Shown here: piece after piece, positions 1 to 64,000 of the stretch
Layout: every line of letters begins with the position of its first letter
Numbering within the stretch: the first letter of the stretch is position 1
Assembly (NCBI GenBank): GCA_029881795.1
Contig: JAOULX010000008.1
Location: 1 to 64,000 of the forward strand
Direction of reading: 5' to 3'
DNA from: Gammaproteobacteria bacterium
Lineage (GTDB): Bacteria; Pseudomonadota; Gammaproteobacteria; SZUA-229
DNA length: 64,000 bases
Translations under genes and position numbers: made by a program
Notes under the pieces: generated by a model
The model's input: the letters and a program-made list of their open reading frames with translations, nothing else
Database searches by the model: none
What the model was told of the DNA's origin: nothing

Positions 1-268
1 CCACGCCTTTAATCGCCAGATTGTCTGACTCGGTCGCTCCCGAGGTAAAAACGATTTCTTTCGGGTCGGCATTGAGTAAGGCCGCAACATGCGCCCGCGC
101 CTCGTTAACCGCGTTTTCTGCCGCCCAACCAAACCTGTGCGAACTCGAAGCCGGGTTACCAAAGGCCCCATCCGGCGTTAAGTACTGAATCATTTTTTCA
201 GCAACCCGCGGATCAACCGGGGTGGTGGCGGCATAGTCAAAGTAAATCGGTAAATTCAAATCAGACAC
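1..268 (-). CDS. iscS: Cysteine desulfurase IscS, N-terminal part (runs off the window)
   Basis: This is the first 89 codons of a PLP-dependent cysteine desulfurase that supplies sulfane sulfur for Fe-S cluster assembly on IscU. The translation begins [20 protein letters not shown] and continues with [12 protein letters not shown] and [16 protein letters not shown], the classic IscS N-terminus including the substrate/PLP region. No ATG lies upstream in frame, so GTG at 268 is chosen; it puts the start at the usual distance from the YFDYAATTP motif. The catalytic Cys and PLP lysine lie outside the window. It follows a second desulfurase gene after 31 bp and should be in the same isc operon under IscR control. 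Identity is secure; the exact start is less so. Confidence 0.9.
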
Positions 269-299
269 TCTCGATACCCTTATATTTTCTGGCTTAAAA

Positions 300-1448
300 T
301 TAACTTACATTCAAACTTAAGTTTGGCCGTAATGTTTCCAAGATTTCATTAATAGCTGATAAAAATCCATCTACCTCAGCCGAGTTGTTTTCAATACCAA
401 GACTCACACGGATAGCACCTGATCCGGTCAGGTCATCTATTCCCATTGCCTGTAAGACATGACTGGCTCTGACTTTGCTGCTGTGACAAGCCGAGCCGCT
501 CGAAACCGCAAAGCCTTTTTTGTCCAGTTGCATTAGCAAGGTTTCACCTTCAATGCCATCGATAGCAAATAAAGTGGTATTCGGTAAGCGCTTTTCATCT
601 TTTGCGAAAATCTTTACCGATGCTATCTGTGTCAGTCCTGCTTCAAGCTGTGACTGCATCTGGCTTAATAACTCCACCCGAGATTGCAGTGCTTGTTTTG
701 CCAGTTCGGCCGCCTTGCCAAATCCAACAATCGCAGCGATATTCTCTGTACCGCTACGCATATTCTTTTCCTGTCCGCCACCTACAATGATCGGATCAAT
801 CTCAATATTTTTATCAATGATCAGCGCACCTACACCACGCGGGCCGTACAGCTTGTGTGATGATAAAGTTAATAGCTGCACAGGTAGTTGTTTTAAATCA
901 ACTTCAATTTTGCCTGCGGCCTGTGAAGCGTCTGTGTGAAACCAGATATTGTGCTGCTGCGCGATATTTAACAACGGCTGCAGATCCTGAATCACACCGG
1001 TTTCATTATTTGCCAGCATTACCGATATCAGACGGGTATTATCATGTAATACCTGCTTTAACGCGGCGACTGTGACCTGCCCCTGGGCATTCACGTCTAT
1101 CATATCCAGCACGGTATTATCGAGAGCCTGCAGTCGTGCCGGCTCTATCACCGAAGAATGCTCGGTAGCTGCTATCGCCAGCGCTGCATTATGCCACTTT
1201 TTACAACTGCCAGATATTGCCAGATTATTTGCTTCGGTACCGCCGGAGGTAAATACAACCTGTGATGGTTCAGCGTTTACCAGTGCGGCAACCTGAACTC
1301 TGGCATCATCAATCGCCTGACGACTGAATCGACCATAACGATGCACACTGGAAGGGTTACCAATCGTCGTGGTTAAATACGGCAACATAACATCCAATAC
1401 TTCTGCTGGCATTGATGTGGTTGCATTATTATCCAGATATACCGGCAT
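300..1448 (-). CDS. NifS-like cysteine desulfurase, second copy in isc operon
   Basis: The protein has 382 residues and the full fold-type I PLP desulfurase pattern: LDNNATT at the N-terminus, [23 protein letters not shown], the PLP lysine motif [10 protein letters not shown], and the active-site loop [10 protein letters not shown] with its Cys near residue 318. It is clearly paralogous to the iscS fragment immediately downstream but not the same sequence. It lies between iscR (20 bp upstream) and iscS (31 bp downstream), all on the minus strand, so it is expected to be co-transcribed from the IscR-controlled promoter. Tandem nifS-like/iscS pairs behind iscR are known in several gammaproteobacteria. 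Whether this copy feeds IscU or another acceptor such as TusA cannot be told from sequence. Confidence 0.9.
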
Positions 1449-1467
1449 GGTAGGATACGGCCTCTAA

Positions 1468-1938
1468 TCAGGCCTGCTGAATGCTGTTTATTTTTAACTC
1501 AAGCCGGTCATCCTGACGACATGCCGTTGCGGCTGTGTTCTTTTGCTGCATTAAATCGGCCAGTGAAATACCATCTAGAAACCCGTGAATTTTGTCACTT
1601 AACTCATCCCATAAATCATGGGTCAGACAGCGGGTTGTTCCCTGACAATACTCGCTGGAAGAACAGCCATTCGCGCGATAAGTTTCATCCACTGCAATAA
1701 TAATACTAACTATAGAAACTTGATCTGCCGGATTAGTGAGCCTATAACCGCCACCGGGACCACGGGTACTGCTGACAATAGTGTTTTTGCGCAATTTTGA
1801 AAATAATTGCTCAAGATAGGACAGCGATATTTTCTGACGTTCTGATATATCAGCCAGTGATACCGGGCCAGACTCCTGATGAAATGCCAGATCTAATACT
1901 GCTGTAACAGCATATCGACCCTTAGTCGTTAGTCGCAT
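1468..1938 (-). CDS. iscR: Fe-S cluster regulator IscR
   Basis: Rrf2-family transcription factor of 156 residues that senses Fe-S status and represses the isc operon when it carries a [2Fe-2S] cluster. The winged-helix N-terminus starts [20 protein letters not shown], and the three cluster cysteines appear in [19 protein letters not shown]. The track-style start at 1950 adds four residues and has no ribosome site; ATG at 1938 has GAGG six bases upstream and matches the family N-terminus, so I use 1938. The gene heads the isc operon (iscR, NifS-like, iscS). Its own promoter contains a type 1 IscR site (see 1966-1998), implying autorepression. The C-terminal tail after residue 140 is family-typical low conservation. 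Confidence 0.95.
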
Positions 1939-1965
1939 AATAAACCTCATCGATTCAGGCGCGTG

Positions 1966-1998
1966 AGTATCCTATACCTGAGTAAATTGGTCAACTAC
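1966..1998 (-). promoter_or_regulatory. iscR operon promoter overlapped by a type 1 IscR operator
   Basis: Read on the minus strand, a -35 box TTGACC (1989-1994) and a -10 box GATACT (1966-1971) are separated by 17 bp. A 25-bp partly palindromic site at 1974-1998 reads GTAGTTGACC-AATTTACTC-AGGTAT and fits the Escherichia coli type 1 IscR consensus (ATAS-YYGACTR-www-YAGTCRRSTAT) closely. The operator covers the -35 and spacer, as in E. coli iscR, so [2Fe-2S]-IscR should block RNA polymerase here. Box assignment is by eye. Confidence 0.75.
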
Positions 1999-2045
1999 TA
2001 ACACGGAAATCAGGCTAATTGCTTATGTTTTAACGGGTTTAGAGT

Positions 2046-2855
2046 TTACTCAAGAGTCTCATCCTTTGCATCATCTACCTTGGGGCGAGCTTCAATCTCA
2101 CAGGGACCAATGCCAGGCAGCTGATCTATGTCCACTTCCAAGCCTAATTGCTTTAGTGATTTACACATATTTTCCATCTGTTTATCCATTAAATGAATAT
2201 GATCGAGCATATTATTGATCGCTGTAGCCACCGGATCCGGCATATCCTGTGTTGCACCGTAGGCATCAAAACCGAGCTTTTCTGCAAATTTTTCCCGTTG
2301 TTTCTGCTGTTCTACCGCTTTTTCTTTGTCTTCTTTTGAAATAATGGTTCTGCCCGGCACGCCAACTACCGTGGCTTCCTCTGGTACATCTTTAACAACG
2401 ACCGCATTGGAACCAATACGTGCTGCCATACCAACTGTAATTGGACCCAGTACTTTTGCCCCGGCTCCGACCACCACAAAGTCATTTAATGTCGGGTGAC
2501 GCTTGCCCTTACTCCATGATGTTCCACCCAGAGTGACACCATGATATATGGTGCAGTCATTTCCAATTTCAGCTGTTTCACCAATCACAACTCCCATGCC
2601 GTGATCGATGAAAAAACGACGGCCAATGGTGGCACCAGGATGAATCTCAATTCCGGTGAACAATCTGCCAATATTTGAAATAACTCGCGCCAGCCATTTC
2701 AATTTCCAGCGCCATAAAACATGGCTGACCCGGTGAATAAGAATCGCATGAATACCCGGATAGGTGGTTAATACTTCGAAAACATTGCGTGCTGCCGGGT
2801 CGCGTTCAAAAACACTGGCCATATCTTCTTTAATTGTTTTTATAAAATTAATCAC
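2046..2855 (-). CDS. cysE: Serine O-acetyltransferase CysE (short, EpsC/NifP-like type)
   Basis: Transfers acetyl from acetyl-CoA to L-serine, giving O-acetylserine, the precursor of cysteine. The 269-residue protein has a short helical N-terminus ([19 protein letters not shown]) and then the left-handed beta-helix hexapeptide repeats with [36 protein letters not shown] and ending at VGVPGR, followed by a roughly 90-residue tail that is longer than in many homologues. The start is GTG at 2855, giving the usual distance to FERDPAA; GGAA lies about 7 bases upstream. It stands directly before the iscR promoter on the same strand and 29 bp after the DUF2797 gene. cysE next to iscR is a recurrent arrangement linking cysteine supply to Fe-S assembly. 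Confidence 0.92.
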
Positions 2856-2884
2856 TTAATCATTCCATCGTAAAAACAGTCTGC

Positions 2885-3724
2885 CTAATCGTGCTGCAGA
2901 GCAACATGGTAACCACTAAATTTGCGAATATTCAGCACCCCACTATCCAAAATTAGGTACTGTCCTTTTATGCCTTTTAACACACCACTTATCTCTGGCG
3001 TTTTGTCAAAATTGTATGATTTAACTTTTTCCGGGTAATCAAGTACCGGATAATTAATATCGACCAGCGTATTATCCGTTAATGCCGTCAGTGCCCGCTC
3101 ACCGTGTTGCTGTTTCAGCGCTGCTATCTCGTCTGCACAAGTTTGCATAATTTCATCACGGTATTTTATCAGATCGATTTCTTCGGCAATACCCTTTAGC
3201 ATTTTACGCCAATCTGTACGGTCTGAAACGTGCTTTTTAATAATAACTTCAAGCAAACCTGACATCAGTCTGTCTTTAACTTCAAAAATAGCCAAAGCCT
3301 GCACCGCACCTTGATCCATCCATCGCGTAGGTATCTGTGTGCCTCTTGTGATGCCGACTTTGATACCGGAAGAATTTGCCAGATATACATAGTGTTTTTG
3401 CATGCAATGATCATCCGCCCAGCTACTATCACGACAGGTACCCGCTGCATAATGACAGGTCTCAGGTTTCATTATACACATATCACATTCAGGTAAAGTC
3501 TTCATACACATATAACAGTGCCCCTGACTGTAGCTTTTTTTTGTTTTCGCGCCACAGGAAATGCAATTAATCTCGTTTTGAAATGAAATCTTAATACTCT
3601 TACCGATTAAATTATTCATATCAATATATTCAGTAGTGGAATTATCCGTCTGAACCAGAGGCAACTGGTATTCAACGGTATCCGCAAGCTGCGTTTTCAT
3701 TTTACGTAATTTACCTTGCATCAT
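2885..3724 (-). CDS. DUF2797 family protein, cysteine-rich N-terminal half
   Basis: The protein has 279 residues. Residues about 54-110 hold a dense set of cysteines: CISC, CYMC, CDMC, a lone C before HYAAGTC, and C in DDHCMQKHYVYL, which suggests a zinc or Fe-S binding region. The following segment (YLANSSGIKVGITRG, then PTRWMDQGA) is the recognisable DUF2797 signature and resembles a GIY-YIG-like core by eye. Function is unknown. It lies between an aminotransferase (11 bp upstream) and cysE (29 bp downstream) and so may be co-expressed with cysteine/Fe-S genes. ATG at 3724 is used; a second ATG follows immediately. Family assignment is from memory of the conserved segments, not from a search. 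Confidence 0.75.
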   Translation of the reverse strand: MMQGKLRKMKTQLADTVEYQLPLVQTDNSTTEYIDMNNLIGKSIKISFQNEINCISCGAKTKKSYSQGHCYMCMKTLPECDMCIMKPETCHYAAGTCRDSSWADDHCMQKHYVYLANSSGIKVGITRGTQIPTRWMDQGAVQALAIFEVKDRLMSGLLEVIIKKHVSDRTDWRKMLKGIAEEIDLIKYRDEIMQTCADEIAALKQQHGERALTALTDNTLVDINYPVLDYPEKVKSYNFDKTPEISGVLKGIKGQYLILDSGVLNIRKFSGYHVALQHD

Positions 3725-3735
3725 CCGTAGTACCC

Positions 3736-4899
3736 TTATAAATAATCTTTGATATATTTTTCAATTCGCGCCACACCCTGCTCAAGCACACTAACAGGTT
3801 GTGTATATGCAAAACGCAAATGCGCGGCTGCTTTATAGCTGCCAAAATCTTTACCCGGTGTCACAGCCACGCCGGCTTTTTCTAATAACTGAGCAGACAA
3901 TTCAAAACTGTCATTTGATAAGGCCGTACAATCCGCATAGATATAAAAAGCCCCCTGTGGCACATCTAAAATTTTAAATCCAAGTCGCCGTAACTCAGCC
4001 AGCAGATAATCTCTGCGCTGCTTAAACTCATCCCGCCTTGCCTGCATAACGCTCATTGATTCAGTCGAAAACGCTTCCAATGCAGCGTACTGAGCTATCG
4101 TTGACGGTGCCAAAAAAATATTCTGCGAGACCCGATCAATAGCATCAACCATTTCCTCCGGCACCACCATCCAACCCAGCCGCCAGCCGGTCATTCCGAA
4201 ATATTTAGAGAAACTATTTATCACAATTATTTCGTCTGAAAGTGTTAACGCGGTATAGTTTTCAGCATCGTAGACCAGCCCCTGATATATCTCATCAACA
4301 ATAAGCATGGCGTGATGTTTGTCGACATCATCAATCAGACTTTGCATCGCGTCTTTGCCAATACAATTCCCGGTCGGATTCGATGGCGTAGCAATCATTA
4401 ACGCGACCGTCTGTTCCGTCCAGTATTGCTCAAGTCGTTGCGGTGTTAACTGAAACAGACTCTCGGCATCGACCGGAACGCTGACCGCTTTACCTTCAAA
4501 CAGCCTGACCATATGACGATTACAGGGATAACCCGGATCAGCCAGCAGAACTTCACTATTCGGATTAACCAGAACAGCCAGCGCCAGTTGCAACGCACCA
4601 GATGCACCCGGTGTAATAATTATTCGTCTGGGGCTGAGTTCAAGATTAAATTCAGACTGATAGTAGTGCGCGATCTTCTGCCGCAACTCGGGTAAACCCA
4701 GTGCCGGTGTATAATGTGTTTTTTCATCACTTAGTGATTGCTGACCGGCTCTGATGACAGACTGCGGAGTAGGAAAATCAGGTTCACCAATTTCCATATG
4801 AATAACAGAAGAACCCTGTGCTTCCAGCTCACGGGCACGGGCCAGTAAGTCCATTACAAAAAAAGGCTGAATTTCCTGCAGACGATCAGCCAGCTTCAT
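3736..4899 (-). CDS. Class I/II pyridoxal-phosphate aminotransferase
   Basis: This 387-residue fold-type I aminotransferase has the expected landmarks: MEIGEPDFPTPQ near residue 36, the PLP-phosphate region TPGASGALQLALAVL, ATPSNPTGN, the Asp/Tyr pair VDEIYQGLVYD, the Schiff-base lysine in INSFSKYFGMTGWRLGW, and an arginine for the substrate carboxylate in LRFAYTQP. It is closest in style to AspC/AlaA-type enzymes acting on alanine, aspartate or aromatic amino acids; the substrate cannot be assigned. It is the first gene of a minus-strand run (aminotransferase, DUF2797, cysE) and is divergent from the M23 peptidase gene across 141 bp. Confidence 0.88.
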   Translation of the reverse strand: MKLADRLQEIQPFFVMDLLARARELEAQGSSVIHMEIGEPDFPTPQSVIRAGQQSLSDEKTHYTPALGLPELRQKIAHYYQSEFNLELSPRRIIITPGASGALQLALAVLVNPNSEVLLADPGYPCNRHMVRLFEGKAVSVPVDAESLFQLTPQRLEQYWTEQTVALMIATPSNPTGNCIGKDAMQSLIDDVDKHHAMLIVDEIYQGLVYDAENYTALTLSDEIIVINSFSKYFGMTGWRLGWMVVPEEMVDAIDRVSQNIFLAPSTIAQYAALEAFSTESMSVMQARRDEFKQRRDYLLAELRRLGFKILDVPQGAFYIYADCTALSNDSFELSAQLLEKAGVAVTPGKDFGSYKAAAHLRFAYTQPVSVLEQGVARIEKYIKDYL

Positions 4900-5040
4900 T
4901 TATTTACCCGCATTAACTTAAAATCATGAAGCCTGAATTTTAACATAGCTGATAGTATCATTTTGATTATTTTTATTAACATCTAAACATTTTTAGCTCT
5001 GTCACTGGCACAAGCACAGCAAACAATTTATGATTCCGCC

Positions 5041-5874
5041 ATGAAAAAATTATTTTACCTCAGCTTAGCCGCCAGCTTATATTTTCATCTCGCTACAACA
5101 CTGGCTTTCCCGCTACACCAGCCAGTGCCCGGAGGGACGGCTATCATTGAATTATCCAGTGCAGACACAACACAACCAACAGCCTTTTATAAAAACCAAA
5201 GAGTCGCCGTGCATAAACACGACGGCGCCTGGTATGCCCTGATCGGCATTTCCCTGAATACTAAACCCGGTCGTTACATCGTCAGCTATCAGTTTGATGA
5301 CAACAAACTCTATCAACACAGCTTTGATATCAAAAATAAAACCTATAAAGCTCAATATCTTAACGTTAAAAACAAACGCAAGGTAAACCCTACTGCTGAG
5401 GATATGAAGCGCATTGTCAAAGAACGCGCAATCAAAACTGCTGCCAAAAATACCTGGAGTGAGCAGACTATACAAACCGAGTTTGTTCGCCCTGTTGACG
5501 GTCGCATCAGCAGTATTTTTGGTCTGAGACGATTTTTTAACCAGCAAGCCCGGCGACCACACTCTGGTTTAGATATTGCAGCCGCACAAGGCACTCCGGT
5601 AAAAGCGATTGCCGATGGCAGAGTCATAGAAACCGCAGATTTTTTCTTCAGCGGTAATATGATCTATCTTGACCATGGTCAGGGTGTGATTTCACTCTAT
5701 GCGCATCTTTACAAAACTCACGTAAAACCTGGACAACATGTTAAGCAGGGTGAAATCATTGGTGAAGTTGGTGAAACCGGCCGTGTTACCGGCCCGCACC
5801 TGCATTTAAGCCTGTTACTCAATCGTACCGCTGTTGATCCGGAGCACTGGCTACCGGCAACAAAACCGCAGTAA
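5041..5874 (+). CDS. Exported M23 family peptidoglycan metallopeptidase
   Basis: The 277-residue protein starts with a Sec signal peptide (MKKLFYLSLAASLYFHLATT, cleavage likely near LAF). Residues about 25-110 form a small beta-rich domain of the kind found before LytM domains, and residues 150-275 are the M23 catalytic domain. Zinc ligands are H174 and D178 (HSGLDIA) and the second His of HLHLS (H255); H222 (YAHL) is catalytic. All are present, so it should be an active endopeptidase on peptide cross-links in the periplasm. There is no LysM domain. It is transcribed alone, divergent from the aminotransferase and 107 bp before infA. Confidence 0.9.
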   Translation: MKKLFYLSLAASLYFHLATTLAFPLHQPVPGGTAIIELSSADTTQPTAFYKNQRVAVHKHDGAWYALIGISLNTKPGRYIVSYQFDDNKLYQHSFDIKNKTYKAQYLNVKNKRKVNPTAEDMKRIVKERAIKTAAKNTWSEQTIQTEFVRPVDGRISSIFGLRRFFNQQARRPHSGLDIAAAQGTPVKAIADGRVIETADFFFSGNMIYLDHGQGVISLYAHLYKTHVKPGQHVKQGEIIGEVGETGRVTGPHLHLSLLLNRTAVDPEHWLPATKPQ

Positions 5875-5981
5875 TTTAATTTAATTTTAGCTTTTAGCCT
5901 CCTTTTAGCGCAATTAACTTGCGTATTCGTGTGATTTATCGATAATGGAGCCGCTAAATTTTAATATAACTCAGGTATACA

Positions 5982-6200
5982 ATGGCAAAAGAAGAAGCGA
6001 TACAAATGGAGGGTACGGTTATCGAGACCCTGCCTAACACCACCTTTAAAGTAGAATTGGAGAACGGTCACGTTGTGAACGCTCATATTTCTGGTCGTAT
6101 GCGTAAAAACTATATCCGCATCATGACAGGTGACAAAGTAACTATTGAATTAACACCTTACGATCTCACTAAAGGCCGCATCGTTTATCGTAGCAAATAA
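5982..6200 (+). CDS. infA: Translation initiation factor IF-1
   Basis: A 72-residue OB-fold protein that binds the ribosomal A site during initiation. The sequence [19 protein letters not shown], followed by [20 protein letters not shown] and ending GRIVYRSK, is diagnostic and full length. It lies next to clpA with convergent orientation, the common clpS-clpA-infA neighbourhood of gammaproteobacteria. Confidence 0.98.
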
Positions 6201-6228
6201 TTTGCGCTATCTGCCTTAAAAATTCCAT

Positions 6229-6260
6229 AAAAAAGCCAGTATCAATCACTGGCTTTTTTT
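6229..6260. terminator. Bidirectional intrinsic terminator between infA and clpA
   Basis: A-tract, stem AGCCAGT, loop ATCAATC, stem ACTGGCT and T-tract. It serves the convergent infA (plus) and clpA (minus). Confidence 0.9.
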
Positions 6261-6282
6261 ATGGATACGAAAAGTTATGAAA

Positions 6283-8547
6283 CTAACTGACAACCTCTTC
6301 TTTAACTGGCAGCTCCAGTTTCAAGCCTTCTGAATCGGTCGTGATTTTTACTTCGCCGCCTTTATTCAATGAACCAAACAACAGCTCATCAGCCAAAGGC
6401 GTACGAATTTTATCCTGAATCAATCGTGCCATCGGACGAGCTCCCATTTTAGGATCATAGCCATTTTCAGCAAGCCATTCTCTGGCCAGCTCATCAACAA
6501 TCAGTGAGACCTTCTTCTGCTCCAGCTGATGCTCCAATTCAATGATGAATTTATCAACCACGTTGGCAATATTACGGCGATCCAGCGCATTAAACTGAAC
6601 AATCGCATCAAGCCTGTTTCTGAACTCCGGTGTGAAACTGCGTTTAATTTCTTCCATCGCATCTGTTTCATGCGTTTGTTCCATAAAGCCAAGCGTACGA
6701 CGACTGATAAGCTGCGCACCGGCATTACTGGTCATGATGATGATTGTGTTTCTGAAATCAGTTTTACGACCATTACTATCAGTTAACGTCCCATGATCCA
6801 TGATCTGCAATAGCAGATTGAACACTTCAGGATGAGCTTTTTCAATTTCGTCCAGCAACAGTACCGAATGCGGATTTTTATTAATCGCTTCTGTCAGCAA
6901 ACCACCCTGATCAAAACCCACATAACCCGGAGGAGCACCTATTAATCTTGATACGGTATGACGCTCCATATACTCTGACATATCAAAACGAATCAATTCC
7001 ACGCCCATGGCTTTAGCCAACTGCTTGCTGACCTCGGTTTTACCGACTCCGGTCGGTCCTGCAAACAAAAATGAGCCAATCGGTTTATCTGGACTGCCTA
7101 AACCTGAACGCGACATCTTGATAGCCGACGTCATTCGATCAATAGCTTCGTCCTGACCAAACACCACCAACTTAAGATTACGATCCAGCTTGAACAACAC
7201 ATCAGTATCCGAGGCAGAGATGGTTTTTGGCGGTATCCGGGCAATTTGTGCCACGATATGCTCGATATCCGTTACCGAAATAGATTTGGTTTTGCCCGCT
7301 TCCGAGTCTTTAGCTTTAACGCGGCGACTGGCACCTGCCTCATCGATAATATCAATCGCTTTATCGGGCAAAAAGCGATCGGTAATAAATCGATCCGATA
7401 ACTCTGCCGCCGCTTTTAATGCATTAAGACTATATTTAACATCATGGTGTTCTTCAAAGCGTGACTTTAAGCCTTTTAGAATATCGATGGTTTCAGGAAC
7501 AGTCGGTTCATTTACGTCAATTTTTTGGAAGCGTCTGGCCAGCGCATGATCTTTCTCAAAAATACCGCGATATTCCTGGTATGTGGTCGAACCCAGGCAA
7601 CGCAGCTCACCATTAGCCAGCATCGGTTTAATTAAATTCGATGCATCCATGACTCCACCTGATGCTGAGCCAGCACCAATAATGGTATGAATTTCGTCGA
7701 TAAACAAAATAGCATGTTCGTCTTTTTTCAGTTGTTTGAGAATACCTTTCAGGCGTTTTTCAAAATCCCCCCGGTATTTGGTACCTGCGACCAGTGCACC
7801 CAGATCTAACGCATAGATCGTACTTTCTGCTAATACAGCAGGCACTTCTTTATCGACAATCTTTTTAGCCAGGCCTTCTGCAATGGCTGTTTTACCAACG
7901 CCAGATTCACCAACAAATAACGGATTGTTTTTACGACGTCGGCATAAAATCTGCACCGTACGTTCAACTTCATAATCACGGCCAATTAATGGATCGATTT
8001 TACCCTGCATAGCTTTGGCATTGAGATTCGTAGCAAACTGTTCCAGCGGCTGTTCGCTGCTGGCTTCGCCAGTGTCATCATCAGCACCCGACAAATCATG
8101 ATCGCTGTCTTCATTAATACGTGAAATACCATGGGAGATATAATTGACGATATCTAGACGGGTTATATTGTTTTGATTTAATAAGTAAACAGCCTGAGAT
8201 TCCTGTTCACCGAAAATTGCGACCAGCACATTGGCACCGGTGACTTCTTTTTTTCCCGATGACTGCACATGAAACACGGCGCGCTGAAGTACCCGCTGAA
8301 AGCCGAGTGTCGGCTGCACTTCTCTATCCAGTCCGTCTTCAAGCTGAGGCGTGCTTTCCATCAGATAAGATCTGAGATCACCACGCAGACTGTCAAAATT
8401 GACACCGCATGCTTTTAGTACGTTGTTGGCCGAACTGTTATCCAGCAGAGCTAATAACAAATGCTCTACGGTTATAAATTCATGTCTCTTTTCACGTGCT
8501 TCTTTAAAAGCCTGGTTGAGTGACTCTTCTAACTCTTTACTCAACAT
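6283..8547 (-). CDS. clpA: ATP-dependent Clp protease ATP-binding subunit ClpA
   Basis: AAA+ unfoldase that feeds substrates, including N-degron proteins delivered by ClpS, to ClpP. The 754-residue protein has the Clp-N repeat domain (residues 1-145), a first AAA domain with Walker [14 protein letters not shown] and Walker [10 protein letters not shown], and a second AAA domain with [13 protein letters not shown] and [12 protein letters not shown], then the D2-small domain. There is no long middle coiled coil, which separates it from ClpB and ClpC. The ClpP-docking loop appears as IGF-like LGFMEQT near residue 617. It follows clpS after 55 bp and is probably co-transcribed with it. Confidence 0.97.
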
Positions 8548-8602
8548 ATCTACTGCCTCATTAATGACTTTCGAAGCCCCTGTTAAAAAGCCTCATTTCA
8601 AA

Positions 8603-8926
8603 TTAATCTTCTTCCATTGAACACATTAATGGGTGCTGATTTTGACGAGAATACTCATTGACTTGTACCACTTTCGTCTCGGCAATATCTTTACTGAACA
8701 CGCCACAAATACCTTTTCCTTTAGTATGAACCATCATCATGACCTGTACCGCAGATTCTCTATCCATTCTAAAGAATGACTGCAACACCTGAATCACGAA
8801 TTCCATTGGCGTAAAATCATCGTTAATTAAAACTACTTTATAGCGTTTTGGTGGTTTTAACTTCGGCTTAGCCTCTTCCAGCGCCAAGTCATCATCATGA
8901 CCAATATCAATTTCTTTATCACTCAT
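8603..8926 (-). CDS. clpS: ClpA adaptor ClpS
   Basis: A 107-residue adaptor that recognises N-end-rule substrates and hands them to ClpA. The core [20 protein letters not shown], with the ligand-binding [10 protein letters not shown] segment and the helix [20 protein letters not shown], is complete; the N-terminal extension is flexible and acidic as usual. It is the first gene of clpS-clpA. The 243 bp upstream (to the TauE-type gene) should hold its promoter; I did not find a convincing -35/-10 pair. Confidence 0.97.
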
Positions 8927-9169
8927 ACTCTATACTTCAAGTGTAGTTTATAGTTCAGGTTTTCAAGTACAAATTTGAGTATTTCATCAAATATTTTTAC
9001 ATATTGGCAATCATTGAATTACCAAGATCAGGCCTGTCTGACTGGTTAGCAGTACAGACCAAAAATACCAGACCATCCAGCATTATTTTACTGCCTATTG
9101 ACGGTCTATTTTACCATAACAGCCGCGCGTGTTAGTCCTGTATTTATTAATGAATTAACCCAAATACGC

Positions 9170-9907
9170 TTATTTAAAGAACAATACCAGACCAGAGCCT
9201 AATAAAATCAGGCTGATAATCTGATTAAAGCGCTGTTTACTGATTCTCAGGTGAATACGATGACCGAGATACAGGCCGACTAATAACACGGGTATGCCTG
9301 CTACGGCCATCGTCAGGACATCAGCTGCATAAAAACCACTGATACTATAAGCACTGATACGAATAGCACCATCAAACATAAAAATAAAAACGATGGTGGC
9401 ACGAAAAGCGGATTTATTAAGCCGACGTAACCTGAGGTAGGCCACATAAAAAGGCCCACCTGTACCAAACAAGGCTCCTACCAGACCAGCAAAAAACCCA
9501 GCTGGTGCTGCCCATAACGGATTAGTCATCGCGCTTGATTCTGCCCGCAATGATATCAGTGCGTATGATATGACAAATAGTGCCAGCGCCTTATTTAACC
9601 AGTATAAATCCAGCTGCTGAAACAACCAGATAGCCAGCATCACACCGAGCACAGAAAATGGTAGCACCCGCAGACAGTCTCGCCAGACGACATTCCGCCG
9701 GTACTGATAGGCCTGTATTAATGTACCGGTATAACTGATCAATCCTAGTAACGGTACCACCAGAGTTAATGGCGCTACCAGCGTCAGTAAAGGCACGGCT
9801 AATAAACCGGAGCCGAAACCAGCGACTCCTTTTATGATATAGGCCAGTAACAGCACCAAGGCCATATACAGCAACTGGGCTGTCCCTATGGATTCAATTA
9901 ACGACAT
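9170..9907 (-). CDS. TauE/SafE (TSUP) family membrane exporter
   Basis: The 245-residue protein is hydrophobic throughout, with about eight membrane helices and the family repeat features GVAGFGSGLLAVPLL near the N-terminus and GLVGALFGTGGPFYVAYL in the second half. The family moves sulfonates, sulfite or other sulfur-containing organic anions, but members are diverse and the substrate here is unknown. It is the last gene of the run ending mtnA (43 bp upstream), so a link with methylthio or sulfur metabolism is possible but unproven. Confidence 0.85.
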   Translation of the reverse strand: MSLIESIGTAQLLYMALVLLLAYIIKGVAGFGSGLLAVPLLTLVAPLTLVVPLLGLISYTGTLIQAYQYRRNVVWRDCLRVLPFSVLGVMLAIWLFQQLDLYWLNKALALFVISYALISLRAESSAMTNPLWAAPAGFFAGLVGALFGTGGPFYVAYLRLRRLNKSAFRATIVFIFMFDGAIRISAYSISGFYAADVLTMAVAGIPVLLVGLYLGHRIHLRISKQRFNQIISLILLGSGLVLFFK

Positions 9908-9950
9908 AAAGCTAATACAACACGTTGAAAATCAAGAAATAAAGCTTCGT

Positions 9951-11006
9951 TTATAAGGCCATATGAGCTGTCATTTTGTCGAAATCCGGTTTCTCTATCA
10001 CGCCTTTTTCTGTCACGATTGCGTCCACCAGCTCTGCCGGGGTCACATCAAACGCAGGGTTCCATGCCATCGCCCCTTCAGTGGCGACACGCTGATGGCC
10101 ACAATTGAAAACCTCTGCCAGCTCACGCTGCTCTATCGGAATATCTTTTCCGCTAGCAGTTTGCATATCAATCGTTGAGGTTGGTGCTGCTACCATAAAT
10201 TTGACACCGTGATGTCTGGCCAGTATTGCCAGTGCATAGGTGCCAATTTTATTGGCAACATCACCATTCGCAGCAATCCTATCGGAGCCAACAATCACCC
10301 AGCTGACGCTGCCCTGCGCCATCAGACTGGCAGCTGCGCCCTCACATAATAAGGTAACAGGAATTTGCTCTTCAACAAACTCCCAGGCTGTGAGACGAGC
10401 ACCCTGCATCCAGGGGCGGGTTTCATCTGCAAATACTTGCTGAATTTTGCCATCACTATAGGCACGGCGGATCACCCCCAGCGCAGTACCATAGCCGCCC
10501 GTTGCCAGCGCTCCGGCATTGCAATGGGTAAGCACAGCAGCCGCATCCGATTGCAACAAAGCGGCACCATATTCTGCCATCCGATAGTTAGCCTTAAGAT
10601 CATCCTCATGTATTTGTCGCGCCTGATTTAACAGCAGCGACAACAGATTATGCTGATCAGCACCGGAAGATTCCAGACAGGCTTTCATTTTATCCAGCGC
10701 CCAGAATAAATTGACCGCTGTTGGTCGTGATTCAGACAGCAGCAGAATATCTTGAATAATCTGTTGCTTGCGACTAGAAAACGGCAGCGACTGATGCTCG
10801 ATAGCAGATGTAACCACTCCATAGGCGGCAGTGATCCCGATTGCCGGCGCTCCACGCACCACCATATCTCGAATTGCATCTGCCACAGCGCTTGCACTGA
10901 GCAGATGAATTTCAATTTTTTGCTGCGGAAGTTTTCGCTGGTCTAATAAATAAAGGCCATCCTCCCTCCAGAAGATAGCCCGAATCGAATCATATAACGG
11001 GTTCAT
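9951..11006 (-). CDS. mtnA: S-methyl-5-thioribose-1-phosphate isomerase MtnA
   Basis: Converts methylthioribose-1-phosphate to methylthioribulose-1-phosphate in methionine salvage. The 351-residue protein has the eIF2B-like Rossmann fold signatures: VRGAPAIGITAAYGV, LTHCNAGALATGGYGTALG with the catalytic Cys, DETRPWMQGARLTAWE, VGSDRIAANGDVANKIGTY with the catalytic Asp, and VAAPTSTIDMQ. In Pseudomonas mtnA adjoins mtaD-ubiG-mupP; here the same genes are split by three lipoprotein genes that are read in the same direction as mtnA, which starts only 12 bp after the last of them. Confidence 0.96.
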   Translation of the reverse strand: MNPLYDSIRAIFWREDGLYLLDQRKLPQQKIEIHLLSASAVADAIRDMVVRGAPAIGITAAYGVVTSAIEHQSLPFSSRKQQIIQDILLLSESRPTAVNLFWALDKMKACLESSGADQHNLLSLLLNQARQIHEDDLKANYRMAEYGAALLQSDAAAVLTHCNAGALATGGYGTALGVIRRAYSDGKIQQVFADETRPWMQGARLTAWEFVEEQIPVTLLCEGAAASLMAQGSVSWVIVGSDRIAANGDVANKIGTYALAILARHHGVKFMVAAPTSTIDMQTASGKDIPIEQRELAEVFNCGHQRVATEGAMAWNPAFDVTPAELVDAIVTEKGVIEKPDFDKMTAHMAL

Positions 11007-11018
11007 AGTAACCTTATT

Positions 11019-12056
11019 TTAACTACCTACAGATGTGGCGAAGTCCAATATAACGTCTTTCATATCATTTTTCATCGCATTATCGGCTTTTGTTACCAGT
11101 CGGGTAACAGCAACTTCTTTTGAATTGGCAGACGTTTTAAAACTCCAGCTATGGGTACCACGGACTTTGCCACTAGCCGCTTCGGTAAGCTTCACCGTGA
11201 TACTGGCTCTGACCCAGTACCAGCCTGAGCGCATACCGACATCAGTCAGTTCTGCTGATGCGAGCAGCTTATAATCAGCAGCGCCTTTAACCGCCGGGAA
11301 GCCGGCTTTGGACATCGCACCTTTAACCAGTCGGCTTAACTGGGTTAAATCAGAAGACTCAACCTGATCTGTGATTTTAAGAGCAAGCAGCTGGCTTTCT
11401 AATTCTGCACGCATATCCGACAAATTCCACTCTGAAGGATTACCGACACCTTTAAGGTCAATAATTTTCAGGGTTTTTTGTAAAGTCTGCCGTTCGAGCT
11501 GCTGTTTAAAAGCCTGATTCATTGCAGCCATGGCCAGCAGCTTATCAGAGTTTGAACGCGCTCTTTTTAATTCTGAACGGGTAGACTGATCCAGCTCAGT
11601 AATTTGCTGGCGGATATTTCTTCCGGCCTGACTGCGCTCCAAAACTGCCAGCGCATGGAACTCAAAAACCTTTTTGTCTTCCCAGAGTTCGGCCACGCGT
11701 GCGCCTTCCAGTACTTTATCTGTTTCGATTTTAATGTTCTGAGTTAAACGCGTATCTTTGCTGTAACTTTCTTTACCGTTAACCACCTGTGACTGAACAT
11801 CAGAAAGCGTTTTAGATTCTTCCTGAATTTTCAGCTCAAAGGTTTTGCTGAGATTAGCCAGCGCCCTGTTTTTTGCAGTCTCCCGGTTAGAGGCCGAAGC
11901 CTTACCCACAATATAAGCACTGTGTGGGTAATTAAAGCTATCGCCATTGACCCAGTCTGGTTGTTTACCATCACCAGATTTACTGACTACCGCCTGTGAT
12001 TTACAAGCCGTTAAGGCAATCACAAAAATGATCACCCAAAATTTACGCATAACCAT
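11019..12056 (-). CDS. LPP20-family outer-membrane lipoprotein
   Basis: The 345-residue precursor starts MVMRKFWVIIFVIALTACKS with a lipobox LTAC; the start at 12056 is preferred over an internal ATG two codons later because AAGGA lies six bases upstream of it. After a linker, PDWVNGDSFNYP and YIVGKASASNRETAKNRAL are typical of the LPP20 domain, in which alanine-rich helices pack on a sheet. The role is unknown; such proteins accompany LpoB-like activators. It forms a run with the COG3014 protein (23 bp upstream) and mtnA (12 bp downstream). Confidence 0.8.
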   Translation of the reverse strand: MVMRKFWVIIFVIALTACKSQAVVSKSGDGKQPDWVNGDSFNYPHSAYIVGKASASNRETAKNRALANLSKTFELKIQEESKTLSDVQSQVVNGKESYSKDTRLTQNIKIETDKVLEGARVAELWEDKKVFEFHALAVLERSQAGRNIRQQITELDQSTRSELKRARSNSDKLLAMAAMNQAFKQQLERQTLQKTLKIIDLKGVGNPSEWNLSDMRAELESQLLALKITDQVESSDLTQLSRLVKGAMSKAGFPAVKGAADYKLLASAELTDVGMRSGWYWVRASITVKLTEAASGKVRGTHSWSFKTSANSKEVAVTRLVTKADNAMKNDMKDVILDFATSVGS

Positions 12057-12079
12057 ATCGAATCCTTATAAACAGATTT

Positions 12080-13414
12080 TTATTTTGCAGCCTGAGCCTG
12101 CTTCAAATCTTTCGGCCGAGGTGCCACCCAATGATCACTGATAAATGTCAGGCGACCTTTTTTAATATCAGCAGCATGCGCCATTGAATCAATCACTTTA
12201 CCACGAGCCATTATTTCAATCTGCGCATTGTATGAGCCAGCCGCCAACGGAATACGGATCAGCTGAATTTCCTGCGGCAGACTCGACCAACTTCTGGTAT
12301 CAGCCACTTCAGAAACCATACCACCGACCTTGAAGGCCAGACCGATTAAACCACCGCCACGTTTTTCAGCCTCTTTGGAAGCCTGATGTTTGATCACCAT
12401 ACGCGCCAGTGCTCTGACTGTAATTGCTGGCATTTCTTCTTCCAGCGCCTTTCTGGCCATGCCGTCAATATTTTCAACCGTATTAAAGTCATAATACTGA
12501 TCATTAATTGATACACGAGCAGCACGTGTTGGTTTCGCACGACCCTGATAAGTAGGTAAGGCCAATTTTAAACGCTGACGAATTGTCGGCGCCCATGTCC
12601 GGATGGTATGTTGTGATTTAGCCGGACCAAGACCGTTATCTAAAATTGCAATCAGATAACCTTTATTTGCCTCATCGGCATTATTGAATTTAATACCAAA
12701 TTCTGATTCGTATTGTTGCAGCTCATCTCGCAAACCTTCATAAGACAGCATTCGTAACAAATCTTGTTTTAACTGATTTGGGACTGGTAAACCGTGTTTA
12801 TTGATTGTTGACTTATAAACATTAACCGCTTTTCTATATGAAACCAGAGCCTGGTCGTATTCACCCAACGCTTCAAAAATAATGCCAGAAAGATATCTTA
12901 CGAACGGATCCTCCATTGGCGTTTCACCCCATTCACGCATCTTTACATCAGCTTGCAAAACCTCAACGCGAGCACTGTCAACCTGTCCGATTGCGAGATA
13001 ATTTAAAGCCATGTAAGAATGGATCAGCACTTGCTCATAACGGTCACCGGCGTATTCTCTGACGGTATCATTGACGACAGCACTGCCGACCGAACGAGTG
13101 ATACTGGTGGTATAGAGGTCTTGCATTTCTTTTTTTGCAACTTCGAAGTCTTTGTTACTTTGCTGATATTCACCGACCATGCGTTTGAGCATACCTTTAT
13201 GCAGATGCGTCAGTACTTTGTCGTTATTATCATGTGACTGCTGCTCAAATTCACGCAAGGCCAGATCGGGACGTCCAGATTCTAGTTTAGCCCTGACACC
13301 TTGTGTTTTGGCGCTGTAATGTGAGCAGCCCTGCAGAACCAGCAGACCGGACATCATCAGTAGTACAAAAGCACGTTTCAGATGACTACTCTTGATAATA
13401 GTTAGATATTTCAT
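12080..13414 (-). CDS. COG3014-type lipoprotein with TPR-like N-terminal half
   Basis: The 444-residue precursor has a signal peptide and lipobox LQGC (Cys at residue 29). Residues 45-240 read as helical repeats with TPR-like character (LESGRPDLALREFEQQ, ALGEYDQALVSYRKAVNVY). The second half carries the conserved RARVSINDQYYDFNTVENID region and a short hydrophobic Gly-rich stretch GGGLIGLAFKVGGMVSEVAD. This family (COG3014) has no established function but recurs next to LpoB-like and LPP20 lipoproteins, as it does here, which suggests an envelope or peptidoglycan-synthesis complex. Confidence 0.75.
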   Translation of the reverse strand: MKYLTIIKSSHLKRAFVLLMMSGLLVLQGCSHYSAKTQGVRAKLESGRPDLALREFEQQSHDNNDKVLTHLHKGMLKRMVGEYQQSNKDFEVAKKEMQDLYTTSITRSVGSAVVNDTVREYAGDRYEQVLIHSYMALNYLAIGQVDSARVEVLQADVKMREWGETPMEDPFVRYLSGIIFEALGEYDQALVSYRKAVNVYKSTINKHGLPVPNQLKQDLLRMLSYEGLRDELQQYESEFGIKFNNADEANKGYLIAILDNGLGPAKSQHTIRTWAPTIRQRLKLALPTYQGRAKPTRAARVSINDQYYDFNTVENIDGMARKALEEEMPAITVRALARMVIKHQASKEAEKRGGGLIGLAFKVGGMVSEVADTRSWSSLPQEIQLIRIPLAAGSYNAQIEIMARGKVIDSMAHAADIKKGRLTFISDHWVAPRPKDLKQAQAAK

Positions 13415-13579
13415 TGATACCTCTGTTATTTTTTTTAATATCTGGCTGCATTGTAAAGTCAGATATTGTTTTTAGCATCAGGCAATGATAGATAGCTGAA
13501 TGATGAAACAAACAACTTTATAATTTTTTTATTATCATTGCCTATATGTATCCCTGGCCAATTAGTGCCTGTTCGGGAT

Positions 13580-14197
13580 TTACAAACGATATGAATCGCG
13601 GGCTACAGCTTTTTTAATTTTCTTCTGGCCAACCCAGACTTTACGATTATTAACCAAATCAATTAAGGTCAAATCCACCTGGTAAAAACGCACATGTTTA
13701 CCGGCAACCGCATCAACGATGGTATTGATTGTCCCCTTCAACATAAAGTCAGCACCTTTTTCCTGACCGGCTTCTTTGCGCGTTGCATCTGATGCATTGA
13801 TATCCATATCACGTCTTTCTTGACGAATTTCTCTTCGTTCGGTATCCGACGCTACAAAGTCAACTTCACCGGAATTAATCAGTGCTTTTTCCATATCATT
13901 AACAAAAGTTCGGGTATTGATATGTTCGTGACTCAGATTACGAATACGGCCGATAATAACGGCAGGTATGGTATTCTTTTTCTTATTAAAACGACTCAAC
14001 CAGGGGCGTGACAAAACATCCTGAATCATTTCTTGAGCCACCAAACGTGAATCCGTATCATTCCATGCACCACTCAGATCAGTAGTCGATTCTGTGCTGA
14101 CTCGCTGAACAGTTGCACCTTTTTTATTACAGCCCGTCGTAACAAGCATAAATCCACAGATAGCTGCTGTAAGCAAAATTCGGCTAGAGTATTTCAT
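13580..14197 (-). CDS. lpoB: LpoB-like penicillin-binding-protein activator lipoprotein
   Basis: The 205-residue lipoprotein precursor has a signal peptide ending VTTGCNKK. The body contains the LpoB landmarks: TDLSGAWNDTDSRLVAQEMI, GRIRNLSHEHINTRTF, FVASDTERREIRQERRDMD and YQVDLTLIDLVNNRKVW. LpoB in enterobacteria crosses the periplasm from the outer membrane to stimulate PBP1B; whether this protein does the same depends on the cognate PBP, which is not in the window. It is first in a minus-strand run with COG3014 and LPP20 proteins, 165 bp upstream of the former. The 246 bp between it and divergent mtaD should contain both promoters. Confidence 0.82.
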   Translation of the reverse strand: MKYSSRILLTAAICGFMLVTTGCNKKGATVQRVSTESTTDLSGAWNDTDSRLVAQEMIQDVLSRPWLSRFNKKKNTIPAVIIGRIRNLSHEHINTRTFVNDMEKALINSGEVDFVASDTERREIRQERRDMDINASDATRKEAGQEKGADFMLKGTINTIVDAVAGKHVRFYQVDLTLIDLVNNRKVWVGQKKIKKAVARDSYRL

Positions 14198-14443
14198 TTC
14201 CCTTCCTTAATTGATTGATTTAAATAAAAGTATTTTGTTTGTTATTTTAAAATCACGCGCACTATATATTTTTTGGCAGATATTGTTCCTGCTTATCAAA
14301 GCGACATTATCCATTGCGCGTTTTTATAGTATATAGCAGATTATTTTCAAAAACCTGAAACATATCACATTGACTTACACACGAAACGGTATTTATTGTT
14401 CATTAATATTGCGAAATGTCACTGATACAGGTATCTTGCCCGC

Positions 14444-15760
14444 ATGCATAATATCGACCTCATATTAGACGCCCGCTGGGTAGTTACCGTCAACCAAGAC
14501 AATGATGTGCTTGAACAACACAGCGTGATCATCGACAAAGGCCGCATTATTGAAATTTTGCCAAGCTCAGTCGCACACGACCGTTACCTAGCCAAAAACC
14601 ATCAGTCACTCGGTGACAAAGTCTTAATGCCCGGCCTGATTAATTGCCATACCCATTCCGCTATGAGCTTATTAAAAGGTTATGCCGATGATTTGGCACT
14701 GATGGACTGGCTGCAAAACCATATCTGGCCAGCAGAAAGTCAGTGGGTTGATGAAGAATTTGTACACGATGGTGCCGAGTTGGCTATCGCTGAAATGCTA
14801 CGCTCTGGCACCACCTGCTTTATGGATATGTATTTCTTTCCGGATATTGTTGCCAAGCTCGTCAACCAAAGCGGTATGCGCGCAGCGATAGGCATGATCG
14901 TACTGGACTTTCCTACCGCCTGGGCTCAGACCGCCGAAGAATATATCGAAAAAGGCCTGCGTCTGCGTGATGAATACCGTGAACACTCACGCATTAAAAC
15001 CGTGTTTGCCCCGCATGCCCCTTACACTGTTTCAGAAGACACTCTACAACAGATCCGCATGCTATCGGATGAGATGGATTTGCCGGTTACCATGCATATT
15101 CATGAAACACAGAGCGAAGTTGATGAGGCAATCAAAAACAATCTGAAAAGACCGCTCCAAAGCCTCAATGACATAGGCCTTATATCGCCAAACCTGATAG
15201 CCGTTCACATGACCGCTTTAACGGATAATGAGATCACGCTGCTGGCAGAAAGCGGTGCGCATGTGGCGCACTGCCCGGTCTCAAACCTGAAACTCGCTTC
15301 CGGTTTTTGCCCGCTTGATAAACTATTAAAAGCTGGCGTTAATGTCTGTCTGGGAACTGATGGGTCTGCCAGCAATAATGACCTCGACCTGTTCAGCGAA
15401 ATGAAAACAGCTGCTTTACTGGCCAAAGGCGTGGCCGGTGATGCCGCTTGCGCCAGTGCCAATGAGATTATCCGCATGGCCACTATCAACGGAGCTAAAG
15501 CGCTCGGCATGCAGGACGAGATAGGCTCTATCGAAGCCGGCAAAGCAGCAGACCTGATTGCAATAGACTTTGCAGCGCTTGAATCTTTACCGGTTTATAA
15601 CCCGGTCTCGCACCTGGTTTACAATACCAGCCGCAATCAGGTAACCGATGCCTGGGTCAAAGGCCGTCATTTATTAAAACAACGCTCACTGACGCGCTTA
15701 GATGAAGCAGAAATTATCCGCAAAACTCGTGCCTGGAATGCTAAGATAGCAGCTCATTAA
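14444..15760 (+). CDS. mtaD: 5-methylthioadenosine/S-adenosylhomocysteine deaminase
   Basis: Amidohydrolase of the TRZ/ATZ group, 438 residues. Metal ligands are visible as H69 and H71 in INCHTHSAMS, a His in HAPYTVSEDTL, HIHETQSEV, and the catalytic Asp in CLGTDGSASNNDLDLF. The enzyme deaminates methylthioadenosine to methylthioinosine; in Pseudomonas the product is phosphorolysed to methylthioribose-1-phosphate, the substrate of MtnA. The order mtaD-ubiG-mupP is the same as in Pseudomonas aeruginosa, which supports the assignment over a generic chlorohydrolase-type label. Confidence 0.9.
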   Translation: MHNIDLILDARWVVTVNQDNDVLEQHSVIIDKGRIIEILPSSVAHDRYLAKNHQSLGDKVLMPGLINCHTHSAMSLLKGYADDLALMDWLQNHIWPAESQWVDEEFVHDGAELAIAEMLRSGTTCFMDMYFFPDIVAKLVNQSGMRAAIGMIVLDFPTAWAQTAEEYIEKGLRLRDEYREHSRIKTVFAPHAPYTVSEDTLQQIRMLSDEMDLPVTMHIHETQSEVDEAIKNNLKRPLQSLNDIGLISPNLIAVHMTALTDNEITLLAESGAHVAHCPVSNLKLASGFCPLDKLLKAGVNVCLGTDGSASNNDLDLFSEMKTAALLAKGVAGDAACASANEIIRMATINGAKALGMQDEIGSIEAGKAADLIAIDFAALESLPVYNPVSHLVYNTSRNQVTDAWVKGRHLLKQRSLTRLDEAEIIRKTRAWNAKIAAH

Positions 15761-15791
15761 TCCACTCTTATACAATTAACAAAGAATCCAC

Positions 15792-16499
15792 ATGACCACA
15801 TTAAATGTCGACCCGGCAGAAATCGCAAAATTCGAAGAACTGGCAAGCCGCTGGTGGGATACTCAGGGCGAATTCAAACCCCTGCACGAAATCAACCCAC
15901 TGCGTTTGCAATACATTGATCAGCGCGTCGGACTGGCTGGTAAAAAAGTCCTCGATGTCGGTTGTGGCGGTGGCATATTAGCCGAAAGCATGGCACGAGC
16001 CGGTGCAGATGTACTCGGCATTGACATGGGCAAAGCCCCGCTTAATGTGGCTAAGCTGCACGCCATGGAAACAGGAACTGATTGCCAATACCGGCAGATA
16101 ACGGTCGAACAACTGGCCGATGAAATGCCCGGACAATTCGATGCTGTTAGCTGCATGGAAATGCTGGAACATGTGCCCGATCCTGCCTCTATTATCACAG
16201 CCTGCATGAAGCTGGTTAAACCGGGTGGCGACGTGTTCATGTCAACGCTTAACCGCAACGCCAAATCCTTTATGTTTGCCGTCGTTGGCGCTGAATATGT
16301 TTTGCAGATGCTTCCTAAAGGCACACATGACTATAAAAAGTTCATTAAGCCTTCCGAACTATGCAACTGGGCCCGGGCAGCGACTCTTGAGCTGAAAGAC
16401 ATCAGCGGGCTCAGTTACAACCCGCTGACCAAAGCCTATAAGTTAAGCAGCGATGTCAGTGTTAATTACATGGCGCATTACACTCGCCCGGCAGAATAA
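15792..16499 (+). CDS. ubiG: Ubiquinone biosynthesis O-methyltransferase UbiG
   Basis: SAM-dependent enzyme performing both O-methylation steps of ubiquinone synthesis. The 235-residue protein starts in family fashion ([19 protein letters not shown]) and has SAM motif [20 protein letters not shown], followed by [12 protein letters not shown] and [20 protein letters not shown]. It lies 31 bp after mtaD and 2 bp before the phosphatase gene, so the three are almost certainly one transcript. Confidence 0.97.
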
Positions 16500-16501
16500 C
16501 A

Positions 16502-17149
16502 ATGATATCCACTGTTCTGTTTGATCTCGACGGAACCTTAGTCGATACCGCGCCGGATATGGCACACTCACTTAATCTGTTACTTGATGAACAAGGTAGC
16601 GCCAGACTTGCGTATGAGATTATTCGTCCGCATGTCTCTAACGGCAGTGAGGCACTGGTAAAGCTGGGTTTCGGAGATGCGCTTGAACAACCTAGACTTG
16701 ATGCCTTAAAAAAACGTTATCTTGAGATCTATCAGCAAAATATTCATATTCATTCACAGCTATTCCCGGGAATGGAACAACTGCTTGAAGCCATAGAAAG
16801 TGCCGGTAAGCGATGGGGCGTCATCACCAATAAACCCTCCTGGCTAACTGAACCTCTGTTACAGTCGATGGGACTGAGCAGTCGCTGTGCCTGTATCGTC
16901 AGTGGCGATACCACGGCACAAAGAAAGCCCGATCCGGAGCCGATGTACCATGCCTGCGAACTGATCGGCGTTAAAGCAACTGACTGTATTTATATCGGTG
17001 ATGCGAGACGGGATATTGAGGCCGGCAATAACGCCGACATGAAAACCATTATTGCCACTTATGGCTATATCGGTGAATGGGAAGATATCCATAGCTGGGG
17101 GGCAGATGCACTGATCGATCAGCCACAAGAAATAAATCAGTATTTCTGA
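16502..17149 (+). CDS. mupP: HAD phosphatase, MupP / phosphoglycolate phosphatase type
   Basis: The 215-residue HAD hydrolase has nucleophile motif DLDGTLVDTAPD at residues 8-19, motif II in WGVITNKPSW, and motif III/IV KPDPEPM...YIGDARRDIEAG. Enzymes next to ubiG were long called Gph; in Pseudomonas the gene at this position is MupP, an N-acetylmuramic acid 6-phosphate phosphatase in the cell-wall recycling route. I prefer MupP from synteny, but sequence alone does not separate the two. Confidence 0.8.
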   Translation: MISTVLFDLDGTLVDTAPDMAHSLNLLLDEQGSARLAYEIIRPHVSNGSEALVKLGFGDALEQPRLDALKKRYLEIYQQNIHIHSQLFPGMEQLLEAIESAGKRWGVITNKPSWLTEPLLQSMGLSSRCACIVSGDTTAQRKPDPEPMYHACELIGVKATDCIYIGDARRDIEAGNNADMKTIIATYGYIGEWEDIHSWGADALIDQPQEINQYF

Positions 17150-17171
17150 ACGTCCGCTTAATGACGATGCT

Positions 17172-17795
17172 TCACGGCAACGATGAATTATTTGCCTTAA
17201 GCTGTAAAAATCGTGCAACATCCTCCGGCCTGTCAACATCCCACAAGGTTTCTAGCAATACCGGTATTTCCGGCTGCAGTTTCTCCATCGATTGCTGCAA
17301 CACATTTGCCTCACCCCAAGCAATATCATCAAACATTCGCGGCATTGGCGCTGTCAGCCCAACCAAAACGTATCCACCATCTTCTGCCGGCCCGATTACT
17401 ACCGGACTCTGATCAAGCACAGCAAATGCCTTTGAAACATACTGCTGATTTATCGCCGGAATATCCGAGCCGATCAGCACAACCTTTTTATAATTCAATA
17501 AGGCCTGTGATAATACCGTCGACATTTTTTGCCCGAGATTACCCGGCGGTTGATCCTCAAGTTTAATATTGTATAGATCTTGCAGAGACTGGAAGTAACT
17601 ATGCTGCTGGTCCGGGGCACAATACAAAACCACATCAACAGCTGGCTGATCTGCCAGCATAGCCAGCGAATACTCAAGTAATTGCTGATGAATAACACAG
17701 GCCTGACTGGGACTGTAATCAGGAATAAGCCGAGTTTTCACGTAACCAACAACCGGCGCTTTAGCAAAAAGGATTAAGATATTATCTTGACGCAA
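17172..17795 (-). CDS. DUF2064 / TIGR04282-type glycosyltransferase
   Basis: The 207-residue protein has a GT-A-like nucleotide-binding start (ILILFAKAPVVGYVKTRL), then VVLIGSDIPAINQQYV and VIGPAEDGGYVLVGL, the signature of the family linked to arsenosugar biosynthesis by genome context in other bacteria. The start is TTG at 17795, as no ATG or GTG is available and the family begins at this point. It ends 22 bp from mupP (convergent) and starts 6 bp after the TetR gene. A companion TIGR04283-type enzyme is at 19364-20032. No arsenic methylase or arsenosugar synthase is seen here, so the substrate is open. Confidence 0.75.
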   Translation of the reverse strand: MRQDNILILFAKAPVVGYVKTRLIPDYSPSQACVIHQQLLEYSLAMLADQPAVDVVLYCAPDQQHSYFQSLQDLYNIKLEDQPPGNLGQKMSTVLSQALLNYKKVVLIGSDIPAINQQYVSKAFAVLDQSPVVIGPAEDGGYVLVGLTAPMPRMFDDIAWGEANVLQQSMEKLQPEIPVLLETLWDVDRPEDVARFLQLKANNSSLP

Positions 17796-17801
17796 AGCAG
17801 A

Positions 17802-18410
17802 CTAATTCAGCTCAAGACTAGTAATAAACTGGCTAATCATTTTATCCAGCAACGCCTGTAAACTGTAATCCTTTAGGTGTTCAGATTGCTGCAAGCACTT
17901 TAATAATAACACTTCTCGTAGCATACCCTGATACATCAGCGCGGAGGCCTTGCTGTCTATTTTTGGCAGCCGACCTTTTGACTGTAACTCATTCAGACTA
18001 AATTCAATGTAATCAGTAAAGGTTTTCCAGCGATTAAGAAAAAACTCACGATGCGCCTGGTGACCTTCCAGGATACTGTAAAGTTCGATTTTTAACAGAT
18101 CAGGCTGAGTCACGATACTGTCAATAAACACAGCCGTAATACCTCTTAGCACCGCCTCAAAGTCCGCATCTGAATTGACAATAGTATCGACATAACTTTC
18201 GCGCTGACAGGAGAAATCCTGTAATACCGCGTCATAGAGCTCGTCTTTAGATTTGAAATGCCGGTACAGGATTGCCGGACTGACCCCAACAGCACTGACT
18301 ATCTCGTCGATAGACACACCATGAAAGCCTTTATCTGCAAAAAGGGCTTTTGCAGCCTTGATAAGACTGGATCTGCGTTCGGGGGCTGATAAACGTTTAT
18401 TGGAAGCCAT
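17802..18410 (-). CDS. TetR/AcrR family transcriptional regulator
   Basis: A 202-residue regulator. The N-terminal helix-turn-helix is clear (LFADKGFHGVSIDEIVSAVG, then VSPAILYRHFKSKDELYDAV); the C-terminal ligand domain is not assignable to a subfamily. ATG at 18410 is used; a GTG two codons earlier is possible and neither has a strong ribosome site. It starts 49 bp downstream of tusA and is followed at 6 bp by the DUF2064 glycosyltransferase, so it probably regulates this small minus-strand group or acts on a distant target. Confidence 0.88.
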   Translation of the reverse strand: MASNKRLSAPERRSSLIKAAKALFADKGFHGVSIDEIVSAVGVSPAILYRHFKSKDELYDAVLQDFSCQRESYVDTIVNSDADFEAVLRGITAVFIDSIVTQPDLLKIELYSILEGHQAHREFFLNRWKTFTDYIEFSLNELQSKGRLPKIDSKASALMYQGMLREVLLLKCLQQSEHLKDYSLQALLDKMISQFITSLELN

Positions 18411-18459
18411 TGCCACAATAACAGTCAGCCCGCGAACTCAGGCCATCAAAAAGTCTTAA

Positions 18460-18690
18460 TTAAGATTTTTTGATGAAGAAAATGAAATTACCACCTTCTT
18501 CTGCACTAGAAACCAGCTCGTTACCAGTCTGCTTACAAAAGGCTTCGAAATCTTTTACAGAACCCGGGTCAGTTGCTTCAATTTTCAGTGTCTGACCACT
18601 CGCTAATGCAGCAATGGCTTTCTTTGCACGTAAAATAGGTAATGGGCAATTCAGGCCTTTTGCGTCTAATTCTGAATCAAATGAGCTCAT
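18460..18690 (-). CDS. tusA: Sulfur carrier TusA
   Basis: A 76-residue sulfurtransferase carrier. The family motif is present as LDAKGLNCPLPILRAKKAI with the persulfide-bearing Cys15 in CPLP. TusA takes sulfur from a cysteine desulfurase and passes it on for tRNA 2-thiolation or, in sulfur oxidisers, to DsrE/DsrC-type proteins. A tusE gene lies on the same strand 190 bp upstream, separated by a terminator. Confidence 0.93.
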   Translation of the reverse strand: MSSFDSELDAKGLNCPLPILRAKKAIAALASGQTLKIEATDPGSVKDFEAFCKQTGNELVSSAEEGGNFIFFIKKS

Positions 18691-18840
18691 GGTTTTCTCC
18701 GATTTATTATGTTAGTGATCGTTCACTTAAGAACTAAGTCGGCAGTAACGATAATCAATCAACGGAGCATCGTCAAATCAATAACAAATGATATTTTTTA
18801 TGAGCTGATAAACGAAATTTATTTGTTGATTTTACGCAAC

Positions 18841-18876
18841 AAAAAAAGCCAGCATACGAATTATGCTGGCTTTTTT
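18841..18876 (-). terminator. Intrinsic terminator after tusE
   Basis: A-tract, stem GCCAGCATA, loop CGAAT, stem TATGCTGGC and T-tract. Being symmetric it could act on both strands; on the minus strand it follows tusE directly (stop codon at 18881). Confidence 0.88.
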
Positions 18877-18880
18877 ATAC

Positions 18881-19216
18881 TTAACTACAGCCTTTAGGGC
18901 GCGGTAAACCCGCAATTTTATTAGCTGATTTAATTAAGCCATAAGGGAATAAACGATAAATATACTTGCTATCAGAACGATCTGCACCGTACTTTTTCTT
19001 CATAAGTTTAGAAAATGAACGAGGATCACAAACTTTGCCTTCATCGTAGAAAAAAGTACGTGCTTCGTTGATGATATCCCAGTGCTCTTCGGTTAACTCA
19101 ACCTTTTCGTTGACAGCGATTTTTTCAGCGACTTCTTCACTCCACTCATCCAGATTTTCCAACCAACCCGCTTCGCTTAACTCGACAACAGTTCCGTCAT
19201 TTAATACAGCTTGCAT
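18881..19216 (-). CDS. tusE: TusE/DsrC family sulfur relay protein (single C-terminal Cys)
   Basis: A 111-residue protein of the DsrC/TusE family. The reading frame is open further upstream, but ATG at 19216 begins the family N-terminus (MQAVLNDGTVVELSEAGWL) and has GGAG nine bases before it. The flexible C-terminal arm ends AGLPRPKGCS with the conserved penultimate Cys. At the place where true DsrC has its second Cys this protein has Asn (SANKIAG), which points to a TusE-like sulfur relay role rather than trisulfide chemistry with DsrAB. A homologue with both cysteines is at 30276-30635. Confidence 0.9.
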   Translation of the reverse strand: MQAVLNDGTVVELSEAGWLENLDEWSEEVAEKIAVNEKVELTEEHWDIINEARTFFYDEGKVCDPRSFSKLMKKKYGADRSDSKYIYRLFPYGLIKSANKIAGLPRPKGCS

Positions 19217-19363
19217 GTAACCACACTCCAATTTAATAAAAACAATAAGCCGGGCACTTCTATAGGCTCTTGGGTGAATTTTAGAATTACCCAGTAAAAT
19301 AGTCAAGTATTAATTTAATATATGCTTATATAGATAGCGCAGATAAATTCATCATCTCAAGAC

Positions 19364-20032
19364 TCAATGATACCAGCGTTTTAAGGTAGTCGATGAAACA
19401 CCCGAAAAATATGCGAATCGCAAAAGCCACATCAGTAAGACTGTTTTTATCAATCCGTTTTTTTCCCAGCGCCTACTTGAGGTAATAACTTTCTGTGACA
19501 AACAGACAGATCTGGCATGCCGCCTTAACGCAACCGAGAGCTCAATATCCTCCATCAATAACTGCTGAGGAAACCTGCCAACATCCTCAAACAGTTTCTT
19601 GCTAACGAAGATCGCCTGATCACCAGTAGCAACAGAACTCAGGCAGGACTTAAGGTTCATTAAAAAAGCAATGATTTTAAAGACGAAGCGAGAGGATGAA
19701 AAGGCAACGTTAAAGCGCCCCCAAGGGCGATCATTAAGCGCATTGAGAATTAATTGATCGGCATTGTCAGCAATAATGGTATCTGCATGCAAGAATAACA
19801 AAACATCACCTTCAGCCCGCTCGGCTCCGGTATTCATTTGCAGCGCCCGCCCCTGCTCAGAATGCAAAACCAGATCCACCAATAGCTCAGCCTTATTGGC
19901 GGTATCATCAGTGCTTCCGCCATCTACCAAAACCACCTGGTGCCCGCGCTTTCGCCAGGCTTGCAAAGGTTTAAGAGTATTTGTTATTGAGTCTGATTCA
20001 TTCAGTGTAGGGATCACGACAGAAATTTTCAT
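19364..20032 (-). CDS. Family 2 glycosyltransferase, TIGR04283-like
   Basis: The 222-residue GT-A enzyme starts MKISVVIPTLNESDSI, has VVLVDGGSTDDT, LLFLHADTI as the DXD-like metal site and LLMEDIELSVALRRHA as the acceptor-side ED motif. This is the pattern of TIGR04283 proteins, associated with arsenosugar biosynthesis, and the TIGR04282-type partner lies 1.6 kb away. A C-terminal hydrophobic stretch may anchor it at the membrane. The true acceptor is unknown. Confidence 0.78.
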   Translation of the reverse strand: MKISVVIPTLNESDSITNTLKPLQAWRKRGHQVVLVDGGSTDDTANKAELLVDLVLHSEQGRALQMNTGAERAEGDVLLFLHADTIIADNADQLILNALNDRPWGRFNVAFSSSRFVFKIIAFLMNLKSCLSSVATGDQAIFVSKKLFEDVGRFPQQLLMEDIELSVALRRHARSVCLSQKVITSSRRWEKNGLIKTVLLMWLLRFAYFSGVSSTTLKRWYH

Positions 20033-20059
20033 GTTTATCAGTGCTACTAAGCAGGCTTA

Positions 20060-21205
20060 TTATTTTTCAACAGTATACTCTATTAATGACACATCATCAG
20101 ACTGTGAGCTAGTGCCACAGAATTGCTTAATATCTTTAAGTACCGTATCAATCACCTGTGATTGCGAGCTAGCCTCAATCGCTGTTAAAAAACGCGCCTC
20201 ACCGTAATATTCCCCGTCACTGTCTGCAGCCTCTGTCACACCATCTGAATAAAAGATAATGCTATCATCATTTTCAACATCCAGCTTCACCAGCTCTGGA
20301 ATAAAAATATCCTCTGAGCCAATCCCAAGCGGCAGATTGAGCGAAGGAACTTTAACGATAATTTTATTCTCAGCCGAACGGTAAAGAACAACATCTGGCA
20401 TGCCCCCATTCCAGACAGAATAAGTCTGTTTATCGGCTGAGATAACCAACAACACACCACAGAGAAAAAACTCAACCGGAAAAATCTCTACCAATTTACG
20501 GTTTAACTCACTGACAATGTCAGTGCCGCTACAACCTTTTTCGACCATTGAATAAAAGATATTTCGAACAGGAAATGCGCCGATAGCAGCTGGCAGGCCA
20601 TGCCCTGTCGCATCACCAAGGAAAATATACGTATCACCGTTTGGTGATTGAGACGATAACAACATATCGCCATTAAACAGAGACATCGGCGACATATGAT
20701 AACGTAAAGTCAGCCCGTGAATTTGACTCTTTTTAGTCATCCGGGCATATATTTTGGACGCCTTTTGCTGCTCTTCTTCGAGTATTTGACGATTTAGTTC
20801 AATCTGATCACGTTGTTGCCTGATCGTGGAATACAAGTCCTGCATCCGGATCGCTGCCTGAATTTTAGCCATCAACACAATCTTGCTAAATGGTTTGGTT
20901 AAAAAATCGTCAGCCCCACATTCCAGACACTTAGCCAGCTCCTCTTCATCGGACATTGCTGTTAAAGCAATAATCGGCACGTATCGGTCCTCAGTCAGCT
21001 CTTTTATCAGCTTGATCGCTTCGTAGCCGTTCATGACCGGCATCATGATATCCATCAGGATAATTTCAGGCTTTTCCTGCTTAAAGCAATCAACTGCTAA
21101 CTGGCCATTTTCAGCCTGCAAAGCCTCATGTCCGGCTTTCGTCAACATCCCGTTGAGAATCATTCGATTAACGGAATCATCATCGACAATTAAGACTTTG
21201 CTCAT
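20060..21205 (-). CDS. Response regulator with C-terminal PP2C (SpoIIE-type) serine phosphatase
   Basis: The 381-residue protein has a receiver domain (residues 1-120; phosphoacceptor D52 in ILMDIMMPVMNG, K104 in LTKPFS), a coiled-coil linker (about 125-160) and a SpoIIE/RsbU phosphatase domain (180-378) with GDATGHGLPAAIGA and YSDGVTEAADSDG carrying the metal-binding aspartates. Such proteins dephosphorylate anti-sigma-factor antagonists in partner-switching pathways once phosphorylated. A lone Hpt protein gene is divergent at 166 bp and is a natural phosphodonor candidate. No anti-sigma antagonist is seen next to it. Confidence 0.9.
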   Translation of the reverse strand: MSKVLIVDDDSVNRMILNGMLTKAGHEALQAENGQLAVDCFKQEKPEIILMDIMMPVMNGYEAIKLIKELTEDRYVPIIALTAMSDEEELAKCLECGADDFLTKPFSKIVLMAKIQAAIRMQDLYSTIRQQRDQIELNRQILEEEQQKASKIYARMTKKSQIHGLTLRYHMSPMSLFNGDMLLSSQSPNGDTYIFLGDATGHGLPAAIGAFPVRNIFYSMVEKGCSGTDIVSELNRKLVEIFPVEFFLCGVLLVISADKQTYSVWNGGMPDVVLYRSAENKIIVKVPSLNLPLGIGSEDIFIPELVKLDVENDDSIIFYSDGVTEAADSDGEYYGEARFLTAIEASSQSQVIDTVLKDIKQFCGTSSQSDDVSLIEYTVEK

Positions 21206-21371
21206 ACTATTTAAACCAGAAAATCAGCTATCTATCGGAGGGAATCTAATCATTAGTTATATAGACGAAAAAAGTAATAGATACCAACTCCATTTGATAT
21301 TATTTATTTTAAGTATATAGTTAAAACATACATTTTTTCCTAACACGACACAGCGAACTCGACTCACGTTT

Positions 21372-21716
21372 ATGAATGATAATAATAGTATTGATCTGGC
21401 AGTCGTTGAAACCTTAAAAGGACTGATGAAGGATAAATTCAATTTCCTGATTACTACTTTTATCGACAATGCCAACTCTCAGTTAGAACAGCTACAAACC
21501 GCCATTAATAGCAATGAAGTCAAAGACATCATCGCCCTAACCCATTCCATGAAAGGCAGCAGTGGCTCGGTCGGTGCCAGCAAAATGCATGTTTTATGCA
21601 AGAGCTATGAAGAAATGGCACGAAACGATCAGCTGGATGACAAAGACAGCTGGGCCGACAACCTGAAAAACGAATACAATCTGTATATACAAGAAATTCA
21701 GAGCCACATGCAATAA
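21372..21716 (+). CDS. Histidine phosphotransfer (Hpt) domain protein
   Basis: A 114-residue single-domain Hpt protein. The phosphorylated His is H58 in IALTHSMKGSSGSVGASK, with the usual glycine-rich turn and the following helix LCKSYEEMARN. It is divergent from the response regulator/phosphatase gene and 32 bp before the moxR-like gene. I infer a phosphorelay with the neighbouring receiver domain; a linked hybrid histidine kinase is absent from the window. Confidence 0.85.
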   Translation: MNDNNSIDLAVVETLKGLMKDKFNFLITTFIDNANSQLEQLQTAINSNEVKDIIALTHSMKGSSGSVGASKMHVLCKSYEEMARNDQLDDKDSWADNLKNEYNLYIQEIQSHMQ

Positions 21717-21748
21717 ATCCCTGACAACCAGCCCTAAAAGACCCTGAT

Positions 21749-22657
21749 ATGCCCGTTTCAAAGTGTATAGCCGAATCCGCTAAAATCGTAGTAGGCAAAA
21801 ACAGGGAAATCAAACTGGCTATCTGTTGCCTGTTATCACAGGGCCATCTGCTGATAGAAGACCTGCCGGGTGTTGGCAAAACCACGCTAGCACTGACATT
21901 ATCCCGGGTTTTCGGGCTTGATTTTAACCGCCTTCAGTTCACCAGCGATCTCTTACCCGCTGACGTTACCGGCATCTCAGTTTTTGATAAGCGCACAAAC
22001 GAATTCACCTTTCACCCCGGCCCGGTCTTTAACCAGTTATTACTGGCAGATGAAATCAACCGAGCCACTCCAAAAACCCAGAGCGCGCTGCTGGAAGCCA
22101 TGGAAGAACACAAAGTCAGCGTTGATGGTAAAACCTATTTGCTGCCTACCCCCTTTTTTGTCATTGCCACTCAAAACCCCAGCTCTCAGGTCGGTACTTT
22201 TGCCTTACCCGAATCACAACTCGACCGTTTTTTTATCAGAATAAAAATGGGCTACCCGGATGCAGTTGCTGAAAAAAGACTACTATCGGGACAAGATCCA
22301 CGCTTATTGATGGAACAAATCAAGCCCACGATAAGCACCGATGAATTATTGCAAATGCAACATCAGACGGCACAAGTACACGTCTCAGAAGCAATCATTA
22401 ATTACATCCTGCAAATCGTCGACAAGAGCCGCCATGAAAATGCCTTTATTCATGGCTTATCGCCACGTGCTGCGATGGCATTAAAACGGGCCGCACAATC
22501 CTGGGCTTTTATTCATAACCGTGATTATGTCGTACCAGAAGATATACAGGCTGTTTTCAGTGCGGTATGTGAACATCGTTTGGAGCGCCATATCGAACAA
22601 CACGATGCATCAGTCCAGCAACTGGCAAAAGAACTTCTAGACAGCATCGACCTGTAA
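21749..22657 (+). CDS. MoxR family AAA+ ATPase
   Basis: A 302-residue chaperone-like ATPase with Walker A LIEDLPGVGKTTLAL, Walker B LLADEINRATPKTQSALLEA and sensor 1 FFVIATQNP. MoxR proteins act with DUF58 and VWA proteins in maturation of enzyme complexes or envelope proteins. It heads a three-gene operon with DUF58 (1-bp gap) and a transglutaminase-like membrane protein (12-bp gap), a widespread conserved cluster. Confidence 0.93.
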   Translation: MPVSKCIAESAKIVVGKNREIKLAICCLLSQGHLLIEDLPGVGKTTLALTLSRVFGLDFNRLQFTSDLLPADVTGISVFDKRTNEFTFHPGPVFNQLLLADEINRATPKTQSALLEAMEEHKVSVDGKTYLLPTPFFVIATQNPSSQVGTFALPESQLDRFFIRIKMGYPDAVAEKRLLSGQDPRLLMEQIKPTISTDELLQMQHQTAQVHVSEAIINYILQIVDKSRHENAFIHGLSPRAAMALKRAAQSWAFIHNRDYVVPEDIQAVFSAVCEHRLERHIEQHDASVQQLAKELLDSIDL

Positions 22658-22658
22658 C

Positions 22659-23633
22659 GTGAAAACCAAGGTCCGCCATAACCTGCCTTATGTTCCTGAA
22701 TGGCTTGCCCGTAATCTTGACCACTGGATAAAAAAGAAAAACCACTCAAGCGGCTCCACTTATTCAATCAACCGTCAAAATATTTATATCATACCCAGCA
22801 AATCTGGCTGGCTTTATATGATCACACTATTGGCAATACTAAGCGGAGCTATTAATTACAATAACAGCCTCGCCTATTTACTATGTTTTTTTCTCGCCAG
22901 CCTTGGATTTGTCAGTATGCTACAAACCCACCAGAACCTTAACCGACTGGTTATCCATGCAAAGCATTCCGCCGCCGTTTTTTGCGGCAGCCCTGTTCAC
23001 TTTGTTTTTGATGTCTACACAACAGCGCATCATTCGCACATTGCACTGCAGACCGCAGTTAATAACACCGTTTTTTCGGTTAAAGCCGACCAGCACACTC
23101 GCATCGTATTAACAGAAATATCCGCAAAAAGAGGCAGGCAGTTCATCTCACGTTTTAAACTCTATAGCGAATACCCGCTGGGATTATTCCATGCATGGAC
23201 TCAGGTACAGATAAAAAATCAGGCCATCATCTACCCCAAACCTCTTGCTGACAGTGTTAGCTACGAACGTTATTTCACTGGCAATAATCGACAAAGCCCG
23301 TTCACTGGTGAAGATGAATTTTCAGGCATCAGAGATTTCAGAGAAGGCGACAAACCCAGAAGTCTGGCCTGGAAAACCATTGCCAAAACAGGCAAACTTT
23401 ATACCAAAGAATTTCATCGCGAGAGCGGTGACACTCAACTATTTGATTATTACAAACTCAGTCACATCAGCAATAAAGAGACACGCCTGTCGATACTCTG
23501 TGGCCTTGTATTAAAAGCCAGTCAAATGAATACAGACTATGGCCTTAAACTGCCAGCAAAGACCATTGCACCTGGCAGTGGCGAGCAGCATAAACAGCAT
23601 TGCCTTACCACACTGGCACTGGCTAAACTATAG
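22659..23633 (+). CDS. DUF58 domain membrane protein
   Basis: A 324-residue protein with GTG start directly after the moxR stop. Two adjacent membrane helices lie near residues 48-85 (GWLYMITLLAILSGAINY and the following LAYLLCFFLASLGFV). The DUF58 signature is present: EDEFSGIRDFREGDKPRSLA and KTGKLYTKEF near residues 220-250. Its function within the MoxR/DUF58/transglutaminase set is not established biochemically. Confidence 0.9.
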   Translation: MKTKVRHNLPYVPEWLARNLDHWIKKKNHSSGSTYSINRQNIYIIPSKSGWLYMITLLAILSGAINYNNSLAYLLCFFLASLGFVSMLQTHQNLNRLVIHAKHSAAVFCGSPVHFVFDVYTTAHHSHIALQTAVNNTVFSVKADQHTRIVLTEISAKRGRQFISRFKLYSEYPLGLFHAWTQVQIKNQAIIYPKPLADSVSYERYFTGNNRQSPFTGEDEFSGIRDFREGDKPRSLAWKTIAKTGKLYTKEFHRESGDTQLFDYYKLSHISNKETRLSILCGLVLKASQMNTDYGLKLPAKTIAPGSGEQHKQHCLTTLALAKL

Positions 23634-23645
23634 TCAGAACATAAA

Positions 23646-25610
23646 ATGATTCCTTCTATAAAAAAATTAGCAAACGAGCCGGCAAGCAGCGTTATTTTAT
23701 TATTAATGCTGGTCTCACTTCCACACTTTAAATACATCCCACTGACGTCCGCCTTAATCATCATCGCTCTGTTGTGCTGGCGAGTATTAGTGATATTCAA
23801 AAAAAAATTCAGACCAGCAAAACTCTTAATGTTTTTCTTCACACTGCTGCTTGCAGCCATCGTTTTTCAGCATGCCGGTAGTTATTCTGGCATCACCGCT
23901 GGCAGTCATTTACTGGTCGTTATGAGTTTTTTGAAATTACTTGAAAGCACATCAGAACGTGACTATCGCTTACTGGTGATACTGTCAATTTTTATTATCG
24001 CCACAAACTTTCTGTTTTCGCAAAGTTTTTATACCGCCCTGTACATGTGCTTTTGCATTTTTATCACCCTGATCACACTGTTATCTATCAACCAGAAATC
24101 AACCCAGACCAGCCTCACCGAAAAAATTAAATCATCCCTAAAAATGATGGCTTTATCGTTACCTCTGATGATTATTGCGTTTGTATTTTTCCCGCGTATC
24201 AATGGCCAGCTGTGGCACACAAACAGTCAGACCTCGCATGCAAAAACAGGACTCTCAGAGAGCATGGAACCGGGGCAAATTAGCCAGCTTGTATTTTCAA
24301 ACGAACTGGTATTTCGCGCACGCTTTAACAGTGCATTGCCTGAAAATAAACAACTTTACTGGCGGGCGATGACATTATGGGATTACGATGGTAAAAAATG
24401 GCAACAAATCAGCAGCGGTGAAAGCGAAACACAGATACACCTGTTATCACCGCCTCACCAATACACCGTTACAGTCGAAGCCAATAATAACAAGTGGCTG
24501 TATTTACTCGACCTGCCCGTTACACTCAGCCAGGGTTTTATGATTAACACTGATTTCACAGCACGGCTAACACAGCCTGCCCGGTCATTATTTCAGTACA
24601 GTGCCAGCTCCGCATCAGATTACTACCTGAGTAACCAGCTCGATGCAGATATCAGACAAATCGCACTTCGCCTGCCCGGCCTAAATATTAAAACCGCAGA
24701 GCTGGCCCGGCGTTGGCAGCAAAACTCAGCATCAACAGAAGACATCATTAAAAAAGCACTGAATTACTTCTCGCAAGAGAATTTTTACTACACCTTATCA
24801 CCGCCAAGGCTGACTACAGTTGCCTCGACCGATCAGTTCCTGTTCGAATCACGCGAGGGTTTTTGTGAACACTACGCCAGTGCATTTGCTGTCTTGATGC
24901 GAGCTGCCGGCGTTCCAAGCAGAATCGTACAGGGTTATCTTGGCGGCAAGTTCAACCCCTATAACGGTATTATCTCGGTAGATCAATCGATGGCACATGC
25001 CTGGAATGAAGTATGGATCGCGCATAAAGGCTGGGTACGGATTGATCCGACCGCAGCGATTGCGCCGGAGCGTATCAACAAGGACATTAATGCCGCACTT
25101 AAAGACCAGCCAGATCTGCCACTGCACTTAAAAATTGATTTTGCAGCACTCAATAAAATCAGGCAATTTATTGACCTGATCGACAATCAGTGGAACCAAT
25201 GGATATTAAATTATAATGACATCAACCAGAAAAAATTCTTAGAGAAGCTGAGCAGACAGGAGTTGACTCTGGCCGATATCAGCCAGCTGTTTATAAAATT
25301 TATGCTTGGCGCTTTAATCCTGACCGTGATGTTCTTCTATCTGACAACTAAACGGCAAAAAACTGACCCGGTAACAAAAGCCTACCAACGATTTTTACTG
25401 AAAGCCGAAAGAGCCGGTCTGAAAAAACAAAAAAGTGAAGGACCCAGCGATTTCAATAGGCGTTTACAGCTGCGATTTCCACACCTGAAAAAACAGATAA
25501 CGCAAATTATTGATTTATATATTGAATTAAAGTTTCAGAAAAGCAGTAATGCCAGTACGGCGCAGCGTTTTATCCGCGCCGTCCAGCATTTAAAAATAAG
25601 AAAAAAATAA
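23646..25610 (+). CDS. tgpA: DUF3488 / transglutaminase-like membrane protein (TgpA type)
   Basis: The 654-residue protein has about six N-terminal helices (DUF3488, residues 15-190), a periplasmic transglutaminase-like domain and one C-terminal helix near residues 555-575. The catalytic triad is visible: Cys in EGFCEHYASAFAVLMRAAG, His in QSMAHAWNEVWI and Asp in WVRIDPTAAIAP. Pseudomonas aeruginosa TgpA of this type is essential; its substrate is unknown. Its stop codon abuts the stop of the convergent SCP2-like gene with no bases between. Confidence 0.92.
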   Translation: MIPSIKKLANEPASSVILLLMLVSLPHFKYIPLTSALIIIALLCWRVLVIFKKKFRPAKLLMFFFTLLLAAIVFQHAGSYSGITAGSHLLVVMSFLKLLESTSERDYRLLVILSIFIIATNFLFSQSFYTALYMCFCIFITLITLLSINQKSTQTSLTEKIKSSLKMMALSLPLMIIAFVFFPRINGQLWHTNSQTSHAKTGLSESMEPGQISQLVFSNELVFRARFNSALPENKQLYWRAMTLWDYDGKKWQQISSGESETQIHLLSPPHQYTVTVEANNNKWLYLLDLPVTLSQGFMINTDFTARLTQPARSLFQYSASSASDYYLSNQLDADIRQIALRLPGLNIKTAELARRWQQNSASTEDIIKKALNYFSQENFYYTLSPPRLTTVASTDQFLFESREGFCEHYASAFAVLMRAAGVPSRIVQGYLGGKFNPYNGIISVDQSMAHAWNEVWIAHKGWVRIDPTAAIAPERINKDINAALKDQPDLPLHLKIDFAALNKIRQFIDLIDNQWNQWILNYNDINQKKFLEKLSRQELTLADISQLFIKFMLGALILTVMFFYLTTKRQKTDPVTKAYQRFLLKAERAGLKKQKSEGPSDFNRRLQLRFPHLKKQITQIIDLYIELKFQKSSNASTAQRFIRAVQHLKIRKK

Positions 25611-26012
25611 CTAGCTGTAGACCGAACTCATAAACTTAATACATCTGATAAAAGCATCGGATAAGCGCGAGTCTTTTATCATTGTCGGGTAATTGCCCTT
25701 AAAGAATTTCAGATCACGTGAAGTATATGCCAGACCCAGGCGCATTAAGTTCGGTGCTTTCTGGCTCACACCGGTCCAGAAGTCGGGTTTGCCGCGCAAA
25801 TCCCAGTCCAAACTTTCATTGTTAAACGCAGCCATGCTGGTAATAACACCTTTTTGAATTTCAATCACCACTCTGGGCGTGTCTTCATCCTGCAGGCCAA
25901 AGCCAACATTCGCACTGAAATCAGAATCAGCCAGTTGTTGTATATGTATTTGATCACCGTTCCATAGCGACTTGTATTTTGTCATCCACTCTTCTGAAAA
26001 AATATCAGCCAT
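25611..26012 (-). CDS. SCP2-like (sterol-carrier-type lipid-binding) small protein
   Basis: A 133-residue protein from ATG 26012 (MADIFSEEWM); the longer frame to 26060 adds 16 unrelated residues. The pattern RVVIEIQKGVITSM, followed by DWDLRGKPDFWTGV and KFFKGNYPTMI, resembles SCP2 domains that bind hydrophobic ligands, often found as an accessory lipid-handling protein. Identification is by recollected pattern and is moderate. It is convergent with the transglutaminase gene with zero spacing and is alone on its strand. Confidence 0.6.
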   Translation of the reverse strand: MADIFSEEWMTKYKSLWNGDQIHIQQLADSDFSANVGFGLQDEDTPRVVIEIQKGVITSMAAFNNESLDWDLRGKPDFWTGVSQKAPNLMRLGLAYTSRDLKFFKGNYPTMIKDSRLSDAFIRCIKFMSSVYS

Positions 26013-26317
26013 CGAATTTGCTATCCAGCCAGGGTAAATATTGATTGGGTATATTACCATCTATGAATATATAAAAAGAAGCTAATTTAGAATTTTAAGC
26101 CGATCAGACAGATAAAAACTCTAATCGATAAAAAACAGACAATAACCGGTGAATAAGGCGCTGCAGCTGTTTTTTTACAACTTTAAGAGACAAAAGATGG
26201 TAGTATACGAAGACGTTACTGCCATTTTAAACACATTCAGAGCGACAGCCACTTTGCCAGAGACTGCACCAGCAAAACACTCCATCGGCCCTGCTGAATT
26301 TAAGAGAATAATAAATC

Positions 26318-27007
26318 ATGCTTAATGAGAGCTTCCGGCTAAAAGGAAGTGTATTAACGACATTTATTCTTGAATTATGTGATTACGACTTAGCAACGCT
26401 GCAACAACAGCTTCAGTTAAAAGTCGAAGGCTCACCTGATTTCTTTCAACAATCGCCGGTCATTATTGATTTAAGCGCACTCAACTTTGCTGACAACGAT
26501 ATCGATTACCCTGAAATACTCACTATTTGTCGCCAGAATGGTCTGCAGCCTGTGGCTTTTCGTCATCACCCGCAACTGGATCTGACGGCCATTGACAAAA
26601 CCGGACTGGCAGTGATTCAACACAGCGGTAAGGTATCTGAAAAACCTATGGTAACGCCGGCACAGCAAGAGACCGCCCCGAGTGAGCCTCGAATTATTGC
26701 TAAAACGGTTCGCTCCGGCCAGCAAATCTATGCCGAAGGCTCAGACCTGATCATCATGGGCTCGGTAAGCGGTGGCGCAGAAGTACTGGCAGATGGCAAT
26801 ATCCATATTTACGGTTCGCTACGCGGCAGAGCACTGGCCGGTGTCAGTGGCAATAAAAGCGCCAGAATTTTTTGTGCCAATAACGAAGCCGAACTGGTTT
26901 CCATAGCCGGCCATTTTTTACTCAGTGATGCCCTGCAACAGCAACCAGAGAAGCGTGCTACCCAGTTTTATCTGCTTGATGAGGCCTTGCATGTGGTCGC
27001 GCTTTAA
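26318..27007 (+). CDS. minC: Septum site-determining protein MinC
   Basis: Division inhibitor of 229 residues that blocks FtsZ polymerisation away from midcell. The N-terminal domain is variable; the C-terminal beta-helix domain carries the MinD-binding signature: RSGQQIYAEGSDLIIMGSVS, then DGNIHIYGSLRGRALAGVSG. It is followed by minD (45 bp) and minE, the standard operon. Confidence 0.95.
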   Translation: MLNESFRLKGSVLTTFILELCDYDLATLQQQLQLKVEGSPDFFQQSPVIIDLSALNFADNDIDYPEILTICRQNGLQPVAFRHHPQLDLTAIDKTGLAVIQHSGKVSEKPMVTPAQQETAPSEPRIIAKTVRSGQQIYAEGSDLIIMGSVSGGAEVLADGNIHIYGSLRGRALAGVSGNKSARIFCANNEAELVSIAGHFLLSDALQQQPEKRATQFYLLDEALHVVAL

Positions 27008-27052
27008 TGAATACTTCAGCATTAATACATTCTCAAACACAGGGATATAGAC

Positions 27053-27862
27053 TTGACTAAAATTATTGTTGTCACCTCCGGTAAAGGTGGTGTCGGTAAA
27101 ACCACAACCAGTGCTGCCATCGGAACCGGTCTGGCAATCAAGGGTAAAAAAACCGTTATTATTGATTTTGATGTGGGTTTGAGAAACCTTGACCTGATCA
27201 TGGGTTGTGAGCGCCGCGTCGTTTACGATTTTGTTAACGTTTTAAACAATGAAGCCAACCTAAACCAGACCCTGATCAAAGATAAAAGGCTTGAAAATTT
27301 ATATGTGCTGCCTGCCTCACAAACCCGTGACAAAGATGCACTGACACTCGAAGGCGTTGAAAAAGTATTAAATGAACTAGCCGAAAGTTTTGAGTACATT
27401 ATCTGTGATTCACCAGCCGGCATCGAAAAAGGCGCGCAGATGGCGCTTCATTTTGCCGACGAAGCCATTGTGGTAACCAACCCGGAAGTCTCCTCAGTCA
27501 GAGACTCAGACCGAATTCTGGGTATCTTACAAAGCAAATCAAAACGCGCCATCAATGGTGACACACCTGTCAAAGAACACTTACTGTTAACCCGTTACAA
27601 CCCAGAACGGGTCGATGAAGGCGAAATGTTGAGTGTCGCTGATGTTGAAGAAATACTGGCGATTCCGTTATTAGGTGTTATTCCCGAATCACAATCTGTA
27701 TTAAAAGCCTCGAATCAGGGCGAACCGGTCATTCACAACCCGACATCTGATGCCGGCATGGCCTACAGCGATGCAGTCGCCCGACTGCTTGGTGAAGAAG
27801 TTGAATTCAGATTTTTAACCAGCGCCAAAAAAGGCATCATCAAACGCCTGATAGGAGCCTGA
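27053..27862 (+). CDS. minD: Septum site-determining ATPase MinD
   Basis: Membrane-cycling ATPase of 269 residues that recruits MinC and oscillates with MinE. The deviant Walker [35 protein letters not shown] and the C-terminal amphipathic membrane-targeting helix ([11 protein letters not shown]) are present. The start codon is TTG at 27053, preceded by AGGG; no ATG fits the family start [13 protein letters not shown]. Confidence 0.97.
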
Positions 27863-27863
27863 C

Positions 27864-28112
27864 ATGAGCCTGATGAACCGTTTTAGATCCAGCAAAGCCA
27901 AGTCTGCATCGGTTGCAAAAGACCGGCTCAAAATCATCGTTGCGCATGAAAGAAAAGAAAGAAATCAGCCCGACTACCTGCCGGCCATGCAACAGGAACT
28001 GATTGATGTGATCAAAAAGTACATAGCAATAGACGAAGAGCAGGTTCATATCTCGTTACAAAACACCAATAACTGCTCTGTTTTTGAACTCAACGTCACC
28101 CTGCCGGGTTAG
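27864..28112 (+). CDS. minE: Cell division topological specificity factor MinE
   Basis: An 82-residue protein that stimulates MinD ATPase and positions the inhibitor. The anti-MinCD region ([20 protein letters not shown]) and the topological domain are complete. It starts 1 bp after minD. The TAG stop is followed in the same frame by an open reading frame that runs into the MATE gene without any standard start codon (see the MATE entry and finding). Confidence 0.96.
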
Positions 28113-28247
28113 CATAAGCTCAGTCATACAGCGCCGGCTCACCGTATTCCAGCCAAAGGTTTTGCAATAAAACGTTTATCTAGTCTGTCCGAATTACCAA
28201 AGCTGCTTTCGCTCGCAGGCCCGCTGATTCTTTCATCCATTATCACC

Positions 28248-29528
28248 ATGGGCATCTCGTTTACCGATGTCATTATGATAGGCTGGCTCGGAACAACAGA
28301 ACTGGCCGCCAGTGCTGCGACCAGTGATTTTCATTCTTTTTTCTTTTACATTGTTGCTGGCATAATCACAGCTACCTCTGTTTTTATCGCCCATGCCAGA
28401 GGCAAAAAACAAACCCAAAGTGTTCGCTCAATCGTGCATCAGGGTTTTCTGATTGCCATTATTTGTTCGCTGCCCGCCAGTTTTGTTATTTATAACGCCA
28501 GCTTTTTTTTAGCACTGATAGGCGTTGAGCAAAGCGTTATTAACGCAGCCATTCCATACGCACATACCCTGTGTCTGGCTTTTTTACCGATGATGCTGAT
28601 GACTGTTTTACAACACTTCGTAATAGCGCATCATAAAACCCGAATCGTGTTTCTTGTGACCCTGGCCGGACTGCCACTTAACGCACTGGGTAACTATCTG
28701 TTGTTGTTTGGTAACTTTGGCTGGCCCGAATTAAAACTGGCTGGCGCCGGAATTTCCAGCGCACTGACCGCCAGCTTCATGTTTCTGTCTTTACTGATTT
28801 ACTGCCAGACAAATGCCACACTGAAGCGTTATAAGTTATTGAGCGCGATTGAAATCAATAATATTCCCCAGTTAAAGGCGCTAATCAAAACCGGCTTACC
28901 CATTGGCATCTCCAATATCGGAGAAATGGGAGTATTTCTCAGCTCCACCATCACCATGGGAATTTTTGGTGCCGAAGCACTCGCAGCCCATACAATTACC
29001 TTGAGACTGGCCGGTCTTTTCTACGCCTTTCCATTAGGATTATCTCAGGCAGCAACAATACGTTGCGGTTATCTGCAGGCACAGAACAAAATAAGTACAC
29101 TTAAAAAAGCCATTGTCGCAGCAACCGGCAGCGCCTTTTTCATTGGCATGCTATTTAGCGTGCTGATCTGGTTTTTCAGTATCGAAATTGCTTCACTTTT
29201 TCTTTCAGCAGAACGCAACACTGGCGATGTATTACTCATAGCATCTGGGTTTTTACTTATTCTGGGAGTTTTTCAACCGTTTGATTCACTCGCCACGGTC
29301 ATCGCTGGTGCGCTCAGAGGTATGAAAGACACTCGGGTACCGATGATTCTGTCAATCGGTTCATACTGGCTAGTCGGCTTCAGTTGCAGCCTGGTTCTGG
29401 CATTTTATTTTAATTTTTCTGGCAGCGGTATCTGGAGCGGGCTGGCCATCGGCTCATGCGTCTTCGCTGTGGCGACATCGATTCGTTTAACCATTCTGTG
29501 GCAGCGCGGATTTATCAATCAGCCATAA
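28248..29528 (+). CDS. MATE family efflux transporter, start uncertain
   Basis: Multidrug/toxin exporter with about 12 helices. The first ATG (28248) gives 426 residues, but it falls inside what should be helix 1: in-frame codons upstream encode LSELPKLLSLAGPLILSSII, the usual MATE N-terminus, directly before MGISFTDVIMIGWLG. Between the minE stop (28112) and 28248 the frame is open but has no ATG, GTG or TTG. AUA at 28167, with AAAGG seven bases upstream, or CUG at 28185, could start it, as could read-through of the minE UAG. ATG 28248 has no ribosome site. The coding end is secure; I list the ATG start for lack of proof of another. Confidence 0.85.
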   Translation: MGISFTDVIMIGWLGTTELAASAATSDFHSFFFYIVAGIITATSVFIAHARGKKQTQSVRSIVHQGFLIAIICSLPASFVIYNASFFLALIGVEQSVINAAIPYAHTLCLAFLPMMLMTVLQHFVIAHHKTRIVFLVTLAGLPLNALGNYLLLFGNFGWPELKLAGAGISSALTASFMFLSLLIYCQTNATLKRYKLLSAIEINNIPQLKALIKTGLPIGISNIGEMGVFLSSTITMGIFGAEALAAHTITLRLAGLFYAFPLGLSQAATIRCGYLQAQNKISTLKKAIVAATGSAFFIGMLFSVLIWFFSIEIASLFLSAERNTGDVLLIASGFLLILGVFQPFDSLATVIAGALRGMKDTRVPMILSIGSYWLVGFSCSLVLAFYFNFSGSGIWSGLAIGSCVFAVATSIRLTILWQRGFINQP

Positions 29529-29576
29529 ACACCCTGCACAAAATAAATCGGCCAACATAAAAAGCTGACTGATAAA

Positions 29577-30128
29577 TTACCGCGGCTTTAGATACTGACG
29601 CAGAATCAGCGTGTCACCACGCTGGGTAAATTCAATCTGTTTTAGAAATGACATACCGAGCAAAATAATTTCCGATTTTTCGTCAGGATTTATCAAGGCC
29701 TTCACATCCTGCAAACTGATATCACCAATCGAAACCCTATCAAGTCTCGCACTATAGGCTTTGATAGTACCATTAGCCGTTCGCGCCATTACCGGCTGAC
29801 CTTTTTTCAAGCCCAGCTCAGCGGCTAAATAGCCCGGAACAACGACACCACTGGCACCGGTATCGAGCATAAACTCAACCGTCTTTTTATTGATGATGCC
29901 GGTACTCAGATAATGCCCATAACGATTGCGCTGCAACACCACTTCAACCACCTGATCAGAGAGGTATTGACTGGAAACTGTCTGGTTTGGGTTATTCTGA
30001 TGATCCAGTACCCCAGAAAAAAACCATGCCAGCAGAGCAAAGATCAGCAGCCACATTGCCAGCAACATACCTAAACCCATTTTTGCATTCGAATTACGCG
30101 GTTTTAAAGCCGGCATTTTTCTCACCAT
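29577..30128 (-). CDS. Membrane-anchored retropepsin-like aspartic protease (TIGR02281 type)
   Basis: A 183-residue protein with one N-terminal membrane helix (GMLLAMWLLIFALLAWFFSG, residues about 20-39) and a clan AA domain with FMLDTGASGVVVPG as the catalytic DTG motif and IILLGMSFLKQIEF as the hydrophobic-Gly motif. It should act as a dimer in the periplasm. The frame opens with TTG one codon earlier; ATG 30128 is used. Substrates of this bacterial family are unknown. It is a single gene convergent with the MATE gene. Confidence 0.85.
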   Translation of the reverse strand: MVRKMPALKPRNSNAKMGLGMLLAMWLLIFALLAWFFSGVLDHQNNPNQTVSSQYLSDQVVEVVLQRNRYGHYLSTGIINKKTVEFMLDTGASGVVVPGYLAAELGLKKGQPVMARTANGTIKAYSARLDRVSIGDISLQDVKALINPDEKSEIILLGMSFLKQIEFTQRGDTLILRQYLKPR

Positions 30129-30275
30129 CAATTTGATTATTAATAAATTTTATCAGCTAACTAAAATCTGTCTTTATAAAAACATTTGATACCAATTTAA
30201 ACAAAAACTCGCGCTATGTGAAATTAAAATCACGTATACTTTTAAACCCCCTCAACGCTTCAACAGGAGATTATT

Positions 30276-30635
30276 ATGCTCATCCGCAAAAATACAATCA
30301 CCGAAGCCAAACCAACACAGGCCAGTGGTTTTCTGATAGAACTGGATGACTGGTCTGTATCACTGGCACATACACTGGCAGCAGAAGAAAATATTGTTTT
30401 AAATAACGAACACATGAAAGTCTTACACTACCTGCGAAAATATTACGACAAACACGGACAGGATTATCATGCCCGCACATTATTAAATGTACTTGAGTTC
30501 GAGTTTGGAAAATGGCAGGGTAAAAAATACCTCTACGAACTGTTCCCTAAAGGTCCGGTCTCGCAAGGCTGCAAACTGGCCGGCATTCCACTGCCGCCCA
30601 ACTGCAATGACCCATCATTTGGTTCATCGCATTAA
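30276..30635 (+). CDS. DsrC/TusE family protein with both C-terminal cysteines and a tail
   Basis: The 119-residue protein has the family core (YLRKYYDKHGQDYHARTLLN, then KKYLYELFPKGPVSQGC) and both C-terminal-arm cysteines in the DsrC spacing C-X10-C (CKLAGIPLPPNC). In DsrC the second Cys is penultimate; here nine residues, ending SFGSSH, follow it. The N-terminus is also about 15 residues longer than TusE. Ribosome site AGGAG lies upstream of ATG 30276. No dsrAB or other dissimilatory sulfur genes are in the window. It may be a DsrC-like regulatory or sulfur-carrier variant; I leave the symbol empty. Confidence 0.82.
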   Translation: MLIRKNTITEAKPTQASGFLIELDDWSVSLAHTLAAEENIVLNNEHMKVLHYLRKYYDKHGQDYHARTLLNVLEFEFGKWQGKKYLYELFPKGPVSQGCKLAGIPLPPNCNDPSFGSSH

Positions 30636-30904
30636 ACCTAAACTCCTCTCCCGCTAACGGAGGGGAGACACAACCGGCTTAGCCAGCATAACAATCAGCA
30701 ATCAGCTCAATCACCAAGTCATTAGCCAAACATGGAGACAACAACCCACTCGCCCGGACAGCAGCTAAAAATAAAACATGCAATTTTTCTAATAAACGGT
30801 TAGAATACGCGCCCCTTCAAGCTTTGATACGGGTTTCATAGCCAAGGGATCTAATTGGGAGCAGGCGGCTTCCTTTCGCACTCTCCACAATTTAGGTAAA
30901 CACC

Positions 30905-32839
30905 ATGACTACTGAAACGGCCACATCGTTCGATCAGTTACACCTTAATGAATTTCTTTTAAAAGCATTAAATGACGTTGGCTATGAAAAGCCATCGCCT
31001 ATTCAGGCTGAAACCATTCCTTTGCTGTTAGCCGGCAGAGATGTACTTGGTCAGGCGCAGACCGGTACCGGTAAAACAGCAGCCTTCGCATTACCGATGC
31101 TGTCGAATCTCGACATGAAACAAAAAGACCCTCAAGTTCTGGTACTGGCTCCCACCCGCGAACTGGCGATACAGGTTGCAGAAGCCTGCCAGACCTACGC
31201 AAAACACATGAAAGGTTTCCACGTATTACCGGTTTACGGTGGTGCTGACTCACGCGCACAAGTGCGCGCATTAGACCGCGGTGTTCACGTGGTAGTCGGC
31301 ACACCGGGTCGGGTTATGGATCATATCCGTCGTGGCAAATTACGCCTAGATAGTTTAAAGACACTGGTGCTGGATGAAGCCGACGAAATGCTGCGAATGG
31401 GCTTTATTGATGATGTTGAATGGATTCTGGAACAAACACCAGAGCAACGCCAGATCGCGCTGTTCTCAGCTACCATGCCAACCCAGATCCGTCGCATCGC
31501 CACAAAATATTTAAACGATCCGGCACAAGTCACTATTAAAGTGAAAACCCAAACCGCAGAAACCATCCGTCAGCGTTTCTGGCCGGTGAGTGGTTTACAT
31601 AAACTGGACGCCCTGACCCGAATTCTGGAAGCTGAAGAATTTGATGCGATGATTATTTTTGTGCGCACCAAAACAGCCACCACAGAACTGGCGGAAAAAC
31701 TCGAAGCACGTGGTTATGCGACCGCACCACTGAGCGGTGATATTCAGCAGAACCAGCGTGAACGTACCATTCAGAACCTGAAGAATAAAAAGCTGGATAT
31801 CATTGTCGCAACAGACGTTGCTGCACGCGGTCTTGATGTGCCACGCATCAGCCACGTGGTAAATTACGACGTGCCACATGACACCGAATCTTATGTTCAC
31901 CGGATTGGTCGTACCGGTCGTGCAGGACGTGAAGGTGATGCGATTTTATTTGTCGCACCGCGCGAAAAACGCATGCTAAACGCGATTGAGCGAGCCACCA
32001 ACAAAAAAATCGAACGCATGGAATTACCGACTACCGAGATGATTAATGATCAGCGTGTCGCCAAATTCAAACAAAAAATCACCGACACACTGGCTGCTGA
32101 AGATATCAGCATGTTCCAGCAAATGATCGAGCAGTATCAGGAAGAACATAATGTTCCGGCAATAGAGATTGCAGCCGTGCTCGCATTATTAATGCAGGGC
32201 GAAACCCCTTTTCTGTTATCTAACAAGCCGGCGCAAAAAGCCAAAAGCCAGGATGACTGGGATAATGCCGATAGCTCTCGCCACAGCAACCGCGACTCAC
32301 GCAATAGCCGTGACCGTGCGCCCAGAGACAGAACACCCAGAGACAGAGCACCAAGAGAACGATCTAGCAGAGAGCGCACACCAAGAGATAATTCACCACC
32401 GGATGCCGGCATGATGCGTTACCGCCTGGAAGTGGGATATAACCACGACGTTAAGCCGGGTAATATCGTCGGCGCAATCGCCAACGAAGGCAATATCGAC
32501 AGTAAATACATTGGCCGTATCAATATCGACGAAAATTACAGCACCGTCGATTTGCCGGATGATTTATCAAGAGACGTTATCGTCACCTTACGAAAAGCCC
32601 GCGTAGCCGGCCGACCACTCAATATCAGCCCGGAAGGTCAGCTCAAGCGAGAAGACAAAGAAGGTGCGCCACCAGCACGTGAAAAAGCCAGCCGTAAAGA
32701 GCGCACTATCGAGCGCAGCAAAGGCAAGATAAAACTTAAAGAAAAAAACAGCAACGATAAAACCAAAAAGAAAGTAAAAAAGAAAGTCAGAACCAACCGC
32801 CCGGCAATACGCCCCGGTGCAAAAAAAGTTTCAGACTAA
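30905..32839 (+). CDS. deaD: DEAD-box RNA helicase, DeaD/CsdA type
   Basis: A 644-residue helicase for ribosome assembly and mRNA turnover, especially in the cold. The Q motif (PSPIQAETIP), AQTGTGKTAAFALP, PTRELAIQ, VLDEADEML, FSATMP, and HRIGRTGRAGREGD are all intact. After the helicase core comes an Arg/Asp/Pro/Ser-rich linker of short repeats (RDRAPRDRTPRDRAPRERSS, about residues 465-497), then a DbpA-like RNA-binding domain (YRLEVGYNHDVKPGNIVGAI) and a Lys-rich tail. The 269-bp upstream region ends in a long leader; DeaD leaders are often regulatory, but I see no defined structure. Confidence 0.93.
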   Translation: MTTETATSFDQLHLNEFLLKALNDVGYEKPSPIQAETIPLLLAGRDVLGQAQTGTGKTAAFALPMLSNLDMKQKDPQVLVLAPTRELAIQVAEACQTYAKHMKGFHVLPVYGGADSRAQVRALDRGVHVVVGTPGRVMDHIRRGKLRLDSLKTLVLDEADEMLRMGFIDDVEWILEQTPEQRQIALFSATMPTQIRRIATKYLNDPAQVTIKVKTQTAETIRQRFWPVSGLHKLDALTRILEAEEFDAMIIFVRTKTATTELAEKLEARGYATAPLSGDIQQNQRERTIQNLKNKKLDIIVATDVAARGLDVPRISHVVNYDVPHDTESYVHRIGRTGRAGREGDAILFVAPREKRMLNAIERATNKKIERMELPTTEMINDQRVAKFKQKITDTLAAEDISMFQQMIEQYQEEHNVPAIEIAAVLALLMQGETPFLLSNKPAQKAKSQDDWDNADSSRHSNRDSRNSRDRAPRDRTPRDRAPRERSSRERTPRDNSPPDAGMMRYRLEVGYNHDVKPGNIVGAIANEGNIDSKYIGRINIDENYSTVDLPDDLSRDVIVTLRKARVAGRPLNISPEGQLKREDKEGAPPAREKASRKERTIERSKGKIKLKEKNSNDKTKKKVKKKVRTNRPAIRPGAKKVSD

Positions 32840-33215
32840 ACAGGATGACCGCCAGCTAAACCTATCAGCTGGCGGCGTATCAGCTGACAAATTCAGTCGG
32901 CTTTTCAAGCTCAAATAAAGCAGCGGATTAATCTTCCAGCCACATCTCTAAAATGGCCTGCGCCAATCAAACCCGCTGGCAAAAAAACCACCTCGCTGTT
33001 GCGAGAAAAAATCAAGCAGAAATTCTGCCATCAATACTCGGTCCGCGAATACTGATTACGCATGGACTTTTCAAAGGCAGCCATTTATTATGTTAAGATA
33101 TCTAAGGACAGAATATTTATTATCTAATAACAAAATATTAGCATTTACTTGAATGGCTATTGTATTAAATCGGTAATAAGACAATAACAGCAAAACAACC
33201 TAAAGGACTAGGAAC
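32840..33215. other. Intergenic region between deaD and the di-haem/P450 operon
   Basis: 376 bp without a convincing gene. It begins with an inverted repeat at 32849-32875 (CCGCCAGCT, nine-base loop, AGCTGGCGG) that could end deaD transcription although it lacks a T-tract. The last 150 bp are AT-rich and probably hold the promoter of the downstream operon; I cannot assign boxes. AAGGA precedes ATG 33216 by eight bases. Confidence 0.5.
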
Positions 33216-35354
33216 ATGGCAACCTTCTTCCAGTATATTTTCTCGGCACTCTATTACCTTTTAAAAAACAAATACTACCTGCTGGGACTTATTATCGGTT
33301 CGGCACTTCTCAGCCTGTTGGTTGGAAAAGCCTATCAGGGCTGGGATGACCACCCAAGCCGTGGCGCAATAGCAATTGATAACGGAGCCTTTGGGGAAAG
33401 CTTTTCAACCCCTGTCTATCTTGACCAGGGCTGGTCAGAAGCGGACAGCATGTGGTTTTACAACACCACGCAGGGATCAGCCTTACTGCCCTATGATTTT
33501 TTTCTGGCACTTGAACAGGAAAACAGCGATCAGGCCCTGCTTCGAGATAACAACAACATGGACAAATACCGTTATCTGACACAGGCGAGTAGCTTCTTTA
33601 ACCCGGATGGCTTAGCCGTCGGTTTCACCAAAGAAACCTATCAGGGTAAAGATTACATGGGCTATACCTGTGCAGCCTGTCATACCAGCCAACTTAACTA
33701 TACCGGCGATAACGGCAAAACTACGGCGATTCGAATTGATGGTGGCCCGGCAATGGCAGACATGGTCAGTTTCTTAGCTGATCTTGAAAAATCGATGCAG
33801 GCGACACTCGATCAGAAAGACAAAAAACAGCGTTTTGTTAAACACGTTCTGGCACTGGATAATGACTACTTCAATGAAAATCAGATCATCGCCAGTTTAA
33901 AAGAATGGACCAAAACAATACGTCTGTATAACACCATTAATCACAGTCATATTAAATACGGTTATGCCCGGCTCGATGCATTTGGCCGCATTTATAATCG
34001 CGTGTTGCAACACATGATCAATAAAAAGCAGCTCACACATGCGATGAAAATGGTCACAACAGCGACCGAGAAACGCGTGCTAACGGATGCGGAGATTGAT
34101 AAAGTGCTGGATGGTGTCGGCGAAAACATTATTGTCGACAAACAATTTTCACTGATTATTGAGCGTCTAGCATCTAAAGAAAGCGGTTACCCCGGATTAA
34201 ATCAGCGCGATATTTTACGCGTGCGAAATGAAATTTTTAACGAACCCGATGCACCAGTTAGCTATCCTTTCCTATGGGATATTGCCCAGTCAGATTATGT
34301 GCAATGGAATGGCGTCGCTAATAACAGCGGTGTCGGCCCACTAGGTCGAAATACCGGTGAAGTCATCGGCGTCTTTGCTATCCTCGACTGGACCTCACAA
34401 AAACCCGGCGGTTTTAATCTGTCTGCGCTGTTGACCGGACAGAAGAAAAAAAATGAAATCGTTGATTTCACCTCATCAGCCGATCTGGTTAACCTGAAAC
34501 GTCTTGAATCACACTTGAAGAGCCTCAAGTCACCGCAATGGCCTGAGGATATTCTTGGCAAAATTGATCCGCAAAAAGCCGCCAGAGGCCAGCATCTTTA
34601 TGCTGAATATTGTCAGTCATGCCATGAAGTCATCGATAGAAATAATTATGATCGTATCGTCGTTGCACAAATGACCGAACTCGGTTTTATCGGCACCGAT
34701 ACCGCAGCCGCGACCAATGCCGTCGCCTACAAAGGCAAATCAGGCAACTTAAAACACACGGTACAGTCAACTGATGTCGGCGACCTGATCATTGGAGAAG
34801 ATGCACCGGTGGTACAAATTTTGACCTCGGCAACCAAAGGTGTGATTGCCACACCGGATGCCGACAAATGGTTTTTGCGCCGCTGGTTAGACCGTATTTA
34901 TACGATTAGCTCGGCATTTTTTGAAAACAAAATGCCCAACACCATAAAAAGCGGTAACTACAAAGCCGATACCACAGCGCAACCGTATAACTCTCTGCTA
35001 GCGTATAAAGGCCGCTCACTAAATGGCATCTGGGCAACAGCACCTTATCTGCATAATGGTTCTGTACCCACTCTGTACGATTTACTGTTACCGAAAAAAC
35101 GCAAAAACGATCCCGACTCCGGTAAATACCGGCCTGACACATTTATTGTAGGCAGTCGTGAATTTGACCCGAAAAAAATCGGCTTCCGCTCCGATGGATA
35201 CGAAGGCTTCACATTCAATACACATCGCGTGGGTGATATGAACGACGGCCACGAATACGGTGCTGGCAAAACACCTCAAATGGACGGTACACAACTGCCA
35301 GCACTGACAACAGAAGAGCGCTGGGATCTTATCGAATACATCAAAACACTTTAA
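33216..35354 (+). CDS. RoxA-like di-haem c-type cytochrome (oxygenase/peroxidase family)
   Basis: A 712-residue protein with an N-terminal hydrophobic anchor/signal (about residues 18-37) and two haem c sites: C152-A-A-C-H156 (YTCAACHTSQ) and C466-Q-S-C-H470. The C-terminal block APYLHNGSVPTLYDLLLPKK is characteristic of the family of rubber oxygenase RoxA and the cytochrome-c-peroxidase-like fatty-acid dioxygenases of Pseudomonas. These are periplasmic or secreted enzymes that bind O2 at one haem. It is the first of four co-directional genes; the P450 gene follows at 12 bp. Substrate unknown; a classical H2O2-reducing CcpA is much shorter (around 330 residues), so I do not call it that. Confidence 0.8.
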   Translation: MATFFQYIFSALYYLLKNKYYLLGLIIGSALLSLLVGKAYQGWDDHPSRGAIAIDNGAFGESFSTPVYLDQGWSEADSMWFYNTTQGSALLPYDFFLALEQENSDQALLRDNNNMDKYRYLTQASSFFNPDGLAVGFTKETYQGKDYMGYTCAACHTSQLNYTGDNGKTTAIRIDGGPAMADMVSFLADLEKSMQATLDQKDKKQRFVKHVLALDNDYFNENQIIASLKEWTKTIRLYNTINHSHIKYGYARLDAFGRIYNRVLQHMINKKQLTHAMKMVTTATEKRVLTDAEIDKVLDGVGENIIVDKQFSLIIERLASKESGYPGLNQRDILRVRNEIFNEPDAPVSYPFLWDIAQSDYVQWNGVANNSGVGPLGRNTGEVIGVFAILDWTSQKPGGFNLSALLTGQKKKNEIVDFTSSADLVNLKRLESHLKSLKSPQWPEDILGKIDPQKAARGQHLYAEYCQSCHEVIDRNNYDRIVVAQMTELGFIGTDTAAATNAVAYKGKSGNLKHTVQSTDVGDLIIGEDAPVVQILTSATKGVIATPDADKWFLRRWLDRIYTISSAFFENKMPNTIKSGNYKADTTAQPYNSLLAYKGRSLNGIWATAPYLHNGSVPTLYDLLLPKKRKNDPDSGKYRPDTFIVGSREFDPKKIGFRSDGYEGFTFNTHRVGDMNDGHEYGAGKTPQMDGTQLPALTTEERWDLIEYIKTL

Positions 35355-35366
35355 GGAAACAGATTC

Positions 35367-36698
35367 ATGAGCAAGGATTTTCTGGCTGAATACGACGCAG
35401 CCAGCGATGCTGACAAATATCCGCTGGTACAAAAGTGGATGAAGACAACACCGCTGGAATTTTTTAAACAGCTGCGAAAACAAAGACCAGTTCTGGTCAC
35501 ACCGCAATGTACATTACTGGCCCTGTTCACTGATGTACGCGATGTCTTGCAAATGCCCGAGATATTCACGGTCGATCTTTACAAACCCAAAATGGGGGTG
35601 ACTGATAGCGACCCCGGATATCTGATGGCACACGATGATGATGCCCTGCACTATCGTGAAAAATCTCTGATGCAAGGCATGCTGAATCGCGATGATATTC
35701 CACGTGTCAGAAAAATAATTGAGCACGCAGCAAAAGAAATTCTGGATGATGCCCGCGGCAATATAGAAATTGTCAACAACTACTGCCGTATGGTACCGGC
35801 CATCATGGTGCAGAAATATTTCGGACTGGATGGCATCAATCGCAAGAAATTACTCAAATGGTCATTCTGGAACCAGTACAACACTTTTCACAATCAGCCT
35901 TTTGATCTGAACTCAAAAGAAACCTTTGAGCATATCGTTAGCACCCACGAAAAATGCTCCGACGAACTGGTCGATTACATCACCGTATTAATGATACGCA
36001 AAGTGCTGACGGTAAAAATTAAAGACCGCTTATTTGGTAGCTATATTAAAATCAGCAACCTGCTGCGCAGCCCGTTCGGACTGAAACCTCTAGCCATCAA
36101 AGACGATATCGTCAAACGCATGATACGCAGTTCATTTGCCGAGCAGGTAGATTTTCCACTGACCCGTATCGGCGTCAATGCCGGCGGATTGTTAATCGGC
36201 GCCGTTGAAACCACTTCTCAGGCAGTGGCACAGGTACTGCAGTTTTTTTTCCAACAACCACAACTGCTGGCACAGGTTAAAGCGGCTGCCAGTAAAGCAG
36301 ACAACACAGAAATTGACAGCCTGGTATGGGAAGCGCTGCGTTTTGTACCCATCAGCCCTTATATGTTCCGCCAGGCCGCGCAGGATTACACCATCGCCAA
36401 AGGCACCGACAGAGAAACCACAATACTAAAGGGCACCAATGTATTAACCCTGACCCAGTCAGCAATGTTTGATAACTATGCCTACGAAGACCCGGATCAA
36501 TTTAAAGCCGAACGGCACTGGTACCACAATTTTAACTACGGCTTTGCCTCACACGACTGTCTTGGTAAATATATTGGCATGGCAATGATTCCGGAAATGG
36601 TAAAACAGGTGATGTTACGCCACCAGATACAGCCCAGCGCGCCCATCGATTATAAAGAAGGACCGTTTCCGGAAGAATATATGCTGACATGGAAATAA
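35367..36698 (+). CDS. Cytochrome P450
   Basis: A 443-residue soluble P450 with no signal peptide, so cytosolic. The I-helix motif is GAVETT (residues 278-283), the K-helix ExxR is E322-A-L-R325, and the haem thiolate is Cys398 in YGFASHDCLGK; that loop keeps Gly at -6, His at -2 and Gly at +2 but has Tyr for Phe at -7 and Ala for Gly at -4. No ferredoxin or ferredoxin reductase gene is adjacent. It lies between di-haem oxygenase-like genes, so it probably acts on the same substrate chain, possibly on a hydroperoxide product. It does not match a P450 subfamily I can name. Confidence 0.85.
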   Translation: MSKDFLAEYDAASDADKYPLVQKWMKTTPLEFFKQLRKQRPVLVTPQCTLLALFTDVRDVLQMPEIFTVDLYKPKMGVTDSDPGYLMAHDDDALHYREKSLMQGMLNRDDIPRVRKIIEHAAKEILDDARGNIEIVNNYCRMVPAIMVQKYFGLDGINRKKLLKWSFWNQYNTFHNQPFDLNSKETFEHIVSTHEKCSDELVDYITVLMIRKVLTVKIKDRLFGSYIKISNLLRSPFGLKPLAIKDDIVKRMIRSSFAEQVDFPLTRIGVNAGGLLIGAVETTSQAVAQVLQFFFQQPQLLAQVKAAASKADNTEIDSLVWEALRFVPISPYMFRQAAQDYTIAKGTDRETTILKGTNVLTLTQSAMFDNYAYEDPDQFKAERHWYHNFNYGFASHDCLGKYIGMAMIPEMVKQVMLRHQIQPSAPIDYKEGPFPEEYMLTWK

Positions 36699-36795
36699 AC
36701 TGCCGCTTTGATTAGCCAAGCCTGACAGTAAATTAAAGAACCGCTGACAGCTGACCTTCTGCAACCAGTCCGTTCAACACAAGAGGATGGAAACC

Positions 36796-38613
36796 ATGAA
36801 CAAGCCGAGTCTTTATAAAGTATTTGCAATCATTATCGCAGCTATTACATTTAACAGCGCCTGTTCCGACAAACCACTTGAAGCGCCTTCAGGGCCCGCC
36901 TTTGTCAAAAAAATTCCGCAAAACTGGTCCAGCTATCAAGCACAACAGACAGCAGACAAAGCCCGTTATATCCAGCAAAAACAAACGGCCTTTGACTGGT
37001 TCGCCGACTTTGCCTTTAGTGAAACCGATGGCACACCGTATATCGCGTTACGCCTGCTGCCAGTTATCGCACCGGAGTTATGGGGCAGCGCCGATAATTT
37101 TCTCGATGTCATCGGGCTGTTCAATGATCCGCGCCAAGGCGACTACCCGATGCCACGCGGCATTGGCATCAGCGCGTTAGCCAGCAACGACCCCGCAAGC
37201 CATGTCGATTACACCTCATTCACCTGCGCTGCCTGTCATATTGGGCGGCTAGAAAAAAGCAAAACCGAAACCCTTTATATTGATGGCGGCATTAATTCTG
37301 AATTTAATATTGTGCTATACCGGGTCAAGGTATATCAGACCCTGCAAAAAATCATCGGCACTGAAACCGACAAACTCAAACAACATCAGCTGATTATCAA
37401 CGCCTTTCTTGATGCGCTGCAAACAGCCCGTCAAAGTGACAGCCACTTTTTTTACCGCAACTATAAAAATTTTACGGCCGCGTATGAAAAAATCCAGATC
37501 GAATTATTCATCCGACATGCTGGAGAATTACTAAGCCGCTTTGCCGAACGTTCGATAGCAAACTACCAAGGCTATGGTGCCTTGCTCAACAAAAATTACA
37601 ACGGATTTCAGAGTCGATCATTACAGGGCTTTCCAGGCATGGCCGATGCCACCGGCATTTTTACCGTTAACTCATATAATGAAGCAAAAAAAGGTTTCTT
37701 TACTCAGTTCTTTGCCTCATTCGTTTTACCCGACTCGCCAGGCATTACCGACTTTATGTCGGTCTGGCAGCAGCAAGATCGAAAAGCACAATGGGACCCG
37801 TCGCATAAATCTCTGATCAATGGCGGCGGTCAGTGGAATGGCAACATTCCTATCCCGATCTATCGCAATCTCGCCGCGCAGTCGACACTCGGCTTGTCGA
37901 ATATAGATATACGCGTGTCTGCCTTTGCCGAAGATTTACTTGATCAGCTACCGGCTTCTGTTTATCCGTTTGATGTCGACCTGAAACTGGCGGCAAAAGG
38001 TCAGGAACTGTTCACTGAAAACTGCGCACAGTGTCATCAGCCTCATAACGGCAAAGTCTATGATAATTTAAACCTCAACAAAGATCGCAGCTATGTCGTT
38101 AACTGGTTAATACGGCGTGGCGGCATCAGCGGCTTTAATGACACCTGTTCGGTACAGACCACTGTCAAAATCAAGGGCCAAACCATGCAACCCTGTGCCG
38201 AATTTGACGGTGTCTCGCTGGCCGGAAAAAAAGACCTGATCATCTCGCCTAATAACCAGCATCACGGCTACAACGCACGCCCACTAAGCGGCATCTGGGC
38301 GCAAGCGCCGTATTTGCATAATGGCTCGGTACCCACGGTTTATCACCTGCTGGTGCCTGACCAACGCCCTTCAAAATTTTATAAAAGTCGGCTGCAATAC
38401 GACCAGAAGCATCTCGGTTTTGCCTGGACAGCACCAACAGCCGAACAGCAAAAAACATCACATGCCTATGTGTTTGATAGCAACAGTTTTCCAGCCTTCA
38501 GCAATGCCGGTCACGACAGCGACATCACAGAAAACGGCCGGCATTATAAACTCGACTGGTCAGATGATCAGGCCGGAGCCATGGCAATTATCGAATACCT
38601 TAAAACCTTATAA
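36796..38613 (+). CDS. Di-haem c-type cytochrome, RoxA/fatty-acid-dioxygenase-like, paralogue 1
   Basis: A 605-residue precursor with a lipoprotein-like signal (ITFNSAC; the -3 position is Asn, so the lipobox is imperfect). ATG 36796 is used because AGAGGA lies eight bases upstream; ATG 36787 is directly on that site. Haem sites are C144-A-A-C-H148 and C410-A-Q-C-H414, and the C-terminal block is APYLHNGSVPTVYHLLVP. It is about as long as the 10S-dioxygenase and diol synthase of P. aeruginosa (PA2077/PA2078), which belong to the same broad family. It is closely similar to the next gene along its whole length (shared FNDxR, YIDGGINSEFN, LINGGGQWNG and LDWSDD blocks), indicating tandem duplication. 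Confidence 0.8.
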   Translation: MNKPSLYKVFAIIIAAITFNSACSDKPLEAPSGPAFVKKIPQNWSSYQAQQTADKARYIQQKQTAFDWFADFAFSETDGTPYIALRLLPVIAPELWGSADNFLDVIGLFNDPRQGDYPMPRGIGISALASNDPASHVDYTSFTCAACHIGRLEKSKTETLYIDGGINSEFNIVLYRVKVYQTLQKIIGTETDKLKQHQLIINAFLDALQTARQSDSHFFYRNYKNFTAAYEKIQIELFIRHAGELLSRFAERSIANYQGYGALLNKNYNGFQSRSLQGFPGMADATGIFTVNSYNEAKKGFFTQFFASFVLPDSPGITDFMSVWQQQDRKAQWDPSHKSLINGGGQWNGNIPIPIYRNLAAQSTLGLSNIDIRVSAFAEDLLDQLPASVYPFDVDLKLAAKGQELFTENCAQCHQPHNGKVYDNLNLNKDRSYVVNWLIRRGGISGFNDTCSVQTTVKIKGQTMQPCAEFDGVSLAGKKDLIISPNNQHHGYNARPLSGIWAQAPYLHNGSVPTVYHLLVPDQRPSKFYKSRLQYDQKHLGFAWTAPTAEQQKTSHAYVFDSNSFPAFSNAGHDSDITENGRHYKLDWSDDQAGAMAIIEYLKTL

Positions 38614-38658
38614 GCGCCATACTACAATCAATTTAAAAATAAAGTTACCGGAGTACTC

Positions 38659-40500
38659 ATGCTAAAACGTGCTTTAATGCTCACGCTTATTGTCTTACCC
38701 GTTATCGTTTTAGTTGGCTATGGCAAACTCAGTGGTTTGTTCCAAAGCCGCCTTAAAGCGCCTGAACCTCCGGCGGTTGTACAGCCAGTGCCCACTGACT
38801 GGCAGTCCACGCAACAGCAAAGGCGCACGGAGATTTCAGCGCACTTACAAAAACACCAGGAAAACTACGAACACTTTGCCAATTTCCCGGTCAGCAAAAC
38901 GCAGGGAATCCCGCTGATAGCGCTTAAACTACTGCCTAAACTCGCGCCCGAATTTTGGGGTGATGAAGACAACTTTCTTTCCGTAATGGGTTTATTCAAT
39001 GATGAACGATTACAAGGCTACCCGTTTCCACGCGGCATCGGTTTTACCAGCCTTGTTCGCGAACAACTAGATGCCGATATCGATTACGCCTCATTCACCT
39101 GTGGTGGCTGTCATATCGGTCGGCTGCGCCATGATGACGGTCATTACGAGTATCTCGATGGCGGCGTGAATTCAGAATTTAATGTGATTGGTTACCGCCT
39201 GCGTATTGTACAGACACTCAATAAACTCTACGGCAAAGAAACAGACCGAGAGAGAAAAAACAACATCATCATCGAAGCCATGCTGGCCGCACTGGACAGC
39301 ACGCACAGCCAAAATCCCAATTACTTTTATAACAACTATTCATATGGCGGTCGCAACTTTGACAGTAACTACGAGAGCAAACAGATTCTGTTATTTAAAC
39401 AAGATGCTGCCAACATCATCACGCAGTTTATACAACATCAGGAAACGGTTTATCAGGGCTGGCAGATTATTGCGAAAAAGCTCTACCCGAATATCGAACA
39501 ACGCATCAGCTCAGGTTTTGCCGGTATGGAAGATGCCATCGGTTTTAATGCCGCAGCCGTCTACCAGAATCTAAAAAGCGGCAGCTTAACGCAACTCGTT
39601 GCACCATTAGCCTTACCCAGATCGCACGGCGTGACGGATATCATGGTGGTATGGAATCAGGACACGCATGATCCGCGCTGGAACACAGACAAAACCCGCT
39701 TAATCAACGGCGGTGGCCAATGGAACGGACACATCCCGTTACCCATTTACAAAAACATTGCCGCACAAATCACGCTCGGCTTTGATGATATCGACATCAG
39801 CGTATCAGCACATTCAGAGCGGCTATTAAAAGACCTGCCAGCCGCCATATACCCGTTTGATGTCAATCTTGAACTGGCTCGCAAAGGTCAGGCACTGTTT
39901 GCAGAAAACTGCGCAGCCTGTCACCAACCCAACAACGGCAAAGTCTACACCCAGATGGGAACGGATATGGGCCGCGCAAAAGTCGCCGGCACCGTCATCA
40001 CCGTCGGCGCACAGTTAAGCTTTGCCGGTGACAAAAATTGCTCGCCAGACACCAGCATCGAACTCGAAGGCGCGCAGGTAAAACCCTGCGCCAGCTACCG
40101 TGGTGTCTCACTCAAAGACCAGAGTAAACAAGTCATGTTAGCGCCCAAAGTACACAACGGCTACAACGCCCTGCCACTGGTCGGCCTGTGGGCACAAGCT
40201 CCCTATCTGCACAACGGCTCCGTACCCACGCTCTACCACATGCTAGTGCCAGCAGAGCGCCCCGATGTGTTCGTAAAAAGTCGACTCGATTACGACACAA
40301 AAAATGTCGGCTTCAACTGGCAGCAAGACACCTGGAGCAATAAAAAAGAAGGCTATCTGTATAACACCACCGCCTCACCGGCCACCAGTCATGCTGGCCA
40401 CGACCACGACATCACAGAAAATGGAAGGACTTACAAACTTGACTGGAGTGATGACAAACCTAGCGCATGGGCTTTGATAGAATATTTGAAAACACTGTGA
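38659..40500 (+). CDS. Di-haem c-type cytochrome, RoxA/fatty-acid-dioxygenase-like, paralogue 2
   Basis: A 613-residue protein with an N-terminal hydrophobic helix (LMLTLIVLPVIVLVGYG), probably an uncleaved anchor or signal. Haem sites are C148-G-G-C-H152 and C418-A-A-C-H422; the C-terminal block is APYLHNGSVPTLYHMLVP. It differs from its upstream paralogue at the first haem motif (CGGCH against CAACH) and in anchoring (helix against lipoprotein-like signal), which suggests separate roles, such as dioxygenase and isomerase/diol synthase, in one pathway. It is the last gene of the operon; a REP-like inverted pair follows. Confidence 0.8.
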   Translation: MLKRALMLTLIVLPVIVLVGYGKLSGLFQSRLKAPEPPAVVQPVPTDWQSTQQQRRTEISAHLQKHQENYEHFANFPVSKTQGIPLIALKLLPKLAPEFWGDEDNFLSVMGLFNDERLQGYPFPRGIGFTSLVREQLDADIDYASFTCGGCHIGRLRHDDGHYEYLDGGVNSEFNVIGYRLRIVQTLNKLYGKETDRERKNNIIIEAMLAALDSTHSQNPNYFYNNYSYGGRNFDSNYESKQILLFKQDAANIITQFIQHQETVYQGWQIIAKKLYPNIEQRISSGFAGMEDAIGFNAAAVYQNLKSGSLTQLVAPLALPRSHGVTDIMVVWNQDTHDPRWNTDKTRLINGGGQWNGHIPLPIYKNIAAQITLGFDDIDISVSAHSERLLKDLPAAIYPFDVNLELARKGQALFAENCAACHQPNNGKVYTQMGTDMGRAKVAGTVITVGAQLSFAGDKNCSPDTSIELEGAQVKPCASYRGVSLKDQSKQVMLAPKVHNGYNALPLVGLWAQAPYLHNGSVPTLYHMLVPAERPDVFVKSRLDYDTKNVGFNWQQDTWSNKKEGYLYNTTASPATSHAGHDHDITENGRTYKLDWSDDKPSAWALIEYLKTL

Positions 40501-40528
40501 CCTGACCCAAGCTTGCAGGTAACAGAAT

Positions 40529-40663
40529 GTAGGTTGGTGCTGTGGAACGAACCCCAACACTAACCAAACCAAAAGCAGGTTGATTTATTATGGCACTGCA
40601 ATAAATACTTTGGCTTTATTTGTCTCTATTTGTTGGGGTTTGAAAACGCTCACCCCAACTTAC
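40529..40663. repeat. Inverted pair of REP-like units
   Basis: A forward unit at 40529-40558 begins GTAGGTTGG and ends GAACGAACCCCAAC. An inverted unit at 40632-40663 begins GTTGGGGTTT and ends CACCCCAACTTAC. The arms AACCCCAAC (40550-40558) and GTTGGGGTT (40632-40640) can pair. The same two-unit arrangement sits inside hsdM at 51227-51304. It lies between convergent genes and may also stop transcription. Confidence 0.8.
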
Positions 40664-40701
40664 TTTCTAGCTGTTAAGCAGTAACAACCATCACCAGCCT
40701 G

Positions 40702-41406
40702 TCAATGCAGACAGCACTTTTTATATTTCTTACCACTGCCGCAGGGGCACGGCTCGTTTCGACCAATACGAGGCTCTGTTCTATGCACAGGGGTTTGTAC
40801 GGCTAGGTCATCCTTACGCCTGGCTAACCAATAAGCATGAATATCACAAGCATTAAGTGGAATATTTCTTTGCAGGTTTTCGATCTCTTTTCCGTTATAT
40901 GTTTCATGGGTGCTAGCAGCCGCATCGCCAGCAAAAGCCTTGATCGGCGTTAATAAAATCTGCATGTCAATGTGATCCATCTCCCACTGTTGAGCAGCCA
41001 TTGCCACACCTCTCATGTAACCCTCACACCACTCATCAACAATGGTATAGGTTTTACCATCAACTACCCGCTCTAAAAAAAGTGCTTCAAAATTATCAGG
41101 CTGTGTCATTAGCGTTGTAGCGATGCTATTCATGTGTTGCATCATTAATGATAGAACACTTTGTAGCGATGCCTCATCTTCCCATTCGGGCGGAAAATCT
41201 CCCCACATTACTGGCAACCACTCCGAGGGGGGGATCATCACAGGCCCGCTCACTATGGCAGTAAAAAAGCCATCCATTTCAGACACACATAACACGCCTT
41301 CATCCGCATCCAGATCAACGTCAGCGTTCTCATCAAAACGGCTTAGCAGGAATTCATCCAGTAAATCCAGCTCCTCGTCACTCAAATATTCAAAACTATT
41401 TTTCAT
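40702..41406 (-). CDS. UPF0149 (YecA/YgfB-like) protein with C-terminal SEC-C zinc motif
   Basis: A 234-residue protein from ATG 41406 ([20 protein letters not shown]); the frame continues to 41460 but without family similarity. The N-terminal part has the UPF0149 pattern ([20 protein letters not shown], then [12 protein letters not shown]). The C-terminus is a SEC-C motif, [17 protein letters not shown], as in SecA, which binds zinc and can contact SecB or ribosomes. YecA has been reported as a SecA-paralogous zinc protein; the exact role here is unknown. A single gene. Confidence 0.85.
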
Positions 41407-41655
41407 AATATAAGACCAATAAACGCTTGCAACAGTACATAAGCTGGAGATCAGGAACAAACCACAACATCAGCACTATAAAGCTTCCTCATTTACATCT
41501 ACAGGTTACAACCTGAAAAATACAGAAGTCTGAAATTCAGCCCTTCACCTCAAATACAACATTAAATAGTCATATAAACAAAACTTACAACATAGAACAG
41601 TCTTCTTAAGATCGGTATCCACGCAAGACACGCAAGACAATATTATCTGTAACTT

Positions 41656-42162
41656 TTAATACGAATCTAACATCTCCGGCTTAAATAAATCTGTTGATAA
41701 AGATAAACCGGCTTTATTCATGCGCTGATCGTTTGCCGCAATCAACAACTCCAAATCTTCAATTGTAATGGTATTGTCATCTAACTCATAAAGCTGTTTA
41801 GAACCGCGATACATAAAGTTCATAATTATCATCGCCTCTTTATCATCCTTCTCAATAGCCGGCTTAAGCTTCGGTTGCTTGCGCTGTATTTTATTTAACT
41901 GTTGCTTTAAATCCCACACATACACCACTTCCGTCATATACGGGTGATAGCGGTACTTATTGACCACAAAAACCACAATACCAGCAGATACGGCAACAGC
42001 AGCCATTATGTGATAAAAATGCGAAGCCTCTGGTGTGCTAAAAACATAAATAAACAGCGCCGAATTAATCTGTGCAATAACAATCAAAGCCACAGCCATA
42101 CAAATCATGACAACGTTAAGGTGCTTACGATAACGCGCCTTGTCGATTTCTTTTAACTTCAT
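41656..42162 (-). CDS. DUF3087 family membrane protein
   Basis: A 168-residue protein from ATG 42162 (MKLKEIDKARYRKHLN); the longer frame begins with TTG and adds four residues. GGA lies seven bases upstream of the ATG. Two membrane helices (VVMICMAVALIVIAQINSAL and a second near residues 52-72) are followed by a soluble helical domain of about 95 residues. I recognise it as DUF3087, restricted largely to gammaproteobacteria and of unknown function. Confidence 0.7.
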   Translation of the reverse strand: MKLKEIDKARYRKHLNVVMICMAVALIVIAQINSALFIYVFSTPEASHFYHIMAAVAVSAGIVVFVVNKYRYHPYMTEVVYVWDLKQQLNKIQRKQPKLKPAIEKDDKEAMIIMNFMYRGSKQLYELDDNTITIEDLELLIAANDQRMNKAGLSLSTDLFKPEMLDSY

Positions 42163-42279
42163 AGAAGAATCCAAATAAAAACCAAAATCAGAACATACCC
42201 GTGCATTTTAACTCAGAGTTTAGATATTAGTTAGGAAAAAATTGCCGATATTATGGAGCCGACATATTGACAGGTGTTG

Positions 42280-42358
42280 GAAATATCAAACTAAGTCAGA
42301 TAACAGTTAGTTTGTATTGGCTAAAGTTTAACCCCTCCGTCACCTTTGATAAATTTAT
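42280..42358 (+). repeat. Imperfect direct repeat, copy A (upstream of the 42459 gene)
   Basis: It starts GAAATATCAAAC, continues CAGTTAG, TATTGG and TAAAGTTTAA, and reaches the block CCTCCG near 42335. A copy with small gaps is at 43156-43225, on the other side of the hypothetical gene. Confidence 0.55.
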
Positions 42359-42458
42359 AAATGATTCGATGATTTATTTTATACTAGAATAGTAGTATAT
42401 AGAGCTTTAGCAACTATAACAGTGACGATAAGCATTGATAATCAGGACAGTAGCCATA

Positions 42459-42977
42459 ATGAACCCGTTTCAGGAATTTTTAAACACACTTTCAGATGAA
42501 ACGCTTTCTGATTTAGAATCAGGAAAACTGCATATTTCCGTTGACGATAACAGTTACATTACAAGCACCAGTGGTGTGTCGATCAGTCAATACCAGAAGA
42601 ATATCTCTGAAAATATAAAACAACTATTAATAGATAATCAGGACTCGATTCTTCAACAATTATATAAAACATACCCATTGTGCCGAAAAGAATTTGATTT
42701 TCAAGCTCAACAACTAATCATGCAATCTCAAGCCGAAAGTTTTTGCAGTCATGGTTCCATGCCGAACAAACAAGCATTGTTCATAGATGGCAACTTTCTT
42801 GCTGTCGTCGGCTCAACCGATGCCCGATACAAATATGGCTACTATTGCCAGCACGAAGACAACTTAAATCAGCAAGAAGCTAAACAGGCCGTTATTAAAT
42901 GGCTCGAGTCTGGACAAGCTTATGAAGACTACCGCGTTAAAACACATTGTCGATATATTTGCGGGACTTCACTCTGA
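42459..42977 (+). CDS. Hypothetical protein, unrecognised
   Basis: A 172-residue protein from ATG 42459 (MNPFQEFLNTLSDETLSDLE); the frame opens with TTG eight codons earlier. It is soluble, with no signal or membrane helix. A middle segment reads YKTYPLCRKEFDFQAQQLIM, and the second half has several His and Cys residues (SFCSHGSM, YYCQHEDN, KTHCRYICG) that could bind metal but form no known motif. The upstream region is AT-rich and the gene stands alone, flanked by imperfect direct repeats (42280-42358 and 43156-43225). I cannot assign a function; coding nature is supported by length and normal composition. Confidence 0.6.
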   Translation: MNPFQEFLNTLSDETLSDLESGKLHISVDDNSYITSTSGVSISQYQKNISENIKQLLIDNQDSILQQLYKTYPLCRKEFDFQAQQLIMQSQAESFCSHGSMPNKQALFIDGNFLAVVGSTDARYKYGYYCQHEDNLNQQEAKQAVIKWLESGQAYEDYRVKTHCRYICGTSL

Positions 42978-43300
42978 GTAAAGTATATTCTACTCACTCT
43001 TAAGAAAACACAACGGAAAAATAAGGCAACAATACTGTAGTCAATCTTATCATTTCAGGAGTCCTTCAATCAGCAGCTAACAAGGAAGCTAATTTGATTT
43101 CCCAACTGATACAACTCAATTTTGATTTACGTGATACATAAGCGGTCGCGTTTCAGAAATATCAAACGAAATCAGTTAGTATTGGTTAAAATTTAATTCC
43201 TCCGCTGGCTTTTATTAATTTACGCTGTAACAGTAGATATTAAATTTCATTAACTCACTCTCTACAGCAGGGATACAATATTGCTTTTTCCTTAACGGCT
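42978..43300. other. Intergenic region before hsdR
   Basis: 323 bp without a convincing gene on either strand. It contains copy B of the direct repeat (43156-43225). No clear terminator for hsdR is visible near its stop at 43301. Confidence 0.5.
43156..43225 (+). repeat. Imperfect direct repeat, copy B
   Basis: It matches 42280-42358: GAAATATCAAAC, then CAGTTAG, TATTGGTTAAAATTTAA, CCTCCG and TTAATTTA, with two short gaps relative to copy A. The pair brackets the hypothetical gene at 42459. Confidence 0.55.
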
Positions 43301-46300
43301 TTACATACTCCAGCTATAACTGAGCGCCTCCGCCTGTCTCAAACACAAATCAATGGCCTCATCAGCCCCATCTGGTGGGTATTTCCATTTACGTAATGCA
43401 CGTCTTACTAAATTACGTAGTTTTGCTCTAACACTATCGCGCACCTGCCAGTCAACGGTTGTGCTTTTACGCAACTGTTCGGTAACGTATTTAGCCAGTT
43501 CACGTAGATTATTATCGCCTAATTCACGTACAGCCGATTCATTTTGAACAAGCGCTCTGTAAAAGGCAATTTCATCGGGGTTAAGCCCCAGCTTATCAGC
43601 CGCATTTAAGTCAGCTTCCATTTCTTTGGCTAAGGCGATCAGCTCTTCAATAACCTGTGCGGTTTCGATGGCACGGTTATGGTATTTACGCAATGTTTCC
43701 ATTATGCGATCTGAGTATTTCTTCTCCGAGACCACATCGGTTTTCATGCGGGCTTTGATTTCATCTCGCAATAGCTTTTCTAACAATTCCATTGCCAGAT
43801 TACGCTGCGGCATGTTTTTAACGTCTTCTAAAAACTCATCGGAGAGTAAACCGATATTGGGCTTTTCCAGCCCTACCATATCGAACACATCAGACACACC
43901 ATCGGCAATGATCGCATTATCAATAATCTGTTTTAAGGCAGAATTCTTTTCTTCGTCGGTGCGTCGTTTATCAATACTGGTAAATTTACTAATGGCAGAT
44001 TTCACAGCTGACAGAAATGCAATTTCTTTTTTAAGGCCATCGGCTTCATCCATAGTTCCGCATAATGTATAGGCTTTAGAAATCGCAGCCATCACATCAA
44101 GGAAACGTTTTTTGCCATCTTCAAGCCCTAAGACATGATTCATGGCACCAGGCAATAGCTGTAAGGCTTTTGTTTCATACCCACTGTAATCAAAGCCATG
44201 CATCATGCCATGAACCACATCCATCTTTTCTAGCAGAATCGCATAGGCTTCTCGGGTATCTAATGTCGGCGCACCTTTACCTTTAGAATCGGTATAGGTT
44301 TTCAAGGCATGCTTTAATTCACTAGCTATACCTATGTAGTCCACCACCAGACCACCCGGTTTATCTTTGAACACCCGGTTAACCCTGGCAATCGCCTGCA
44401 TCAGGTTATGGCCTTTCATGGGCTTGTCGATATACATGGTATGACAGTTAGGTGCATCAAAGCCGGTCAGCCACATATCGCGCACAATCACTAACTGCAA
44501 AGGGTCATTCACATCTTTAAAGCGTTTTTCGAATAACTTTTTAGTTTCTTTGTTGTAGATATGCGGTTGCAACTTAGATTTGTCGGATGCCGACCCCGTC
44601 ATCACGATCTTAATCGCGCCTTTATGGGTATCGGTATCATGCCATTCGGGCTTGATGGCAACGATGGCGTTGTACATATCCACACAGATTTCACGGCTCA
44701 TGCAAACAATCATGCCTTTACCGGGCATTGCAGCAATGCGCTTTTCAAAATGCTCGACTAAATCTTTACCCACCAGCTGCATACGCGGTTCACTGCCAAC
44801 CAGTTTTTCTAAAGCCGCCCATTTAGATTTGGTGCTTTCACGGGTGGCAACGTCTTCTTCATCTTCAATGACTTCATCAACTTCGTCATTCAGCGCTTCC
44901 ATTTCTGCCTGATTAATATCGAGCTTGGCTAAGCGTGATTCGTAATAGATAGGAACAGTCGCCCCATCGTCAACCGCATCCTGAATATCATAGATTGAGA
45001 CATAATCACCAAACACGGCACGGGTGTCTTTGTCTTCAGCGGAAATCGGTGTGCCGGTGAAACCAATAAACGATGCTTGCGGTAACGCATCGCGCATGTG
45101 TTTAGAGTAACCAAAGGTGTATTGGCCTGTCTTACTATTGAGCTTGGCTTTATCACCATATTGGCTTCGGTGCGCTTCATCACTGACCACAACAATATTA
45201 TGACGATTGCTTAAAACTGGGTGTGCGGTTTCATCTCCTAACAAAGCAAACTTTTGAACCGTGGTGAAAATAATGCCACCTGACTGGCGCGAAGCTAAAA
45301 TATCACGCAAATCATCACGGTCACTGGCTTGTACCGGTGTTTGTTTTAAAGTTTCTGCTGCCATGCTAAAGGTATTGAATAACTGGCCATCTAAGTCATT
45401 ACGGTCAGTCACCACTACAATGGTTGGGTTATTCATTTCCGGCTGCGCTAATAGTTTACCGGCATAACAGACCATCGAAATCGACTTACCCGAACCTTGG
45501 GTATGCCAGACCACCCCCGCCTTACCAGAACCGGGCTCGACCTTGTCAGCATAATTAGCACGCTGCTCACCTGCACCTTGTTTTTGTGCCGCAATAACTG
45601 TGGCCTTTACCGCTTCACGCACAGCATGGAACTGGTGATAACCGGCAATCTTTTTAATCGGCACATCACCATCTTGTTCAAACAAGATAAAGTAGTGAAT
45701 GTAATCTAAAAATAACTCAGGCTTAAAGAAGCCTTTAACAAGAGTTTCTAATCGATATTCAAATACCGGCTTATCATCTTCATGTTCAATCGTTCGCCAG
45801 GGCAAAAAACGTTCTTTGTTTGCTGTAAGCGAGCCTACTCTGGCATTTAAACCATCACTTACGACCAAGGCTTCGTTGTACACAAATAAATCGGGCGTTT
45901 CATCTTTATAGGTTTGCAATTGTTGATAAGCCGACCAAATATCCGCACTTTCATCTGCCGGGTTTTTCAGTTCAATTACCGACAGAGGTATGCCATTAAC
46001 AAACACAATCACATCAGGACGTCGATTCCCTTTACTGCCGGTAATAGTGTATTGATTAACAACTAAGAATTGATTGTTATCGACATTACTGAAATCGATC
46101 AGCTGTACGTAATCTGTTTTATCAACTGTTTTACCATCATTGACATCAACCTTAAATTCAACCTTTACCCCTTCCAGTAAAAACTGGTGAAAGGCTTTAT
46201 TGCTTTTAATCAGTACAGGGGTTTCAGGCTTGGCGATTTGCTGGGCGACGGTTTCGAGCGTAGTAACGGGAATATGTGGATTAATGATTTGTAATTGGTG

Positions 46301-46450
46301 AATCAGCCGATCAAACAGAACAATCTGGCGGTAATCAGTACGCTCTGGTGATTCGCCATCGGGGGCAATATCGTAACCACAGACATAGTCATATCCGATG
46401 ACCTTAAACCAGTCTAGGGTGAGTTGTTCTAGTTGATCTTCGGTGATCAT
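43301..46450 (-). CDS. hsdR: Type I restriction endonuclease subunit R (HsdR)
   Basis: A 1049-residue ATP-dependent translocase and nuclease subunit. The N-terminal PD-(D/E)XK nuclease is seen as RRPDVIVFVNG then PLSVIELKN (about residues 142-162); the helicase part has VWHTQGSGKSISM (Walker A), VVVSDEAHRSQYG (DEAH), FTGTPI, and later LTGFDAPNCHTMYIDKPM and AIARVNRVF. Full length and intact, so the system is likely active. It is the last gene of the operon and is separated from hsdS by the STAND and NYN genes. The gap to the STAND gene is 43 bp, the widest inside the operon. Confidence 0.96.
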   Translation of the reverse strand: MITEDQLEQLTLDWFKVIGYDYVCGYDIAPDGESPERTDYRQIVLFDRLIHQLQIINPHIPVTTLETVAQQIAKPETPVLIKSNKAFHQFLLEGVKVEFKVDVNDGKTVDKTDYVQLIDFSNVDNNQFLVVNQYTITGSKGNRRPDVIVFVNGIPLSVIELKNPADESADIWSAYQQLQTYKDETPDLFVYNEALVVSDGLNARVGSLTANKERFLPWRTIEHEDDKPVFEYRLETLVKGFFKPELFLDYIHYFILFEQDGDVPIKKIAGYHQFHAVREAVKATVIAAQKQGAGEQRANYADKVEPGSGKAGVVWHTQGSGKSISMVCYAGKLLAQPEMNNPTIVVVTDRNDLDGQLFNTFSMAAETLKQTPVQASDRDDLRDILASRQSGGIIFTTVQKFALLGDETAHPVLSNRHNIVVVSDEAHRSQYGDKAKLNSKTGQYTFGYSKHMRDALPQASFIGFTGTPISAEDKDTRAVFGDYVSIYDIQDAVDDGATVPIYYESRLAKLDINQAEMEALNDEVDEVIEDEEDVATRESTKSKWAALEKLVGSEPRMQLVGKDLVEHFEKRIAAMPGKGMIVCMSREICVDMYNAIVAIKPEWHDTDTHKGAIKIVMTGSASDKSKLQPHIYNKETKKLFEKRFKDVNDPLQLVIVRDMWLTGFDAPNCHTMYIDKPMKGHNLMQAIARVNRVFKDKPGGLVVDYIGIASELKHALKTYTDSKGKGAPTLDTREAYAILLEKMDVVHGMMHGFDYSGYETKALQLLPGAMNHVLGLEDGKKRFLDVMAAISKAYTLCGTMDEADGLKKEIAFLSAVKSAISKFTSIDKRRTDEEKNSALKQIIDNAIIADGVSDVFDMVGLEKPNIGLLSDEFLEDVKNMPQRNLAMELLEKLLRDEIKARMKTDVVSEKKYSDRIMETLRKYHNRAIETAQVIEELIALAKEMEADLNAADKLGLNPDEIAFYRALVQNESAVRELGDNNLRELAKYVTEQLRKSTTVDWQVRDSVRAKLRNLVRRALRKWKYPPDGADEAIDLCLRQAEALSYSWSM

Positions 46451-46493
46451 CGATTAAGCTTTTACAGGTAACATATAATATCTAACACACCCA

Positions 46494-48776
46494 TTAGTTT
46501 TCATTTGAACAATATTGTAAAAACTTTTCAAAAGAACCATTTGAACGAGCTATTGCCTCATTTATTAAATGTAATGAAGGATTTAGTTTAAAACGACGCT
46601 GCGGCATACCACCACGATTCTCGATTTCCTCAAGAACACCATTTTTTATAAGCCTAGGCAACTCATTCTCAATAAACCCAGATCCATTAGGTCCTAGTTT
46701 AATTTTTATAACACTTTCACTAATATGAGTGCTTCTCATAAAATAACGGATTATTTTTTCTATGTTACGCAGTTCCAAATCTAGCTTAAACTCTTCATCC
46801 TGAACATCACCTGCACCATCTTCTAAAGTAAAAGTAAAACCTAACGCCAAAACTTGGCGTTTAATATCTACAGGGTCCCAAGTTTCAACACCTTCTTCAG
46901 GACGTGATAAAGCATCCACAACACATTCATCAAATATCACATTAGAAACTCTAGTTGAGTTATAAACTCTGATCTGAGAAAAATCACAATTATGAAGTTC
47001 ACATTCATCAATCTCAGTTAATTCAAGACTGGTGGGTGAAAAATAACAATCTACGAATTTAATTCCATTCAGCTTTTTATCTCTTAAAATATCCACTCCA
47101 AATGCCAGACCACTTAGTGAAATACCATAACCTTTAATACCATCCAGCAGCATTACTATAATATCACTACAATTTTCATGCGTGTAGGATGTCTGCACAT
47201 CCATACCACTTATTTCAAGTAAAAATTTTACTATATCTAACAATCTTGTATTAGCTTCACGTTTTAGTGCAAGCACTAATGCATGTTGAGCTTGTGGCGG
47301 GAGCACACCTCTGCGAAAAACAGAAAACACTTCTGCCTGGGTGGATTTCGTCATAGGGAGTAATTGTTTTGCTATACCTTCCCCTAAAAAAAACAATCTA
47401 AACTCGTCATGATCAAACTCAACAGCCTTCTCTGAGTTTGATGAAGGAACCAACATAGCATGCCCACGAATACGCTCTCGTATCTGTTGAGCCTCGTAAT
47501 TATCCTTACGATTTACTTCACTAAAATAATCAGCAACAAATTCTAAGTTTTCTCGTTTAAGGTAATCTACCTTTGCTTCCCACATTGAAAGAGAGACTTG
47601 TGCAAGAATATCACAATGCTCTTCAACCTTTAGGAGAGGCGCCCCTACATCTTTATCACCCGAACGATCAATCCACTTTTCGTTTGCTTCTCTTTCAATA
47701 AGACTTCGAACAAATGCCGAAAAGAAATCTGTACCAGACTGCTGTATCTTCTCAAGAAACCCATCAAGCGAACTACTCTCATTCACAACATCAATAAGCC
47801 TCTTTACTAACACAGCACGCGTCAAAATAGCATGTTCAGTACCTAGTCGCTCACTCACTTTTTGATATAATTCTTTAGAATTAGGGATATTCCGATTGTT
47901 ACAGTAATCTATGAACTGTTTCTCAGCCCATCGTTCTAGTTCAATCTTTCCAAATCCAACAGAGTAGTTTCGTATTGAGTCGAATAGGCGCTCTTGTGTT
48001 TTTAAATTTTCAAACTCAAAATATGCTTTCCTTGCTGCTACAATCATTGCACCTTGAGACTCCAACGATCCTACAAGTATCCCCATAGCTGAAAGTGCTT
48101 CACCTGAACTGCTTTCAACAAACATTTCCTCAAACCCATCAAAAGCAGGAACAATAACACCCATTTTTACTAGCGCCAGGAATGAGTTGTAATAAAGAAA
48201 AGGAAATCTATATCGGTTCTGCAAAGCACCTATTGTAATGTCGTCAAAACGTAGAAAATGTCTTCCTCCAAGCGGGATAGGAACCATAAGCCAATCTGTT
48301 TTATTTTCAGTAAATAGTTTAGCCTGCGCACGCGACATTTCATTTATAAGTGACGTTTTTCCTTCACCTGCATCACTTGTAATGTAAAGAACCGTAGTTT
48401 CTAATGGGCTACGATTATTTAATGTTTCAATAGTTGTCGCTAGCGCATTTTCAGTGGTGACGATCTCTTCCTCTGGCCCACTTTCAAGAGTAGGTAAAAG
48501 ACCTGCGGCTGGTATAACAAAATGATTAGTTGGCATTACACTTGACGATAATCGTGCTGCAAGTAACTGTAGCCTAGCTAATCTATTCACAATCCATTTA
48601 CTAGCTGGCTCTTTACCCGATCCCTCATCAATATAGACATCCCCTGAATCAGATGAAATGTTTGCCTCAATGAGATCGCCATTAACCTGAATGACAACCT
48701 GTGTTTTTTCAAACAACATTTCTGTACCAGGATCAGCAAAGGTTTCTACAATAGCCTTAAAATCTTTAATTTGCAT
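46494..48776 (-). CDS. STAND/NACHT-like P-loop NTPase with pentapeptide-like and winged-helix C-terminal parts
   Basis: A 760-residue protein I cannot match to a named family. Residues 1-60 form a small N-terminal domain. The NTPase core has Walker A SDAGEGKTS (134-142), a NACHT-style Walker B VPAFDGFEEM (209-218) and an R-sensor-like strand AMIVAARK (243-250). FDHDEFRLFFLGEGIA (454-469) matches the winged-helix 'F-H-x-x-F-x-x-F' element behind STAND NTPase cores. Residues 569-620 show pentapeptide-like alternation (FVDCYF, CELHNCDFS, VIFDECVV), and 665-735 look like a wHTH. The start is 2 bp after the NYN gene stop, so the two are coupled. It is AT-richer by eye than hsdM and hsdR. A role as sensor or regulator of the NYN nuclease is inferred. 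Confidence 0.7.
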   Translation of the reverse strand: MQIKDFKAIVETFADPGTEMLFEKTQVVIQVNGDLIEANISSDSGDVYIDEGSGKEPASKWIVNRLARLQLLAARLSSSVMPTNHFVIPAAGLLPTLESGPEEEIVTTENALATTIETLNNRSPLETTVLYITSDAGEGKTSLINEMSRAQAKLFTENKTDWLMVPIPLGGRHFLRFDDITIGALQNRYRFPFLYYNSFLALVKMGVIVPAFDGFEEMFVESSSGEALSAMGILVGSLESQGAMIVAARKAYFEFENLKTQERLFDSIRNYSVGFGKIELERWAEKQFIDYCNNRNIPNSKELYQKVSERLGTEHAILTRAVLVKRLIDVVNESSSLDGFLEKIQQSGTDFFSAFVRSLIEREANEKWIDRSGDKDVGAPLLKVEEHCDILAQVSLSMWEAKVDYLKRENLEFVADYFSEVNRKDNYEAQQIRERIRGHAMLVPSSNSEKAVEFDHDEFRLFFLGEGIAKQLLPMTKSTQAEVFSVFRRGVLPPQAQHALVLALKREANTRLLDIVKFLLEISGMDVQTSYTHENCSDIIVMLLDGIKGYGISLSGLAFGVDILRDKKLNGIKFVDCYFSPTSLELTEIDECELHNCDFSQIRVYNSTRVSNVIFDECVVDALSRPEEGVETWDPVDIKRQVLALGFTFTLEDGAGDVQDEEFKLDLELRNIEKIIRYFMRSTHISESVIKIKLGPNGSGFIENELPRLIKNGVLEEIENRGGMPQRRFKLNPSLHLINEAIARSNGSFEKFLQYCSNEN

Positions 48777-48778
48777 GC

Positions 48779-49504
48779 TTAAAGGTCCAGTTCAAGTAAT
48801 TGAGCACCACCATGTGGAAACGTTGCTCTTTGATTACTTTGTTTCGGGTGGAATCTAATTACTTCTTTTCCATTCAAAATAACAGTTCGAAGTGGCGGTA
48901 GAAAATCATCATCACCACTAATTAATATTATTTTATCCATTTGTTCAAATGATGCCTGAATCAAATCACAAGAAAGCATAGTATCAACGATCTTCTGCTC
49001 TTTTCTATATATAAGATCATCGGCCAACACGCCACAATTTTGTTTTGGACACCTGCGCTTCTTAATAAGTTTTTTCATTAATGGAAGCACACATTCAGCA
49101 TCAACACATCCAACATTATGAGGCTCTTCAACTCGAATGTTGCCAGGCCTCCCTCTTCTACGTAGTGTATTAAACAGATGATGACCAGGTTCTATCATTA
49201 AAGCTACTGCCAATTCTGCATTTATTGCCACCTGAATATATTTACCATAACCATCAGGCAAACGTATAACTGTCGGGAAATCATTCTGAATCTCAACCGT
49301 TACCATTTGTGCAAGGTGAGTTATGTCTACGCCTTCGTACCAACCGCCATAGATACGAACATCACACGTTATTCTAGTAAATTCCGCATCTACTGGTAAC
49401 TGAATCAAAGCTTTCCTTACTATATCTAGTATCCCAGCAGATTTTTGCGTATCCAAAAGATTATCATAATCAATAAATATTACGAATTTTAACTGTCGAC
49501 TCAT
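48779..49504 (-). CDS. NYN-domain (PIN-like) putative RNase with a four-Cys insert
   Basis: A 241-residue protein with the NYN/PIN-like acidic residues in order: FIDYDN (D12, D14, N15), KIVDTMLSCD (D174, D180) and LISGDDDFLPPL (D198-D200). These form the metal site of NYN nucleases such as LabA-like and MARF1-type RNases. Between the second and third blocks lies a putative zinc knuckle, C133-X4-C138 and C152-X4-C157, beside a basic stretch KKLIKKRRC. The ATG overlaps the hsdS stop (ATGA, 4 bp), so translation is coupled to hsdS, and the STAND gene follows 2 bp after its end. It is an RNase by family, with an unproven substrate. Confidence 0.8.
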   Translation of the reverse strand: MSRQLKFVIFIDYDNLLDTQKSAGILDIVRKALIQLPVDAEFTRITCDVRIYGGWYEGVDITHLAQMVTVEIQNDFPTVIRLPDGYGKYIQVAINAELAVALMIEPGHHLFNTLRRRGRPGNIRVEEPHNVGCVDAECVLPLMKKLIKKRRCPKQNCGVLADDLIYRKEQKIVDTMLSCDLIQASFEQMDKIILISGDDDFLPPLRTVILNGKEVIRFHPKQSNQRATFPHGGAQLLELDL

Positions 49505-51006
49505 GCAACATCACCAGTTGCAGATTGAGCCATTTTACCTATAACCGCCTCTTCTGAAAGGAGCTTTGGAAGTAGCAAATCCCGAACATCTACAAGACTT
49601 CTGTTTTCTTGGTTGTTATTTTCAATCAGATCATAGTAGCCCTTCACTATTTTTGAATAGGCTCGCCTTAAATCTAAAACAGGCAATGTTACGTTCCAAC
49701 TCATAATTGCATCCTTGTCTCCTCTAGGCATTTTTGCACCTTTGGACGTAGCCATCATATAGTTAAAAAAGGCATCCTGATAAAGTAAGTTATATAAATA
49801 CTCAATAGAACTTGAATCAGCAGACTTAATGCCAAGAACATCAGCTGACCTGCCTCCCTCAAATTGGCATAACCATATTTTCATGAAATAAGGACGAATG
49901 TTTGAAACAAGAATATGACCATCTGTAAAGTAAGGAACAGTCTTAACGTTTGGTAAAGATGTTGCGGTGGTTACTCCTCTTTTTCCTTCGAGCATATTTT
50001 CTGTAGAGATATAGTTTTCAACTGTAAGATCCCCAACATTGATTCGTTCATCGCTAAAAACACAAACTTTACTTAATGAACCATACTCCCAACCCTCCGG
50101 TATTTCACCCAAATCAGAAGTCGCACCTGCGCTTCCTGCGCCCGCGACATTTGCACTTCCCTGTGCCGCATCAACCAAAGCATCTGAAAATAAGTCGGCG
50201 ACTGTTTGTAGGGTTTCTGGTGTCCAGTAGTCTAGGCCGATTTCGTTGGGGTATTTTTTGGTGATGAGTGGGTGGAGTTGTGCTTCTAGTCCTTGGTAGT
50301 CTTCTTCTAGTGCTTCTAACTGCTCCAAGGTGATTGCGCCGCTGATGATGGCTTGGGCGGCGAGGGTTTGGGCGAGTTTGTCGCCGCCTTTTTGTTTGGC
50401 GATGATTTTAGCTTTGACGGGCTCAAAGTCGACAAACCAGGATTTGAAAATAGCCTGAGCGATTTGTTCAAGGGTTTGGTTGGTTTGTCGGTTTAGTTTT
50501 AATTTATCGTTAAAACATAGCATTACACTTGCTGCTTCATCCTGAATTTTACGCTCTGGAAGATAAAGCTCAAATTGCCCCAGTACCTTTGCGTTTGCTC
50601 CAGCTTGAGCTGAACCACTTTTTGAACCTGCCACATAACTCCACCAATTTTGAGTGCGCATTTGTAGCCATACAAAATACGGATTTGCCAAATCCGGATT
50701 GACACGAAATCTAATTAAGTAAGATGCGAAAACAGCTTCTTCGCTTGAAGAATAAAGATAATTTTCACCTGTGCTATTTCCAGTGCGCGCAACAACAATA
50801 TCGCCAAACTCTAATTTATTTTTAACTAGACTCCTTTCATCAATTTCACAATAGGGAACATCATCCCACTCAACTTCTCCACCTTGAATATCAGTTATTC
50901 GAAGGAATTTAGGACCCACCTTTTTTTCATTGGCACTTGCTGTATATCCATAAGAAACATCTGTGCATAGATCAGTTAGTTTAACGATTGAATTTTCAAA
51001 CGTCAT
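49501..51006 (-). CDS. hsdS: Type I restriction-modification specificity subunit S (HsdS)
   Basis: A 501-residue DNA-recognition subunit with two target recognition domains (about residues 1-160 and 300-470), the central conserved region (TNQTLEQIAQAIFKSWFVDF, residues about 180-200) and the standard LGEIPEGWEYGSL start of the second TRD. Residues about 279-296 form an unusual Ala/Gly/Ser-rich spacer (AAQGSANVAGAGSAGATS). Both TRD coding parts are AT-rich while the central region is GC-richer, the mosaic expected of TRD exchange. It overlaps hsdM by 11 bp and the NYN gene by 4 bp. Confidence 0.93.
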   Translation of the reverse strand: MTFENSIVKLTDLCTDVSYGYTASANEKKVGPKFLRITDIQGGEVEWDDVPYCEIDERSLVKNKLEFGDIVVARTGNSTGENYLYSSSEEAVFASYLIRFRVNPDLANPYFVWLQMRTQNWWSYVAGSKSGSAQAGANAKVLGQFELYLPERKIQDEAASVMLCFNDKLKLNRQTNQTLEQIAQAIFKSWFVDFEPVKAKIIAKQKGGDKLAQTLAAQAIISGAITLEQLEALEEDYQGLEAQLHPLITKKYPNEIGLDYWTPETLQTVADLFSDALVDAAQGSANVAGAGSAGATSDLGEIPEGWEYGSLSKVCVFSDERINVGDLTVENYISTENMLEGKRGVTTATSLPNVKTVPYFTDGHILVSNIRPYFMKIWLCQFEGGRSADVLGIKSADSSSIEYLYNLLYQDAFFNYMMATSKGAKMPRGDKDAIMSWNVTLPVLDLRRAYSKIVKGYYDLIENNNQENRSLVDVRDLLLPKLLSEEAVIGKMAQSATGDVA

Positions 51007-52729
51007 AACCCAGCCCCGCCAAATTCTTTTTAATCTCCCCTTCTAACTTATCGCTTTCTTCAAATTGTGTTTTTAGCTGCGCGGTTAGGCGTGCCATTTT
51101 TTCTGCGAAGGGTTCGCCGTCGTCTTCCTCTTCTGTTGCGCCGACGTAGCGACCGGGGGTTAGGACGTAGTCGTGTTTTTTGATCCCGTCTAAATTTACG
51201 CTGGCGCAAAAACCGGCTACGTCGTTGTAGGTTGGGGTGACGTCAGGAACCCCAACATCGGTTGTGTCGGTTTTCGTTGGGGTTCGTTCCTCACCCCAAC
51301 CTACGGTTTGCCAGTTGTGGAAGGTTTCTGTGACTTTGTTTAGGTCATCTTGTGTGAAGTCGCGCAGCACTCGGTCTTTCATGTAGCCGAGGTTTCTGGC
51401 ATCGATAAATAAAACTTCGCCTGATCTATCACGCAGTTGTTTGCCGCTGGCTGAGGTTCTGGCTTTTTTGTTTTTGGTTAAAAACCAGATGCAGGCGGGT
51501 ATTTGGGTGTTGGTGAATAGCTGGCCGGGTAAGGCGACCATGCATTCGACCAGATCGTTTTCTATTAAGGCTTTGCGAATGTCGCCTTCGCCGCTGGCGT
51601 TGGAACTCATCGAGCCATTGGCTAATAACAAACCCATGCTGCCATTGGGTGCGAGGTGCCAGAGCATGTGTTGCAGCCAGGCGAAATTAGCATTGCCGGT
51701 GGGTGGTTTGCCATAGACCCAGCGCGGGTCGTTGTCGTCGACGCCGGTGTCCCATTCTTTCATATTGAATGGCGGGTTGGCCATGACGAAGTCGGCACGC
51801 AGATCGGGGTGCTGGTCGTTGGTGTAGGTGCTGGCCGGTTCTTTACCAAAGTTAAAGTCGATGCCACGGATGACCATGTTCATCGCTGCCAGTTGCCAGG
51901 TGGTGTGGTTGGCTTCCTGTCCGTAGATGTAGACATCACCAATGCGGCCTTCGTGGGCGGTGATGAAATGTTCGGACTGCACAAAGAAACCACCGGAGCC
52001 CATCGCCGGATCATAAACACGGCCTTTAAACGGTTCGAGCATTTGCACGATGAGGCTGACGATGGATTTTGGCGTGTAGAACTGACCGCCCTTTTTGCCT
52101 TCGGCCAGCGCAAACTGCCCGAGGAAATATTCGTAAACATGACCGAGGATGTCTTTGCTGCTTAAGGTGTCGTGCACAAACGGGATGGAGGCGATCAGGT
52201 CGATTAACTCGCCGAGCTTTGACTGGTCGATTTGTAGCTGGGTGTAGCGTTTGTTGAGTACGCCTTTGAGTTTTGGGTTGTCGTGTTCGATGGCTTCTAA
52301 TGCGTTGTCGATAAGCTGGCCGACTGAGCGGATTTTTTTGCCGTCAATTTCAAGTTCGCTGGTTATCACAACTTTGTTCTTGTTTTGCAGAAACTCCCAG
52401 CGAGCGGCTTGCGGCACCCAGAACACATTGGCTTCGGCGTAGTAGTCGCGCTCTTCAAGCTCGGTGTTGATTTCTGCCTGATATTCTTCGCTATCTGCGC
52501 CGCCAAAATCATCCGCATCGAGGAAGTATTCATGCTCAGGGGTTTTGAACTGCGCGGTTAACTGCTGGCGGCGAATATCAAATGAGTCCGATACGTACTT
52601 TAAAAACACCAGCCCCAATACCACGTGCTTGTATTGCGAGGCATCGAGTGACGGCAGCAGCTTATTGGCACTGGTCCAGAGCTTTTTATCGAGATTGTTT
52701 AAAAATTCTTGTTCTTCGGTGGATGTCAT
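50996..52729 (-). CDS. hsdM: Type I modification methyltransferase subunit M (HsdM), with an in-frame REP insertion
   Basis: A 577-residue N6-adenine methyltransferase. HsdM_N helical domain (residues 5-140), SAM motif I VYDPAMGSGGFFV, catalytic NPPF in DFVMANPPFNMKEWD. After NWQT, residues V476 to Y501 are encoded entirely by a 78-bp REP-like pair (51227-51304), and the usual C-terminus resumes at NDVAGFCASVNLDGIKKHDY. This surface position between the last core helix and the C-terminal part probably tolerates the insert. First gene of the operon; upstream a possible TTCACA-18-TAGAAT promoter is weak. Confidence 0.95.
   Translation of the reverse strand: MTSTEEQEFLNNLDKKLWTSANKLLPSLDASQYKHVVLGLVFLKYVSDSFDIRRQQLTAQFKTPEHEYFLDADDFGGADSEEYQAEINTELEERDYYAEANVFWVPQAARWEFLQNKNKVVITSELEIDGKKIRSVGQLIDNALEAIEHDNPKLKGVLNKRYTQLQIDQSKLGELIDLIASIPFVHDTLSSKDILGHVYEYFLGQFALAEGKKGGQFYTPKSIVSLIVQMLEPFKGRVYDPAMGSGGFFVQSEHFITAHEGRIGDVYIYGQEANHTTWQLAAMNMVIRGIDFNFGKEPASTYTNDQHPDLRADFVMANPPFNMKEWDTGVDDNDPRWVYGKPPTGNANFAWLQHMLWHLAPNGSMGLLLANGSMSSNASGEGDIRKALIENDLVECMVALPGQLFTNTQIPACIWFLTKNKKARTSASGKQLRDRSGEVLFIDARNLGYMKDRVLRDFTQDDLNKVTETFHNWQTVGWGEERTPTKTDTTDVGVPDVTPTYNDVAGFCASVNLDGIKKHDYVLTPGRYVGATEEEDDGEPFAEKMARLTAQLKTQFEESDKLEGEIKKNLAGLGYDV
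51227..51304. repeat. Inverted REP-like pair inside hsdM
   Basis: A forward unit (51227-51256) begins GTAGGTTGGGGTGA and ends GGAACCCCAAC. An inverted unit (51276-51304) begins GTTGGGGTTCGTTCC and ends CACCCCAACCTAC. Arms AACCCCAAC/GTTGGGGTT pair across a 19-base loop. Total length is 78 bp, exactly 26 codons and in phase with hsdM codons. The same arrangement occurs at 40529-40663. Confidence 0.85.
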
Positions 52730-52804
52730 AGATGTCTCGGTATGAACAGATTCAGTTGGGTATTCTATTCAATATTAACTGGGGCTGTGAAATGAAAGCG
52801 GGCA

Positions 52805-53041
52805 ATGAACTCATCCTTTAGATTTATTGTTTTATTATCATTGTTATTTGTGGATTTCGCTTACTTCGATAGTAACCTAAAAACCCGCACAATCCCATCG
52901 GCAAGTGTTTGTTTTACAGCGATAAAAACCTTTAGTTATGGTATTTGCGCTGCACTTGTACAAAACAAGTCCGGGTTTATTCTGCTGGTGTTTATGCTTG
53001 AGATGATTCTTTATATACAGGTGGGGCTTTCATACTATTAG
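52805..53041 (+). CDS. Possible small membrane protein
   Basis: A 78-residue frame with two hydrophobic segments (FIVLLSLLFVDFAYF and FILLVFMLEMILYIQVGLSY). Its ribosome site is weak and no family is recognised. It fills the gap between hsdM (divergent) and the tRNA region; the coding call is tentative. Confidence 0.3.
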   Translation: MNSSFRFIVLLSLLFVDFAYFDSNLKTRTIPSASVCFTAIKTFSYGICAALVQNKSGFILLVFMLEMILYIQVGLSYY

Positions 53042-53091
53042 CTTTAATAAAGTCTGATAGAGGGATTGCGGGCACTTCCCTGTGCCCGCCC

Positions 53092-53165
53092 TACGGGTTC
53101 GCTGCGCTCACGTTATTTCGTTCCCTACGAAATAATCGAACCCTGCCTCGGGTTCTCGTCCGTCC
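53092..53165. repeat. tRNA-flanking repeat element 1 with hairpin
   Basis: It begins GGGTTCGCTGCGCTCA, then a hairpin with arms TTATTTCG/CGAAATAA around TTCCCTA, then TCGAACCCTGCCTCGGG. A related element with GGGTTCGCTTCGCTCA and a different hairpin (CAATTTTGT/ACAAAATTG) is at 53417-53480. tRNA-Ser lies between the two. Confidence 0.5.
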
Positions 53166-53180
53166 CTCGAGCGTATAAAT

Positions 53181-53215
53181 AAAAAAGGCCCCCTGAAAAA
53201 CAGGGGGCCTTTTTT
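53181..53215 (-). terminator. Intrinsic terminator of tRNA-Ser
   Basis: A-tract, stem GGCCCCCTG, loop AAAAA, stem CAGGGGGCC and T-tract; it lies 8 bp beyond the tRNA 3' end on the minus strand. Confidence 0.9.
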
Positions 53216-53221
53216 ATTTAT

Positions 53222-53311
<90 letters not shown>

Positions 53312-53416
53312 ATATTTCAAATTGTAGTCAGTATTTGTGCCTGTAGCACGGATTACTGAGATCCTCATGTACCTCATTTCGGTACATTATTCGGCGCGTC
53401 CTGCGCCTCACCCGAA

Positions 53417-53481
53417 GGGTTCGCTTCGCTCATTCAATTTTGTTCCAGACAAAATTGTCGGCCTGCTCTGTCACCTCTCCA
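53417..53481. repeat. tRNA-flanking repeat element 2 with partial copy of tRNA-Ser 5' end
   Basis: GGGTTCGCTTCGCTCA and a hairpin CAATTTTGT/ACAAAATTG are followed at 53459-53481 by CGGCCTGCTCTGTCACCTCT plus CCA. This copies 53290-53312, the 5' end of tRNA-Ser, with a single mismatch. It is too short for a tRNA and looks like a remnant of a second tRNA copy or an integration scar. The rest of 53312-53670 holds no gene I can support. Confidence 0.65.
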
Positions 53482-53670
53482 GCTTCGATTGTGGGCAGTT
53501 TTCACTGCGATCTGCCGGATATTTGCTATCAGCAGATTTTCGAAGGCCGCAATAATACATAGAATCCATCGGTTAAGCTAGTGTTATTTGCAACCTTTTT
53601 CGAATTGGTTTGTCATATCAGGTGTGTTAGAGTTTAACTTTTGAAAATCAACAACCTACGGATTAATAAA

Positions 53671-54327
53671 ATGAATATTACTGGTACTTCAGTTCATACT
53701 TCTGAGCTCGCTACAAATAAGGTATTGCGTAATACTTATGCACTGCTTTCGATGACGCTGATCTTTGCAGGCTTTATGGCTTTTGTTGGCATTATGTCGG
53801 GTATTGGTCATGGTATGGCACTGGTTGCTGATATTGTGGCGATTGTTATGTTGTGGTTTGTACTGCCACGCACCGCTAATTCTGGTGCTGGTATTCCGGT
53901 TATTTTCGCCATTACTGGCCTATTAGGTTTTGGTCTGGGCCCTATTATTAGCCATTATCTGGCTATGAACGGCAACATTGTGATGACGGCTTTAGGCGGC
54001 ACGGGTGTTATCTTTTTAGGTCTGTCTGGTTATGTTTTAACCACTAAGAAAGATTTCAGCTTTATGGGCGGTTTCTTGATGGTGGGTATGCTGGTTGTGC
54101 TGTTAGCGGCGATTGCTAACATCTTCTTGCAAATGCCGATTATGTTCCTGGTTATTAATGCGGCTATCGTGCTGATTATGAGTGGTTTCATTTTGTATGA
54201 GACATCTAGCATCATTAACGGTGGTGAGACTAACTACATTATGGCAACTGCCAGCTTGTTCTTGTCTATCCTTAACTTGTTCCAGGCTTTGTTACACTTG
54301 CTGGGCGCTTTTAGTGGTGACGACTGA
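53671..54327 (+). CDS. Bax inhibitor-1/YccA family membrane protein
   Basis: A 218-residue integral membrane protein with seven helices. ATG 53671 (MNITGTSVHTSELATNKVLR) is preferred: GGA lies nine bases upstream, and the longer frame starts with TTG. The family features are NKVLRNTYALLSMTLIFAGF near the N-terminus and FILYETSSIINGGETNYIMA near the C-terminus, where an Asp-rich pore pair ends the protein (SGDD). Bacterial members such as YccA modulate FtsH; some are calcium leak channels. Followed by a strong terminator. Confidence 0.92.
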   Translation: MNITGTSVHTSELATNKVLRNTYALLSMTLIFAGFMAFVGIMSGIGHGMALVADIVAIVMLWFVLPRTANSGAGIPVIFAITGLLGFGLGPIISHYLAMNGNIVMTALGGTGVIFLGLSGYVLTTKKDFSFMGGFLMVGMLVVLLAAIANIFLQMPIMFLVINAAIVLIMSGFILYETSSIINGGETNYIMATASLFLSILNLFQALLHLLGAFSGDD

Positions 54328-54345
54328 TACAGCTTTGATTTAGTT

Positions 54346-54386
54346 AAAAAAAGCCCCGCCATTTGAATATTTGGCGGGGCTTTTTT
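54346..54386 (+). terminator. Intrinsic terminator after the Bax inhibitor-1 family gene
   Basis: A-tract, stem GCCCCGCCA, ten-base loop, stem TGGCGGGGC and T-tract. Confidence 0.9.
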
Positions 54387-54494
54387 ATGTACTGGGAATG
54401 TGGTCTGTTAATAACTGCTGCTTTTCAGTACCGATAATGCCTGTATTCAGCCAGTATTTGGATACACTAAGACAATAATTTAGAGGTTTTTACT

Positions 54495-54677
54495 ATGGAC
54501 TGGATGCAAATCACCAGCGCTCTGTTTCTGGGTGCCATGATTGTTTTTCTTTTTCCGCGCATTAAGCATGCGGTTGCTAATAGCCCTAAGGCTGAGAAAG
54601 GCGACTGGATGTCTTTTATTATTCCTATTGCTGCTGTGATCGGTTTTGTGATTTTGCTGATTATGATGGTGCAATAA
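54495..54677 (+). CDS. Small two-helix membrane protein, unrecognised
   Basis: A 60-residue protein with a good ribosome site (AGAGG eight bases upstream of ATG). Two hydrophobic helices (MQITSALFLGAMIVFLFP and SFIIPIAAVIGFVILLIMMV) are joined by a short basic/polar loop (RIKHAVANSPKAEKGDW). A terminator-like hairpin follows at 54748. Function unknown; the signals around it make it a likely real gene. Confidence 0.7.
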   Translation: MDWMQITSALFLGAMIVFLFPRIKHAVANSPKAEKGDWMSFIIPIAAVIGFVILLIMMVQ

Positions 54678-54747
54678 ATATACGCTAAAGTTGGTCATTG
54701 TGACGATTTTAAGTACAATATTAGCAACTAATTAAATTCTCTTATTT

Positions 54748-54775
54748 TAAGGCCCTGTTTTTTACGGGGCTTTTT
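54748..54775 (+). terminator. Intrinsic terminator after the small membrane protein gene
   Basis: Stem AAGGCCCTG pairs with CGGGGCTTT (two G-T pairs) around a seven-base loop and is followed by T residues; it lies upstream of ybiB. Confidence 0.7.
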
Positions 54776-54796
54776 CACTTTTGAAGGTGAATAACC

Positions 54797-55795
54797 ATGC
54801 AAGAAGAACACTTATTCGCACCTTTTATCCGTATTCTGGGTAAAGGCAAAAACGGTTCCCGCTCTCTGACGGAAGAGGAAGCCTTTGAGTCGATGAGCAT
54901 GATTGTTAAGGGCGAGGTTGAGCCTGAACAATTGGGCGCTTTTTTAATGCTGCTGCGCGTTAAGGAAGAGACTGCCGAAGAAGTGGCCGGCTTTGTCCGC
55001 GCTATTCGCGCTAATCTGGATTTGCCCGAAGGTGTTCATGTTGATTTGGACTGGTCTTCTTATGCTGGTAAACGCCGTCATTCGCCTTGGTATATTTTAA
55101 GTGCATTGTTGCTGGCTGAAAACGGCTTTAAAGTCTGTATGCACGGTGCGGAGGGTCACACCCCCGGGCGTATGTACACCAGTGAAGCCCTGGCTGCACT
55201 GGGGATTGATATGAGCAACTCGCTGAAAGAAGCCGAACAGGCGATGGCTGAGACGAATTTTGCTTATATGCCACTGCAAGCGATGAGCAATATTTTAAAA
55301 GATATTTTAGAGTTGCGCCCTTTATTGGGCCTGCGCTCGCCACTGCACACGGTGGGCCGGATGATTAACCCGTTTAGCAGTGATTACTCGATTCAGGCTA
55401 TCTTCCACCCTGGTTATCAGACGGTGCATCAGCAGGCCTCACAGATTCTTGATCAGAAACACATGGCTGTTTTCAAAGGCGAAGCCGGTGAAGTGGAACG
55501 TAACCCGGATACCAAATGTCTGGTCTCTTATGTTCATAACAAAGAGATGAGCGAAGAAGAATTGCCGGCGATGTTCGAGCGCCGCCATGTTAAAGAAAAC
55601 GAGCTTAACGCTGATAATCTGATCACGGTATGGAACGGTTCGGCTGACAATGAATACGCTGAAGCGGCGATTATTGGCACCACCGCGATTGCTTTACGTT
55701 TAATGGGCAAAGCCGATTCGCCGGATGCCGGCCTTAAACTGGCGAAAGAGATGTGGGACAAGCGCAATAGCAAGCGTTTTGAGTCAGCGGCCTGA
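54797..55795 (+). CDS. ybiB: YbiB/TrpD2-type nucleic-acid-binding transferase-like protein
   Basis: A 332-residue homologue of anthranilate phosphoribosyltransferase. It has the helical N-terminal domain (SRSLTEEEAFESMSMIVKGE), YAGKRRHSPWYILSALLLAE and HGAEGHTPGRMYTSEALAALG in place of the TrpD substrate loops. YbiB of E. coli binds nucleic acid and is LexA-regulated; TrpD activity is not expected because the catalytic loops differ. No LexA box was recognised upstream. Terminator follows. Confidence 0.85.
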   Translation: MQEEHLFAPFIRILGKGKNGSRSLTEEEAFESMSMIVKGEVEPEQLGAFLMLLRVKEETAEEVAGFVRAIRANLDLPEGVHVDLDWSSYAGKRRHSPWYILSALLLAENGFKVCMHGAEGHTPGRMYTSEALAALGIDMSNSLKEAEQAMAETNFAYMPLQAMSNILKDILELRPLLGLRSPLHTVGRMINPFSSDYSIQAIFHPGYQTVHQQASQILDQKHMAVFKGEAGEVERNPDTKCLVSYVHNKEMSEEELPAMFERRHVKENELNADNLITVWNGSADNEYAEAAIIGTTAIALRLMGKADSPDAGLKLAKEMWDKRNSKRFESAA

Positions 55796-55869
55796 ACGAT
55801 AAAGTCAGCAGCTTGACTTAAGGCCTATACCGATACACGGTTTAAGCCAGCTTGAGTCACTTGCCATTT

Positions 55870-55902
55870 AAAAAAAAGCCCCGATTAATCGGGGCTTTTT
55901 TT
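55870..55902. terminator. Bidirectional terminator between ybiB and fabV
   Basis: A-tract, perfect stem GCCCCGATT/AATCGGGGC with almost no loop, T-tract. It serves convergent ybiB and fabV. Confidence 0.88.
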
Positions 55903-55923
55903 GGGACGGCATAATGATAAAAA

Positions 55924-57120
55924 TTATACATCCTGCACATCAAAATTAACGATGGGGTCAACATCGGCTTCATAATCGACGCCTTCAAAACCGAAACCAA
56001 ATAGCTTAAGAAATTCGTCTTTGTATTTCTGAAAGTCTGTCGTTTCAAATAAATTAGCGTCGGTTACTGCTGAGATGATATTGATGCATTTTTGCTGCAC
56101 ATCTTCACGCAGTTCCCAGTCGTCCATACGGTAACGGCGCATATCATCCAGTTCTGGCGTGCCATTATTAAATAACTGAGTGCGATAAAGTCGTTCCAGC
56201 TGTTCGATACAGCCTTCGTGAATCCCCAGCTGTTTCATGATTTTAAACGAGGTGGCGATGTAAATTGGCATCACCGGTATCGCGGCAGAGGCCTGGGTGA
56301 CGACACTCTTGAGCACCGCTACATTGGCCTCGCCATGGATATCTGCCAGCGATTTGGTAATATCGCTTGCTGCGCGATCAACGTCTTCTTTGGCTTTACC
56401 GAGAGTGCCGTGCCAGTAGATTGGCCAGGTGATGTCTGAACCGATATAGCCAAATGCCACGGTTTTAACGCCTTCGGCCAGTACGCCGCCTTCGCGCAGT
56501 GCTTTGATCCACAGTTCCCAGTCTTCGCCGCCCATCACTTTGATGGTATTTGCGATTTCATCATCGTTTGCCGGATCAATCTCAACATCGACCAGTATAT
56601 CTTTATTGGTATCAATCGCTCGCGATCGATATGACTCGCCAATCGGTCTGAGCGCCGAGCGGATGACTTCTCCACTATCCGGGTGCTTTCTGACCGGTGA
56701 TGCCAGGGAATAGACCACCAGATCGACCTCACCCAGATCGGCTTTAATGGTTTCAACGACTTTGGCTTTCATTTCGTGAGAGAAGGCATCGCCATTGAAG
56801 CTTTTGGAATAGAGTCCAGCGGCTTTTGCTGCCTTATCGAAGGCGGCAGAGTTATACCAGCCGGCTGATGCGGTCTTTTTATCTGTCGCAGCTTTTTCTA
56901 AAAACACACCTATTGTGGCGGCATCTGAACCAAATGCAGCAGTAATTCGCGATGCCAGACCGTAGCCAGTAGATGCGCCGATCACCAGCACTTTCTTAGG
57001 CCCGTTGGCATTTTTCCCGGCTTTTTTAACAATCTCTATCTGCTGGTTTACATTGGCTTCACAGCCAGCAGGATGGGTAGTTGTGCAGATAAAACCGCGT
57101 ACTTTTGGTTTAATGACCAC
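55924..57120 (-). CDS. fabV: Trans-2-enoyl-ACP/CoA reductase FabV
   Basis: A 398-residue NADH-dependent enoyl reductase of the FabV type, catalysing the last step of fatty-acid elongation. [21 protein letters not shown] at the N-terminus, [15 protein letters not shown] as the nucleotide-binding motif, and the catalytic Tyr-X8-Lys ([10 protein letters not shown]) are present. The start is GTG at 57120, matching the family N-terminus (usually MIIKP). A FabI is also encoded at 63034, so the genome carries two enoyl reductases. FabV is typically triclosan-resistant. Confidence 0.95.
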
Positions 57121-57369
57121 TTCAGGTATCCGTTATATTATTCAGAGGCGTAATGATAACGAATTTAGGCCATGCGCCTCAACAATAAATTCGTCTAAAA
57201 CCCCAAACAGCACTGATATCAGGCCAAAGGGGCTAACTCAGCCGCTTTTTTGCAGATAAAAGCCTGAATGCACGGCCTTTTGATGGGAATCGGGTCAAAT
57301 TATTATAAAAATCAGTCGATTAGCCAGTACAGACTGAAGCTTTGACTGAGCCGACGCCAAACCATTAGA

Positions 57370-58959
57370 TTAAAAGAATGAGGCCTCTAGCAGCTCGCGG
57401 GTATAGGCCTGTTGCGGGTTAGTAAATAAGGATTCTGTTTCGCCGGCTTCAATCACACGGCCATTTTTCATAACGATCATTTTATGCGACATGGCCCGCA
57501 CGACTTTTAAATCGTGGCTGATAAAGATATAAGAAAGTTCGTATTTTTTTTGTAAACGGATTAGCAGCTCAAGTACCATGCGCTGCACCGTGACATCGAG
57601 TGCACTGGTCGGCTCATCCAGCAGTAATAATTCGGGCTCTAGTATCAGCGCTCTGGCGACGGCGATGCGCTGGCGCTGGCCACCTGAAAATTCATGCGGA
57701 TAGCGATACAGTATGTCATCCGGCAAATCGACATCCTGCAAGATCGTCTGCACTTTTTGATAGCGCTGCTGTGCGGTTAACGCCGGCTGATGCAGACGCA
57801 AGCCCTCTTCTATAATTTGCAGGATGGTCATGCGTGGCGACAGCGATGAGAACGGGTCTTGAAATACCACCTGACAGATTTTGCGAAAAGGTCGCATTTG
57901 CTTATCACTGAGATCTGATATTTTGGTCTGATGCAGCATAATCTCACCACTGCAGTGCTGCAGTTTCAGTAGACTCATGCCCAGGGTTGTTTTACCTGAA
58001 CCGGACTCACCTACCACGCCGAGCGTTTCGCCTTTTTTAAGATCCAGGCTGACATGATCAACGGCTACAAACTCATCTGACTGGCGCTTGAAAAAGCCTT
58101 TTTTCAGCGCAAAGGCAACGCGAATCGCTTCGGCTTTTAACAATAACTCATCTTTATACGATGTATCGACCAGTTTGGTCAGCTGGCTCGACAGCAACTG
58201 CTGCGTGTACTGATGTTGTGGCGACTGAAAAACATCGCTGGCATTGCCGGATTCGACAATTTCTCCCTGACACATAACACAAACCCGGTTGGCAAAATGT
58301 TTTACCAGATTGAGGTCGTGGGTGATCATCAAAATCGCCATATTGAATTCTTTTTGCAGCTCTGCCAGCAGCTTGATAATCTGCGCCTGAATGGTGACAT
58401 CAAGTGCGGTAGTCGGCTCATCCGCTATCAGCAGCTTTGGCTTACAGGCCAGTGCCATTGCAATCATCACGCGTTGTCGCTGGCCACCGGACAAGGTATG
58501 CGGATAATCTTTAATGCGTAATTCGGGTTCTTTAATACCGACTTTATCGAGTAATTCGATGGCTCGTTGCAGGGCATGCTCATTGTTTAGCGATTGATGC
58601 AAGATAAGTGTTTCGGATATCTGATCGCCAATGGTAAAGACCGGGTTTAATGATGTCATCGGCTCCTGAAAGATCATTGCAATATCACTGCCGCGTATTG
58701 CCTGACATTGTGCTTCTGAGTATTGCAGAATGTCCTCACCCTGGAAATTGATAACACCTTGGTAACGGGTTGCTCTGGCTTCATGCAGCCGCATCACGGA
58801 CATGGCGGTAACCGACTTACCTGAGCCGGATTCACCGACCAGCGCCATCGTTTCACCCTGCTGAATATCAAAACTAATGTTATTGACAGCCGAGACTTCG
58901 TAGTCGGCAGAAACAAATTTAACACTCAGATTTTTTACATTTAATAGTGCGTCAGTCAT
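57370..58959 (-). CDS. yejF: ABC transporter duplicated ATPase subunit YejF
   Basis: A 529-residue protein with two complete ABC ATPase domains. Domain 1: Walker [13 protein letters not shown], signature [16 protein letters not shown], Walker [13 protein letters not shown]. Domain 2: [39 protein letters not shown]. It powers the YejABEF uptake system for peptides such as microcin C. The start overlaps the yejE stop by one base (TGATG). Confidence 0.94.
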
Positions 58960-60011
58960 CAGCTATTTTTCCGGGTATCGAGTGCTTCACGAATGGCTTC
59001 ACCAATAAAAATTAGCAGCATCAGTGTACCTACCAAAACAATAAATGTGCTGAGTGAAAGCCACCAGGCAGAAATATTTTCTTTACCCTGTGACAATAAC
59101 TCACCCAGACTGGGGGTCGATGGCGGAACGCCCAGGCCCAAAAAGTCGAGACTGGTTAGCGCCAGAATTGACCCACTGATTCTGAAAGGTAAGAAGGTGA
59201 TAACAGGTGTCATACTATTGGGTAGTAAATGCCGGAGCATAATTTGCAGATTGGATAAACCGAGTGCTTTTGCTGCTTTAATGTATTCCAGATTGCGTCC
59301 CTTTAAGAACTCGGCACGCACGTAATCTGACAATCCCATCCAGCCGAATAAGGACAGCAATATAATCAGAATCAACACACCGGGCTGGAAGATTGAAGAA
59401 AATATAATCAATAAATAAAGTTCCGGCATTGAGCCCCAGACTTCTATAAAGCGCTGAAAATATAAATCAATTCGGCCGCCAAAATAACCCTGTACTGCAC
59501 CGGCAATAATACCGATGGCAATACCGATAATGGTTAATGCAAAAGCAAACAATACCGACAAGCGAAAGCCATAAATTAATCGCGCCAGAACATCCCGCCC
59601 CCTGTCATCGGTGCCAAGTAAATTTTGTAATGACGGAGCGGCCGGGTTGGGTTCGGCTGAATCGTAGTTGATGCTGTTATAGCTGTGTGAATTCAGTGTT
59701 GGCAAGATCCAGCCGTGTTCTGATATTTTTTCTTTAATATAAGCATCGTTATAATCGGTTTCTGTTTCAAAATCGCCGTCAAAGGTAATTTCCGGGTAGC
59801 TTATAAGCACCGGAAAAAATATCTCACCTTTGTATAGCACTATCAGTGGTTTATCGTTACTCAGTACTTCGGCAAATAAACTCAGTACAAACAGCACACT
59901 AAAAATAAGCAGGCTGTAATAACCACGTTTATTGGATTTGAAGCGCCGCCAGGTTCTTTGATTGGGCGAAAGATTCTGTAACAGCGCTGAGTTATTGTTA
60001 TCTGAATGCAT
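58959..60011 (-). CDS. yejE: ABC transporter permease YejE
   Basis: A 350-residue inner-membrane permease with an N-terminal helix, a periplasmic segment (residues 60-130) and the binding-protein-dependent transport domain with EAA-loop region EYIKAAKALGLSNLQIMLRH then LLPNS. Periplasmic part contains NLLGTDDRGRDVLARLIYGF, standard for DppC-like permeases. It overlaps yejB by one base and yejF by one base, so the four genes form one operon. Confidence 0.93.
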   Translation of the reverse strand: MHSDNNNSALLQNLSPNQRTWRRFKSNKRGYYSLLIFSVLFVLSLFAEVLSNDKPLIVLYKGEIFFPVLISYPEITFDGDFETETDYNDAYIKEKISEHGWILPTLNSHSYNSINYDSAEPNPAAPSLQNLLGTDDRGRDVLARLIYGFRLSVLFAFALTIIGIAIGIIAGAVQGYFGGRIDLYFQRFIEVWGSMPELYLLIIFSSIFQPGVLILIILLSLFGWMGLSDYVRAEFLKGRNLEYIKAAKALGLSNLQIMLRHLLPNSMTPVITFLPFRISGSILALTSLDFLGLGVPPSTPSLGELLSQGKENISAWWLSLSTFIVLVGTLMLLIFIGEAIREALDTRKNS

Positions 60012-61063
60012 TATTTATCCACCGATTCGAATTGTATGCGCGGATCAATAAGCACGTAACTGATATCGGCAAATAACTTGGCAACCAATCCCAGCAAGGT
60101 AAATAAATACAGTGTACCCAAGACAACCGGATAGTCGCGTTTTAAGACTGACTCGTATGACAACAGACCCAGTCCGTCTAGTGAGAAAATGGTTTCAATT
60201 AATAAGCTGCCGGTAAAAAATGCGCCGATAAATGCAGCCGGAAAACCAGTAATCAGCGGGATCATGGCATTTCTGAAAACATGCTTGTACAGTACTTTAT
60301 TTTCAGACAAGCCTTTGGCGCGTGCAGTCTGTACATATTGTTTGCGAATTTCTTCGAGAAAACTGTTTTTTGTCAGCATCGTCATCACCGCAAAACTACC
60401 GATAACAGTAGCGATTATCGGCAACACCATATGCCACAGATAATCCAGCACTTTCATTGGCCATGACAAATCTGCCCAGTTATCAGACACCAGACCGCGC
60501 AGTGGAAAAATATCCAGAAAACTGCCGCCACCGAAAAAAACCAGTAAGGCGATACCCAGAACAAAACCAGGAACAGCATAACCTATCAGTATTAATGTGC
60601 TGGTGGCGACATCAAATCGACTGCCGTCACGTACTGCCTTGGCTATACCCAGTGGTATACAGGTAAGATAAACAATAAAGAAGGACCAGACACCGAGACT
60701 GATGGATACTGGCAGTTTTGAAACCACCAAATCAATCACCGATTTATTATGGAAGTAACTGTCACCCAGATTAAAGCTCAGATAATTGCCCATCATGGTG
60801 AAAAAACGCTGATGAGCAGGCTTATCAAAGCCGAATAATTTATTCAGCTCTTGCAGCTGTTCTTCTTCAAGTCCGGTTGCACCGCGGTATAAACCGGCTG
60901 TACCACTGCTGGCTTCCTGCCCGTTTTCTTGCCCCTGAAGCTGACTGACCAGTTGCTCAACCGGCCCGCCCGGCACAAACTGAGTGACTATAAAGGTCAC
61001 CAGCATAATGCCAAACAGTGTTGGTATCATTAGTAAAAGACGTTTAAGAATATAGGCAAACAT
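60011..61063 (-). CDS. yejB: ABC transporter permease YejB
   Basis: A 350-residue DppB-like permease. The N-terminus MFAYILKRLLLMIPTLFGI and the EAA-loop KQYVQTARAKGLSENKVLYK are typical; six membrane helices. Second gene of yejABEF, 36 bp after yejA; the insert LQGQENGQEASSGTAGLYRG near residue 43-62 is in the YejB-specific periplasmic stretch. Confidence 0.93.
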   Translation of the reverse strand: MFAYILKRLLLMIPTLFGIMLVTFIVTQFVPGGPVEQLVSQLQGQENGQEASSGTAGLYRGATGLEEEQLQELNKLFGFDKPAHQRFFTMMGNYLSFNLGDSYFHNKSVIDLVVSKLPVSISLGVWSFFIVYLTCIPLGIAKAVRDGSRFDVATSTLILIGYAVPGFVLGIALLVFFGGGSFLDIFPLRGLVSDNWADLSWPMKVLDYLWHMVLPIIATVIGSFAVMTMLTKNSFLEEIRKQYVQTARAKGLSENKVLYKHVFRNAMIPLITGFPAAFIGAFFTGSLLIETIFSLDGLGLLSYESVLKRDYPVVLGTLYLFTLLGLVAKLFADISYVLIDPRIQFESVDK

Positions 61064-61099
61064 TGTGCTGCTTCTTTTCAGGTTTTATAAAGTTAATCA

Positions 61100-62887
61100 T
61101 TATTTCAGCCAGCCGCTTTTTATCATCCAGTTTTCGGGATCATAATAAAGTGGCAGCGTTTCAGGCATCGCGAGCTCGCTGCGGTAAGCTATGCGGTGAA
61201 TATTGATATACCAGTTTGGTACCATGTACTCTCCGAACAGTAATACTCTGTCCAGCGCACGGGTAGCCGTTATCAGGTCTTCCCTGTTTTCAGAGGAAAC
61301 AATTTTTTCTATCAACGCATCGACCACAGGGTCTTTGATTCCGGGCAGATTACGCGAACCTTTTTTATCAGCAGCTGTTGAGTAAAACATATTGAATAAT
61401 TCATTACCCGGTGACTGTGAGGCGGGGAAACTCGACACCACCATGTCAAATTCAAAACCATCTACTCGCCGCCGATACAATGACGCATCGACTGTACGGT
61501 AACTGACTTCAATGCCCAGACGCTTTAAGTTGCGTGCAAACGGCGCGATAATCCGCTCAAAACCTTTCTGAATTAACAGCGCCTCAAATCTGAACGGCTG
61601 GCCTTGCTGATTGGCTAAGCGGCCGTTTTGAATTGTCCAGCCAGCCTGTTTTAATAATTGCTTGGCCTGCCTCAGATTTTGCCGTAACGAAGACGGCTTT
61701 TGAGTGCTGGGCGCCGACCATTGGCTGTTAAATAACGCTGCCGGTAACTGCTCACGGTACTGATTAAGCAGCTTTAATTCTGCGCCCTCTGGCAGTCCCG
61801 TGGCTGCCAGTTCGCTGTTACTGAAAAAGCTTTCACAACGTGTGTATTGATTGTAAAAGAGATGGCTATTCGACCATTCGAAATCCATTGCTAAGGTAAT
61901 GGCGCGGCGCACGCGTTTATCCTGAAACAGTTGCCGCCGCGTATTCAGAATAAAGCCCTGCATTCCGGCATTGTTTTTGTGCTTGAGCGTTTTCTTAATG
62001 ATTTCGCCACTGTCGTATTTAGGCCCGTTATGGTCACGTGCCCAGCGCTTTGAATGAAATTCAGAAAAGAAATCAAACTCGCCAGCCTTGAAGGCTTCAA
62101 GCGCCACTGTCTGGTCTTTGTAATATTTAACCACGACCTTGTCATAGTTATACATGCCCTTTCTGACTGGCAAATCTTTTGCCCAGTAGTTCGGGTTACG
62201 CTTGTAAACAATATTTTTACCCAGATCATAGCTTTCGACCAGATAAGGCCCGCTGGTAAGCGGTACCACTTCGGTTAATTTATCGAAGGATGTATCGCCT
62301 AGCCATTTTTTAGAAAACACTGGCAAATCGCCAATGATTAGATGCAGTTCAGGGTTTAATTTTTTAAACTCAAAACGGATACGGTATTTATCCAGCACTT
62401 TAATCTGCTTTATATCTGCATAGTAAAACCGGTACTGCGGATGTGCTTTATCACTTAGCAGCAGATCAACTGAAAACTTTACATCATTAGCAGTGATTTC
62501 AGTGCCGTCTGAAAAGCGTGCCTTTTTGTTTATCCGATAGGTCACTGACAGCTTGTTTTTTGCCAGCTGTATGTCATCTGCCAGTAGACCATAAACACTG
62601 AAAGGCTCATCCAGACTTTTTTCGGTCAGTGATTCAAACATCAGCAAATCCACCGCACCGGCGGAAATACCTTTTAGTACAAACGGATTGAAAGAATCAA
62701 ACGTGCCAAAGCCGGTTAATGTCAGCTGGCCGCCTTTTTTGGCCGCCGGATTGACATAATCAAAGTGCTTGAAATTTTGCTGATACTTTGGGCTATAACC
62801 CATCGCCATCGATGAGGCTGCACTGAGGTTATTGATTGAACTGAGAAACAGCAGACTTATCAGTGTTATTCGGGATAATATTTGCAC
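61100..62887 (-). CDS. yejA: Periplasmic solute-binding protein YejA (family 5)
   Basis: A 595-residue precursor with GTG start, a signal peptide (MQILSRITLISLLFLSSINN then LSAASS) and the SBP family 5 fold: KKGGQLTLTGFGTFDSFNPF, FSDGTEITANDVKFS, VVSSFPASQSPGNELFN. It binds peptides or related compounds for YejBEF import. No regulator is adjacent. The 146 bp upstream to fabI is a divergent promoter region. Confidence 0.93.
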   Translation of the reverse strand: MQILSRITLISLLFLSSINNLSAASSMAMGYSPKYQQNFKHFDYVNPAAKKGGQLTLTGFGTFDSFNPFVLKGISAGAVDLLMFESLTEKSLDEPFSVYGLLADDIQLAKNKLSVTYRINKKARFSDGTEITANDVKFSVDLLLSDKAHPQYRFYYADIKQIKVLDKYRIRFEFKKLNPELHLIIGDLPVFSKKWLGDTSFDKLTEVVPLTSGPYLVESYDLGKNIVYKRNPNYWAKDLPVRKGMYNYDKVVVKYYKDQTVALEAFKAGEFDFFSEFHSKRWARDHNGPKYDSGEIIKKTLKHKNNAGMQGFILNTRRQLFQDKRVRRAITLAMDFEWSNSHLFYNQYTRCESFFSNSELAATGLPEGAELKLLNQYREQLPAALFNSQWSAPSTQKPSSLRQNLRQAKQLLKQAGWTIQNGRLANQQGQPFRFEALLIQKGFERIIAPFARNLKRLGIEVSYRTVDASLYRRRVDGFEFDMVVSSFPASQSPGNELFNMFYSTAADKKGSRNLPGIKDPVVDALIEKIVSSENREDLITATRALDRVLLFGEYMVPNWYINIHRIAYRSELAMPETLPLYYDPENWMIKSGWLK

Positions 62888-63033
62888 AATGGGTTCCGTT
62901 TTATTCTTATATCTTTATTGCGTGTAATCATTGTCATTATTTGCTTATTTGGCAACTCTTTCAGTTCAAGGTTCCCTGACCTATCCTATCACGGTAGAAT
63001 AACTCCATCATTAAAATAGTTAGGGAGTGGCTA

Positions 63034-63822
63034 ATGGGCTTTTTAAACGGAAAGCGTGCTTTGATTCTTGGTGTTGCCAGTAAAAAATCCATTGCCTGGG
63101 GTATTGCCGAGGCGATGCATCGAGAAGGCGCGGAACTTGCCTTTACCTATCAAAATGAACGCCTTAAAGAACGCGTTGCTAAATACGCCGGTGAACTGGG
63201 TTCAGATATTGTCATTCCCTGCAATGTTGCCGATGATGATGAGATTGAAGCGGTATTTGAGCATCTCGACGATTACTGGGATCACCTCGATATTCTGGTT
63301 CACTCAATCGCTTTTGCCCCCAAAGAACTGCTCGAAGGTGATTATCTCGACAACCTGACCCGTGAAGGCTTTAATATGGCCCACGATATCAGCTCTTACA
63401 GTCTGGCGGCACTGGCCCGAGCCGGTCGTCATATGATGCAGGATCGTGAAGATGCCAGTATTCTCACACTCAGTTATATCGGCGCAGTACGCACCTTTAG
63501 TGGATATAACGTAATGGGACTGGCTAAAGCCTCGCTGGAGGCAAATGTACGCTATCTGGCTGATAACCTTGGCCCCGATGGAATCCGGGTTAATGCGATA
63601 TCAGCCGGCCCAATTCGCACACTGGCTGCATCAGGCATCGGTAGCTTTAAGAAGATTCTTGATCACACAGAAAAAAATGCACCATTGCGGCGAAATGTAA
63701 CGATCGAAGATGTGGGTAATTCGGCAGCGTTTATGACATCTACCTTAGCCCGAGGTATTACCGGTGAGATTCTTTATGTTGATAGTGGCTTTAATATTAT
63801 CGGACTGAAAGATCACGATTAA
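63034..63822 (+). CDS. fabI: Enoyl-ACP reductase FabI
   Basis: A 262-residue NADH-dependent short-chain dehydrogenase-type enoyl reductase. Nucleotide-binding region [20 protein letters not shown], the catalytic Tyr-X6-Lys pair in [20 protein letters not shown], and [14 protein letters not shown] are the FabI pattern. A strong ribosome site AGGGAG precedes ATG 63034. Essential fatty-acid enzyme unless FabV at 55924 covers its role. Confidence 0.97.
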
Positions 63823-63852
63823 GTTTTAGTATTACCCACTTACCTAGCGCAC

Positions 63853-63882
63853 AAAAAAAGGCAGCATAAGCTGTCTTTTTTT
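63853..63882. terminator. Bidirectional terminator between fabI and the symporter gene
   Basis: A-tract, stem GGCAGC, loop ATAA, stem GCTGTC, T-tract. It serves convergent fabI and the symporter gene. Confidence 0.8.
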
Positions 63883-63901
63883 GTGTCGGCATTTCATGCC
63901 G

Positions 63902-64000
63902 CTAATGCTTCAGAATATTTTTTTCACCCTGTAATTTACCAATTACAACGGCAGCAACAGAGTCACTGAAGATATTGACTGAAGTACGGCACATATCAAG
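63902..64000 (-). CDS. C-terminus of a dicarboxylate/amino-acid:cation symporter (partial)
   Basis: The last 32 residues plus TAG stop run off the window. LDMCRTSVNIFSDSVAAVVI then GKLQGE matches the C-terminal helix of sodium/proton-dicarboxylate symporters (GltP/DctA, SDF family), where the Asp and Asn/Asp of this stretch bind substrate. Only family level can be claimed. Confidence 0.75.
   Translation of the reverse strand, partial: LDMCRTSVNIFSDSVAAVVIGKLQGEKNILKH

Follow-up and report, generated by a model that had tools for sequence, protein, structure and literature searches.

Most of what is known about oxylipin synthesis by bacterial di-haem proteins comes from a single species, P. 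aeruginosa, and its PA2077/PA2078 pathway, the products of which act as signals (PMC6377657). The pathway comprises an oleate 10S-dioxygenase and a 7,10-diol synthase, two di-haem, RoxA-like paralogues encoded in one operon, for which a P450 or catalase-like partner has not been described. Other lipid oxygenases have a P450 or a catalase-related haem protein as companion, as in fungal DOX-CYP fusions, in plant LOX and CYP74, and in Nostoc, where a linoleate 10S-dioxygenase is found in tandem with a catalase-related hydroperoxide lyase (cited in PMC13049297). The oxygenases of these pairs are animal-peroxidase-like proteins or non-haem lipoxygenases, and the P450s of DOX-CYP and CYP74 pairs are specialised for hydroperoxides. 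RoxA, RoxB (LatA) and RoxC, on the other side, are exported proteins of about 65-80 kDa with two covalent c-type haems, a PY(F/L)HNGSVP block and a bis-His haem 2. The locus presented here shares all these traits with the Rox proteins, and its c-type di-haem genes are accompanied by a P450 gene, which resembles the pairs listed above.

The four-gene locus and its di-haem proteins

Within the window, the whole stretch of 64,000 nucleotides that was analysed, positions 33216-40500 of the + strand hold the four co-directional genes of the original prediction, three coding for di-haem proteins and one for a P450, bordered by an unrelated DEAD-box helicase gene and by a UPF0149 gene on the opposite strand. 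The core genes are DH1 (33216-35354), which encodes a 712-amino acid protein with an N-terminal TM helix anchor, and the companion P450 (35367-36698; 443 amino acids, without export signal), the sole P450 detected in this genome. DH2 (36787-38613; 608 amino acids, lipoprotein-like N-terminus) and DH3 (38659-40500; 613 amino acids, N-terminal TM anchor) are accessory genes, and their products are 47% identical. The successive intergenic gaps measure 12, 88 and 45 nt. A promoter scan gave no excess of sites over shuffles; terminator-like sites were in excess (22 versus 10.6 in shuffles), but mostly on the other strand, and were given no weight.

The three di-haem proteins each match the Pfam family RoxA-like_Cyt-c (PF21419) with 64-70 bits, for a cut-off of 26.7 bits. 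They had been ranked equally in the original prediction, but only DH1 belongs to NF040606 (595 bits over model positions 1-524, for a cut-off of 150 bits on the whole-protein score), whereas DH2 and DH3 score just below this cut-off (142 and 125 bits) and form a clade apart from DH1 in the tree. DH2 and DH3 are a rarer, lineage-specific addition to the core pair. The APYLHNGSVPT block and the two CXXCH motifs first noticed per protein were found again, with exactly two such motifs in each: CAACH152-156 (33669-33683) and CQSCH466-470 (34611-34625) in DH1, CAACH147-151 and CAQCH413-417 in DH2, and CGGCH148-152 and CAACH418-422 in DH3. Their spacing is 314, 266 and 270 residues in DH1, DH2 and DH3 respectively, versus 235-245 residues in PA2077/PA2078.

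In DH1, residues C152, C155 and H156 of the haem-1 attachment site are invariant among aligned relatives and, by analogy with RoxA H195, haem 1 would be the active-site haem. The block APYLHNGS609-616 (35040-35063) is the equivalent of RoxA PYFH517NGSVP; its H613-N-G-S is invariant and profile-aligned to the MauG-type H517 block of RoxA. Residue H679 (35250-35252), part of an invariant G678-H679, is the equivalent of RoxA H641, the second axial ligand of haem 2, and this RoxA-type ligand is retained in all three proteins. A distal-pocket block, Q363-W364-N-G...R378-N379-x-G-E382-V-I-G-V-F387, was located by alignment at 34302-34376. Q363, which is invariant, and W364, present in >90% of relatives, align with RoxA F301-W302; RoxA shares with DH1 a Trp beside the distal pocket. 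The position of RoxA F317 corresponds to F387 by profile alignment and to G385 by ungapped reading, and an equivalent Phe is not evident in DH2 and DH3. PA2077 also carries Gln for RoxA F301 and keeps the Trp at W302 (PMC4496055), a likeness to DH1-3 drawn from published residue tables only; a search through the tandem PF21419 genes of 369 genomes from the class turned up none with the published PA2077/PA2078 fingerprint.

The companion P450 and the partners of NF040606 genes

The P450 matches Pfam p450 (PF00067) with 47.7 bits and was judged from its sequence alone. The acid-alcohol pair is kept in the I-helix motif G278-A-V-E281-T282-T283 (36198-36215), with E281, T282 and T283 invariant in 28 aligned sequences; the ExxR residues E322 and R325 are invariant among aligned companions, as are C398, H396 and G400 of the loop NYGFASHDCLG, which contains the haem-thiolate Cys398 (36558-36560). 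Companion P450s keep a full O2-activation set (G-A/S-x-E-T-T-S, ExxR and Cys loop), in contrast to the hydroperoxide-specialised P450s of DOX-CYP and CYP74 pairs. P450s of the LDS type carry an SRS4 Asn near the haem iron, which is dispensable in some enzymes (PMC13049297). This Asn appears to be absent from the aligned companions, and the P450 lacks an export signal while the di-haem proteins are predicted to be exported; the LDS-like isomerisation of a hydroperoxide initially proposed for this P450 is not supported by such features.

The pairing of P450 and di-haem genes extends well beyond this locus, as anticipated. Sixty P450 relatives from named genomes were compared; in 57 of the 59 loci that could be evaluated, the gene next to the P450 on its strand codes for a di-haem protein. 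In 54 of the 60 this is a DH1 gene directly upstream of the P450 and co-directional with it, and in 3 further loci a DH3 gene directly downstream. In an even sample of the class (369 genomes), an NF040606 gene adjoins the P450 in 6/7 non-own P450 carriers, against 18/368 genomes that hold the family. The conserved core is the DH1-P450 pair, which spans Gamma-, Beta- and Alphaproteobacteria and one Verrucomicrobiota MAG, with carriers such as Endozoicomonas, Rheinheimera, Nitrosomonas, Methylobacter, Kiloniella and a Verrucomicrobiaceae MAG. Across genera, di-haem genes are the only family that recurrently adjoins the pair. The neighbours conserved among Nitrosomonas loci were left out of the count, as they look like chromosomal context common to that genus. 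Searches of open-licence full texts yielded no publication dealing with the pair or with NF040606.

In evenly drawn genomes, the partner beside an NF040606 gene is a P450 or a catalase-like haem protein but in no case the two together, and catalase-like proteins are the commonest. This partner swap is new here. A patatin or a lactonase is sometimes found beside the di-haem gene as well, patatin, lactonase, dihaem and catalase genes forming one run at two loci of one family, and at one locus an NF040606 gene and a lipoxygenase gene overlap by 10 nt. In P. yeei, the di-haem gene is followed in a row by genes for a catalase-like protein and an animal haem peroxidase. Around 52 sampled NF040606 loci, catalase-like, P450, patatin, lactonase and lipoxygenase genes account for 39 of 204 near genes and for none of 512 far genes, a count which is partly circular since the patatin, lactonase, lipoxygenase and catalase queries were drawn from such neighbourhoods, and in which lipoxygenase rests on one locus and patatin on few. 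Together with an animal haem peroxidase, these neighbours agree with the lipid and hydroperoxide setting foreseen for the locus; the 19 sampled loci devoid of a marker-class gene nearby weigh against lipid oxidation. A lipoxygenase query on four genomes of the genus gave no match, but neither did the control query anywhere, so that the result does not prove lipoxygenase to be absent.

Proposed lipid oxidation and alternative readings

Because relatives of DH1 adjoin lipoxygenases, phospholipases and catalase-like enzymes, these loci point to a bacterial route for the oxidation of unsaturated lipids. We consider the chances evenly balanced that DH1 and the P450 form a two-gene system oxidising an unsaturated membrane lipid in two haem-catalysed steps, with a fatty acyl chain as the likeliest substrate. 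The observations behind this scheme are the order of the genes, the conserved pairing, the kinship of the DH1 fold with that of RoxA, the conserved haem ligands, the partner swap and the lipid-enzyme neighbours of relatives; from these we infer the class of substrate, the order of the steps, the localisation and the action of both enzymes on one molecule. DH1 would sit in the inner membrane with both covalent haems in the periplasm, its N-terminal haem serving as reaction centre and its C-terminal bis-His haem passing electrons via the conserved Trp, and would either add O2 to the lipid or act on a lipid hydroperoxide. Such a lipid can cross the membrane by partitioning or flipping, and in the cytoplasm the P450 would oxidise it a second time, a role probably taken over by the catalase-like haem protein in other lineages, and DH2 and DH3 may extend the pathway in this organism. 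Three features weigh against lipid oxidation: the operon itself contains no lipid genes, no redox partner gene adjoins the P450, and the predicted export of the di-haem proteins places them across the inner membrane from the P450, which has no export signal.

More tentatively, and with the balance somewhat against it, NF040606 proteins may supply the periplasmic, lipid-oxygenating half of an oxylipin machinery that is widespread in bacteria and has yet to be described, the other half being interchangeably a P450 or, in other lineages, a catalase-like protein. This would be a third way of pairing a lipid oxygenase with a haem companion, beside animal-peroxidase-type dioxygenases and lipoxygenases. 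Di-haem lipid oxidation would then be widespread, with DH1-P450 in Nitrosomonas, methanotrophs and marine gammaproteobacteria, and would reach further still through the relatives with a catalase-like partner in a common family of gammaproteobacteria; cultivable carriers would be at hand for testing it, and many annotations as 'di-heme-cytochrome C peroxidase' would be misleading. The partner swap also provides a natural comparison, in which one di-haem scaffold stands beside either of two types of haem companion.

The name given by NCBI to the NF040606 subfamily is precisely 'di-heme-cytochrome C peroxidase', and DH1 could be a di-haem peroxidase that draws on respiratory-chain electrons to reduce lipid or other organic hydroperoxides, in which case no specific oxylipin would be made and the P450 or catalase-like protein would dispose of related peroxides. 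We find such a peroxide defence rather unlikely, about one chance in several, even though catalase-like proteins are the commonest partner and DH1 carries the nearly invariant E382 in an N-x-G-E-V motif resembling, by alignment only, the N-P-V-E-M of a classical CCP-type protein. As DH1 appears to keep this peroxidase-type distal Glu, both oxygenase and hydroperoxide-processing activities are possible for it, and the designation of all three proteins as oxygenases in the original prediction goes further than the CCP/MauG-like Glu of DH1 warrants. The Glu is replaced by Gln in two relatives, and DH2 and DH3 have Ala at this position. Bacterial di-haem CCP, MauG and BthA belong to the same superfamily and resemble DH1 by an N-x-x-E block and a W near haem 1, but they are about half the size of the DH proteins and have no P450 partner. 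The haem-2 ligand of CCP and MauG is Met or Tyr, whereas that of DH1 is His as in RoxA.

The fold of DH1 also argues against peroxide defence. Its AF2 model is closest to RoxA 4b2n (Z 12.8, rmsd 3.9 over 385 residues) and more distant from MauG (Z 6.2-7.0), in keeping with the affiliation to RoxA rather than MauG proposed at the outset; this placement rests on one aligner, VIA-align, in whose list the absence of other families carries no weight, and plain Foldseek against the PDB gave no significant match for the DH1 or DH3 model. The DH3 model was too poor (mean pLDDT 65) and was set aside. RoxA itself is without peroxidase activity (PMC6311187). The phylogeny suggested for checking this affiliation leans the same way, two classical CCP-type sequences falling outside all 62 RoxA-like rows, but with long branches and a midpoint root the tree does no more than point away from CCP membership. 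A monooxygenase-type P450 and neighbours such as lipoxygenase and patatin suit lipid oxidation better than H2O2 defence.

The RoxA-type fold and the bis-His haem 2 would also suit the cleavage of squalene-, carotenoid-, quinone- or hopanoid-type chains in the manner of RoxA, with the P450 oxidising the fragments. Several carriers of the pair, methanotrophs and Nitrosomonas, make hopanoids or related isoprenoids. We nevertheless hold this to be improbable. DH1-3 reach 40-55 bits with the RoxA, RoxB and RoxC models and are not members of these families, the NCBIfam cut-offs of which are 900-1000 bits, values exceeded by the 1025-1074 bits of genuine RoxC proteins from another genome; DH1-3 also fall in separate clades and differ by the Gln in place of F301, the membrane anchoring and the P450 partner. 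An isoprenoid pathway is ranked lower because no such genes recur beside the pair, the recurrent neighbours across genera being di-haem genes, and phospholipase and lipoxygenase genes lie beside relatives.

Finally, maturation of another protein or cofactor by the di-haem protein, as by MauG or MbnH with an indirect link to the P450, is compatible with the common superfamily and the CCP/MauG-like Glu but very improbable, since the tight partner is a P450 that lacks an export signal, a gene for a periplasmic target is not conserved, and the partner switches to a catalase-like protein or a lipoxygenase.

The four-gene cluster and its conserved pair

Four plus-strand genes occupy positions 33216-40500 with intergenic gaps of 12, 88 and 45 nt: DH1 (33216-35354), a cytochrome P450 gene (35367-36698), DH2 (36787-38613) and DH3 (38659-40500). 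Pfam attributed RoxA-like_Cyt-c to the three DH proteins and p450 to the product of the second gene, and each di-haem protein carries two CXXCH motifs and the block APYLHNGSVPT. The NCBI 'di-heme-cytochrome C peroxidase' subfamily model NF040606 (cut-off 150) gave 595 bits with DH1 and sub-threshold scores with DH2 (142) and DH3 (125). Models of the rubber oxygenases RoxA, RoxB and RoxC gave only 40-55 bits with all three (cut-offs 900-1000); by comparison, true RoxC proteins of another genome scored 1025 and 1074 bits. Long hydrophobic N-terminal helices are present in the predicted models of DH1 and DH3, and the N-terminus of DH2 is lipoprotein-like, a feature plainer in its relatives; the P450 sequence has neither kind of start. 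Haem of the c type is joined covalently to its protein outside the cytoplasm, and the P450 lacks a hydrophobic segment, so the membrane is expected to separate the di-haem proteins from the P450.

The core of the gene set is the DH1-P450 pair. A P450-anchored scan of one genome per species returned 60 loci with a close P450 relative (52-80% identical), in 54 of which DH1 is the directly upstream same-strand gene. DH3 lies directly downstream of the P450 in three loci (L050, L051, L055), two have no di-haem neighbour (L056, L068) and one is cut off by a contig end (L095). Carriers of the pair include Endozoicomonas, Rheinheimera, Neptuniibacter, Nitrosomonas, Methylobacter, Kiloniella and one Verrucomicrobiaceae MAG. 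At L041, three successive reading frames 5' of the P450 match DH1 (60, 72 and 68%), representing either tandem copies or a frameshifted gene. Since anchoring on the P450 biases such a scan, the pair was retested in an even draw of 369 genomes of the class: 19 encode a protein above the NF040606 cut-off and 8 have the P450 (E up to 1e-30). With the window's own genome left out, a di-haem gene adjoins the P450 in six of seven carriers, one of these pairs being convergent (L145); the remaining carrier, G357, has the most distant P450.

DH2 and DH3 are distributed differently. Besides the window's own genome, only two members of the class sample, both from one further genus, encode a relative of DH3 (E up to 1e-60); these two also have DH1-P450, on different contigs. 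Of three congeneric genomes, one has all four genes together, and in the other two DH3 is on a different contig from the pair. In L255, from a genome of another class, DH2 is divergent to DH1, and a catalase-like gene then follows DH1. From this distribution, DH2 and DH3 seem to serve the same business as the pair without being required. The original prediction of three oxygenases is accordingly right as to three di-haem proteins, which are better read as one conserved enzyme, DH1, plus two accessory ones. A DH2-like gene on Sinorhizobium fredii NGR234 pNGR234a (L097:10139-12062) is split into separate reading frames, the adjacent catalase-like and DH1-like genes being open. Tandem pairs of smaller RoxA-like di-haem proteins (490-600 aa) forming their own clade are encoded at L143:3069-6368 and L160:7519-10507, and no P450 was detected beside them.

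Pocket of DH1 and motifs of the companion P450

Comparison of the DH1 and Rox family profiles gave 99.9% probability across residues 349-712. For the predicted DH1 model (mean pLDDT 81), a second look with VIA-align clearly placed RoxA as the nearest solved structure (Z 12.8, 385 residues, rmsd 3.9; MauG 6.2-7.0); Foldseek alone returned no significant match, so the fold kinship depends on one aligner. In a 64-row tree, built by a quick method and with some long branches, DH1, DH2/DH3 and the Rox families form separate groups, with two proteins of the di-haem cytochrome c peroxidase (CCP) type outside. The invariant H679 of DH1 corresponds to RoxA H641, the second ligand of haem 2. Q363-W364 aligns with RoxA F301-W302, Q363 being invariant and W364 kept in >90% of relatives; according to published residue tables, PA2077 likewise has Gln in place of the Phe and retains the Trp (PMC4496055). 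There follows R-N-x-G-E382-V-I-G-V-F387, in which the profile alignment sets F387 opposite the essential F317 of RoxA. The N-x-x-E also matches N-P-V-E-M of one classical CCP-type protein in the sample; BthA requires the corresponding Glu for peroxide turnover, and the E382 position is an invariant Ala in DH2/DH3. With RoxA-type residues alongside a CCP-like N-x-x-E, the DH1 pocket is, as judged from sequence, a mix of RoxA-like and peroxidase-like features. From sequence, DH1 may be either an oxygenase or a hydroperoxide-processing enzyme.

Invariant among 28 aligned P450 relatives are G278 and E281-T282-T283 of the I-helix, E322-x-x-R325, and C398 with H396 and G400, a motif set that reads as conventional O2-activating P450 equipment. 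Fungal linoleate diol synthases have instead an Asn close to the iron, dispensable in some (PMC13049297), and the proposed analogy of the P450 to these enzymes is thus not upheld. More distant P450 companions of other NF040606 genes have the same motif pattern and cluster apart from two unrelated P450s, the only outgroup rows. The companion is the only P450 found in its own genome, as is its orthologue in G001, and the genes of the operon include no P450 redox partner.

Interchangeable partners and a possible lipid substrate

Neighbours were scanned, with reference proteins as queries, at 52 NF040606 loci from 22 taxonomic families in two even genome samples, the window's genome excluded. Among 204 genes at most two genes from NF040606 were 22 catalase-like, 8 P450, 5 SMP-30/lactonase-like, 3 patatin and 1 lipoxygenase genes; none of these five classes occurred among 512 genes farther away. 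Some reference proteins originate from sampled loci (L142, L150, L153, L154, L156), so the lipoxygenase counts as a single case, and 13 of the 22 catalase-like cases come from one family (f160). P450 and catalase-like partners, each found in seven families, were never neighbours of the same locus (0/52), and the rest of the loci have none of the five classes near. A catalase-like gene does occur about 5 kb from the pair at two Nitrosomonas loci, which limits this exclusion to the adjacent place.

At L150:7965-11551 a lipoxygenase gene (PF00305, 200 bits) and the NF040606 di-haem gene run in the same direction with a 10-nt overlap, apparently as one operon. Patatin, lactonase, di-haem and catalase-like genes follow one another in two genomes from a single family; Paracoccus yeei has di-haem, catalase-like and animal haem peroxidase genes together; and a patatin gene lies close to the di-haem one in Sinorhizobium fredii NGR234, Methylobacterium radiotolerans and Rhizobium etli plasmids. 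In Nostoc, as cited in PMC13049297, a linoleate 10S-dioxygenase acts with a catalase-related hydroperoxide lyase.

Kinship, motifs and neighbours suggest that the DH1-P450 pair may be a lipid-oxidising system, and as a direction they favour the oxylipin pathway of the original prediction. The di-haem enzyme outside and the P450 inside would act successively on one lipid mobile through the membrane. Peroxide defence is the strongest rival to this lipid-oxidising role. The components are of known kinds; neither the way they are combined nor the exchange of one partner for another appears to have been described, and a literature search of open-licence full texts returned no description of the pair or of NF040606 function.

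Loci L263-L266, L269 and L270, all from family f216 of another class, encode a long form of the NF040606 protein (919-944 aa), each time adjacent to a 598-627-aa protein, which in L263 is a guanylate-cyclase plus TPR protein.

Other features of the window

A minus-strand stretch at 43301-52729, of low GC (0.38) and adjoining a tRNA-Ser, encodes putative HsdR, HsdS and HsdM of a type I restriction-modification set; between HsdR and HsdS are a large P-loop NTPase-like protein and an NYN/PIN-like protein. The stretch is likely a defence island. Two enoyl-ACP reductase genes lie 6 kb apart, at 55924-57120 (minus strand) and 63034-63822 (plus strand); by eye, their products seem to differ in type, one FabV-like and the other FabI-like.
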